Source of the DNA: a virus
Strand: one strand, 5' to 3'
IMG/VR virus record: IMGVR_UViG_3300025326_000949
Span: 1 to 37,079 of that record
DNA: 37,079 nucleotides
A model generated the notes under the pieces. The model worked only from the letters and a program-made list of their open reading frames with translations. It ran no database searches and had not been told where the DNA came from. Both the position numbers and the translations under genes were made by a program. Positions 1 to 37,079 of this stretch are shown here, piece after piece; positions within the stretch are counted from its first letter, which is position 1; every line of letters starts with the position of its first letter.

Positions 1-71
1 GAGAGATTGCGGCACGTCCCGCCTGAATCGGTGACAAAGATGACGCTGTTCTTTCCGTGTACCTTTGGCAT
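1..71 (-). CDS. tail-tube-like protein, N-terminal fragment
   Basis: Only the first 23 codons are inside the window; the gene runs off the left edge. It begins MPKVHGKNSVIFV, a start seen in many phage tail-tube or tail structural proteins (K-x-HGK followed by a beta strand). The ATG at 71 follows a strong GGAGG ribosome site (GGAGGGTAACATG). It comes directly after the head-tail connector genes, which is where a major tail protein is expected. The family assignment rests on this short start and on position, so it is tentative. Confidence 0.55.
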   Translation of the reverse strand, partial: MPKVHGKNSVIFVTDSGGTCRNL

Positions 72-106
72 GTTACCCTCCTATTCATCCGCCTCGCGGC
101 GGTCGA

Positions 107-547
107 TCACTCTGCATACTCAATCGCTTGAATCTTCCATAAAACTTGTGCCCACAGTGCGCCGCCTGCCTCGACGGCAAGCGTGGGATCAAACGACATG
201 CTCGTCAAGATGGCATTGTCAGCCGCGCCGTTCAGTCTGCGGTCTTTCCTGAGTGTGTCTCTTAGGTCGTCGTGTCCTTTCCAGACCTTATCCAGCAGCG
301 CGCGCGGATCGCCCGTGTCTTTGATGTACAATCCGCCCTCGATGCTCCATGTGTTCGTATCCGGCGAATCGGATGTGCCGAATCCTATCTCCTCGAACGA
401 CGTGTCTGCGCCTGGCATAAACACAATTGCGCAAGATGAGACTGTTTCCAGGATGCCAAAATCGCATGTGCTAATTTCTGATGCCAGCCATGGCCCCCAA
501 ACCTGAAGTGTGTAGTACAATCCCTCGCGGATGTCGGCCAGACTCAT
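107..547 (-). CDS. putative tail terminator / minor tail protein
   Basis: A 146-residue soluble protein with no signal peptide or membrane segment. It begins MSLADIREGLYYTLQ and has a mixed alpha/beta composition. It lies between an HK97-gp10-like connector gene (stop 3 bases upstream of this start) and the tail-tube-like gene. That order, connector then tail terminator then tube, is the standard siphovirus or myovirus neck arrangement, so a tail-completion role is inferred from position. No diagnostic motif was recognised. Confidence 0.55.
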   Translation of the reverse strand: MSLADIREGLYYTLQVWGPWLASEISTCDFGILETVSSCAIVFMPGADTSFEEIGFGTSDSPDTNTWSIEGGLYIKDTGDPRALLDKVWKGHDDLRDTLRKDRRLNGAADNAILTSMSFDPTLAVEAGGALWAQVLWKIQAIEYAE

Positions 548-549
548 GG

Positions 550-1050
550 CTATTCCAATGATTCATAGAGAATGCTTATGGCAAGCCCGCGTGCAATCTG
601 CGCAACAGCAAAATCAATGACAGGTTTTGTCGCATTCATTGTATCATCTAAAAACGGGTGTTTCTCTACCCCTTTCGTCCGAATCTTTATAATTGTTCCT
701 GGCATCGGTGCACCTTTCGTACCTGCCCACCTCGCAATGGGTGCCCACGGCGCATGAGTAATGGGACCAGTTCCAAATTCCAAAATCAATCCAGCATCCC
801 ATCTCCCGCGTTGTGCCGTTGGAGAAATCGTGACTCTGTAGCCCTTGCTGTCATATTCCGCCTTCACGCTTCTCATGAGCGCGCCTGTGTAATAGTTGCG
901 TCCTAGCATACTTTGCATGTTTTTTAGCGCGGCTCCACCTGTTCGCTTGATCTCGCGTTGAATCAGCTTAGGAATCCATTGCGGAGCGAATCTAATTCGA
1001 GACTCTACATGCTCAAGCACACCGTCGGAATAAATGTGAATTAGCGGCAT
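550..1050 (-). CDS. HK97 gp10-like head-tail connector protein
   Basis: A 166-residue protein. Its central part (AALKNMQSMLGRNYYTGALM, then a beta-rich stretch with LILEFGTGP, then HPFLDDTM near the C terminus) follows the pattern of HK97-gp10/phage Mu-like neck proteins: helical N terminus, YxTGxLxxSI-like strand, EFGT turn, and HPFL before a C-terminal helix. These proteins sit in the neck and help join tail to head. The start overlaps the end of the upstream transferase gene by 10 bases. The neighbouring 146-residue gene and tail-tube-like gene support a neck function. Confidence 0.75.
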   Translation of the reverse strand: MPLIHIYSDGVLEHVESRIRFAPQWIPKLIQREIKRTGGAALKNMQSMLGRNYYTGALMRSVKAEYDSKGYRVTISPTAQRGRWDAGLILEFGTGPITHAPWAPIARWAGTKGAPMPGTIIKIRTKGVEKHPFLDDTMNATKPVIDFAVAQIARGLAISILYESLE

Positions 1051-2282
1051 AACTCGATCACCTTCTCTACCACTGCCTCGACCGCGCCGCCTTCGGGGTG
1101 CGCCGCGTTATAGAGACGAATGAAGTCTTGCCACGCCGGATCGCCGCGCGAGTCCCGCGCCTCAATAGCAATGATATTAAGTCGCTCTGCACTGGAGCGA
1201 AATGGCAATGCGTGGGCATAATCAAAACCTTCGCTTTGAATGTAACAGGACGGCGTTCCCAGTATCGCTGCCTCGATGCAGATATTCGACGGTCCCTGTG
1301 CCACAAGCACATCCGCCGCACGAACAGCATATGATAGATAGTGCTTCGTGATCAGGCCGGGCGTATTCGTATCGCGCAGCGCCTGCTCGAAGGCTTTATC
1401 GTCTCCCCCGTTCGGGTGCGACTTGATGATCAGAACGGCTTGCCATTCGTGCGTCAACTCGATCACAGCGCGCAAGCCCTCGTTCATCTCCACGTTTCCA
1501 GTCCCGCGAACAGCGGTCGTCTGCGACCACGTACCCGCATAGCAAATGACGCGCTCATTGTCGATGTCCATAACGCGACGCGCCTCAGCCTGGGTGGGCA
1601 GCACTTCATCGGCATACAAGCCGTCCATCTGCGGCGCGCCGACAATGTCAATACGATCCGCTGGATGACCGCCTGCGACATAGAAATCGCGCTCATATTC
1701 TCCGCTGGCGAGGATCCAGTCCGACCTCGATTCGCGGTGAATGTCCGAGCCGCCATCGGCGCGCAGATGACAGGCCGCGTGTGGCACATGGATCGTCGGG
1801 ATGCCACGCGCCTTACACCACAGCACCAGACTACGCGTATCGGGAGCCACATCTTCATGCACAACGCAGCCCGCTATTTCCCGAATGTTGGATAGTTGCG
1901 TCAGTAGGGCCGACTGGAGCGCGATGGCCTGAGCATGCTGTAACACGTATCCCGGCCACCAGTCTTTAGCTGAATGAAACTCAGATGGCGCACTGCCATT
2001 GAACTGCAACAGAAGCCGTCCCGAGATCACGCTGGCGCTCTGAACTGCTTTCGATGCGATCTGCGCGGACATACTGAGCGCGTGTTCTTGAACATCTCCG
2101 TTCATGAAGCCATTGAGGGCAAAGCATGGCACGCCAATCGACATGGCGTATTCAGTTGCCTGCGGAGAAGTGAAGCACAAATCATAGTGCTCCGACAGAC
2201 CACGCCAATAGCCCTGGCTGACGGGATGCCCATGCAGCATCAGTACCCGTTTACGATCCTGATTGTTGTTCGGTTCGGCCAT
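1041..2282 (-). CDS. CDP-glycerol glycerophosphotransferase/GT-B-like protein
   Basis: A 413-residue protein that resembles GT-B fold transferases of the CDP-glycerol glycerophosphotransferase or capsule polysaccharide type. Visible features are an N-terminal Rossmann start (RVLMLHGHP), a middle GIPTIHVPHA segment, a linker GAPQMDGLY, then VICYAGTWSQTT, VLIIKSHPN around residue 285, and a donor-site region ADVLVAQGPSNICIEAAILG near residue 330. It would transfer an activated sugar or polyol phosphate to an acceptor. It is embedded among head-tail connector genes rather than in the sugar cassette at 16-27 kb, and overlaps the 67-residue gene upstream by 32 bases. The substrate is unknown. Decoration of a virion protein or host surface is inference. 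Confidence 0.65.
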   Translation of the reverse strand: MAEPNNNQDRKRVLMLHGHPVSQGYWRGLSEHYDLCFTSPQATEYAMSIGVPCFALNGFMNGDVQEHALSMSAQIASKAVQSASVISGRLLLQFNGSAPSEFHSAKDWWPGYVLQHAQAIALQSALLTQLSNIREIAGCVVHEDVAPDTRSLVLWCKARGIPTIHVPHAACHLRADGGSDIHRESRSDWILASGEYERDFYVAGGHPADRIDIVGAPQMDGLYADEVLPTQAEARRVMDIDNERVICYAGTWSQTTAVRGTGNVEMNEGLRAVIELTHEWQAVLIIKSHPNGGDDKAFEQALRDTNTPGLITKHYLSYAVRAADVLVAQGPSNICIEAAILGTPSCYIQSEGFDYAHALPFRSSAERLNIIAIEARDSRGDPAWQDFIRLYNAAHPEGGAVEAVVEKVIELCR

Positions 2283-2454
2283 CGCCTTGCCCTCGCTCCA
2301 GCAGTCTGCCGCTCACGCGCAGAACGTCATACTTCATCGCGTCACCCAGATCGATGTCATCGATGATCAGACCCAATCCGACAAACCACTCACTCGCCAT
2401 GTGATACATGGCCTCATTCTGATCTGCTTTCGTCGCCGCGTTCCCATCAGCCAT
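2251..2454 (-). CDS. small protein between two transferases
   Basis: A 67-residue acidic protein (MADGNAATKADQNEAMYHMA...) with no recognised domain. Its ATG shares bases with the stop of the upstream glycosyltransferase (TAATG), with a GGAGG site about 10 bases upstream, and its end overlaps the next transferase by 32 bases. The coupling says it is really translated with the two transferases. It might be an accessory subunit or a leftover structural gene. No function can be assigned. Confidence 0.6.
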   Translation of the reverse strand: MADGNAATKADQNEAMYHMASEWFVGLGLIIDDIDLGDAMKYDVLRVSGRLLERGQGDGRTEQQSGS

Positions 2455-3728
2455 TATGCTGCTACCTCCTGCGCTGCCTTCTGTTGAACATAGAGGATAC
2501 CCGGCAGTTTAGAGCCCTTGCGCGTCTGTGAATCCGCGATGACACGCTCAATAATGCCCTGATACTTGCCGATGTTGCCCTCCAGCGTGAGCTTCTTCAT
2601 TGACCACGTTCGGCGTTCCCATGCGATCTTCTTGTGCGCCACGATGTTCTGAATCATATCGTCAAGCGCGGCGAACCACGCATCGGGTGTGTTGTCTGAG
2701 ATGCGCCCCATGTGCGCCAGATCATTATAGGTCAGAGATCGACTAGCAATCCACGGCACGCCAGCCGTCGTGTATTCGACTGCCTTCAGCCACGACCGGC
2801 GCTCGTCGTATGATGCAAGTGGTGCCCCCTCGCGCCACGGCGGATCAAGCGGCAGTGTTTCGAGTGGCGCAACGCCTATATCAAACGTGCTCAGCACAAG
2901 CGGCCAATGCTCTGGCTTGACGCCAGCCTGACGAATCACGCGATCACCCCATCGCTTCAGCACGAAATCAAGCCGCTGCTCGTATCCGCAGAACTTCAGA
3001 AGCGCGTTTTTGTGTTTGTCGAAGACGCGATCCAATGCTTCGACTATTCCGCTAAACAGCCACGAATCGACGTGACTGATCGAGCCGCCCCATCCAATGA
3101 TGACAGTTCCGTCCGTGTCTGACCGCACTCGACTCTTGAGCTGTGTCGGTTTCTCTGTTTCGTCATAGAGTAACTCTAGATCGGGCGCGCCCATCGGTTT
3201 CTGATCGAGACCCTCGAACCATGCGCGACGTGTCCAATTCGGCAGCCAATAGCCTGGAATGATATGCTCCCAATCCCTCAAGATAATCTTGCTCGGCGAG
3301 GTGAGCGCGTCAGCATGTCGCATGCCTTCAGCCAATGCCACGATCGGCTCTGGATTGAGTCCGACCTTGTTCATGATCCAATACGGAAATGCTGGGTTGC
3401 TCGGCGGCAGATCAGGGTAATGGTCATCAAGATCGATGATGACGACCTTGCCCAGTGCGCGCCAATAATCCATAGCATCCCAAACGTCGCGCGTGATGAC
3501 ATTTCGTTGGAAGATCAGAACGTCGCCACGCCCGATCTGCCGCGTTACTTCAGGATGTCTCCAGTCGAGCGCGGTCGGCATGAAGAACAGCTTCGCCGTC
3601 ATCGACGTATGGCCGGCGGCATGCTCAGCATTGATGCAGTCGGATGGGGAAAGCGCACGCCATTGACTGCAATTCCATTCGCTCGCGCTGTCAGCATATA
3701 AATAGATGAGATGTAAGCCCTTATTCAT
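2454..3728 (-). CDS. glycosyltransferase, GT-B family
   Basis: A 424-residue protein starting MNKGLHLIYLYAD. An open frame continues 25 codons further upstream, but that part lacks a good start and runs through the promoter and RNA on the other strand. Domain features are GDVLIFQRNV, VVIIDLDDHYPDLP, GMRHADALTSPS (typical of phage and O-antigen glycosyltransferases), VIIGWGGSISH at the domain boundary, and a donor-binding part WLKAVEYTTAGVPWIAS around residue 345, equivalent to the E-x7-E region of group 1 enzymes. It sits in the late structural operon and is coupled to the next two genes. The acceptor is unknown. It could glycosylate a tail or fibre protein using sugar from the 16-27 kb cassette (inference). 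Confidence 0.75.
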   Translation of the reverse strand: MNKGLHLIYLYADSASEWNCSQWRALSPSDCINAEHAAGHTSMTAKLFFMPTALDWRHPEVTRQIGRGDVLIFQRNVITRDVWDAMDYWRALGKVVIIDLDDHYPDLPPSNPAFPYWIMNKVGLNPEPIVALAEGMRHADALTSPSKIILRDWEHIIPGYWLPNWTRRAWFEGLDQKPMGAPDLELLYDETEKPTQLKSRVRSDTDGTVIIGWGGSISHVDSWLFSGIVEALDRVFDKHKNALLKFCGYEQRLDFVLKRWGDRVIRQAGVKPEHWPLVLSTFDIGVAPLETLPLDPPWREGAPLASYDERRSWLKAVEYTTAGVPWIASRSLTYNDLAHMGRISDNTPDAWFAALDDMIQNIVAHKKIAWERRTWSMKKLTLEGNIGKYQGIIERVIADSQTRKGSKLPGILYVQQKAAQEVAA

Positions 3729-3748
3729 TCCAGGTCTCTTGACAGGTA

Positions 3749-3757
3749 TGCTATAAT
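3749..3757 (+). promoter_or_regulatory. extended -10 promoter for structured RNA A
   Basis: TGCTATAAT is a perfect extended -10 (TGnTATAAT). The start point expected 6-8 bases downstream falls at about 3763-3765, exactly where the first base of the long P1 stem of RNA A begins. The TTGACA at 3740-3745 is only 6-7 bases away and cannot act as the -35. An extended -10 does not need one. Confidence 0.7.
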
Positions 3758-3763
3758 GACAAT

Positions 3764-3860
3764 GCTTAGGCGAAACGGTGTTCGGTGTTTTTGTTTCATA
3801 CATGCTCCCCTATTGGGCCGGTTCGCCTAAGCAACGATACCGACTTCCCGATAGGGGTGC
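3764..3860 (+). ncRNA. structured 5' RNA element A (crossing pseudoknots)
   Basis: Three helices that cross one another can be read directly. P1 pairs GCTTAGGCGAA (3764-3774) with TTCGCCTAAGC (3822-3832). Helix a pairs TCGGTGT (3782-3788) with ATACCGA (3837-3843). Helix b pairs CCCCTATTGGG (3807-3817) with CCCGATAGGGG (3847-3857). The order is P1-a-b-P1'-a'-b'. A second element at 8322-8420 has the same order with different bases in every helix, so pairing is conserved by covariation. The RNA starts at a promoter and leads into a small plus-strand gene. Its family is not recognised; it could be a cis-regulator, a ribozyme or a free small RNA. Confidence 0.75.
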
Positions 3861-3885
3861 TTCTCAAATCACTGGATATGATTCC

Positions 3886-4161
3886 ATGTTAAAATCAGTA
3901 AAGTTCACACTGGACACAGGCCTTAACTGGCTGTTCGTCATTGTTCTTGTGAGTGGCATTTTAGTCATCGTGCTGTCCGTCATTCATGCCGACAATCTGT
4001 CGTCATCCACCAATGAGCGTCCATATTTCGTGAAGTCCGCATCCGGCGCGCTCTACCAATGTAAACGCCTGGATTCAGAGAAACGAATCGCATACGAGTG
4101 CGGTGACATTATTGAATATCATCTTTCCGAGAACGATGGATGGGGCATCTATCAACATTAG
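3886..4161 (+). CDS. small single-pass membrane protein (moron-like)
   Basis: A 91-residue protein starting MLKSVKFTLDTG with one strong transmembrane helix (about residues 14-31, LFVIVLVSGILVIVLSVI) followed by an extracytoplasmic domain with two Cys. The frame is open further upstream, but that would run through RNA A, so the ATG at 3886 is preferred. A small TGGA/TCCA hairpin (3874-3887) overlaps the start and no clear Shine-Dalgarno is present. It is transcribed opposite to its neighbours from its own promoter and ends 4 bases inside the connector gene. Such independent units are often morons. Superinfection exclusion is possible but unproven. Confidence 0.65.
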   Translation: MLKSVKFTLDTGLNWLFVIVLVSGILVIVLSVIHADNLSSSTNERPYFVKSASGALYQCKRLDSEKRIAYECGDIIEYHLSENDGWGIYQH

Positions 4162-4691
4162 TTCTCGTGTGCCTGCGGATCGCCTGCATCCGTCCCGCTC
4201 GGCTCAATCGTCTCTTTGTTGCGGAACATCCCACGAATAAAGCGCGATGTCACTCGGTCAGAGTCTGCTTCCACACTGTCCCGATCTGCCACACTGATAC
4301 CACCCGCGTAAATCTGCGAGTTGGCCACGCTGACACCCAGGCGTGATAGGTCCATCGTCTTCAATTCACCGAGTGCATCGTTGAAATCCTGCTTGAATTT
4401 GTCCGCCCGCGTCCGTTCACCTGGTGCGACACGCGCACTGATGCGCGATGATTCAGCGCGCCAGGCCGCATAGAGCGCGTTGGCATCGCGCGCGAAATCA
4501 TAGGCCGCCGAGGTCGTTGGGATGGCACCAAAGCCGCGCGATCCGATGATGGAATTTATCAGCGCGCAGCCGCTCGATAGCCATAGGTTGACCTGCGTCA
4601 GGTTCGGGCTTGTCGAAGTGTCAAACGATGACGCCGAACCGACTAGGTTTCTGCAGAGCGAGGCGACATCGGTTCCGCTTGCGTAGGCCAT
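4158..4691 (-). CDS. head-tail connector (gp6-like adaptor)
   Basis: A 177-residue protein. The first two thirds are mostly helical (MAYASGTDVASLCRNLVG, then VNLWLSSGCALINSIIG, then AYDFARDANALYAAWRAE), the usual shape of phage head-tail adaptors of the gp6/gp15 class, which form a ring under the portal. The C-terminal 60 residues are charged and likely flexible. It follows the tail or decoration genes and precedes the transferase/gp10-like genes in transcription order. The plus-strand small membrane gene converges on its last codon. Confidence 0.6.
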   Translation of the reverse strand: MAYASGTDVASLCRNLVGSASSFDTSTSPNLTQVNLWLSSGCALINSIIGSRGFGAIPTTSAAYDFARDANALYAAWRAESSRISARVAPGERTRADKFKQDFNDALGELKTMDLSRLGVSVANSQIYAGGISVADRDSVEADSDRVTSRFIRGMFRNKETIEPSGTDAGDPQAHEN

Positions 4692-4692
4692 G

Positions 4693-5013
4693 CTAGGAAG
4701 CTCCTGTTACTTCGCCATAAGCGCCATAAGTGTTCGGTGTCGCCTTGTTATCGGTGAAAGTAACTTGAATCCGATAAGTCGTGCTCGGTACTGGGTTGTC
4801 GAACCGACCCAAGACAACACACGTCGCGCACGTCCCTATCGCAGCAGACCCCGTCGTCTTTGACGCTGTCACGTCTGAGCCGTTGACCAATACAACCATT
4901 GACGGCGACAGCGGACACGTCACGCCCCACGGCGTTGTATCAAACGAATAGGCAATCCGTTCATCCTCGCCTTGTTCCCACGGTGAATCTTTGAACATCC
5001 GGTAAGATGGCAT
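4693..5013 (-). CDS. small beta-rich structural protein
   Basis: A 106-residue protein beginning MPSYRMFKDSPWEQGEDE. The rest alternates short beta strands (SMVVLVNGSDV, CVVLGRFDNP, TTYRIQVTFTDN), which fits an Ig-like or beta-sandwich virion accessory protein. The start is one base after the stop of the 590-residue repeat protein and the end is 1 base before the connector gene, so it is co-translated with both. Function is inferred only from this late-gene setting. Confidence 0.6.
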   Translation of the reverse strand: MPSYRMFKDSPWEQGEDERIAYSFDTTPWGVTCPLSPSMVVLVNGSDVTASKTTGSAAIGTCATCVVLGRFDNPVPSTTYRIQVTFTDNKATPNTYGAYGEVTGAS

Positions 5014-6786
5014 TCACCGATCCTTCAGATCGAGTATGAGACTGCGCACCGGAACGATCAGAGTGATCGGCCGCAGCCGAGACCGCAGCCCTAACACCGT
5101 GTCCCGTTCGGGCAATTCCAACTCGATCACAGCATAGACCACCACTGCACCGAGCAAAGTGCCGACCGATACCAAGTTGGCGAATGACTCCAAGAGTACC
5201 GCACCGCTCAGAATGAGATGACCGCTGGCTGCATACGTTGCTGTACCTGCGAGTGCTGCTGCACCGCTTAGGGTCAGTCGGCCACTGGGTGCAATGCTGG
5301 CGGTTACGTTAAGCGCGGCGTTGGATCGTCTGAAGATCATCGCCGCCGATATGATTTCTGCGATGCTGGTCAATGATGCTGCACCGCTCAGGACGATGCG
5401 ACCGCTCGTCGCCAAGTCAGACGCCACCGACAAGGCTGCCGTCGCCGACAAGACTTGACCGCCAACGGAAACAAGCAGGCTTGCAATACCAGATAGTTCC
5501 GCCGTACCCCTGAATGTGACCTGACCCTGTGGCGAGAGTGTGGCAGTTCCCGTCAGAACCGCCGCGCCTGCCGCGCGCAAGGCTGCCGCTACCTGCAACG
5601 AAGCCGCGCCCGTGAGAATCGCTGTACCTGCCAACGTCAGCCGCGCGGTGGATGTGATGTTGGCATAAGCCTCCAGCAATGCAGTTGCGCTCGATAACTT
5701 CCATGCGCTGCTAAGCAAATCCGAGCGTGCATCCATTGCCGCGATTCCATGAAACGTAGCACGCGCAGCATTGGTCAAGTCAGCCACGCCCGTGATCGCG
5801 GCTGCACCAGCCAAGATTGCGCGCGCCGTGCTGTCCAGACTTGCGGTTCCGGGAAGCGTCGCATTCGCGCGCGCAGTCAACCATACCGTGGATACCAAAT
5901 CGGATACCGCCGCCAGCGCCGCATTGCCTCTCAGCATCACCCGTCCAGCCGACGACAGATTAGCAACACATTGAAACGTCGTCGCGCCGCGTCCTGTCAT
6001 CCTGGCTACGTTGGTTGTGGTAGCAATTCCAGACAGAGCAGCGACACCCCGCGTTGTCTTACGTGCCATGTTTATCATATTTCCAAATGCGGACAAAACA
6101 GCATCCACACTATGCGTTACTCCTCCAGCACTCGCAGCGGCCTTGACCTCGGCGGACAGTCCGCCCCATGTTGCAGAAGTTACCCACGATGCCGAGCATT
6201 CCGTTTCCCAGGCGTCGCCACGGTATTGTGACTGTACATCGCGAGTCGGCCCCGTGCCTAGAAGGTCATCAAGCTCAGTCCAGTTGGTTCGGGGGGCAGT
6301 CCCTTCACTAGCAAGATGTTTCCAAGACGAAATCGGACGATTATTTGTGTCTCCCGCCGCCGCCAATGTGATACAGCCCGACGTTCCAGACCCGGACGCT
6401 GATCCTAGTTGCCTTATCGCACAAGCCGACCCGTCACTTAGATGAGCGCCATCCACTGAAAAGAACAGCGCATCACAGTGGAGTTGTGTGTTATCGAATA
6501 GAAATTTTGTCGATCCCGACGTGGCTCCGCTGGCGTTGGCTACAAATAAAGAAACTCGCCGAGTTGTGCTGAATGTCATCGTCCCGGCTTCGGCCCAAGT
6601 CAGACCATTCCCAGTGACTGATGCCGAGGTATTCGGGCTGCCTCCTGTGACGCGCGTGTGTACCCATACGCAGACTAGTCCACTCGCGGGCGGTGTCCAT
6701 ATCGCGCTGTCATATGATGCGCTATCCGTACTAATGTTAAAATCTGGGTCAGCAGACGATCCTTGATTGACGAATCCAATAGCCAC
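5014..6786 (-). CDS. tail protein with fifteen 20-residue repeats
   Basis: A 590-residue protein. GTG at 6786 is chosen because GGAGG lies 7 bases upstream. Residues 1-230 form an N-terminal domain with beta-strand and Trp-rich stretches (WVHTRVTGG, TWAEAGTMTFSTT). From residue 241 to about 541 there are fifteen tandem units of 20 residues (one of 21), with the pattern xRxxLxGxAxLxGxAxLxxx, for example ARLTLAGTAILTGAASL. The last ~49 residues are non-repetitive and charged. Regular small/hydrophobic repeats of this type suggest a beta-solenoid or extended stalk. Neighbouring tail-fibre-like and connector genes point to a virion surface or fibre role. Host binding is inference. Confidence 0.7.
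   Translation of the reverse strand: MAIGFVNQGSSADPDFNISTDSASYDSAIWTPPASGLVCVWVHTRVTGGSPNTSASVTGNGLTWAEAGTMTFSTTRRVSLFVANASGATSGSTKFLFDNTQLHCDALFFSVDGAHLSDGSACAIRQLGSASGSGTSGCITLAAAGDTNNRPISSWKHLASEGTAPRTNWTELDDLLGTGPTRDVQSQYRGDAWETECSASWVTSATWGGLSAEVKAAASAGGVTHSVDAVLSAFGNMINMARKTTRGVAALSGIATTTNVARMTGRGATTFQCVANLSSAGRVMLRGNAALAAVSDLVSTVWLTARANATLPGTASLDSTARAILAGAAAITGVADLTNAARATFHGIAAMDARSDLLSSAWKLSSATALLEAYANITSTARLTLAGTAILTGAASLQVAAALRAAGAAVLTGTATLSPQGQVTFRGTAELSGIASLLVSVGGQVLSATAALSVASDLATSGRIVLSGAASLTSIAEIISAAMIFRRSNAALNVTASIAPSGRLTLSGAAALAGTATYAASGHLILSGAVLLESFANLVSVGTLLGAVVVYAVIELELPERDTVLGLRSRLRPITLIVPVRSLILDLKDR
5164..6066 (-). repeat. 15 tandem 60-bp coding repeats (20 aa each)
   Basis: This stretch encodes residues 241-541 of the tail protein. 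Units align without gaps every 60 bases except one of 63. Small residues (A, G, S, T) recur at positions 7-9 and 13-15 and aliphatic residues at 5, 11 and 17. DNA identity between units is modest, so the repeats are old or under selection at the protein level and are not recent slippage products. Confidence 0.75.
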
Positions 6787-6804
6787 AACGCAGCCTCCAG
6801 ACCA

Positions 6805-7197
6805 TCAATCAAATGTCACGTCTAACGCACTCGCAGCGAACTCCAACACATCAGCCGCGCCGAGCGCCTTCGACGTAGAGAGCTTGCCATACAGTAGCAA
6901 GCATCCCGTCGTGAGCGAGTCGAAGATTCCCACCGCCACCACGTCATAGGCCGCCAACGCCGATGCAAATGTAATGGCGCTGCTGTTCTCCGTTGCGCCA
7001 AGCGTCGGCGTATCCCAGTTAACGACCCGCAGCCGAGCATAGTTACCATCGGTGATCTCTGTCCCCGCCGCGGTATCAGTCGGCGATGCGCTGAACAAAC
7101 CCACGTACGGAGACGGAGTGGCGGTGTAGGGCGATCCGCTATTGCCAAAGATGTGCTTGAGTAGTGCGTTCTCGAAAACATCGGTCATCGCTGACAT
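6805..7197 (-). CDS. phage tail fibre-like protein
   Basis: A 130-residue protein with the hallmark arrangement of a widespread small tail-fibre family: N-terminal helix ENALLKHIFGN, then YTATPSPYVGLFSASPTD, then GTEITDGNYARLRV, then TFASALAAYDVVAVGIFD and LLLYGKL near the end. Proteins with this pattern sit next to fibre genes in many Mu-like and siphovirus genomes. The ATG at 7197 follows AGGAGG at 7 bases. It lies between a 92-residue protein gene and the repeat-bearing tail protein. Confidence 0.75.
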   Translation of the reverse strand: MSAMTDVFENALLKHIFGNSGSPYTATPSPYVGLFSASPTDTAAGTEITDGNYARLRVVNWDTPTLGATENSSAITFASALAAYDVVAVGIFDSLTTGCLLLYGKLSTSKALGAADVLEFAASALDVTFD

Positions 7198-7207
7198 GTG
7201 AGGCCTC

Positions 7208-7486
7208 CTAGCGTTTCATCCAAGCGACGGCACAGCCGCCGACGATACATCCGGCATAGACGCCGTTCGGGCTATTGAACGGGCCAAACATCACCGACGT
7301 TCTGCATGTGGCAACAATCGGCATCATCTCACTGCCTGCCATTTCTGCTGTGCCGAGATACCACATCACGCAGCCAGAAGCACCGGCTGGCGCAGTGAAG
7401 CCGAGCCACACCCATTTGTCCGCGCTGCCAACAACACTTGCCGCCGTCGCGAACAGAGATGCGGTATTAGGAACGATAATGGCCAT
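7208..7486 (-). CDS. small structural protein, 92 residues
   Basis: I choose the ATG at 7486 (MAIIVPNTASLFATAAS) because AGGAG lies 7 bases upstream. The open frame extends 12 codons further but without a better site. The protein is beta-rich with repeated small residues and four Cys (CVMW, TCRTS, GCIVGGCAVAW). It may be a decoration or tail accessory protein. Its start overlaps the 35-residue gene upstream by 20 bases. Family not recognised. Confidence 0.6.
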   Translation of the reverse strand: MAIIVPNTASLFATAASVVGSADKWVWLGFTAPAGASGCVMWYLGTAEMAGSEMMPIVATCRTSVMFGPFNSPNGVYAGCIVGGCAVAWMKR

Positions 7487-7574
7487 CGTCTTGCTCCTCG
7501 CCATGACGCGCGGCGAGGGCAAGCAGAATCATGTGGCCGCGCGAGATGTAATTTTGAGAGGTTGCGTTAGCCAT
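7467..7574 (-). CDS. 35-residue peptide, overlapping start of next gene
   Basis: Reads MANATSQNYISRGHMILLAL and then a charged tail. AGGTGA lies 7 bases before the ATG, better than many sites here, and its stop lies inside the next gene, so translation would be coupled. The hydrophobic stretch MILLALAA is too short for a secure membrane helix. It could be a leader peptide for the next gene or a small virion peptide. Confidence 0.45.
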   Translation of the reverse strand: MANATSQNYISRGHMILLALAARHGEEQDDGHYRS

Positions 7575-7598
7575 CGCTAATCACCTAAAAGAGGGTGT

Positions 7599-7621
7599 AG
7601 GGGCGACACAGCGCCGCCCCT
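7599..7621. terminator. intrinsic terminator-like hairpin
   Basis: AGGGGCG (7599-7605) pairs with CGCCCCT (7615-7621) across a 9-base loop. On the plus strand it is followed by TTTT, and on the minus strand by a weaker pyrimidine run. It lies right after the stop of the 202-residue gene, so it may trim the very abundant capsid-region transcript. Confidence 0.5.
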
Positions 7622-7627
7622 TTTGCG

Positions 7628-8236
7628 TTACGTACCGATCCGATCCGAGTTGTACTTGATGCGCAGGCCGAACAGGTTGAAGTTCGAGCCGCTGGTGTTG
7701 CCTGCGTCAACACTATCGACAATGGCCTTCAGCGCGAAGAACCCGGCGCGCGTTGGAGGAGCGGTGAAGCTAAACAGGGAGGCAGAGTTTAATTCGCTCG
7801 CGCCCGCGCCTGTGAGGGTCGTGCCGGATGCCGCCGCGCCGAGCGTACTTGTGCCAGCGTCGCCGATCGCGCTGCCGTTGGGAACGAGATACAGAGACGC
7901 GCCGATGACTGCGGCGGCGGCGGCTGTCGTCATATCTGCCCAGTCAGCGTACACCACGCCGCTGGATGACCACGTGATGCCGGCCGCTGCGTCGATCGGT
8001 ACGGGCTTGACGATCGTGATCGGGCAGGTGCATTTCGTGCCTGTGAAACGCAACGCTTGCAAGGACGGCGAGGAACCCGCGCCGATGTTATTGATGGCGA
8101 TACTGCCCGACATGACGGAACTGCCTGAGATAAACACATCCTGATAGGATATGTATATCTCGCGAGACACGATGCCGTCGTCGGCGAGTTGCAGGCCACC
8201 CTTCGCCAGGATTTTGTTTCTGAAACTGATAGGCAT
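7628..8236 (-). CDS. capsid-adjacent structural protein
   Basis: A 202-residue protein beginning MPISFRNKILAKGGLQL after a strong GGAGG site. It is rich in Ala, Gly, Ser and Thr with many predicted beta strands (REIYISYQDVFISG, ASLYLVPNGSAIG, FALKAIVDS). It is the gene directly after the major capsid protein in transcription order, apart from the plus-strand HNH insertion. This suggests a decoration, fibre or major tail component. No family motif was recognised. Confidence 0.6.
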   Translation of the reverse strand: MPISFRNKILAKGGLQLADDGIVSREIYISYQDVFISGSSVMSGSIAINNIGAGSSPSLQALRFTGTKCTCPITIVKPVPIDAAAGITWSSSGVVYADWADMTTAAAAAVIGASLYLVPNGSAIGDAGTSTLGAAASGTTLTGAGASELNSASLFSFTAPPTRAGFFALKAIVDSVDAGNTSGSNFNLFGLRIKYNSDRIGT

Positions 8237-8287
8237 GTTGACCTCCAGCTATTCGCCAGCGTTGCGCCATCACGCTAACGCCAGAGG

Positions 8288-8317
8288 TTGACTTATACGG
8301 ACAAGATGTGATACACT
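8288..8317 (+). promoter_or_regulatory. sigma70-like promoter for structured RNA B
   Basis: TTGACT (8288-8293) and TACACT (8312-8317) are separated by 18 bases. Expected initiation at about 8323-8325 coincides with the first bases of the P1 helix of RNA B. This is the same promoter-to-stem spacing as in element A. Confidence 0.6.
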
Positions 8318-8321
8318 ACCC

Positions 8322-8420
8322 TTGTCTAGGCGCTACGGTCATCAGTCCGTTTTTGATTTCACATGTCAGCCCGTTGGCCCGTGCGCCTAGACAACGCTAC
8401 GGACTTTGCCAATGGGCTGG
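8322..8420 (+). ncRNA. structured 5' RNA element B (crossing pseudoknots)
   Basis: Homologue of element A. P1 pairs GTCTAGGCGC (8324-8333) with GCGCCTAGAC (8383-8392), extendable by two bases. Helix a pairs AGTCCGT (8344-8350) with ACGGACT (8399-8405). Helix b pairs CAGCCCGTTGGC (8367-8378) with GCCAATGGGCTG (8408-8419), with one G-U wobble. Shared unpaired bases include an ACGGT after P1, a TTTTTG run and AACG after P1'. It directly precedes the HNH gene. Between b' and the start codon, CTCC (8421-8424) can pair with GGAG of the ribosome site, so translation may be gated. Confidence 0.75.
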
Positions 8421-8440
8421 CTCCTTTATGGAGGAGCGCC

Positions 8441-9055
8441 ATGCCCTATCCGACTATGAATTGGCCCACCGAACCACGAAAGAAAAGGAACGGCTCCATA
8501 ATTCATTGGGACAGGGCCTTTCGTCTACCCAACAGCATCTATCGAGTTCCCGTCACGTGTGGGTCATGCCACCAAAAGAGGCTTATAGATGCCACCAGAA
8601 CCAGGGGTAAGTATGGCAAGGTCTTCACTGGATATTGCTACAGTTGCAATCTCAGAATCCAGCGAAAGAGCTATAAGCCCGGCTGGAAGCATCCAGACTG
8701 GCGAGGTGGTCATTTTATCAATGGTGGATATGCCTACATCAATATACGTTCTCTGATCGGCAAAACCAAAAAGTTGGCTTTGCAAATGTCAAGAATAGTA
8801 CATGGTAAGCCCGCCATTGTTGCCGAACATCGCCTAGTCATGGCTTTACATCTAGGCAGACCCCTTAAGTCTTCTGAAGTTATTCATCACAGAGACGGCA
8901 ATAAACTCAATAATGAGATTAGCAATCTGGAACTTACAGATCATGCCAATCATCGAAAATTGGATACAAAGTATTACCGTCTCTGGAAAGAAACTCAGAA
9001 GCGGGTCGCGGAACTCGAATTAGAGCTGTTAAGGTACAAAGGCAAAACAGATTAA
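8441..9055 (+). CDS. free-standing HNH homing endonuclease
   Basis: A 204-residue protein starting MPYPTMNWPTEP, with GAGGAG just upstream. Residues ~38-70 carry two zinc knuckles (CGSCHQKR and CYSCN). The HNH_3-type core lies near residues 130-170: AEHRLVMALHLGRPL, then EVIHHRDGNKLNNEISNLEL and an H-x2-H at the end. A C-terminal coiled region follows. It would cut DNA at a homing site, probably in the capsid region of rival phages. It interrupts the minus-strand operon between the major capsid gene and the 202-residue gene, is visibly richer in A/T than its neighbours, and shares a 5' RNA with an unrelated gene at 3.9 kb. Confidence 0.88.
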   Translation: MPYPTMNWPTEPRKKRNGSIIHWDRAFRLPNSIYRVPVTCGSCHQKRLIDATRTRGKYGKVFTGYCYSCNLRIQRKSYKPGWKHPDWRGGHFINGGYAYINIRSLIGKTKKLALQMSRIVHGKPAIVAEHRLVMALHLGRPLKSSEVIHHRDGNKLNNEISNLELTDHANHRKLDTKYYRLWKETQKRVAELELELLRYKGKTD

Positions 9056-9063
9056 ATCTGTTT
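9045..9063. terminator. bidirectional hairpin at convergent gene ends
   Basis: AAACAGATT (9045-9053) and AATCTGTTT (9055-9063) form a perfect 9-base inverted repeat around one base. It sits at the meeting point of the HNH gene (stop 9055) and the major capsid gene (stop 9069). The A/T-rich ends give T-runs on both strands. The one-base spacing means the hairpin must open a few pairs, so strength is uncertain. Confidence 0.45.
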
Positions 9064-9068
9064 CACCA

Positions 9069-9992
9069 CTAGGCTGCTGACTTAATCAAATAGCCAGCAT
9101 CGACGGCTGTCAATTTCGTATCCCACGACATGCGGACTTCCACGACGTCCTGCCGCTCCTGATCCTCTCTGAAGCGGCTGGCCTGCCGTTGCTGCCAGGA
9201 GAATACATAGCCTGCGCTAGGCTCCTGTAGTGAGGGTGCGCTCGCCACATAGCCGACGAACATGTGGCTGCCCCAGACATACGCCAGCGAAGACGACGCG
9301 CCCTCCGCGGCAGTGTCATTGATGGCGATGCCGATCAGGAGCTTGTCGAGACTAAACAGTGCCGCGACCGCCTGAATCGTGACGATGGCCGGCGAAGTGG
9401 GGCCGGCGGTGTACTTGATGCGGTCGACGATATCAGGATGCTGCTTGATGTAGCGCCACAGACCGCGCCCCATCACTCCAACATTGGCCTCGCGCCCGAT
9501 ACTCGAGACGACGCTGTTACGCGCCGTCTCAACATCGTCAACTGGTGTCGAGGTATTATTGCTCCACAGAGGCGAAGGCGTCGCGCTGGATGACCAACCC
9601 GTGCCGAACACATCACTCTGCACATCCGATTCAACTTCGAGCAGCAGTTGGTTGGTGCACCATCGACTTGCATCCTCCAGCGGGCGAAGCGGCTGATCAG
9701 CGTTGGCAACCACTTCATCCGGCACGCCCTTAGCGATGGCGCGCTCCAGGCACGCGTACTGCGCCGTGCTCAGGCCGTAGTCACCGCGTCGAGCGCGTGT
9801 GCCAGGTGCACGAACGCCAGCCTCGCGCCGCAGCCAGTCGGCTTTGGTGTAGATGAAATACTTGTCGCTCTGCTTCTGGACGGGAACATTGGGGAATACC
9901 ATACCCGCGATGAAATCGCCGGGCAGGTAGGCGATACTGATGTTGGTAAGCGGTTGATCAATATGGACTTGCTGGGCAGTTGGTTTCGACAT
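9069..9992 (-). CDS. major capsid protein, Mu-like
   Basis: A 307-residue protein. It begins MSKPTAQQVHIDQPLTNISI and has FIAGMVFPNVPVQKQSDKYF near residue 28, a start shared by Mu-like and related major capsid proteins with HK97 fold. Later landmarks are IYTKADWLRREAGVRAPGT, a central region WRYIKQHPDIVDRIKYT and a C-terminal strand VEVRMSWDTKLTAVDAGYLI. Order (protease/scaffold, decoration, capsid) is as expected. AGGAGG precedes the start. It encodes the main shell subunit. Confidence 0.85.
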   Translation of the reverse strand: MSKPTAQQVHIDQPLTNISIAYLPGDFIAGMVFPNVPVQKQSDKYFIYTKADWLRREAGVRAPGTRARRGDYGLSTAQYACLERAIAKGVPDEVVANADQPLRPLEDASRWCTNQLLLEVESDVQSDVFGTGWSSSATPSPLWSNNTSTPVDDVETARNSVVSSIGREANVGVMGRGLWRYIKQHPDIVDRIKYTAGPTSPAIVTIQAVAALFSLDKLLIGIAINDTAAEGASSSLAYVWGSHMFVGYVASAPSLQEPSAGYVFSWQQRQASRFREDQERQDVVEVRMSWDTKLTAVDAGYLIKSAA

Positions 9993-10005
9993 TTTCTATA
10001 TCCTC

Positions 10006-10419
10006 CTAGCAAGCCGCAACGGTGCAGGCCGAGAATGGGAACAGGAACATTTCCCCGACCACATCGCCTGATGTGACCGCTGCCGACAGCCAGCGACCAA
10101 TGATGGGGCATCCAGATGCGTATCCTTCGACGCGCCCGGTCGAGGCGGCGAAAACAAAGCCGCCATAGGCCAAACCGCATGTACCGTTTGCTTCGCCGTA
10201 GACCTTCGTCGTGCCCATCAAGCGAACTGTTGCCTCTTGGCCTGCGCTCGGCGAATTCTGGAGCACGCCCAGGATGCCAAACGAGCATGCGCTACTCGCG
10301 CAGGCCGCATAGCCCGCAGTTGAAGCTGGCCGCAGCAGCGTGTATTGCTTGGCGGTTAGGTCCTCATCGGCCAGGAACGGAACATCGTGATCGTTGGACA
10401 TACTGCGATAGGTTGCCAT
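10006..10419 (-). CDS. capsid decoration/cement protein (DUF2190-like)
   Basis: A 137-residue protein. The pattern FLADEDLTAKQYTLLRPAS, then GVLQNSPSAGQEATVRLMGT, then GRWLSAAVTSGDVVGEMFLF is typical of small capsid cement proteins of the DUF2190 kind, found between scaffold and major capsid genes. Six Cys are present, an unusual number. GGAGG lies 6-7 bases before the ATG. It probably binds the mature capsid surface. Confidence 0.7.
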   Translation of the reverse strand: MATYRSMSNDHDVPFLADEDLTAKQYTLLRPASTAGYAACASSACSFGILGVLQNSPSAGQEATVRLMGTTKVYGEANGTCGLAYGGFVFAASTGRVEGYASGCPIIGRWLSAAVTSGDVVGEMFLFPFSACTVAAC

Positions 10420-10421
10420 CG

Positions 10422-11885
10422 TTACCTCCGTCCCCGGTTCACGTATTCGCGCGCCAGCTCGGGTCGGGTGCGCTGAACAATATCCATCGCATTAGAGTAT
10501 TGCGCGACATTGCCCTTGAATTGATCGGTCAGAACCTTTTCAACAGCCGCCTCGAATGTCTCACTCTCGCTCTGGCGCGTGCTGCCCCTCTGCGAGAACA
10601 GTTCCGACTCAACCAGTGCCTTGTCGGCTTTGTCGATCAACTCGGAAAAGAACTTGGCGAGATCGGCGTCTTTCTCTTCGAGCGCCAGCACCTTGTTGGC
10701 CAACGTTTCGGCCTTCTCCGGGATGCCGACCATCGCGTCGAACTTCTCGATGAGCTGGTCAAGTCGTCGACCGTGCTTCTCTGCCGCCAAGTCAGCCGCG
10801 AACTTGTCAGCCTTCGCCTTTGCTTCGCTGGTCTGTGCTTCGAGCGCCTTAAACTTTTCGCTCAGGGCATCGACCTCAGCGGCCTTCGCCTTGAGCGCCG
10901 CAAACTCCTCAGCCTTCACGGTAAACGTTTCAAGCGTGGGAGTCGGCGTCACGTCGGTTTTCTTCGGATCTGCCATCGTGACCTCCTCGTAGGATGCTTC
11001 TTCACTCACGCCGATTCCGGCGTCCTCAGCGATTCCCCGCGCTTTGGCGATGACTCGCTGTTTGATCTCCGCGGATAAGCTGCTCTGTGGGATGCGCGCC
11101 AGGGCATTGCGCAGATGGGGCAGGTCCACTTTGCCCGATGCGTCTTTGTACGGGAAGTGACGCAACGAGCGCGGCACGGTTCGCCCGTCCTCATCTTTCT
11201 CACCACCCGGCTCGATGTGCAAAAAGGCCGAGTCGGGCAGGTCATTCATGAACGCAACTGTCCACACCGCGAAATCCTGCGCGTCGATGGCCTTGTCTGC
11301 ATCTGGCACATTTTTGAATAGTGCCATCATGTCAGTCAGCATCTGCTTGATCTTCTTCATTATGGGCATGTCGCCCTCTCCATCCATCGCACTCCCTTCC
11401 GCGCTAAAGAGCGCAACGTTATCGTGACCAAAATACGGCTTGTCCGTGAGCGCAAGCCCGACCATTACGTTGTCGTGATACTCGCCCGTTTGTGGATCCT
11501 GGTACTTCGCGCCACCTAGCAACGTCCAGATTATTTCAGGACTCGTCGCATCGAACCGCTTGGACTCCACCAGCTTGCGTCCAGCATCGGTGAGCTCGTA
11601 TTTCGTTGCATACAGCCCGGGCCCATCTTGACCCGCCGGCATATATTCAAGGCCACTAACCTGACCCACCTTGCCCACGCCCGCGTGATTTTCGTTGATC
11701 GGCACCCGAAAGCGCGGCAGACCTGCCTTGAAATTGGCCGCGATGGCCTTCAACCGCTCCTCAGTGATATTCAACATGCGCTCGCCGCGATAGAACGTAC
11801 CTGCTGGCATGATACGAATCGGTTCGCCACGCAGAACGCCATCGAGTGATGCAAACGGCTCAAAGGCGAATCGCTGTCCAGTCAT
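10422..11885 (-). CDS. prohead protease-scaffold fusion (Mu gpI-like)
   Basis: A 487-residue protein. Residues ~15-160 resemble the Mu-type protease I (PAGTFYRGERMLNITEERLK, then PINENHAGVGKVGQV with a candidate catalytic His, then ATSPEIIWTLLGGAKYQD). A linker rich in charged residues follows, and residues ~320-440 form a long alpha-helical coiled coil (EFAALKAKAAEVDALSEKF) typical of scaffold. The full protein would act as scaffold and be cut to release it. The start overlaps the FmdB-type gene by ATGA. A middle stretch (FPYKDASGKVDLPHLRNALA) resembles a domain often found in Mu-like protease fusions. Confidence 0.8.
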   Translation of the reverse strand: MTGQRFAFEPFASLDGVLRGEPIRIMPAGTFYRGERMLNITEERLKAIAANFKAGLPRFRVPINENHAGVGKVGQVSGLEYMPAGQDGPGLYATKYELTDAGRKLVESKRFDATSPEIIWTLLGGAKYQDPQTGEYHDNVMVGLALTDKPYFGHDNVALFSAEGSAMDGEGDMPIMKKIKQMLTDMMALFKNVPDADKAIDAQDFAVWTVAFMNDLPDSAFLHIEPGGEKDEDGRTVPRSLRHFPYKDASGKVDLPHLRNALARIPQSSLSAEIKQRVIAKARGIAEDAGIGVSEEASYEEVTMADPKKTDVTPTPTLETFTVKAEEFAALKAKAAEVDALSEKFKALEAQTSEAKAKADKFAADLAAEKHGRRLDQLIEKFDAMVGIPEKAETLANKVLALEEKDADLAKFFSELIDKADKALVESELFSQRGSTRQSESETFEAAVEKVLTDQFKGNVAQYSNAMDIVQRTRPELAREYVNRGRR

Positions 11886-12178
11886 TCAATCGCCTCTAGC
11901 GCCTTCTCGTACGGAGTCAGCCGACCCGTACTAGCCCGCGCCTCAGCAGAAGTGCGTTGCGCTCGGAATCGCTCGGCGCGTTCCCTGCCGACCTGTTTTT
12001 CAAAGTGTGCGATGTCAGTTGCATAGAAGCCGGGGGCGTTGTACAGGACGGCAGGGACCGCATGATACAGACGAACGAGGGAAGTAGAACAGTGAGGACA
12101 CTGAGGCATCGGCGCAGCCATAGGCTTGTCGATCTCTGAGACTGTTTTACAGATGGGGCAGCGCGCGTCGTATTTCAT
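11882..12178 (-). CDS. FmdB-type zinc-ribbon protein
   Basis: A 98-residue protein starting MKYDARCPICKTVSEI. Two CxxC pairs (Cys 7/10 and PQCPHC near residue 26) form a zinc ribbon, followed by LVRLYHAVPAVLYNAPGFYATD, which is the usual FmdB-family ending. The remainder is a basic helix. In phages these small ribbons often sit between portal and protease genes. The open frame extends 33 codons upstream but would cross an intrinsic terminator. The selected ATG is 4 bases after a T5 run and has no clear ribosome site. Confidence 0.7.
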   Translation of the reverse strand: MKYDARCPICKTVSEIDKPMAAPMPQCPHCSTSLVRLYHAVPAVLYNAPGFYATDIAHFEKQVGRERAERFRAQRTSAEARASTGRLTPYEKALEAIE

Positions 12179-12181
12179 AAG

Positions 12182-12214
12182 CAAAAAGAGGCAGGTCATT
12201 CTCGACCGGCCTCT
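12182..12214 (-). terminator. intrinsic terminator directly before FmdB-type gene
   Basis: On the minus strand AGAGGCCGGTC pairs with GACCTGCCTCT (10 of 11 pairs, loop of 6) and is followed by TTTTTG. It lies in the 171-base gap after the portal gene, which otherwise holds nothing I recognise, and ends 4 bases before the next start codon. It may attenuate transcription from portal into capsid genes unless antitermination acts. Confidence 0.65.
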
Positions 12215-12349
12215 GAAAACCGCAGTCCCCGCCTCACGCGGGCAGAGTGACGAACTGTGTTTGATTGTGCAAATCATACTCCAACTGAATATCCGATGTC
12301 AAGCGCGGCGTTTATCGCTGTTGTACAACAAGTGCATTCTCCCGCGTGA

Positions 12350-14614
12350 TCACTCGCTAGTGAGCCAGCAGCGGCACCACGCACCACATTCGAATTCGCC
12401 TGGCACACGACCACCTGTCATGCTCAGATAGTCGTCGTATGACGCATATTCCCTGCCGCCCTCGCTCTGAAACTCTGGACACTCGGAACAGTGCTTAGCA
12501 GTTGGATCGAGATGCGCAAAGACCTTCTCGACCTTTTCGCGCGCCGCATCACCGAAGATGCGATTATAGACAGCCCACCACGCGCCGCTATAGGATGCCA
12601 CGCGGGCAGCCATCGTCAAAAGCAGAGCGGCCAGCGCCTCATTCCCAGTGCCCGCGTCGATGGCGAGGATTATATCTTCGTCATCTAGTCCCGCCTCAAC
12701 CTTCATGCGTAATGCAGGGATCAGCGAATCTCTCAGGTATCGGTCATTCGCCTCAATCGCATCGCTCAATTCATCAAGCATCTCTGGTGTCGGCGGCGTA
12801 TCGCCCCATGCCAGTATCGCCGCCTCTGTGATGTTTCGCCGCCCAGCATCTCGCAACAACACTAGCAGCGCCGCCAATGCCACCTCCAGCAACTCGTCGC
12901 GCTCGTCTGGATCGGCCTCAGCCAGTTGCTCTGCGATGTCATCAGACCATTGGTTGTAGATGCGCTCCAGTTCTTTCTGGTAGGCGTTGATGGCAATGAC
13001 AGGTTTCGATCGTGCACCAGGCCGACCTGCACCGCGAAGATCGGCGAAGCGTTCCGATGCCACCTCTGCCGTTTTATCCTTGTCTCCCGTCTCCGGCTCC
13101 GTCTCTTTCGCCTTCTGCGTGGTTGGCTTGGCAGGCACCACTTGAATCGGCCTCTCTGGCAAATCGGCCAATTGTCTGACGTGCTTCTCTAGCTCTAGCT
13201 CAGGCACAATGATGCCGACGCCCGCCAACTTGCTGATGTAATCCGCAATCTCGCCGAGCGATTGCTTTGATACCGACTCGTGCCTGATGCGTGGATAGCC
13301 TGTCAGACCAGCCCATTTATTCAGCCGGAATAGACGCTCTGTGCCGTAGCGATGTATCGTTTCTTCAACACTGTCCACCCATCCAACGACAGCCATTGTG
13401 AAGAAGTCGGTTGACGATTCACCCAGTGCCCTAGCACCGACTTGATTCATGCCAAGATGGATAAACTGTGCCAGTCCAACCATTGCCATGCGTTGCTCGT
13501 AGCGCGTGATCGTCTCGTGGAAATTGATGGCCTTAGTTCCCGGCGGCGATGCGAATTCAAATAGCACACCATTACCCTCAGCCGCGCCCGATCCCATCTT
13601 TGAAAACGGAATCAGCAGTGACATCTGGTCATCGACTCGGATGCTGCGCAGGGCATTTTGAATCTGTGAGGCATCCGATTCTGGATCGTCAAGATTCTTC
13701 TGTACATCACTGCCCAGGTAGGCTATGGGAAAGCCAGCGCCAATGCGTTCCGCGCTGATGGCCTCAATCTCCTCCAGATTCTTCTTCATGTACCACGCGC
13801 CATACATCGGACGAAACAACGATTTCCCTTCAGGGTTGCCTTTGTCGGTCGTCATTCTAAATAAAAGAGATTTATCAATCGGAATGACGACAGCCTGATA
13901 GTCAGGCGGAGCTTGTTGCGTCAGACTCTGTAATCCGCCATGCTCATCAAACTGCCAGGGCGATCCAGGCGCAAGCGAATCTGGAGAAATGAACGTCCAC
14001 TTGCGCCATCCAATTCTGCCATCATCGTATTTGCTGGAGGGAATAGCTTGACCATCTCTCAATCCACCGCGCTTCTTGTATACGATCTCGGCAGGCTGGA
14101 ATCCCCATTTGATCATACCCAACGCGCTATCAATTGTATCGTTCCAAGATTGGCTCATGTCGTCTTTGCAGGTCTCCAGCCATTCAGCGGATTCCTTGTC
14201 AACATCTTCGTCTCCGCCGGCCTCAACATACCACCCCACGCGTCGCAGAGTCATGCGAACAGCCATCTCGACAGCGGCGCAAATGGCATCATCGGACATC
14301 TCTCGAATCAGTGCACACTTCTTGTTAAGCGGCTTCCAGACGCGATCGTATTCCTCATCAATCTCGCCACTGCCAGCGAACCGGCGCAGGCCAGTTAGGC
14401 CAAGTTCCTTGAACAGCCCACCGCCGACCATCGACCGGCTTGTCGTCTGATTATCCTTGTCAGCGAATCGTTCGGCCCCATTCTCCTTGCCGATGCGGTA
14501 GATATGCGATACACTCAGACCATACTGATGCGCAAGCTGCTTAGCAGACACTGGATCGGGCGCCCTTAACGCCGCAGCAATCTCGGTGTTGCGTCTAACC
14601 ATGTCGTCTATCAT
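12350..14614 (-). CDS. portal protein with N-terminal HTH and C-terminal MuF-like domain
   Basis: A 754-residue protein, long for a portal (usually 450-550). Residues 20-45 read as a helix-turn-helix (SAKQLAHQYGLSVSHIYRI). Residues ~70-480 are the portal body (EIDEEYDRVWKPLNKKCALI, KWGFQPAEIVYKKR, FRPMYGAWYMKKNLEEIEA, GMNQVGARALGESSTDFF), resembling DUF935-type portals. A charged linker around 500-540 leads to a helical domain ending with a Cys/His cluster (AKHCSECPEF... CGAWCRC) like phage minor head proteins. AGGAG sits 7 bases before this ATG, supporting the HTH as part of the product. It forms the DNA entry ring. Confidence 0.85.
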   Translation of the reverse strand: MIDDMVRRNTEIAAALRAPDPVSAKQLAHQYGLSVSHIYRIGKENGAERFADKDNQTTSRSMVGGGLFKELGLTGLRRFAGSGEIDEEYDRVWKPLNKKCALIREMSDDAICAAVEMAVRMTLRRVGWYVEAGGDEDVDKESAEWLETCKDDMSQSWNDTIDSALGMIKWGFQPAEIVYKKRGGLRDGQAIPSSKYDDGRIGWRKWTFISPDSLAPGSPWQFDEHGGLQSLTQQAPPDYQAVVIPIDKSLLFRMTTDKGNPEGKSLFRPMYGAWYMKKNLEEIEAISAERIGAGFPIAYLGSDVQKNLDDPESDASQIQNALRSIRVDDQMSLLIPFSKMGSGAAEGNGVLFEFASPPGTKAINFHETITRYEQRMAMVGLAQFIHLGMNQVGARALGESSTDFFTMAVVGWVDSVEETIHRYGTERLFRLNKWAGLTGYPRIRHESVSKQSLGEIADYISKLAGVGIIVPELELEKHVRQLADLPERPIQVVPAKPTTQKAKETEPETGDKDKTAEVASERFADLRGAGRPGARSKPVIAINAYQKELERIYNQWSDDIAEQLAEADPDERDELLEVALAALLVLLRDAGRRNITEAAILAWGDTPPTPEMLDELSDAIEANDRYLRDSLIPALRMKVEAGLDDEDIILAIDAGTGNEALAALLLTMAARVASYSGAWWAVYNRIFGDAAREKVEKVFAHLDPTAKHCSECPEFQSEGGREYASYDDYLSMTGGRVPGEFECGAWCRCWLTSE

Positions 14615-14623
14615 GTCGTGCTC

Positions 14624-16180
14624 CTATCTGCGCCAGCCGCGTTTCTCGTTCCGTCCCCATCGTCCGCCGCTAACGGTCTTACGCGTGAAGCGTGACGGAG
14701 ACTGTGCATCACCGACTGCCGCGCCCATCGTGCCAGCGGGCAAATATTGAATCAATGATAGCTTATTATATGCTCCGCTCAGCGCGTCAATCTCGTCCTT
14801 GTAGCGTCCCATCGGAAACAATCCAAGACGATGCAAAAAGCCATCCGTCCAATCGGATGACAAGACCAACAATTCTCCCGCTTCGGCAGCTCGGGCAACA
14901 GGCTCAGCCCGAACCTCTTTGCTGCCCGTCACCTTCTCAGCGTGCGCGGGAAATCCCTTTAACATTTTGACCTTATCTTCAGCCGTCTCTTTTCCACCAC
15001 TGCCCGGCTCTTGCTCAAACCAAGTCTGAACCGTATTGCCGTAAGCCAGCGCGTCATCCTTTGCAGTCTGCAAGATGAGTTCATCGCGCTGGCCGATCGA
15101 GAGTTGCCCGCGCCGAACATCCTCAATGTAGACCCTTCGATCTGTATCCCTAGCAAGTAGTAAGCCAACGGTGAACGCCCCGCCGCCTTCGGTTGCCGCT
15201 AGATCCCAATATCGCACACGCGCCGCTTGCACAGGAACTCTCTCAATCGTCTCTATCTGTGCATATTGGAACATGCCGCCACCGCGTGGCACAGGCCGCT
15301 GCTGTAGCTGTCCAGCCGATCCGTATACTCCCAATTCCCGCTTGATTCCCGACAGCGCGGCATGTCCGAATCGATTAGGCCAGAGCAATTCACCCTCAGC
15401 CCTGCGTGGATCGCCCCAGCCTATACTGGTGATATAGGTCTTTGGTTCGTATTCCGCTGGCAAGCATAGATGCTCATATCCACCTTGCTCCAGCACATGC
15501 CCACTCAAGTCAGATTCATGAATGCGCTGCATGACAATAACTTTCGCGCCCGTGTTGGGATCGTTGAGGCGCGTACTCATCGTCTCATCCCACCAAACCA
15601 AGACATTCTCACGTATCGTATCGCTTTCCGCCTCGTGTGTCTTGTGCGGGTCATCCGCTACGATAACATCGCCGCCGGCGCCCGTTGCAGCGCCACCAAC
15701 GCCAGTCGAGAAACGATAACCCGTGCGGTCGTTCTCAAAGTTTCCTTTCACGTTCTGGTCGCCCGTCATCTTGAATACGTGCGCCCATTGACTCTGATAC
15801 CACGATGATTGAATCAGTCGTCGGCACTTGAGGCTATCGCGCACGGCAAGCGTTTCGGCGTATGAAGCAAATAACCAACGCATCTCAGGCTTGAATGTCC
15901 AGACCCAGGTAGGCCAGAATACGGATACGCTCAGGCTTTTCATGTGGCGCGGTGGGATGTTAATCAGGAGGTTGCGTATCTGACCGTTCATTACTGCGGT
16001 CAGGTGCTCACAGATGGCGTCGATGTGCCAGCCGTGGACATAGGGAGTCACAGGCTCCAGAATGCGCCATGCGCCTCGGATGAAGTCGGGCAGCGTGAGC
16101 GTCTTACTCTGCGCATTCAGCCCGATTGCGCGTTGCAGGCGCTCTTTCATCATTGAATTTGTCGCTTGTGTCAATATCAT
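14624..16180 (-). CDS. terL: terminase large subunit
   Basis: An 518-residue packaging motor. The ATPase has INIPPRHMKS (about residues 73-82), where the usual Gly of PPRHGKS is Met, and a Walker B-like VIVADDPHK (172-180). The C-terminal RuvC-like nuclease shows VRYWDLAATEGG and later MGRYKDEIDALSGAYN. The ATG at 16180 is chosen over an upstream TTG; an ATG pair nine codons further in is another option. No Shine-Dalgarno is seen. The start comes 3 bases after a terminator T-run. It should pair with the DUF5681/TerS-like gene, which is displaced 10.5 kb upstream by the sugar cassette. Confidence 0.92.
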   Translation of the reverse strand: MILTQATNSMMKERLQRAIGLNAQSKTLTLPDFIRGAWRILEPVTPYVHGWHIDAICEHLTAVMNGQIRNLLINIPPRHMKSLSVSVFWPTWVWTFKPEMRWLFASYAETLAVRDSLKCRRLIQSSWYQSQWAHVFKMTGDQNVKGNFENDRTGYRFSTGVGGAATGAGGDVIVADDPHKTHEAESDTIRENVLVWWDETMSTRLNDPNTGAKVIVMQRIHESDLSGHVLEQGGYEHLCLPAEYEPKTYITSIGWGDPRRAEGELLWPNRFGHAALSGIKRELGVYGSAGQLQQRPVPRGGGMFQYAQIETIERVPVQAARVRYWDLAATEGGGAFTVGLLLARDTDRRVYIEDVRRGQLSIGQRDELILQTAKDDALAYGNTVQTWFEQEPGSGGKETAEDKVKMLKGFPAHAEKVTGSKEVRAEPVARAAEAGELLVLSSDWTDGFLHRLGLFPMGRYKDEIDALSGAYNKLSLIQYLPAGTMGAAVGDAQSPSRFTRKTVSGGRWGRNEKRGWRR

Positions 16181-16182
16181 AG

Positions 16183-16212
16183 CAAACAAAAAGCCACCCC
16201 AATGGGAGCGGC
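16183..16212 (-). terminator. intrinsic terminator between sugar cassette and terL
   Basis: On the minus strand GCCGCTCC pairs with GGGGTGGC (two wobble pairs, loop CATT) followed by TTTTTG. It lies in the 100-base gap after the cytidylyltransferase. A second small hairpin, TGCCGC/GCGGCA, lies at 16228-16244. The gap separates cassette transcription from terL or makes it conditional. Confidence 0.65.
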
Positions 16213-16280
16213 CTTACGCTCTCTATGTGCCGCCGAATGCGGCAGGCTTGCACTACTGTACTACTGTCCTTATTTTCGCG

Positions 16281-17198
16281 TCAAGAATATCCTGTGTGCT
16301 GTGCTGCCTTTTTGCGCGCATAAAACTTTCGCGGCTTACCGCACCGAGCGCAACGTACTTCAAGATCGCCAGCCACGATGCCGCCGAGGCGCGATTGACA
16401 CTGTTCGCACAGAAAACCAACGCCCCTCGGCCAAACCGCCCGCGTCTGCGTTTTAAGTTCGACATGGCTATTGATGGCTGACAGATCGGATCTTTTCTCC
16501 AGCATGGTCAGTGCCCACATTGTCGGGATACACATATCGGTTTCAGTCAGCGCCCAAGACTTCCACAACTGACGAAACATCTCAAGATCATCCGACGTAT
16601 CAAGCTCCGTGCGCACCGGCGCGAGATATTCACGCATTGGCAGCGGAAGCTGCACGACTGCGAATCGGCTTAGATGGCACCAGTAGTACAGGCCAGGATG
16701 CTCCCGTTCATCACCGCTGGACTCGGATACTATCATGTTCCAAGCGGATCGACTCCATACGTCGGTTGTGCCAGCATAGGTGATGCGCTCATGATCGGGC
16801 CCGAACCACAGGCCACCGGCGCCCGTCTCATTCAGCACGTCAAGCCGCCAATCAGCCAACGGCACGTCAACCAGAGGATTGTCAGACATTGCCCGTGCTA
16901 CGAAACGCGCATCGGGCGCATATTTCTTGATGGCATTGTCCATGCGCGATACCACATCAGTGCGCGATCCGCGATAGCACGGCACATCGAGCGCACCACA
17001 CATCAATTCTATAGCATCATCTTCGGCGCCATCTGTCGTGGCGACGACGATCGTCGGAGATCGGCGCGAGTGATACCGCCAACGCGATACGATCTGTGCC
17101 AGGTTCGTTGTTCCATCAGGACAATAGACCGTCAGTGCCTTTCTCGGCAGGCGCGTGCTGGACATACGAGCGGCGATGACGACCGCACAATCAGTCAT
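16281..17198 (-). CDS. SpsF/NeuA-like cytidylyltransferase with zinc ribbon
   Basis: A 305-residue protein. Residues 1-250 match the CTP_transf_3 fold: IAARMSSTRLPRKAL (8-22) for nucleotide binding, RGSRTDVVSRM, and metal-site MSDNPLVDVPLAD near 104. The VRTELDTSDDLEM segment (196-208) is typical of SpsF-like enzymes. It would activate the pathway's nonulosonic acid as CMP-sugar. Residues 264-286 form an added zinc ribbon (CEQC and CARC) with a basic tail, which is unusual for this enzyme. It is coupled by ATGA to the ATP-grasp gene and ends the cassette. Exact sugar unknown. Confidence 0.8.
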   Translation of the reverse strand: MTDCAVVIAARMSSTRLPRKALTVYCPDGTTNLAQIVSRWRYHSRRSPTIVVATTDGAEDDAIELMCGALDVPCYRGSRTDVVSRMDNAIKKYAPDARFVARAMSDNPLVDVPLADWRLDVLNETGAGGLWFGPDHERITYAGTTDVWSRSAWNMIVSESSGDEREHPGLYYWCHLSRFAVVQLPLPMREYLAPVRTELDTSDDLEMFRQLWKSWALTETDMCIPTMWALTMLEKRSDLSAINSHVELKTQTRAVWPRGVGFLCEQCQSRLGGIVAGDLEVRCARCGKPRKFYARKKAAQHTGYS

Positions 17199-18433
17199 GC
17201 AAGAACTACCCCGCGTTTCATCTCAGCGACTGCCGTTTCTGCTCTTCGCTGCGCCTCATCGGGCGTACCCCCTGTGGCAAGTGCTTGTCCCCAGCGGGCT
17301 GGATGACAGGTGACAGGCTTGACAACATCGCCCAGTTTGATGTTCCATGTTGCAACATCAAAAGGTGTCTGTACGATGAATTGTGCGTCCATTGTATTCG
17401 GCCTGCTGACCACCGTTTTACCGATGTCTTCTGGTGATGGGAACACATACCTTTGCGAAACGAACACGCGCGCGTATGGTTTCGGCTCTTCGAGCGTATA
17501 GCCTAATGCTGCCTTAATTGCTGCGCCAACGAAATCGATGCCGTAGGCCAGTGGGTGACCATGCGAGGCGAAGAAGCCACCCGACAGACGTGCAGCCAAC
17601 TCGATGACATAGATACGGCTATCGTGAATCACGAGATCGCCCTTGATTATGCCAGCACCAGACTGATACCAGCCCAACGCACGACAGGCGGATTCAATGA
17701 TGCTATCGATGTCGTAATCCAGGTTGTGCTTGCCGCCTGCATACCAGGCATGATCGGGATACGGCTCATCGAATCCGTCCTCGATCACATACGGCGCGAA
17801 TTCATCCAGCCGCGCATAGTTGCGCAACCCGATCGCCGTAAACAGCACACGCCCGTCCTGAATGATTGATTCCGTGCTGAGTTGTGGCCCATCTCGCCAC
17901 TCCTCAACCATGACGCGGCCCGTAGGTGAAGCGGCGCAAGCCTGCTCATAAGCCCAGGATGGATCGATGCCAGGAAGCAGACGGATTACGCCGCGCCCGC
18001 CGCGTGAATCAACGGGCTTAATGACGCCGACCCAGGACGGTATATGAATCTCTCCGGTAACTATTTCAGAACTGGCTTTGTCGGGATGAGATACTACATC
18101 CCATAGCGCAAATACCTGCTTGAGTTTGTCTTGCCCCAAGCGTGCCGCTTCTACGTTCAATCCCGGTAGCCCAAACGCCGCCGCGACTTCGGCACACGCG
18201 ACCGGTGCATCGACCGCCGCGCACATCACGCCATCAAACTGAATACCACTGGCACGCAGTACAGGTATCGCCTCTGAGGCATGATAGCATGAGGCATCAA
18301 TGAAGTAGCCCAGGTGACTAGCTGGCGCATTCCGATCACCGTCAACGATGACGGCGCGGAAACCCAACTCTCGCACGCGCTGGATGATGGGGATAGCTTC
18401 GATGCCACCGCCGAGACAAATGAGCGTTTTCAT
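17195..18433 (-). CDS. ATP-grasp ligase
   Basis: A 412-residue protein starting MKTLICLGGGIEAIPIIQR; the frame is open 12 codons further upstream but the ATG overlaps the radical SAM stop (ATGA). It has the ATP-grasp order: N-terminal Rossmann-like domain, VGVIKPVDSRGGRGVIRL (ATP loop), VMVEEWRDGPQLSTESI (acidic strand) and IYVIELAARLSGGFFASHG with the metal-binding Glu/Asn-like region. Such enzymes form an acyl phosphate and join an amine or other nucleophile, for example adding an amino acid to a sugar. ATP-grasp enzymes occur in several nonulosonate and surface glycan clusters. Substrate is unknown. Confidence 0.8.
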   Translation of the reverse strand: MKTLICLGGGIEAIPIIQRVRELGFRAVIVDGDRNAPASHLGYFIDASCYHASEAIPVLRASGIQFDGVMCAAVDAPVACAEVAAAFGLPGLNVEAARLGQDKLKQVFALWDVVSHPDKASSEIVTGEIHIPSWVGVIKPVDSRGGRGVIRLLPGIDPSWAYEQACAASPTGRVMVEEWRDGPQLSTESIIQDGRVLFTAIGLRNYARLDEFAPYVIEDGFDEPYPDHAWYAGGKHNLDYDIDSIIESACRALGWYQSGAGIIKGDLVIHDSRIYVIELAARLSGGFFASHGHPLAYGIDFVGAAIKAALGYTLEEPKPYARVFVSQRYVFPSPEDIGKTVVSRPNTMDAQFIVQTPFDVATWNIKLGDVVKPVTCHPARWGQALATGGTPDEAQRRAETAVAEMKRGVVLA

Positions 18434-19578
18434 CCGAGCCAGGTATCCTTTTCCCTGCACTCCGCGCACGGCCTGCGGAACTGGCCGGAATTATGCTCAG
18501 AGCGTAATGCGTTCATATAGTCACCGTTCCACCACTCACTGAACGTCATCGCCTCAATGTTGCAGCCATCCGTCGTGAGTTCGGTCAGGGCATCGTGGCA
18601 ACAGGCGTTGAACCTTCCGTCCGCAACCATGCTGCCCACAGCGTAGATGTGCTGGCACGGCATCGCGCCGAGCCGGGCTGCCTTGATTGCATCTTCTTCC
18701 TCACTTACAATAGCATTGCCTAACCACGGCTTCATGCTATCCAGATTCTTGATGAATACGTCATCCACACCTGGCGTACTGATCCAATAGCGAATGAAAT
18801 CACCTATCTGCGCGGCCGTGTTCTCTTTGTTGATGCACTGCAATCGAACAAACGGTTTCACATCTCCACGCATCGCCCTGCGCTCAAGAAATTCATGCAC
18901 ACGAGATAGAGTGCGCTCGAATGCGCCAATATCATTCAGCTTAGTACTGGGTCGGTTGGCGTCATAGACCTCAGCAGTCGTGCCATCGATGCTGATTATG
19001 AGATCATCGAGATGAGAATTCAGTATATCCGCGAGATTCGGAACATCGCCGTTCGTGCTGAGGTTGACAGCGCGGAATCCCGCTGCCTTCGCACCATCAA
19101 TCATTGCTCGAATCGTCAGGCGTTGGCCACCGACAGTATCGCGCCACAGTAGCGGTTCTCCGAGCATATAGAGACTGATACCGTATACCTCGCGCTGGCT
19201 ACATTCCATCATGAGTCGCGCGAAGTGTTCCCACCTCATCATGCCCTTGCGATTCGTGACGAGAATTGTGCAGAACGGACAGCGCCGATTACAGAGTGCT
19301 GTCGGCTCGATGATAAAGTAGCGCGGAAAGGGAATCACCTCGCGCCGAGCATATTCCTCTCGCGCTTGTGTCAGCGTAGGCGCAGACAACGGACGCAGTG
19401 CAGAACGCACCGCGCGCCCAATGGCATCGGCGTCGCCGCCATTGTGCTTCGCCTCAATCCATCCGTGCCGAGAGAAAGACCACCCCTGCTTCTCTCGCAC
19501 GCCGCGCATCGCCACGCCTTCGATGTCCTCGATGCGCGATCCGATAGGATAGGACGAAAAGGGATTAACTAATTCCAT
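18430..19578 (-). CDS. radical SAM/SPASM-domain enzyme
   Basis: A 382-residue protein (start at MELVNPFSSYPIG; 12 upstream codons rejected for lack of a site). The radical SAM cluster motif is CNRRCPFC (Cys 96, 100, 103), preceded by FIIEPTAL. Downstream are LYMLGEP, VNLSTNGD and IISIDGTT, typical barrel strands. The C-terminal part has the SPASM-like Cys set (MPCQHIYAVGSM, FNACCHDA, RPCAECREKD). It would use SAM to start radical chemistry on a sugar or a peptide. It is embedded between a CxxC protein and the ATP-grasp enzyme, so the three may work together. Confidence 0.85.
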   Translation of the reverse strand: MELVNPFSSYPIGSRIEDIEGVAMRGVREKQGWSFSRHGWIEAKHNGGDADAIGRAVRSALRPLSAPTLTQAREEYARREVIPFPRYFIIEPTALCNRRCPFCTILVTNRKGMMRWEHFARLMMECSQREVYGISLYMLGEPLLWRDTVGGQRLTIRAMIDGAKAAGFRAVNLSTNGDVPNLADILNSHLDDLIISIDGTTAEVYDANRPSTKLNDIGAFERTLSRVHEFLERRAMRGDVKPFVRLQCINKENTAAQIGDFIRYWISTPGVDDVFIKNLDSMKPWLGNAIVSEEEDAIKAARLGAMPCQHIYAVGSMVADGRFNACCHDALTELTTDGCNIEAMTFSEWWNGDYMNALRSEHNSGQFRRPCAECREKDTWLG

Positions 19579-19900
19579 TCCTAGCCTCAACCCTAGCCCG
19601 ATCAAATAAAGCATGAGTGAACGCGGGTTGACTGCAAATAATCCTCATGCTCATTAAGTTTTCGTCACACGCACTGCACTTCATAAATTCGAGGTACATT
19701 ACCTCATCTTCCCAGTTTTTCATCAGATCGACTAGGTGTCCCTTGTAGATGCCGCGAATCGGAGTTTGGATCTTGAGGTATATCGAGCATCCTCGGCATA
19801 TTGTTATGCCATCGTGCACAATAATGACTGGATCGTCTACTTCCACGCCGACAAATCTACAGCTGGATTGCGCCATCCTGACATCTATCACGCGCTCCAT
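19565..19900 (-). CDS. CxxC-containing protein of unknown role
   Basis: A 111-residue protein. ATG at 19900 is preferred over the GTG two codons earlier because GAGGTGG lies just upstream. Two Cys pairs (ICRGCSIYLK and MKCSACDEN) could bind zinc or an iron-sulphur cluster. It overlaps both neighbours (SDR and radical SAM) and lies immediately before the radical SAM gene, so it could be a partner of that enzyme. No family recognised. Confidence 0.6.
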   Translation of the reverse strand: MERVIDVRMAQSSCRFVGVEVDDPVIIVHDGITICRGCSIYLKIQTPIRGIYKGHLVDLMKNWEDEVMYLEFMKCSACDENLMSMRIICSQPAFTHALFDRARVEARNGIS

Positions 19901-20556
19901 GTCCACCTCGCATCACTAGCCGCACCATCTACCACGCGCACCACGCGTCCGGTGCTCTGTCCATCCTCGATCAGATCGACAATGACCTGCGCTACCGCCG
20001 AGGCCGGCTGTAGTACAGCATCCGCCTTTGCTCCGCCTGTGGCAATGACCTGCCGTCCCAGATCGGTATCTGTCAATCCAGGAGACACGACATTGAAACG
20101 CACGCCGTTACTGTACTCGTGCGCGTATCCCAGTATCAGCGTCACGAGAGCCGCCTTTGCTACGCTGTACGGCGCAGTCTCCACGCCACCGACGAAGGCA
20201 CGAGTAGAGGCAACAGCAACCACACATCCGCGCGCCTCAGCCAATCGGGGCAAGAAAGCACGCATAATGTTTTGATGCGCGAGGAATACGCGGAACTGCT
20301 TGAGGTAATCCGCGTCACCTATCTTTTCGAGAGGCGCAGAGAACCATTCACCAGCGCATAAAATAAGCGCGTTCAGGGGAAGCGAATGCGGTGCCGCGTT
20401 CCAAGCCGATGCGAAATATTTTGTCGATCCATATACGCTCAAATCAAGCTGGTCTCGGCTTGGTGCGGCCACTTCCCAATCCTTCCCGCGCAGCATGTCC
20501 GCGGTTGCCTTGCCGATGCCGCGTGAACCGCCCGTGATCAGTGCTATCTTATTCAT
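19888..20556 (-). CDS. short-chain dehydrogenase/reductase
   Basis: A 222-residue classical SDR. TGGSRGIG (8-15) is the cofactor loop, ILCAGEWF (65-72) stands for the usual NAG, Ser117 and Y130-SVA-K134 are the catalytic residues, and NVVSPGLTDTD follows. It should oxidise or reduce a hydroxyl or keto group on a sugar intermediate with NAD(P). It overlaps the upstream methyltransferase by ATGA. The position within the cassette suggests a tailoring step. Confidence 0.85.
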   Translation of the reverse strand: MNKIALITGGSRGIGKATADMLRGKDWEVAAPSRDQLDLSVYGSTKYFASAWNAAPHSLPLNALILCAGEWFSAPLEKIGDADYLKQFRVFLAHQNIMRAFLPRLAEARGCVVAVASTRAFVGGVETAPYSVAKAALVTLILGYAHEYSNGVRFNVVSPGLTDTDLGRQVIATGGAKADAVLQPASAVAQVIVDLIEDGQSTGRVVRVVDGAASDARWTWSA

Positions 20557-21416
20557 TCGCGCACCGCCACGACGACCAATTCTCTACCCTCTCCTCGTCG
20601 CGCCAAATCCTGATAGCGCGCCATACGTTCAGGTCGTGTCAATTCCAGGTCGTATTGTGTCACGCTGTCGTATAGCTTTGCACCCAGAGCGGAGTTGTTC
20701 GTGTAGTCCTCGCCATTGAGTAGGAATCGCTCAACTGGATGCAGCGTGCTTCGTTCAACGATACGAAATCCAGCGCGCCCAACCATGTTAGCGAATGATT
20801 CAGGCGTGAAGTAGCTGAGATGGGTCTTGTCAACGAACCAGAACGGATTTTCGACCCCATGATTCGCTCTAAGCTGAATGGGTGAGAAGTCGTTGGGCAC
20901 AACTGCCAACAACACGCCGCCGAGCGATAGACGATCATGCGCCCAGCGCAAGAAGTGCAATGGATCGGGTAAGTGCTCAATCAGCCAAAGCGCAGATAGG
21001 CAGGCATAGCGAATCCATGTTCTGAGATTTTTCCACGTGCCATAAAACGTATCGCTCGGTGCATATTTCACGGCCTCTCTACTGGGCTCAATGCCATGTG
21101 CTCTCCATTTCCGCGTCTGCGCTTCCCGCATAAAATGTCCGTATCCAGCTCCTACATCCAGCAGAGTCCTGTTCGGAGTGTGCCTCTCAATCAATTCAAA
21201 CCAATCGCCATAGATCGCCGCCCACCACTCGCGCTGCTCATCGATTCGCGCCAGCGCGCCCGGCTTCTCCTTAGTCCAGAAATCCGAGGCATAGAACCGA
21301 TTCAGATCGTCGGTATTCGGCATCGTCTCAAGATGCGCATAACCGCACGTCTTGCAATCAATCACCCGCAGGTCGTCGCGCTCTCCGATGGGGGAGCCAA
21401 CGTGCTCATTCTGCAT
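20553..21416 (-). CDS. SAM-dependent methyltransferase
   Basis: A 287-residue protein. Two N-terminal Cys (CKTCGYAHL, 21-29) may bind zinc. The SAM motif is LLDVGAGYGHF (85-95) with acidic GIEPS at the end of the next strand, and IEHLPDPLHFLRWAHDRLSLGG is the usual motif after strand 4. FWFVDKTHLSYFTPESF is common in sugar methyltransferases of this class. It would methylate an O, N or C position of the sugar. AGGA lies 8 bases before the ATG and the gene is coupled to the SDR. Confidence 0.8.
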   Translation of the reverse strand: MQNEHVGSPIGERDDLRVIDCKTCGYAHLETMPNTDDLNRFYASDFWTKEKPGALARIDEQREWWAAIYGDWFELIERHTPNRTLLDVGAGYGHFMREAQTRKWRAHGIEPSREAVKYAPSDTFYGTWKNLRTWIRYACLSALWLIEHLPDPLHFLRWAHDRLSLGGVLLAVVPNDFSPIQLRANHGVENPFWFVDKTHLSYFTPESFANMVGRAGFRIVERSTLHPVERFLLNGEDYTNNSALGAKLYDSVTQYDLELTRPERMARYQDLARRGEGRELVVVAVRE

Positions 21417-21669
21417 CTGGCAATCCTAGCCACGCACACGCCGCGCCGCTTGTGGGTGACGGAAACAACACCTTGCCGCTTGTCTGTTCGTCCTTCCAGT
21501 AGTAATCCAGACCATACCACTCCTGGATGACGATGCGACTGATGACCAACTTGCCGTATTGATAGCACCAGACATGATAGCGGATGGAGTTGGAAGGCGA
21601 TTTGTATCCACAGCCAACCAGAAGCACGGCCGCCAATAGAACAACCATCAAGCGTTTAAGGTTTCTCAC
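21406..21669 (-). CDS. small lipoprotein within sugar cassette
   Basis: An 87-residue protein. I choose the GTG at 21669 (reads MRNLKRLMVVLLAAVLL) because it gives a basic n-region, a hydrophobic core and the lipobox LVGC; the ATG seven codons later is the alternative. The mature part is ~65 residues with Tyr/Trp-rich strands. It would be anchored in the host envelope. It overlaps the PseG-like gene and the methyltransferase gene, so it belongs to the operon. A lipoprotein inside a sugar-nucleotide pathway is odd and hints at a role at the cell surface. Confidence 0.6.
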   Translation of the reverse strand: MRNLKRLMVVLLAAVLLVGCGYKSPSNSIRYHVWCYQYGKLVISRIVIQEWYGLDYYWKDEQTSGKVLFPSPTSGAACAWLGLPDAE

Positions 21670-22714
21670 GTTTCCCACTCTTGCGATGCGCCCTAACCGT
21701 CGCCTCAGCATGTATGATGCGCTCAGCGTGCGGCTCCATGACCATCACAGAATCGCCCGCAATCAAGCGCGCAATGCAATTCGCCACACGCGCCGCACCC
21801 TTGCCGTCAACCATCGTCTTGCCCGATACCGACATAGCAAGCCAGCGCGCCTCGTGACCTATAACATCTAGTGCAGCCTGCCTCAACTCGCCATCATCGA
21901 GCTTGTCCCATGTTCCGAGATTGATCGCGACATCACCCGCCGCAAGCGCCTTCGTCGCATCCTCGTGATCGGTGCTCCAGGCTGTCAACAGCGCCGGAAC
22001 GCCCGCCGCCGCCGCCTCGAAAGCTGACATCCCTAGCGCGCCGATGAATAACGCCGCGCCATTCATATAGGCTGCAAGAGAATCAGGAGCATGGACGAAT
22101 AGAATGCTATCATTCGCTTCGCTGATTTCTATCGCCTCAGACGCCTGACCATTTATGACAACCAGCTTACGACCAATTCCATCCATCAAGCTCAGAACAC
22201 GATGCGTCATACTGTGCGGATCACCACCCCCCATACTGATCAGGATATGACCGTTGAAAGCGGGCCGACATTCAGCGTATTCTGGTCTGATAATCATATA
22301 TTCAACGCCTGTCACGTCACCATCGGTCGGCAGAATCGTCTGACAAATGAACAGGTCGGCCAGATCGCGGATAGCTTGCCTATCTTGCATGATATACCCT
22401 GAGCCACCAATCACGATGACCTTACTAAAGTTGCGCGCCGCGCCCAGCATAGCACGAGTCGGCCCGTTCTCTACGTCGATAATACAGGCCGAACACCAGC
22501 GCGCGCGGTTCGCCCAACTCATATCATCAGGGGCAAAGTCGATCACCAAATAGGGAGATTTGCGGATTCGTTCATAGCCCGGTGTCTCATGCTGTGTGGC
22601 AAAATTGACTCCGAATCCCGATGCCTTCAGCGCGTCGGCAAGAGTTAAGCAACGCACAACATGGCCCATGCCGTGAGCGCGGTCGCCTACAGCGTAAATG
22701 CAGATGTCAGCCAT
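21656..22714 (-). CDS. PseG/SpsG-like UDP-sugar hydrolase
   Basis: A 352-residue GT-B-like hydrolase. The N terminus has the diagnostic GMGHVVRCLTLADAL (15-29; His18 and Arg21), then VIVIGGSGY, and at the domain joint ISMGGGDPHSMT (159-170). The C-terminal half has the donor region GALGMSAFEAAAAGVPALL. PseG removes UDP from the 2,4-diacetamido sugar before condensation with pyruvate in pseudaminate and legionaminate pathways. The C-terminal ~40 residues are basic and lie outside the usual domain. It is the best single sign, with NeuB and the cytidylyltransferase, that the cassette makes a nonulosonic acid. Confidence 0.8.
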   Translation of the reverse strand: MADICIYAVGDRAHGMGHVVRCLTLADALKASGFGVNFATQHETPGYERIRKSPYLVIDFAPDDMSWANRARWCSACIIDVENGPTRAMLGAARNFSKVIVIGGSGYIMQDRQAIRDLADLFICQTILPTDGDVTGVEYMIIRPEYAECRPAFNGHILISMGGGDPHSMTHRVLSLMDGIGRKLVVINGQASEAIEISEANDSILFVHAPDSLAAYMNGAALFIGALGMSAFEAAAAGVPALLTAWSTDHEDATKALAAGDVAINLGTWDKLDDGELRQAALDVIGHEARWLAMSVSGKTMVDGKGAARVANCIARLIAGDSVMVMEPHAERIIHAEATVRAHRKSGKREKP

Positions 22715-22719
22715 CGCTT

Positions 22720-23007
22720 TTATTTCTCCGTCTTCGGCCAGAATGCCGCGCCACCTCGAATCACCTCGTGCACCGTACCGAGATCGGCATCCACCCGCAA
22801 TTCATCGCCGGGCAGTAGGTCGATCGGTGCCTCGACTGTGGACATCGCGCCAACTGATGCACCCGTGACGTGGGCATACTCAAATTTCTGCCTGCGCTCA
22901 TTGCCCAAGTGCGTTGTGATAACCTCGAATCCGGCTGGCCGCTGCTCGATGACGTTGCTGCCCTTGGCGACCTTCGCTTTCAGCGTGAGAGTTGTGACTA
23001 GCATCAT
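22720..23007 (-). CDS. small beta-rich protein of unknown role
   Basis: A 95-residue protein (or 94 from the second Met, which is better spaced from AGGAGG). It is mostly beta strands (VTTLTLKAKVAKGSNVIEQ, GFEVITTHLG, PIDLLPGDELRV). I considered that it might be a detached SAF/antifreeze-like domain of the NeuB-like enzyme, which lacks one, but the sequence does not show the SAF pattern. It is coupled to the dehydrogenase upstream and lies 5 bases before the PseG-like gene. Confidence 0.55.
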   Translation of the reverse strand: MMLVTTLTLKAKVAKGSNVIEQRPAGFEVITTHLGNERRQKFEYAHVTGASVGAMSTVEAPIDLLPGDELRVDADLGTVHEVIRGGAAFWPKTEK

Positions 23008-23792
23008 ATCCTCCTGACTTCGCTCATGACTTCAAGAGCATTGCATCCATCCGACAGAGTAGCCGTTCGGTAATCCTTCTGTGCTCCAGCGACCCACTCC
23101 AGCCAAGCGCGCAAGGCATCGATATACATCTCATTGCATGGATCGAGTGAAATCATTTCGCCACCCGTTGAAACAACCGACCTCCGTGGACCCATATCAA
23201 TCCTATACAGATGACCACTTGATCCAAACGCATGTTGAATTCTGCCGTATACACTCAATCCGTTTGTCACCATATCCACACTGGTCGCCGACCCTAGCAA
23301 CCATAGCGCCGTGTCAATCGGGTGTGCCGCGATGTAACTCAGGCAGTCTGGACCGTAGCGGTTAAGTAAATCATCGTTCGCAGCAAACATGACAGACTGG
23401 CTATCCCGGATAATGGCCCCAGCCTCACGGTAGACAGGATGAAAGCGATACTGGTAACCGACTGCGCAATGCAGGCTGTCACCGAATTGAGCCCACTGCG
23501 GCAACTCGCCCAGCAAGCCGATCGGTTTCTCACAGTAGAATGGGATGCCAGCAGCACTCAACTCGGTCGCCTGCTCCAGATGCGCCGAGATTGGACTGGC
23601 GATAATAGCAGCACGTGCATCTGGATTGCTATTGACGGCCTCACTCCAGTCGGAAAACATCGCATCGCCATCAGACAAATCGAACAGCGCCACAGGATCG
23701 GCGCCGACGACATGCACCCGGGGCAAGATGAAGCGCAGATTGACGAGGTGGCGCTTGCCGATTGAGCCAAGGCCGAGAACAAGCACCTTCAT
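23004..23792 (-). CDS. Gfo/Idh/MocA-type dehydrogenase
   Basis: A 262-residue protein, shorter than the usual 330-350. The Rossmann loop GLGSIGKRH (7-15) and catalytic EKPIG (88-92) are clear. The AAHPIDTALWLLG segment carries the conserved His/Asp of the second catalytic region. It would oxidise or reduce a sugar C-OH using NAD(P). Overlaps the aminotransferase by ATGA, so a keto product handed to that aminotransferase is a reasonable guess. Confidence 0.8.
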   Translation of the reverse strand: MKVLVLGLGSIGKRHLVNLRFILPRVHVVGADPVALFDLSDGDAMFSDWSEAVNSNPDARAAIIASPISAHLEQATELSAAGIPFYCEKPIGLLGELPQWAQFGDSLHCAVGYQYRFHPVYREAGAIIRDSQSVMFAANDDLLNRYGPDCLSYIAAHPIDTALWLLGSATSVDMVTNGLSVYGRIQHAFGSSGHLYRIDMGPRRSVVSTGGEMISLDPCNEMYIDALRAWLEWVAGAQKDYRTATLSDGCNALEVMSEVRRI

Positions 23793-24961
23793 CGGATCGC
23801 CTCGACTGCGCGTAGCGTTTGCTCAACATCGGCCAACGTGTGCGCCATAGTCGGGAATTGCGGGCGATGAATCATCACCCCTTGCTCAATCATTTTTCTG
23901 CACCAAGCAAGCCACTGCTCATCTGTGTCGAATACCACGGTGCTGCGCTCCGGTTGGCCGACGCACTTCACACCGCGTTCGTTAAGACCGTCTTTCAGTG
24001 CGCGACCTATTGTCTGCAAGTGGCCGGCCACGCCGTATACCTCAGCGTGATGATTTAACAGCCACCGCACTGTAGCCGCCGCTACACTGCACGGGCCAGG
24101 CGACCCGCCAAACGTTGTCGAATAAAACACGTCCTCGCTCAAGCGATTGACCAGATCGGCTCTCCCGATGACGGCTGACACGCAACCCGTTGCACTCATG
24201 GCCTTGCCGAGGACGATCATATCCGCCCGAACACCATATCGTTCGCAAGAGCCAGCCAGCGCGAGACGGAAGCCACATACCACGTCATCGATGATGAGCG
24301 GGATGCCCTGCCGATCGGCTTCCGTGCGGCACGCTTGCAGAAATGAGACAATAGCGTTTTCGTCATCCCAGGCTGGGATCTCGACCATAATGCAGGCCGC
24401 ACCATTGGCCGACGAACTCATGGAAACCACATCGCCAAACTTGAATAGACGCTGTATCGGAAGTGTCATCGGAGAGGCCGATCCGAGCACAGCGGGCAGA
24501 TGAACAAACTCAAGCCCAGCACCGTGATAACCCTCCGTCGCAATCTCGTCCCACCCTGTCGCCGCCCGCGCAACACGCACTGCCGCCGCGCAGGCCTCAC
24601 CCCCAGACTGGAAAAAGCGACATGCCATATCGGATGAAGTAAGGTAGCCATCAAAGACTGCACCCAGCGCATTAGCCAAGTCGTATTCAGCGGCATGACC
24701 ATACGAGCCGTGCGTCTCGCGCAGATGTAAAGCATCAAACGGCAGTTGCAACAGATCAGGCGACGCCCCAAACAGCAAGCCAGCCTGCCCACCGATCCAT
24801 GACAGCAATTCGCACCGCTCGTGATGTCCGTCACCATAATCGAAGCGAACTACCTCGCGGACGCCACGCGCTGCAAGCGTCACGCCCCGCACTGCACCCA
24901 TCGGTAACGGCCTACGTCCCCGGCTTTGAGTCGATGCACCGCCTGCCAGAAGCATGCTCAT
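23789..24961 (-). CDS. class III PLP aminotransferase (GSAM-like)
   Basis: A 390-residue protein. SGGEACAAAVRVAR (119-132), Tyr-His of EGYHGAG, IIDDVVCGFRLA (223-234) and the PLP lysine in VLGKAMSATG (Lys253) identify a glutamate-1-semialdehyde aminomutase-like fold. Usual pseudaminate pathways use a DegT-type aminotransferase (PseC), but GSAM-like proteins are also found in surface-sugar clusters. It would aminate or isomerise a sugar keto group. Start overlaps the NeuB-like gene by ATGA. Confidence 0.85.
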   Translation of the reverse strand: MSMLLAGGASTQSRGRRPLPMGAVRGVTLAARGVREVVRFDYGDGHHERCELLSWIGGQAGLLFGASPDLLQLPFDALHLRETHGSYGHAAEYDLANALGAVFDGYLTSSDMACRFFQSGGEACAAAVRVARAATGWDEIATEGYHGAGLEFVHLPAVLGSASPMTLPIQRLFKFGDVVSMSSSANGAACIMVEIPAWDDENAIVSFLQACRTEADRQGIPLIIDDVVCGFRLALAGSCERYGVRADMIVLGKAMSATGCVSAVIGRADLVNRLSEDVFYSTTFGGSPGPCSVAAATVRWLLNHHAEVYGVAGHLQTIGRALKDGLNERGVKCVGQPERSTVVFDTDEQWLAWCRKMIEQGVMIHRPQFPTMAHTLADVEQTLRAVEAIR

Positions 24962-25680
24962 CTGCGGATGTCCCTGACCATGCGCCCGAACGCGTCAGGC
25001 AACAGAGAATGACCCGCCTCGATATCCTCTGGCATCAGCGCGAAATGCTTTTCAATCACAGACGCACCAAGCCGCGCGGCAACGACACAGTCCAATGCGC
25101 TTCGAGTGTGCGACGACCAACCCCAGCGATAACCGCTTCGTTTACAGTGCATCGAGAAGCGAATCAGCCAATAGAGCGCCAGGGCTATGGGCGTTGGGTA
25201 GACCTGGACAGCAAATAGCGTCGTTATTGTGTTGCTATGGCCTGCTCTAAACGCCAGATCGGATACCGAGCGCATAACTTGCTTATTCTGACTAAATGCT
25301 TTGAAAATCAAATCCGAGTTGTATTGCTCACGCGCTGCCAGCTTGATAAAGTCGCAATGCTCAGAAGCAAGTCTGACCGCCTCTTCGTCGAACACTGAGG
25401 CGCCAGCTAACAAATAGAGATCATGTGCCGTCTTCACAAACGATGACAGCTTGTCCATCGGAAACTCTAAACGGCGCTTTCTCTTCTGTTCCTCGATGGG
25501 AAAATGCTCCACACGCCACAGTTGAATCTTCACGGCATCTGCGCCGACCTGATGCGCTGATTGGCACCACGGCTCCAGATTCCAGCCTCGATAGGCCATT
25601 GCTTTAGAGTCCCACGCCTCGCGTGCCGGCGAAGACCCGAACTCGGCTACGATCAGCGGCAAATGATGATCCATCTTCAC
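24958..25680 (-). CDS. NeuB/PseI/SpsE-like nonulosonate synthase, no SAF domain
   Basis: A 240-residue protein, about 100 shorter than NeuB. The barrel motifs are present: VAEFGSSPA near the N terminus, VKIQLWR (50-56; usual VKFQ), SVFDEEAV (95-102), FIKLAARE (111-118), VYPTP (160-164), GWSSHT (187-192) and EKHFAL (210-215). It would condense phosphoenolpyruvate with a hexosamine to give a nine-carbon sugar acid. The C-terminal antifreeze-like SAF domain is missing and the gene stops just past the barrel. That domain normally reaches into the partner's active site. Function is likely but the substrate is unknown. Confidence 0.82.
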   Translation of the reverse strand: MKMDHHLPLIVAEFGSSPAREAWDSKAMAYRGWNLEPWCQSAHQVGADAVKIQLWRVEHFPIEEQKRKRRLEFPMDKLSSFVKTAHDLYLLAGASVFDEEAVRLASEHCDFIKLAAREQYNSDLIFKAFSQNKQVMRSVSDLAFRAGHSNTITTLFAVQVYPTPIALALYWLIRFSMHCKRSGYRWGWSSHTRSALDCVVAARLGASVIEKHFALMPEDIEAGHSLLPDAFGRMVRDIRR

Positions 25681-26681
25681 AGCAGCTCCCGAAGATCAGA
25701 CGGCATCATTCTGCTTGCTCTTTCGCTCGTATACTCAAATCCATCCCACAGCGGCTGCCCCTCATGCGGCACGTATTCCCAAACATCACAGATGGCCCCA
25801 GGTGGCTCGATGAGGTAGCACCAGTCGGCTTCCACAGTTCGGAATATCTCGCTTGGCGCTATCAGCATCTCGTGTAGCTTGTCGCCATCCAGCGCACCTA
25901 TCACTGAATACGGATAAGGCTCGCCAGCTTCATTCGCGTGTGCCCGGATGAATGCGCTCACCAGGTCGCTGAGCTTCCACGCACGCAATTTCGGGATAAA
26001 TATCTCCCCGCCGCGCATCTCTATGATTGAGCGCCACACAAACGCGCACCAAGCTTCCATCGGCAGATGAAAGCGCGTTACGGTCGGATCGGAGATCGTG
26101 ATAGGCTTCTTGGCGCTTATCTGCTCAAGCCACACCTCGATCACCGATCCGCGACTGCCCCAGACATTTCCACCCCGCACAACAGCGAACCGTACTTTCC
26201 GTCTCGCGCCGCGTGCATTCGCCTGAATCACGAGCGACTCAGCCAATGCTTTCGATTTTCCGTAAGCATTGAATGGCTGCACGGCCTTATCGGACGATAT
26301 GAACATCGTTCGTGGTGTGCCGGCCAACAGAACTGCATCAACGACATTGGCTGTGCCATCGACGTTCGTCTTTGTGAATTCGTCAGCCTGCCTCTCGCCC
26401 GTGCTCACTCGCTTCAACGCAGCAGCATGAACGATAATCGTTGCACCGTCTATGGCACTGATCAGCTTGCGAAAATCGCGCACGTCGCACAAAATAAACG
26501 TCAAGCGCGAGTCGGGAAACTCGCGCTGCATCTGTTCCTGCTTGGCTTCGTCGCGCGATACGATTCTGATCTTGGCATCGGTATTCGACAGAAGATATCG
26601 CGTGAAAGACTGCCCAAAGCTGCCTGTGCCACCTGTTATCACGACGCACCCATCGGTACTGTCTGGCTTATTGGCTGTCAT
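25677..26681 (-). CDS. PseB/CapD-like UDP-sugar 4,6-dehydratase
   Basis: A 334-residue extended SDR. TGGTGSFG (16-23) binds NAD(P), HAAALKRV (85-92) is the signature of the PseB/CapD group, and the catalytic set is SSDK (129-132) and Y140-GKS-K144. TRFHLPMEAWCAFV and GGEIFIPKLRAWKLSDLV match the C-terminal half. PseB makes the 4-keto-6-deoxy sugar that starts the pseudaminate pathway. The final ~70 residues are less typical. The start overlaps the TerS-like stop by ATGA, so it is translated from the packaging-gene mRNA. Confidence 0.85.
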   Translation of the reverse strand: MTANKPDSTDGCVVITGGTGSFGQSFTRYLLSNTDAKIRIVSRDEAKQEQMQREFPDSRLTFILCDVRDFRKLISAIDGATIIVHAAALKRVSTGERQADEFTKTNVDGTANVVDAVLLAGTPRTMFISSDKAVQPFNAYGKSKALAESLVIQANARGARRKVRFAVVRGGNVWGSRGSVIEVWLEQISAKKPITISDPTVTRFHLPMEAWCAFVWRSIIEMRGGEIFIPKLRAWKLSDLVSAFIRAHANEAGEPYPYSVIGALDGDKLHEMLIAPSEIFRTVEADWCYLIEPPGAICDVWEYVPHEGQPLWDGFEYTSERASRMMPSDLRELL

Positions 26682-27250
26682 TTGTCGATGTCCGTCTCCA
26701 CCTGTGACCCGAACAGTCCGTCCGCCAACATCTGAACATTAAGACGTTCCTGTATCTCGGCGGCAGTCATATAGCCGCCTGCGGCGATGTCTGACAGGAT
26801 GCGCAATGCGCCATCGCGTCCGAACTGAGATTCGAGCGACGGCAATGTGAGGACCCCTTGCCGGATGGCGCTCGCGTAATCGTTTTGCCATACCGTCACA
26901 TCAATGGGCTGAATCACCTTACCCCAACCGCGCTCAAGCAAAATGTCAGCAGCCGGCGCTTTGCCATCCATCGCGTCATTGTACAGCCGCCTCAGCACTG
27001 CATCGAGGCGGGTCCAGTTCGTTGCGGCATCGACGACTTCCGATCCGATGTCGCGCACGTGCTGAGCAAGAGTGATGGCTAATGGTTTTCGGCCAGCAGG
27101 GTTGCCGGACTGACCCGGCTTGAATTGATACTTCTTCGGCGGATTCCTGTAGCCGACTTCGCTGTTTACTCCCTGCTTTACAGGGGTGCGTTTATATTCT
27201 GGTTTTTGCGGCTTTTCCGTTTCCGCGCGCTTTGCGTTTCGTTTCGCCAT
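26678..27250 (-). CDS. DUF5681-type protein, terminase small subunit candidate
   Basis: A 190-residue protein starting MAKRNAKRAETEKPQKP; the frame is open further but lies within the methyltransferase. YQFKPGQSGNPAGRKP (about 42-57) is the signature of the DUF5681 domain, which in many phages sits beside terL. Helical parts follow. The gene overlaps the methyltransferase end by 59 bases and the PseB-like gene by 4. I infer it is the DNA-recognition subunit of terminase, separated from terL by the sugar cassette. Confidence 0.7.
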   Translation of the reverse strand: MAKRNAKRAETEKPQKPEYKRTPVKQGVNSEVGYRNPPKKYQFKPGQSGNPAGRKPLAITLAQHVRDIGSEVVDAATNWTRLDAVLRRLYNDAMDGKAPAADILLERGWGKVIQPIDVTVWQNDYASAIRQGVLTLPSLESQFGRDGALRILSDIAAGGYMTAAEIQERLNVQMLADGLFGSQVETDIDK

Positions 27251-27783
27251 ACTCGATTCGCTCGATCTCGATGCCAGGGAAGGCGTCGGCCATGCGCTGG
27301 AGGGCAACAGCGCAATAGGCGGAATCCAATTCACCACCCACACAGATTCTATTTGTACGTGCCGCTGCAAGCATTACTGTTCCAGAGCCGAGATAAGGAT
27401 CAATAATAACGTCCCGCTCATCGGTAAAATCGCAAATGATACTTTCGAGCAGCCCCACAGGTTTTTGTGTTGGATGTATCCTATCAGCCATTTCCACATC
27501 TCTATCGCCAGCACGTATCATTCCAGACCAGCGCCATTCGTAACGCCTAATATGATTACCAACATTAGACCAGATCAATTCGCATGCTGAGAAAGTAGAT
27601 TGGTCAGATACGCCTTTCTCCCAGACTAGCCACGCAGGAGAATCGGGGAGACGGGAAGCATAATGATTTGCGCCAAACAGAATGCATACTTCGGCAAGTG
27701 CCAAGAGCCACGTCGGATCAAACGGTCTATCATCATTGATGATGGGGTGGTATAGACGGGGTTTAATAACACCTTCCCCCCCC
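27192..27783 (-). CDS. ParB-methyltransferase, C-terminal part (+1 frame)
   Basis: Continuation of the DNA methyltransferase in another frame after the G8 tract. It encodes GVIKPRLYHPIINDDRPFDP, WLVWEKG, IHPTQKPVGLLESII, and the SAM motif DPYLGSGTVMLAAA with GGELD. The motif order (DPPYG first, then the SAM motif) is that of beta-class N4-cytosine/N6-adenine enzymes. There is no sensible separate start. The open frame begins 5' of the tract but the upstream peptide there is not methyltransferase-like. It ends with a basic tail overlapping the DUF5681 gene. Confidence 0.8.
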
Positions 27784-28527
27784 GACTCGTCCCACGATTT
27801 TTGGCTTATGTCCACATAATTTCCGGACTCTCCCAAAGGGCTTAGCACCACCGATGGTGCCAAGCCCGCGAACGATATTGATGCCATAGGGAGGATCGGT
27901 AATAACTGCATCTAGTCTGCAGTCGCCACGAATCAAGTCAAGGCCCCGCTCACTTTCACCGCATAATAGCCGATGCTCCCCGATGCACCATAGGTCGCCC
28001 GTCTTGACCTTCCACTTTCGGTTAAGCTCCTCTGCTCGGTCGATCTGCGGTTCGGCATCGGCTTGACCATCTCCGTTGCGCGCCAACGCCAGCAGACGAT
28101 CCATTGCCCGACGCTCTCCCGCCGCCAGCATTGCTAGGGTTTCGCCTTCGGTTTCGTGGATGCGCGCGACCAGTGCCGCTAACTGCGCCTCATCCGCCGT
28201 ACCGCGCCGCGCCAGTTCATTGTCAGCCGCGAGATATGCCAGCACCTTTGTTTTAGACCACGTCACCGGAACGACATCGGCCCGAAGTGTCTTGAATCCT
28301 TCAAGCTGAGCCGCTTCATACAGGCCGTTACCGGCGACAACAACGTAGCCGCGCCCGTTCTTCTGTACGACAATTGAGCGCACCTGACTGAATTGGCGTA
28401 GGCTTTCGCGCAGGTCGGCTATCTGCGCGTCATCGTGTTGGTTGTAGTTATCGGCATGTGGCTTGCATTCAGAGACCTTGACGGTTGAATTGATGACAAC
28501 ACCGTTTCGCTTCGTCACAGCGACCAT
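27763..28527 (-). CDS. ParB-domain DNA methyltransferase, N-terminal part
   Basis: A 254-residue frame. Residues 10-130 are a ParB-like domain (VSECKPHADNYNQHDDAQIADL, then VVVAGNGLYEAAQLEGFKTL). From ~170 the methyltransferase starts, with DPPYG at 211-215. The reading stops 13 codons after KPKIVG at the G8 tract; removing one G continues directly into the C-terminal part. AGGAG touches the ATG, so the GTG at codon 4 may be the true start. ParB-methyltransferase fusions are common in phages and protect DNA from restriction or mark it. Whether this copy is on, off or frameshifted is unclear. Confidence 0.82.
   Translation of the reverse strand: MVAVTKRNGVVINSTVKVSECKPHADNYNQHDDAQIADLRESLRQFSQVRSIVVQKNGRGYVVVAGNGLYEAAQLEGFKTLRADVVPVTWSKTKVLAYLAADNELARRGTADEAQLAALVARIHETEGETLAMLAAGERRAMDRLLALARNGDGQADAEPQIDRAEELNRKWKVKTGDLWCIGEHRLLCGESERGLDLIRGDCRLDAVITDPPYGINIVRGLGTIGGAKPFGRVRKLCGHKPKIVGRVGGGRCY
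27776..27783 (-). repeat. G8 homopolymer in methyltransferase
   Basis: Eight G in the coding strand. The upstream frame reads GTC GGG GGG GGA AGG and ends 3 codons later, while a seven-G version reads on through GAA GGT GTT ATT into the second half. Runs of this length are classical contingency loci in bacterial methyltransferases, and are also a common sequencing-error site. Confidence 0.85.
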
Positions 28528-28530
28528 CTC

Positions 28531-28776
28531 CTACAACTCCGAGTATGCGATGCGCGCCGAGGCCACCAGCGGCTCGCCGAACGGGATCATGGCGATAACC
28601 AGCTCGGCCAGGTGCTGCGGCATGTACTCGCGCGTGATCGCCCCATCGCGCAGCGTGCGAACCAATGCGACAGGCCGGCCATAGCCAGCCGCCGGCACAT
28701 GCAGCGCCATCGTGGATGACACAGCCGTGTGCTGAAAAATGGGCGGAAGTGTTGTCGTCGTGAACATGTCACTCAT
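28531..28776 (-). CDS. small protein after lipoprotein
   Basis: An 81-residue protein starting MSDMFTTTTLPPIFQ; its ATG overlaps the lipoprotein's TGA (ATGA). The open frame runs 39 codons upstream but only as the out-of-frame reading of the lipoprotein. It has no membrane segment. ALHVPAAGYGRPVALVRTL and EYMPQHLAELVIAMIPFG suggest a compact alpha/beta fold. It ends 3 bases before the methyltransferase. Unknown function. Confidence 0.6.
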   Translation of the reverse strand: MSDMFTTTTLPPIFQHTAVSSTMALHVPAAGYGRPVALVRTLRDGAITREYMPQHLAELVIAMIPFGEPLVASARIAYSEL

Positions 28777-28937
28777 GGCCCAGGCGTCGGTGTCGGCGTC
28801 TTCACTGGCGAGATAGGCGACGCGACCGTAGCCGTCGGCGTCACCGGCGATACGGTCGGCGTGGGCGTCGGTGTCGGCGTGCAGCCAATCCAAGCCGTCA
28901 GCAACAAAATCAAGATTACGGTCACCACTCTACGCAT
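28773..28937 (-). CDS. Thr/Pro-rich lipoprotein (Rz1/o-spanin-like)
   Basis: A 54-residue protein: MRRVVTVILILLLTAW followed by IGC as the likely lipobox (Trp at -3 is unusual), then a 35-residue tail almost entirely of Thr, Pro, Val and Ser with TPTPTP runs. A short Pro-rich lipoprotein close to a holin fits an outer-membrane spanin. It could instead be a general surface lipoprotein. If the host has one membrane, the spanin reading fails. Confidence 0.6.
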   Translation of the reverse strand: MRRVVTVILILLLTAWIGCTPTPTPTPTVSPVTPTATVASPISPVKTPTPTPGP

Positions 28938-28956
28938 GTTGCCTCATACACTCCGA

Positions 28957-29148
28957 TCAGCGGGATTCATATTTATAGGGTTGCCTCAAGACGTGAAACA
29001 TCTTGAATACATACCACCTAGGATGAATTATGCGAGTGAGATACCACCGCAACGGAGACACAACCGACTCAGTTCGGTAGTCACTATCTCTATATCGCAC
29101 ATTGATGTAATACAATTTCTTATTGTAAGTTTGCGGCTGATCGATCAT
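28957..29148 (-). CDS. small basic protein in lysis region
   Basis: A 63-residue protein starting MIDQPQTYNKKLYYINV. The frame is open further, but the ATG at 29148 overlaps the stop of the 27-residue gene as ATGA. Rich in Tyr and Arg (VRYRDSDYRTE, RIIHPRWYVFKMFH). No membrane segment. Could be a cytoplasmic accessory to lysis; unknown. Confidence 0.55.
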   Translation of the reverse strand: MIDQPQTYNKKLYYINVRYRDSDYRTESVVSPLRWYLTRIIHPRWYVFKMFHVLRQPYKYESR

Positions 29149-29228
29149 TTCACACGCGTCCGATGCAGCAGCCAGGCCAGCCGCAACCAACGCAGGCGCA
29201 CTCGAAGTCCGAAGAGATATTGGATCAT
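29145..29228 (-). CDS. 27-residue basic amphipathic peptide
   Basis: Reads MIQYLFGLRVRLRWLRL and then a short tail ending RTRVK. Both ends overlap neighbours by ATGA (start with the 49-residue gene, stop with the 63-residue gene), which argues for real coupled translation. The pattern of alternating Leu/Trp and Arg resembles a membrane-active helix; a holin-modifying or leader role is a guess. Confidence 0.45.
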   Translation of the reverse strand: MIQYLFGLRVRLRWLRLAWLLHRTRVK

Positions 29229-29374
29229 ATCTCATCCAGATCGATGTTCAACTCATCGAGCGTGTCAAACGTGTCGCTATCATCTACATGCCAAGTGATC
29301 ACAACGGGTTTCCCGTCGCGATCGAATGCCTCTTGATGCGGAAGCTCGTGATCTGATTCCAGTTGACAATGCAT
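29225..29374 (-). CDS. small acidic protein with start inside a palindrome
   Basis: A 49-residue protein: MHCQLESDHELPHQEAF, then a very acidic C terminus (DDSDTFDTLDELNIDLDEI). The ATG is inside the right arm of a 10-bp inverted repeat (29365-29389), so its start could be hidden in an RNA hairpin. Its stop overlaps the next ATG. An overlapping frame (29299..29424, 41 residues, start next to the holin stop) competes; the acidic one fits the coupled chain better. Confidence 0.45.
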   Translation of the reverse strand: MHCQLESDHELPHQEAFDRDGKPVVITWHVDDSDTFDTLDELNIDLDEI

Positions 29375-29389
29375 AGTGCATGCATTGTC
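29365..29389. promoter_or_regulatory. 10-bp perfect inverted repeat
   Basis: GACAATGCAT (29365-29374) and ATGCATTGTC (29380-29389) around AGTGC. It could be a protein-binding operator or an RNA hairpin covering the start codon at 29374. No T-run follows, so it is not a terminator. Confidence 0.55.
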
Positions 29390-29424
29390 ACCGTAATCGT
29401 CGCCAAAGTCGCACTACAGATCAT

Positions 29425-29769
29425 TTAGCCTCGCGCATGACTATAGCTGAACAGCGTGCCGCGCAGGCCAGCATGAACACCGCGTGAGACGATCAGTTGA
29501 CCGAGCAGGCCGAGTAGTGCAGTCAGCACCGATGCAACACCAGCCAGTATCTTATCGATACCAGCCACATCGAGACCGAAAACGTTTGCCACCACAAACA
29601 ACACGAACCCGATCAGATTGATGACCAGGCTCGCAGTGGGCGCCGATCCATCTGGCAGCCCAAACCTCTTGAGAATATCGACGATCACTGATGCGAGTGC
29701 AGCGAAGCCGGCGAGTGCGATGAACAACTGGAGTAGCTCGTTGAGATCGGTTGGCGCAAAAGTGAGCAT
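29425..29769 (-). CDS. holin
   Basis: A 114-residue protein starting MLTFAPTDLNELL (AAAGGA upstream; the frame open before this has no site). Three hydrophobic helices are visible: about 12-28 (LFIALAGFAALASVIVDIL), 45-66 (LVINLIGFVLFVVANVFG) and 72-90 (LAGVASVLTALLGLLGQLIV). Size and topology fit a class I-type phage holin, which opens the inner membrane at lysis. It follows its own promoter and a structured leader. No endolysin is recognised in this window. Confidence 0.75.
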   Translation of the reverse strand: MLTFAPTDLNELLQLFIALAGFAALASVIVDILKRFGLPDGSAPTASLVINLIGFVLFVVANVFGLDVAGIDKILAGVASVLTALLGLLGQLIVSRGVHAGLRGTLFSYSHARG

Positions 29770-29794
29770 TCTGATGATCCTTTCGTGTTGAGGG

Positions 29795-29823
29795 GGCAGC
29801 GGCCAGGAGGACGAGCCGCTGCC
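29795..29823 (-). promoter_or_regulatory. hairpin in holin mRNA leader
   Basis: GGCAGCGGC (29795-29803) pairs with GCCGCTGCC (29815-29823), 9 pairs. No T-run follows in the coding direction, so it looks like a leader hairpin located between promoter and holin ribosome site. It may set the amount or timing of holin. Confidence 0.5.
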
Positions 29824-29869
29824 CAAATGTGGACGCGTCGCCACCAAACGACGCGCTGGCTCAATGGAC

Positions 29870-29899
29870 AGTATACAACGAGATTCAAACAAATGTCAA
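29870..29899 (-). promoter_or_regulatory. sigma70-like promoter for holin transcript
   Basis: On the minus strand TTGACA (29899-29894) and TATACT (29875-29870) with an 18-base spacer. Perfect -35 and near-perfect -10. It lies in the 194-base gap before the holin and is the clearest late-lysis promoter seen. Confidence 0.75.
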
Positions 29900-29963
29900 T
29901 GACAGTACGGTTAGAGCGCGATCGGCCTCATCCACCACGCGCGATCGTGGATGCGCTGGAAGC

Positions 29964-30077
29964 CTACATATCAATATGCTGATCTCGTTCGTTTATAGAG
30001 TGCATCCATCGCCCAAACGCGATTCCGACGACAAGACCAGATACAAGCCAGACGATGAGGCAACTTAATGGTGTCAT
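29964..30077 (-). CDS. 37-residue single-pass membrane peptide
   Basis: Reads MTPLSCLIVWLVSGLVVGIA followed by FGRWMHSINERDQHIDM. One N-terminal membrane helix and a charged tail. Start overlaps the previous stop (TGATG), so translation is coupled. Topology resembles short i-spanins or antiholins, but too short to assign. Confidence 0.55.
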   Translation of the reverse strand: MTPLSCLIVWLVSGLVVGIAFGRWMHSINERDQHIDM

Positions 30078-30307
30078 CAGTCGATCTGCGCGCGAGTAGC
30101 CTCGATCTTCTGACGATAAATTGCATCACGCGCATCTGCTGCATGCCGTATCAAGATTGCATAATGTGCCACCTTGCGCGCCGATCTCGACCGTAGTTCA
30201 TCCTGTCGAGCGAAGTGCAATGCGATCTGGTGCCAGAACTCGGTTTCCGAATTGAGTGTCGGCGCATTCTTAGCACGTTCGAGTTCGTCGATTACGCTGT
30301 TCATCAT
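30077..30307 (-). CDS. small helical protein
   Basis: A 76-residue highly helical charged protein (MMNSVIDELERAKNAPTLN, then ARQDELRSRSARKVAHYAI). GGGGGTG precedes the ATG, which overlaps the previous stop. No membrane segment. Its length and heptad-like Leu/Ala spacing could suit a regulator or a coiled-coil partner. Unknown. Confidence 0.6.
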   Translation of the reverse strand: MMNSVIDELERAKNAPTLNSETEFWHQIALHFARQDELRSRSARKVAHYAILIRHAADARDAIYRQKIEATRAQID

Positions 30308-30540
30308 TCACCCCCGTCGCGCAGTCGCTGATATTCCTCACGCGTGATACGGCGATACGTGATCTCGCCGATAGTCAGCGGCAAGCACACCAAATGCTGC
30401 CGGAACTCATCGAGCGTCAACACCGTCGGACGCCGATCACGCTCGAACCGTTCATCCGAGTGCGGCGTGTGCGCATGATACATCGCCTCGGCGGTGCCGA
30501 CAATCGTCTGCTGCGGTGAAGTGGCTGCAATGAGCATCAT
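30304..30540 (-). CDS. small protein of unknown role
   Basis: A 78-residue protein starting MMLIAATSPQQTIVG. GGAGG lies 5 bases upstream. The C-terminal half (PTVLTLDEFRQHLVCLPLTI, then ITREEYQRLRDGGE) looks like a small alpha/beta fold. Overlaps both neighbours by 4 bases. Confidence 0.6.
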   Translation of the reverse strand: MMLIAATSPQQTIVGTAEAMYHAHTPHSDERFERDRRPTVLTLDEFRQHLVCLPLTIGEITYRRITREEYQRLRDGGE

Positions 30541-30857
30541 GCTATCCTCCGTGAACGGAAAGTCAAATCGTAATAGCCTAGCAAGATCGGCGAATCCGAC
30601 TTGTCAATCATCACCCATCCACGTGCCTCGAACGCGCGGTAGATGTCCAACCAATGATCCTTTTCCGCCTGCACAACTTGATACTCCGGCGTGCCACCGT
30701 GCATTAGGATCGGCGGCGACGGTGGCGTGGTGACTATACCCCGGCCTGTCACGGACCGCAACAGAATCAGCACTAACGTCAGCGAGATGGTCATCAGGCT
30801 GCACGCCATGAAGCCGGCTATCGCAAAACCGATGTTTACTGCGTCAACGGATACCAT
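30537..30857 (-). CDS. small membrane protein
   Basis: A 106-residue protein starting MVSVDAVNIGFAIAGF. One strong membrane helix around residues 7-32, then a Pro-rich linker and a soluble domain ending FEARGWVMIDKSDSPILLG. The frame is open for 66 more codons upstream, but that stretch runs through a CRISPR-like repeat and gives the well-known artefact peptide APRASGDEP, so I reject it. The ribosome site at this ATG is weak. Confidence 0.6.
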   Translation of the reverse strand: MVSVDAVNIGFAIAGFMACSLMTISLTLVLILLRSVTGRGIVTTPPSPPILMHGGTPEYQVVQAEKDHWLDIYRAFEARGWVMIDKSDSPILLGYYDLTFRSRRIA

Positions 30858-31013
30858 CCAACCACATCCATGATTGCGCTGTATGAAGACCGCATTTCGC
30901 AAATATACGGCCCTTGTTTGGCCCCGACTTACGCACTCGGAAAATGCCTTTTGGAGCATTGCACACTGGACAATCACCTGCCCTTCCGCGCCAATCCTGC
31001 AATGTACGGAGAA

Positions 31014-31042
31014 CGGTTCATCCCCACTCGCGCGGGGAGCAT
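31014..31042 (-). CRISPR. solitary type I-E-like CRISPR repeat unit
   Basis: On the minus strand this 29-mer begins ATGCTCCCCGCGCGAG and ends TGGGGATGAACCG. The layout is that of type I-E repeats: CCCCGC stem, GCGA tetraloop, GTGGGG stem with one G-U pair, and an 8-base 3' end ATGAACCG equivalent to the crRNA 5' handle. In the opposite orientation the stem has an A-C mismatch, so the minus strand is the functional one. No second repeat occurs within the next 200 bases on either side and no cas genes are present. A promoter ends ~9 bases upstream. Single repeats of this kind in phages can act as RNA anti-CRISPRs. Confidence 0.8.
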
Positions 31043-31058
31043 CGATCTCCCACACAAC

Positions 31059-31088
31059 ATTATGTCATTCACAACTTCACTTGTTCAA
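31059..31088 (-). promoter_or_regulatory. promoter reading into the CRISPR-like repeat
   Basis: On the minus strand TTGAAC (31088-31083), 18 bases, then CATAAT (31064-31059). The -10 lies within the left 13-bp inverted repeat. Expected start is ~31051, and the repeat unit begins at 31042. Control by whatever binds the iterons is therefore likely (inference). Confidence 0.5.
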
Positions 31089-31111
31089 CTTGACAATAAG
31101 TTGTGTTGTGA

Positions 31112-31141
31112 AAGTTGTACCCCTAAAGGGGGGTACAACTT
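31112..31141. promoter_or_regulatory. 12-bp perfect inverted repeat inside iterons
   Basis: AAGTTGTACCCC (31112-31123) and GGGGTACAACTT (31130-31141) around TAAAGG. The outer arms are iteron-like. It could be a terminator after the helicase (no T-run, so weak), a cruciform at an origin, or a dimer-binding site. Confidence 0.6.
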
Positions 31142-31201
31142 CACAACTTCACAACTTGAGAAATTTCACAACTTTTCACAACTTTTCACAACTTCACAAC
31201 T

Positions 31202-32191
31202 TCAAGACATAATGTTGTTAAGTTGGTCGATAACCGACTTCACGGCGGAGTCATTGATCAGGTCGTACTCTGCCAACGAGCCGCGTCCATTGGCATGATC
31301 GACGCGTTCGATATAGTTCATGCGTACTAGATCATACACAGCCTTGCGTGCACCGGCTGCACTGCACCGGTCGGCATTCGCCGCAATGTCCTTGAGCATC
31401 GACCGGCCATTGTGGGTGAGGTAATCCAACACATAGTGCTGTGCTGGACTGAGCCGACGCGCTTGGACTGCTGCACTCGCCTCAAGCCAAACGTGATCCG
31501 GCTCGAAGTGCACTGTTGCACTGAACGAGAACGGGTCGATGTCGCGTGCCTTCTCGACGTTGAAGTAGATGTTGGGTGAGTCCGGCTTGCTCTCGGTCAT
31601 CAGCATCAGGTCAACCGCACCCTTGAGTGCCGTCGAGCCGCGATAGATGCCGTTCTTGTTGGCGTGATGGATGACGACGATGCTACACTTTGCGCTATCG
31701 GCGATCCAACGCAGTACGGCAAACACAGGTTGCACGTCCTTGACACTATTCTCGTCTGCACCGAGCATCACATCAGCCAACGCATCGATGATAATGAACT
31801 GCGCTTTCGTTTGTGTGATCAAACTGTAGACACGAGCGCCGTCCTTCATATCTTTCAACGAGAATCGTTCCAGGCAGGTGTATTGCAACGGGATATCACT
31901 GGCTGCCTGATGGCCGCGCATTACGTCGCCGATGCGCCGGCTCAGTCGGCGCTCACCACTTTCCTCATCGATGATCAGCGTCGATGCACGTGTGGACCGC
32001 ATACCCAACCACGGCTCGCCGGATGCCACACAGACCGCCGCATCCACTAGTGCATAGGTCTTCTTGCTACCACCTTCACCGACGATCAATGAAACGCCGC
32101 CAATCGAGAATAGCGGCTCAATGAGCCATTCGATAGGCGGCTGTGGCTTGAGTGCCTCGGCTGCAATATGGATAACGGGTGTGCGTGCCAT
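31202..32191 (-). CDS. RepA/RecA-type hexameric helicase (AAA_25-like)
   Basis: A 329-residue protein starting MARTPVIHIAAEAL (the ATG at 32191; a TTG one codon earlier is less likely). Walker A is GEGGSKKT (38-45) and Walker B FIIIDALAD, followed by SIVVIHHANK and RGSTALKGAVD, as in RSF1010 RepA-like helicases. The last ~80 residues (SPAQHYVLDYLTHNG onward) form a winged helix. It probably unwinds DNA during replication. Own promoter, 140-base structured leader, and iterons at the 3' end support a replication role. Confidence 0.8.
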   Translation of the reverse strand: MARTPVIHIAAEALKPQPPIEWLIEPLFSIGGVSLIVGEGGSKKTYALVDAAVCVASGEPWLGMRSTRASTLIIDEESGERRLSRRIGDVMRGHQAASDIPLQYTCLERFSLKDMKDGARVYSLITQTKAQFIIIDALADVMLGADENSVKDVQPVFAVLRWIADSAKCSIVVIHHANKNGIYRGSTALKGAVDLMLMTESKPDSPNIYFNVEKARDIDPFSFSATVHFEPDHVWLEASAAVQARRLSPAQHYVLDYLTHNGRSMLKDIAANADRCSAAGARKAVYDLVRMNYIERVDHANGRGSLAEYDLINDSAVKSVIDQLNNIMS

Positions 32192-32205
32192 CAAAAAGCG
32201 CCTGT

Positions 32206-32280
32206 GAGTTGACCTGTTGCCTGTCGCCTGTCGCAGTTCCCACCGTGGGTAGGGAAGGCCACAAGGAAACAGGCCAACTC
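32206..32280 (-). promoter_or_regulatory. structured leader of helicase mRNA
   Basis: GAGTTGACCTGTT (32206-32218) pairs with AACAGGCCAACTC (32268-32280), 13 pairs with one G-U in RNA. Inner bases include short tandem CCTGTCG units and a TTCCC/GGGAA hairpin. CTTTTTG then leads straight into the helicase ATG with no Shine-Dalgarno. A role in controlling helicase translation or early termination is inferred. Confidence 0.5.
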
Positions 32281-32340
32281 AGAAGCGCCTTTTCCCCCAC
32301 AGTGATCGGCCCGCGACGGCCTTGCAACAATTGTGCCTAC

Positions 32341-32369
32341 ATCATACACCTTTTGACTGTGTCTGTCAA
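32341..32369 (-). promoter_or_regulatory. sigma70 promoter for helicase
   Basis: On the minus strand TTGACA (32369-32364), 17 bases, TATGAT (32346-32341). Perfect -35 and ideal spacing make it the best promoter in the window. It starts transcription near 32334 and leaves a ~140-base untranslated leader. The -35 overlaps the stop of the zinc-finger gene. Confidence 0.8.
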
Positions 32370-32554
32370 CGTGTGACATATCGCTTCGTCTGCTGTCCGG
32401 CCAGGTGCAGCGCGATGCGATCCATTGTCCATCGTCGCACTTCGGTATGACACCGGCCGGCATGCACATAGAGATTGACATGCCGAGCACCATCGAGCGC
32501 CACTGTGCGATACGCTGCATCGAGAGACTTGCCGCACACAGGACAGGCTGCCAT
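32366..32554 (-). CDS. small zinc-finger protein
   Basis: A 62-residue protein beginning MAACPVCGKSLDAAYRTV. CPVC plus a later HVNLYVHAGRCH could form a Cys/His zinc site. The start shares a base with the VWA stop (TGATG); the open frame before it is not used. Position between VWA protein and helicase suggests an early regulator or DNA-binding accessory. Confidence 0.65.
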   Translation of the reverse strand: MAACPVCGKSLDAAYRTVALDGARHVNLYVHAGRCHTEVRRWTMDRIALHLAGQQTKRYVTR

Positions 32555-33120
32555 CAGCGATCTCCGTTGAGCATGAGGCGCACCGGCTCGGCGATCTCGG
32601 CCACGTGATCCGATGTGACGAACTTGCCGCCGGTTGCTTTGCACAGTTGCTGCAAGAAATCGCGACCGCGGCTCTCGCGTTCGGGCCCGATGTAGATCGC
32701 GTCGATGCGCGTCTTGAACGTGCGAGCAACAGCCAGTGCTTTCTGCTGGTCATCGGGATCACCATCACTCACAACAATGATCTTGATCCCGCAGTCATCG
32801 GCGACTTTCACGAACTGCAACGCTTGCGCCAAATCAGTGCTGCCATTCAATTCGGGATAGTCGCCGCCCGGCACAAACTGCACCGTGTTGCTGAACACGA
32901 TGACACCGACGCGACCGGGCAGCGACGATTGAAGTTGGCGCAACTCATCGCGTGCCGCCTGATGGCGCGTGCGACTGTCGCTTGCATCTCGACCGATCAT
33001 GCTGCCGGAACTATCGATGATCACGAGTGCATCGCAGCCTAGAAACGACTCGGCTAAGCTGATGTTGCCGCGCTGTGCTGCATCAAGCAGGCTGCCGGGT
33101 ACGATAGTCAATGAATTCAT
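32554..33120 (-). CDS. VWA-domain protein
   Basis: A 188-residue protein starting MNSLTIVPGSLLDAAQ at an ATGA overlap with the J-domain gene (GTG four codons earlier rejected). The MIDAS motif is DSSGS (36-40), with STDLAQAL and VVSDGDPDD supplying the other metal ligands, followed by a Rossmann-like end IDAIYIGPE. VWA domains bind partner proteins through a metal ion. Next to a J-domain protein it may form a phage chaperone- or replication-control pair (inference). Confidence 0.82.
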   Translation of the reverse strand: MNSLTIVPGSLLDAAQRGNISLAESFLGCDALVIIDSSGSMIGRDASDSRTRHQAARDELRQLQSSLPGRVGVIVFSNTVQFVPGGDYPELNGSTDLAQALQFVKVADDCGIKIIVVSDGDPDDQQKALAVARTFKTRIDAIYIGPERESRGRDFLQQLCKATGGKFVTSDHVAEIAEPVRLMLNGDR

Positions 33121-33956
33121 GGCTCCACCCACTTTCGCGTAAATGTGTCATCGCCGACTGGCCACGAGGTGACCAACACCCGACCGGCGCCGTCGATAAT
33201 ATCCTGCCACAGTAGAATGCGACTCACTGAAAACTTGAGTTCTTGCGTGCCTTCGCACGTGATCATGCCGCAGCGCAATGGCAATTGCCAACGTGATACC
33301 TCACTCCATAGATCGCGCCGACGCAGTGTCTGCTTTGCCTGCACCGACGATTCCAGCGTCAGTCCCGCGTTGTACTTGCGCCGCATCAGCGGATCGCTGA
33401 GAATGCGATTCGCCTCGGCGATCTGCTTGAATATGTCACTGGCATTCGGCTCACTGCATACGTCAGGATGCCATTGACGCGCGAGGCGGCGATAAGCTGA
33501 TCGCACTTCATCCGCACTCGCCTGCTGCGTGATCATCAGCGTGCCGTACAACGTGCTGGCTGCTTGCGACTCGTTATGTTCCGGCTCTTTGAACCACGCG
33601 CGCAGAACCTGATTCGGGATGACTACCGACCAAGACTCGCTGCACCAGCCAAACGAGGAGAACGATCCGTCTGCGCGCTCCTTCGGTACGCTGAGGTATT
33701 CGATGCGCAACACACGCGCCTCACGCTGTATCTGCATCGATTGTGCCGTGTCGATCCGCGCATCGGGGTAGAACTGTCTCACGATCTGCTCGACCACCGT
33801 CTGCTGTGATGCCGACACACGCCACACCTTTGCGTCAGCATCCCAACGCCGATGCTCCGGCGCGATGGACTTCAGCGCCGCCACCAGACCGGCATTATAT
33901 GGCGTGTGCAATTCGAGGATGTTGCCAACGCGCTTAACTGTTGCGCTGCTATTCAT
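33117..33956 (-). CDS. J-domain (DnaJ-like) protein with N-terminal domain
   Basis: A 279-residue protein. Residues 1-65 (VGNILELHTPYNAGLVAALK, then WDADAKVWRV) look like the small beta-alpha domain found beside some phage helicases (HARP-like). The J domain spans ~135-197: TLYGTLMITQQASADEVRSA and the essential HPD at 163-165. A C-terminal ~80 residues is beta-rich. It would recruit host DnaK, for example to load or remodel replication proteins as lambda P and DnaJ do. Coupled to the VWA gene. Confidence 0.82.
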   Translation of the reverse strand: MNSSATVKRVGNILELHTPYNAGLVAALKSIAPEHRRWDADAKVWRVSASQQTVVEQIVRQFYPDARIDTAQSMQIQREARVLRIEYLSVPKERADGSFSSFGWCSESWSVVIPNQVLRAWFKEPEHNESQAASTLYGTLMITQQASADEVRSAYRRLARQWHPDVCSEPNASDIFKQIAEANRILSDPLMRRKYNAGLTLESSVQAKQTLRRRDLWSEVSRWQLPLRCGMITCEGTQELKFSVSRILLWQDIIDGAGRVLVTSWPVGDDTFTRKWVEP

Positions 33957-34713
33957 AGTGCTCCACCAGTTTCTGCCATGCGTCAGCGGGGTTCATCTTC
34001 ATCAGATCGTGAATGTTGCAGGCCAGCGTGTTGCAGATGTCCGGTGCGTTGATCTGCCAGTTCGACGCCGCGCGTTGCAATAGTTGTGCGATGCTGGCCG
34101 GCGGCATCAACCGTTTGAGATCATTGAGCTCGGTCTGCTTGCGCTCGCGCTCAGCGAACGCTTGTAGCTCGGCATCATCATCGTAGTAGAGATCGAGCGC
34201 GATGCCAAGCTCGTGCGCCGCCACCTTGAGACCATCGGACTTCGCGCCTTTCAACGCATCGCCGAACTCAACCGTCTCCTCCCAGTTCTGAGAGCCGGGG
34301 CCCGGCTTCACGATGGTATCGATGACTTCCATCGTCTTCGGATTGCGGATCGATACGCTGAGTTCGCCATAGATCGCGACATTACGCATTGTCTTGTGTT
34401 TGCCGCCGAACTCTTCATCGGTCACTGTGAGTTGGTAGATATTGCCGCTGAATACTGGCAACAGTCGAAATGACCAGCCGAACCCGAATGCCTTGTTCAG
34501 CACATCCGTCACGTACCCGTGCTGCACATACGAGAATGTGCGCCCGCCACGTCCCGGTCGGCTCTTGATTGCGTGCTTTGGCGTTCGACCGGTGAGGATC
34601 GCGATCTGCGCCTCATGGAACACCGGCATCAGAACATCGTGTACAGTCAATGCGCGTTCGGTGGGTGCTTCGCGTCTATTGTCAGGCACTACTATTGCCT
34701 TCGTCTTGCTCAT
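33949..34713 (-). CDS. Rad52-family single-strand annealing protein
   Basis: A 254-residue protein starting MSKTKAIVVPDNRREAP after GAGGAGG. YVQHGYVTDVLNKAFGFGWS (residues ~62-81) is the Rad52/Rad22 core signature, followed by DTIVKPGPGSQNWEETVEFG and DALKGAKSDGLKVAAHELGI, which is the conserved ALKGAxSDAxKRAA-type stretch. It anneals complementary single strands in phage recombination. Neighbour of an ERCC4-type nuclease, a likely functional partner. Confidence 0.85.
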   Translation of the reverse strand: MSKTKAIVVPDNRREAPTERALTVHDVLMPVFHEAQIAILTGRTPKHAIKSRPGRGGRTFSYVQHGYVTDVLNKAFGFGWSFRLLPVFSGNIYQLTVTDEEFGGKHKTMRNVAIYGELSVSIRNPKTMEVIDTIVKPGPGSQNWEETVEFGDALKGAKSDGLKVAAHELGIALDLYYDDDAELQAFAERERKQTELNDLKRLMPPASIAQLLQRAASNWQINAPDICNTLACNIHDLMKMNPADAWQKLVEHYE

Positions 34714-35425
34714 CGTGATCCTCCTCGAATTGTGTGAGTGTCCAAGATTCATTGATCCCGAACTGGAGAAAGTCGCAAGCTGCCTGTACCATCTTGATGC
34801 CCCATTGATCAGGCAGTGCATCGGCTCGGAGATAGCGCATTATGGGCAGCCACTCCAATGCGCTGCACAATCGCTTGTCATCTGTCCAATCGATCAGCGA
34901 TTGCGCGCGCTTCGCGCCAACGCCGGGAATGCCCGCGAGGAAATCCACACGTGGATCGAGCGTCTCGAACGTGATCGAACGCTGAGCACGTGCAGGAACG
35001 CGCTCTTTTGATGCTGTGTGGATCGCCTCGGTCACTGCTCGAACGAACTGTCCCGATGGCACGAACTCCACTGCGCAGCCAGCCCATTGCACTGCTCGGA
35101 TCGCCGCACGCACCGACACACCGCGCCACTGCGTATCGCGTTCATCAGCTACAGCGCAATCATCCTGGTTGTATAGGAGTGAGCCGTTCACCACGATCAG
35201 CGGGAATCGCACTGATTCGACCATCGCGCGCGCTTGATCGAACAATCGTCCGTCACCGATGCTGCTGAGCAAATCTGATGGTGTCTTGCGCTCGATCGCC
35301 AGCAGCCCGTTCGGCGTCGGCACGTTCACATCACCGGCAGCGAGTTGCGACACGTGCACCGCATACACTGCCGACAACGCATCGACGATCGATTGCGGTT
35401 CGCGTAAGTCAACCAATACGAGCAT
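34682..35425 (-). CDS. ERCC4-family nuclease with helix-hairpin-helix
   Basis: A 247-residue protein starting MLVLVDLREPQS; the frame is open far upstream but only this ATG has a site (GAGAGG). The GDV...ERKTPSD motif (31-33 and 45-51) is the XPF/MUS81 active site. LAGIPGVGAKRAQSLI near residue 165 is a helix-hairpin-helix that binds branched DNA. It probably cuts flaps or branched intermediates made by the Rad52-like protein. The C terminus is acidic and overlaps the next gene by 32 bases. Confidence 0.88.
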   Translation of the reverse strand: MLVLVDLREPQSIVDALSAVYAVHVSQLAAGDVNVPTPNGLLAIERKTPSDLLSSIGDGRLFDQARAMVESVRFPLIVVNGSLLYNQDDCAVADERDTQWRGVSVRAAIRAVQWAGCAVEFVPSGQFVRAVTEAIHTASKERVPARAQRSITFETLDPRVDFLAGIPGVGAKRAQSLIDWTDDKRLCSALEWLPIMRYLRADALPDQWGIKMVQAACDFLQFGINESWTLTQFEEDHDEQDEGNSSA

Positions 35426-35675
35426 CTGATCCGTCCTCTCTGAGTTGAACTTCGATGACAACCCTATGCCACGGTTGCCAGGTGTGCGCGCTTGGCACTG
35501 GATATTGCTTCGTCGGTTCAGGCGTGATCTCGTACTCCAGCACATCCTTGATGTATTGCCGTAGATCAGCCAGGCTGCACTCCAACAGAAACGCAATGAA
35601 CCTGATGCTCTTGTGCTGATCGAGCATCGCAACGATCTGATCGTGGTGATCATTGAGCTCAAACAGAGTGCTCAT
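35409..35675 (-). CDS. small protein with HTH-like segment
   Basis: An 88-residue protein beginning MSTLFELNDHHDQIVAMLDQ after AGGAG. Residues ~12-45 (IVAMLDQHKSIRFIAFLLECS, LADLRQYI) look like a helix-turn-helix of the type seen in small phage regulators. The rest is polar. Overlaps the nuclease gene by 17 bases. Confidence 0.6.
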   Translation of the reverse strand: MSTLFELNDHHDQIVAMLDQHKSIRFIAFLLECSLADLRQYIKDVLEYEITPEPTKQYPVPSAHTWQPWHRVVIEVQLREDGSDARIG

Positions 35676-35755
35676 CGTCTGCTCCTAGCTGCCGGGTGAC
35701 ACTGTCCCGGCCCGGTGCGTATCGCGGCGAGTGCAGTCTTTCCTTGTGACCTACC

Positions 35756-35804
35756 GCATCGGCTTACCACTAGCGCCGTTTGGCGTTTTCTAATGAGCCG
35801 ATGC
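35756..35804 (-). ncRNA. long bulged hairpin next to tRNA-like element
   Basis: Three stacked helices: GCATCGGCT (35756-35764) with AGCCGATGC (35796-35804), CACTAG with CTAATG (one wobble), and CGCC with GGCG capped by GTTT, separated by 3- and 4-base bulges. About 19 pairs in 49 bases. It begins 6 bases after the tRNA-like fold in the minus-strand direction, within the 282-base gap that has no gene. Confidence 0.55.
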
Positions 35805-35810
35805 TTTCAA

Positions 35811-35870
35811 ATGTGCGGTCGGGAATCGAACCCGATCAGGACATCCTGCGCGCCCCCAGCAGCCGCACAT
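35811..35870 (-). tRNA. tRNA-like element without anticodon arm
   Basis: On the minus strand the ends pair over 8 bases (ATGTGCGG with CCGCACAT). The 3' half is a normal T arm, TCGGG-TTCGATT-CCCGA, including the conserved TTCGA. After the 5' strand, CTGC and GCAG enclose a G-rich loop, like a D arm with its GG. Only 10 bases follow where an anticodon arm should be, so it cannot decode. No CCA is encoded. It could be a relic, a processing signal or a tRNA mimic. Confidence 0.5.
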
Positions 35871-35957
35871 CCGATCCGCGCTGCCGTCAAGCCACCAGGC
35901 CATAGTGTGGCCGCCAAGCTGCTCAACGACTGTCACGCACAGCGCAGACCGACTCGG

Positions 35958-36113
35958 TTATTCCATCTCGTCCTCCGCCTCCTCGTAGGCAATCTGAGCA
36001 TCCTCATAATCGGAGCGAGCGTCGGCAGCGGATTCGTCATCTCCAGCAGCGTTGGCGCGAAGAAGTCTCGCGTAGGCTCTGGCTTTAGCTCTGGCGGCAT
36101 CGATTTTAGTCAT
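35958..36113 (-). CDS. 51-residue Ala/Asp-rich helical protein
   Basis: Reads MTKIDAARAKARAYARLL and continues as a charged helix ending EEAEDEME. AAGG lies 5 bases before the ATG. High Ala with alternating acid and base suggests one long helix or coiled coil. No function assigned. Confidence 0.55.
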   Translation of the reverse strand: MTKIDAARAKARAYARLLRANAAGDDESAADARSDYEDAQIAYEEAEDEME

Positions 36114-36131
36114 GATCCTTTTCCCGCGCTG

Positions 36132-36308
36132 TCACGGGCGCAGGTCAAGCGCACCGTGCATAACGGCTTCGTTCGCTGCTGAGTCGGAGACCTGAATGAC
36201 ATGGCAGTCTCTCAGGATGGAAGCCAGTTCGCTTGGATACTGGGGATTGACCTCCATCGTCTCCACCACAACACCGACATCTTGAGTCGAGATGACAGTG
36301 ATCTTCAT
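36132..36308 (-). CDS. 58-residue small protein
   Basis: Reads MKITVISTQDVGVVVETMEV and ends MHGALDLRP. Strong GGAGA site 4 bases upstream. Begins with a beta strand and has a helix in the middle (SELASILRD). A longer out-of-frame reading here is arginine-rich and unconvincing. Unknown function. Confidence 0.6.
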   Translation of the reverse strand: MKITVISTQDVGVVVETMEVNPQYPSELASILRDCHVIQVSDSAANEAVMHGALDLRP

Positions 36309-36384
36309 TTTCTCTCCGCGCTTTATCGGGGCGCCCCCGGCGGCAGGGCCGCAACACGGATCAAATCCAACTACTTGTCCTCTG

Positions 36385-36582
36385 TTAACGTACTCCCATC
36401 ACGCGCGCAATGTCCATGCGCGCAATGCGCTTTCGACTTGCTTCGGTAACACGATAGGACTGTGGATCGTGCTTGTGATCGCGCTGCCATCGCTCAATGA
36501 CGGAAAACAGGATTTTGTCACCGTTCACAACGCGATAGTCCATCGCGATCTTTTGCACAATGCTCTTATCGATGCCGCGCAC
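36385..36582 (-). CDS. small basic protein
   Basis: A 65-residue protein beginning with GTG (MRGIDKSIVQKIAMDY), sharing one base with the preceding stop. Basic and helical (IERWQRDHK, EASRKRIARMD). May bind nucleic acid. No family recognised. Confidence 0.55.
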   Translation of the reverse strand: MRGIDKSIVQKIAMDYRVVNGDKILFSVIERWQRDHKHDPQSYRVTEASRKRIARMDIARVMGVR

Positions 36583-37079
36583 TAGTGGAGTCCCGCTGCC
36601 GCGACCAGCGCATCGACACCGTACGCTGCATACTGCGCATCGCTGCCGAGCGCAGCACGCAGCACAGTCACGTTGCCGCCGACCGCACCAGCAATTTGCT
36701 TCACCGCATCCACTACCGACGCGGGAATCACACCCACTGCTGGCGCACCGTTGCCGATCTTCTGCGCCTCGAACGCGGCGAGGCAGTCCGCTTTGTTCTT
36801 GTACGCGGCGACAAGCTTAATCGTGTTGAATGTCTTGCCGGATTTCCCCGGCGGTTCAACCTGCGGCTCGTCCTGCGCGCAGACATACGATCCATTGGCC
36901 TTTGCCAACCAGTGATCGCCGAACACTGCGCGCAGACTCGGCTCAACGATCTCACTCCAACTGGTCTTCGCGCGCGCGCTCGACTTGCGCACAGTCACGT
37001 TGCGCTCGTACAGGAACTCCAGCGTCGGCTGGAACTCCTGGATGTCGATGCTGAACGCGATCTCCAGACTGGCGCCCTC
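36582..37079 (-). CDS. early protein, cut by the window edge
   Basis: The frame is open from 37079, so the true start lies beyond the window; the GTG at 36998 is internal. The visible 165 residues start EGASLEIAFSIDIQEFQ, then a basic patch (TVRKSSARAKTSW) and an alpha/beta end with Ala- and Val-rich helices (ASVVDAVKQIAGAVGG). Possibly a DNA-binding early protein. Unknown family. Confidence 0.55.
   Translation of the reverse strand, partial: EGASLEIAFSIDIQEFQPTLEFLYERNVTVRKSSARAKTSWSEIVEPSLRAVFGDHWLAKANGSYVCAQDEPQVEPPGKSGKTFNTIKLVAAYKNKADCLAAFEAQKIGNGAPAVGVIPASVVDAVKQIAGAVGGNVTVLRAALGSDAQYAAYGVDALVAAAGLH

Follow-up and report, generated by a model that had tools for sequence, protein, structure and literature searches.

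The locus described here raises the question of whether a solitary type I-E CRISPR repeat in a phage genome works as an RNA anti-CRISPR (Racr), as an initial annotation had proposed. Virus-borne solitary repeat units are known that function as RNA anti-CRISPRs. Two of them, RacrIE1 and RacrIE2, were shown to inhibit a type I-E system in a study that lists 2,103 viral solitary repeat units (Camara-Wilpert et al. 2023, PMC10651486). We analysed an environmental phage, the IMG/VR viral record IMGVR_UViG_3300025326_000949, positions 1 to 37,079; this whole stretch of 37,079 nucleotides is called the window. Our preferred answer, to which we give a probability of about 0.6, is that the repeat unit acts as a Racr by capturing the Cas6e of the host.

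The repeat unit and its fold

The 29-base unit ATGCTCCCCGCGCGAGTGGGGATGAACCG is located on the minus strand of the window (31042..31014). When up to three mismatches are allowed, the whole window contains no other type I-E-like unit, and none was found in 100 dinucleotide shuffles of the window. For one particular 29-mer, the expected number of sequences in the window with at most two mismatches is about 1e-9; it rises to about 2e-5 when any of the 17,823 SRUFinder library repeats may be matched. The presence of the unit is far beyond chance. The sequence thresholds of SRUFinder for a solitary repeat unit are an identity and a coverage of at least 90% to a known repeat and a bit score of at least 41.1. 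With blastn-short scoring, the unit is 27/28 identical (96%) with 28 of 29 bases covered and reaches 48.1 bits. SRUFinder also demands that no other repeat, complete or partial, lie within 100 bp of a solitary unit. Both the scores of the flanks and the scan of the window showed a single unit; the best flank scores were 7 and 8, which is the level of shuffled flanks. One unit in the window does not make a CRISPR array or mini-array, defined as at least two repeats separated by spacers. The unit was also tried as a remnant of an array, and this origin was rejected, since no similarity to an array leader was found beside it. Finally, SRUFinder requires a position outside confidently predicted genes. 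The unit lies between the stop of an ATPase gene (31202) and the probable start of a GRF zinc-finger frame (31002), and the weak 172-aa frame that reads across it has a low codon score.

Pfam and/or PADLOC scans of window proteins, which covered a part of all frames, revealed no cas gene. Within this scope, the initial claim of a unit with neither a second repeat nor cas genes was confirmed. A weak "Cas6" match in the window (E=2e-4) was judged spurious, the protein being an ERCC4-domain nuclease. The neighbourhood of the unit showed no recognisable member of a known defence or acr-like family. The Rfam search gave no family at the gathering score, and the sub-threshold matches were dismissed as low-complexity matches to iterons.

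Folding of the isolated unit gave, as the minimum-energy structure, the stem C6-C11/G16-G21 with a GCGA loop and the handle AUGAACCG, in agreement with the structure read from the sequence initially. The stem-loop (31037..31022, minus strand) contains the pairs from C6-G21 to C11-G16, including a G10-U17 wobble, and is followed by the 8-nt handle (31021..31014, minus strand). Type I-E processing leaves an 8-nt 5' handle, and the predicted Cas6e cut would fall after G21, between 31022 and 31021 of the minus strand (PMC5965380). The pairing probability of the stem was 0.73-1.0 in most of the transcript contexts folded, and it fell to 0.14-0.49 in two contexts (longer leader, ending at the repeat 3' end).

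A matching type I-E system in Hydrogenophaga

We searched 84,980 genomes, one per species, for the 28-base core of the unit with C or T at position 17. It turned out that a single genome matched, the Hydrogenophaga MAG JAURYH01, where the core occurs 73 times on two contigs. Its repeat is GTGCTCCCCGCGCGAGCGGGGATGAACCG, present in about 74 array copies. The phage unit is identical to this repeat at 27 of 29 bases, the two exceptions being position 1 (G to A) and position 17 (C to T, which turns a G-C pair into G-U). Both changes leave the type I-E stem-loop intact, so the hairpin that a Racr needs for Cas6 binding is retained; the folding energy is -13.2 kcal/mol for the phage unit against -15.1 for the Hydrogenophaga repeat. 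JAURYH01 has a complete type I-E operon (cas3, cse1, cse2, cas7, cas5, cas6e, cas1, cas2), with the cas6e frame at 16076-16855 of locus L104. The contig with the operon looks chromosomal, because it also carries frames that read by eye as DNA polymerase I and homoserine kinase. Thus, the search for a type I-E repeat matching the 29-mer, suggested in the initial annotation, led to a complete system with such a repeat. The host of a Racr is expected to carry a system of the same subtype, and the host of this phage may be a bacterium of that kind.

Among 121 genomes of the family (up to three mismatches) and 369 of the class (up to one mismatch), no other carried a comparable repeat. In plasmids, type I-E-like units were found in 33 records, mostly of Streptomyces, the best being about 93% identical over 28 bases. 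The viral contigs contained no repeat of the Hydrogenophaga type with C17, and the T17 variant pattern occurred in one locus only (L002), where it belongs to a genuine array. The G-U pair had been taken as a sign of a decoy. Since a genuine array unit carries the same C17U change, it is not a mark of this kind.

Several observations were counted against the Racr reading. Spacers extracted from the Hydrogenophaga arrays gave only chance-level matches to the window and to the relative phages. A close match to the portal protein, or a related prophage, was not found in 369 genomes of the Hydrogenophaga class (E 1e-80). The G+C content is 55.7% in the phage and 62.1% in the Hydrogenophaga genome. 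The lack of an acr-like neighbour, given above, and that of a conserved copy, considered below, were counted in the same way, as was the predicted leader of about 10 nt, which is too short for the mechanism of RacrIF1.

Genomic surroundings of the unit

Upstream of the unit, a consensus scan revealed the promoter-like pattern TTGAAC-18-CATAAT with an extended -10 (31088..31059, minus strand). From this pattern we infer a transcript start at about 31052, and the repeat begins about 10 nt later, close to the distance of about 9 bases given initially. For a Racr, a promoter is expected at most 250 bp upstream, and this site, as a pattern, lies within that distance. The surrounding region is A+T-rich and contains four promoter-like sites, with 0.4 expected in the consensus scan. 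The same region carries eight copies of the iteron GTTGTGAA (31068..31200), as determined by pattern count and tandem-repeat search. This sequence is expected 0.84 times in the whole window, and a ninth copy is located at 36524. The repeat search also revealed a central palindrome AAGTTGTACCCC/GGGGTACAACTT (31112..31141) and inverted-repeat arms flanking the iteron block (31041-31066 and 31206-31231). Both arms share GACATAATGTTGT, which contains the -10-like box. An iteron therefore lies within the spacer of the promoter-like site, whose -10 box falls within an arm. Next to these elements lies the gene of an AAA_25 (RepA/DnaB-like) ATPase, a probable replication protein (32194..31202, minus strand; Pfam PF13481, E=2.5e-31; PHROG primase/helicase families). 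Together with this gene, the iterons, the palindrome and the inverted arms (31043-31231) look like a replication origin or an operator. The unit had been described as standing behind its own promoter. The pattern is indeed present, but it probably also serves the downstream operon, and it overlaps an iteron and an inverted-repeat arm.

A further idea is that the repeat serves the phage as a site for insertion into CRISPR arrays of its host. PMC10651486 cites, as an alternative, that viruses integrate into arrays by way of repeats. However, we noticed no integrase in the window, and the unit, which lies beside the putative origin, has a length of only 29 nt. We consider a recombination site hardly credible.

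Downstream of the unit, the minus strand contains a probable 52-aa GRF zinc-finger frame (31002..30844) with a TTG start and no clear Shine-Dalgarno sequence. Its matches to PF06839 (E=7.5e-4) and PF23549 (E=8e-4) are both below the Pfam cut-offs; it also resembles NEIL3 GRF structures, and its codon score settles the matter neither way. The frame starts within 12 nt of the repeat, inside 30982-31013, and overlaps the start of the gene of a predicted 106-aa membrane protein (30857..30537, minus strand), which was delimited from the open reading frames and from a blastn comparison of the relative phage L098 with the window. The 32 bases at 30982-31013 had been read as an unmatched spacer, fitting a decoy. 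This argument was dropped, as the stretch overlaps the probable GRF frame and is not evidently a spacer. Since most of it probably encodes the zinc-finger protein, the repeat appears to lie in the 5' leader of a small operon.

The same 32 bases bear on a guide-type RNA, that is, for a crRNA-like molecule made of the unit and the bases after it, which would use host Cascade to repress a gene of the host or of a rival phage, as a mini-array or a CreR-like RNA. After the Cas6e cut, at the position known from PMC5965380, the downstream RNA would begin with the handle AUGAACCG. However, comparison of the 32 nt with the relative phages and with the Hydrogenophaga cas locus gave only 12-base chance matches, a second repeat that could provide the 3' end is lacking, and the stretch reads mostly as the zinc-finger frame. 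Such a guide is very unlikely, because the second repeat is absent and no target was found in these sequences.

The operon suggests another role, in cis. Binding or cleavage by Cas6e in the 5' leader could tune the expression of the zinc finger and the membrane protein, and the phage would thereby sense a CRISPR-bearing host. A leader switch of this type may be considered, because the repeat precedes the probable GRF frame and the conserved membrane-protein gene with no terminator-like site in between, and because the G1A change creates an ATG behind GGGAG. This ATG (repeat bases 1-3) opens an alternative 22-aa frame MLPARVGMNRSPYIAGLARKGR that runs through the repeat (31042..30975, minus strand). 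Nevertheless, G1A may be drift, since the first base of the repeat is not needed for the stem, and the GRF match and codon scores are as equivocal as stated. A helix between the flanks of the repeat that covers GGGAG was tried as a special feature and rejected: it was equalled in 8% of shuffles and at 23% of background sites. On this evidence, a purely cis-acting leader element is unlikely. A combined element, in which a Racr in the operon leader overlaps the ATG and the ribosome site, so that, in CRISPR-bearing hosts only, Cas6e would be captured and would also switch the expression of the zinc finger and the membrane protein, is a little more doubtful still. We also observed that the 22-aa frame ends with AGG-TGA, where a +1 shift would fuse it to the zinc-finger frame (30975-31042, minus strand).

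We found one near relative of the phage, with the same sequence in three samples (L098/L101, L099 and L100). It is 90% identical to the window over 32361-35347. In place of the window block 32360-30858, which contains the ATPase, the iterons, the repeat and the zinc finger, the relative carries two genes, one of them for a VapE-domain primase (L098 2985-5547). The homology starts again precisely at the membrane-protein ATG. The repeat unit is absent from this relative. The replacement of the whole block indicates that the unit is part of an exchanged replication cassette. Between genes of the relative, at L098 4770-4870 and 5450-5540, there are G+C-rich repeated tracts of the GGCAAGGCGCGGC type. 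In the viral contigs, no further relatives were found through the ATPase or the zinc-finger peptide; the terminase led to 80 loci, and the unit was present in 0 of the 50 records tested. Annotated phages gave neither a DNA match to 29.0-32.5 kb nor a comparable repeat, only an 18-base chance match. As a conserved copy was found in no relative, selection on the unit is not evidenced.

This distribution is what would be seen if the repeat were an inert passenger, gained by recombination or off-target acquisition and without function: there is one copy in one phage, the sole near relative has a wholly different cassette in its place, and conservation of the unit cannot be shown. On the other hand, 27 of the 29 repeat bases are intact, and there is no trace of a leader, a spacer or a second repeat. 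In addition, the unit lies exactly between the ATPase gene and the probable GRF gene, beside a promoter-like site, which is the typical placement of published solitary units. We consider an inert passenger rather unlikely, although it is the rival that deserves most weight.

Other regions of the window gave several observations. The gene of a ParB-domain DNA methyltransferase is split into overlapping frames (28527..27763 and 27911..27192, minus strand), by a frameshift or an assembly error. A long block of sugar genes occupies 16281-26681 (minus strand), with a NeuB-family synthase at 24958-25680 and the other genes assigned by eye; in a 37-kb phage record, it suggests a nonulosonic-acid or surface-sugar pathway. 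An HNH-like homing-endonuclease gene lies on the opposite strand inside the structural genes (8363-9055, plus strand; PADLOC HEase, E=1.2e-4).

Proposed action and comparison with known RNA anti-CRISPRs

We return to the Racr reading. Besides the near-identity to the Hydrogenophaga repeat, the intact fold and the lack of a second repeat, its support comes from the probable place of the unit between genes, 10 nt past a promoter-like site, in a cassette exchanged between related phages. It is the best explanation, with a matching system in existence and RacrIE1 and RacrIE2 as precedents (PMC10651486). The initial proposal of a candidate Racr was thus upheld in part: its arguments from the G-U pair and the spacer were lost, and the one from an own promoter has less force. 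A minus-strand transcript would start near 31052, reach the hairpin after about 10 nt and continue into the small operon. The Cas6e of a host with a matching type I-E system would bind the hairpin and cut after G21. Cas6e stays bound to its cleavage product (PMC5965380), and here it would remain on a short 5' product of about 31 nt, made of the 10-nt leader and the 21 nt that end at the hairpin. The captured Cas6e would be withdrawn from pre-crRNA, and less functional Cascade would be formed. Because the predicted leader is only about 10 nt long, the RNA would be mainly a sponge for Cas6e, with no long Cas7 filament; at most one or two Cas7 subunits, at 6 nt each, could bind a product of about 31 nt. 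If the short leader is true, the question is whether the capture of Cas6e alone, with no long Cas7 filament, suffices to block type I-E immunity. The Hydrogenophaga JAURYH01 system is a source of Cas6e that could be tested against the unit.

Among known systems, viral CRISPR mini-arrays (PMC11656645) likewise place a host-type repeat on a virus. In a mini-array, however, repeats flank one or two spacers on either side, and no such arrangement is present in this phage. RacrIF1 resembles the unit as a repeat mimic, which is expected to be bound and cut by the Cas6 enzyme of the host. Its activity resides in the 70-76-nt RNA that lies upstream of the Cas6f cut and is coated by 8-9 Cas7f subunits (PMC10651486), whereas the predicted leader of about 10 nt points here to capture of mostly Cas6e. 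Compared with RacrIE1 and RacrIE2, the unit differs in the probable coding frame that begins 12 nt downstream and in the lack of a recognised acr gene nearby. Like them, it is a single type I-E repeat on a viral genome, probably intergenic, with a promoter upstream (here a pattern), a retained hairpin and no cas genes, and the matching subtype is known in bacteria. The phage unit is thus a further, well-matched type I-E candidate among the RNA anti-CRISPRs, whose number is growing; the class is already known, and its mode of action is not new.
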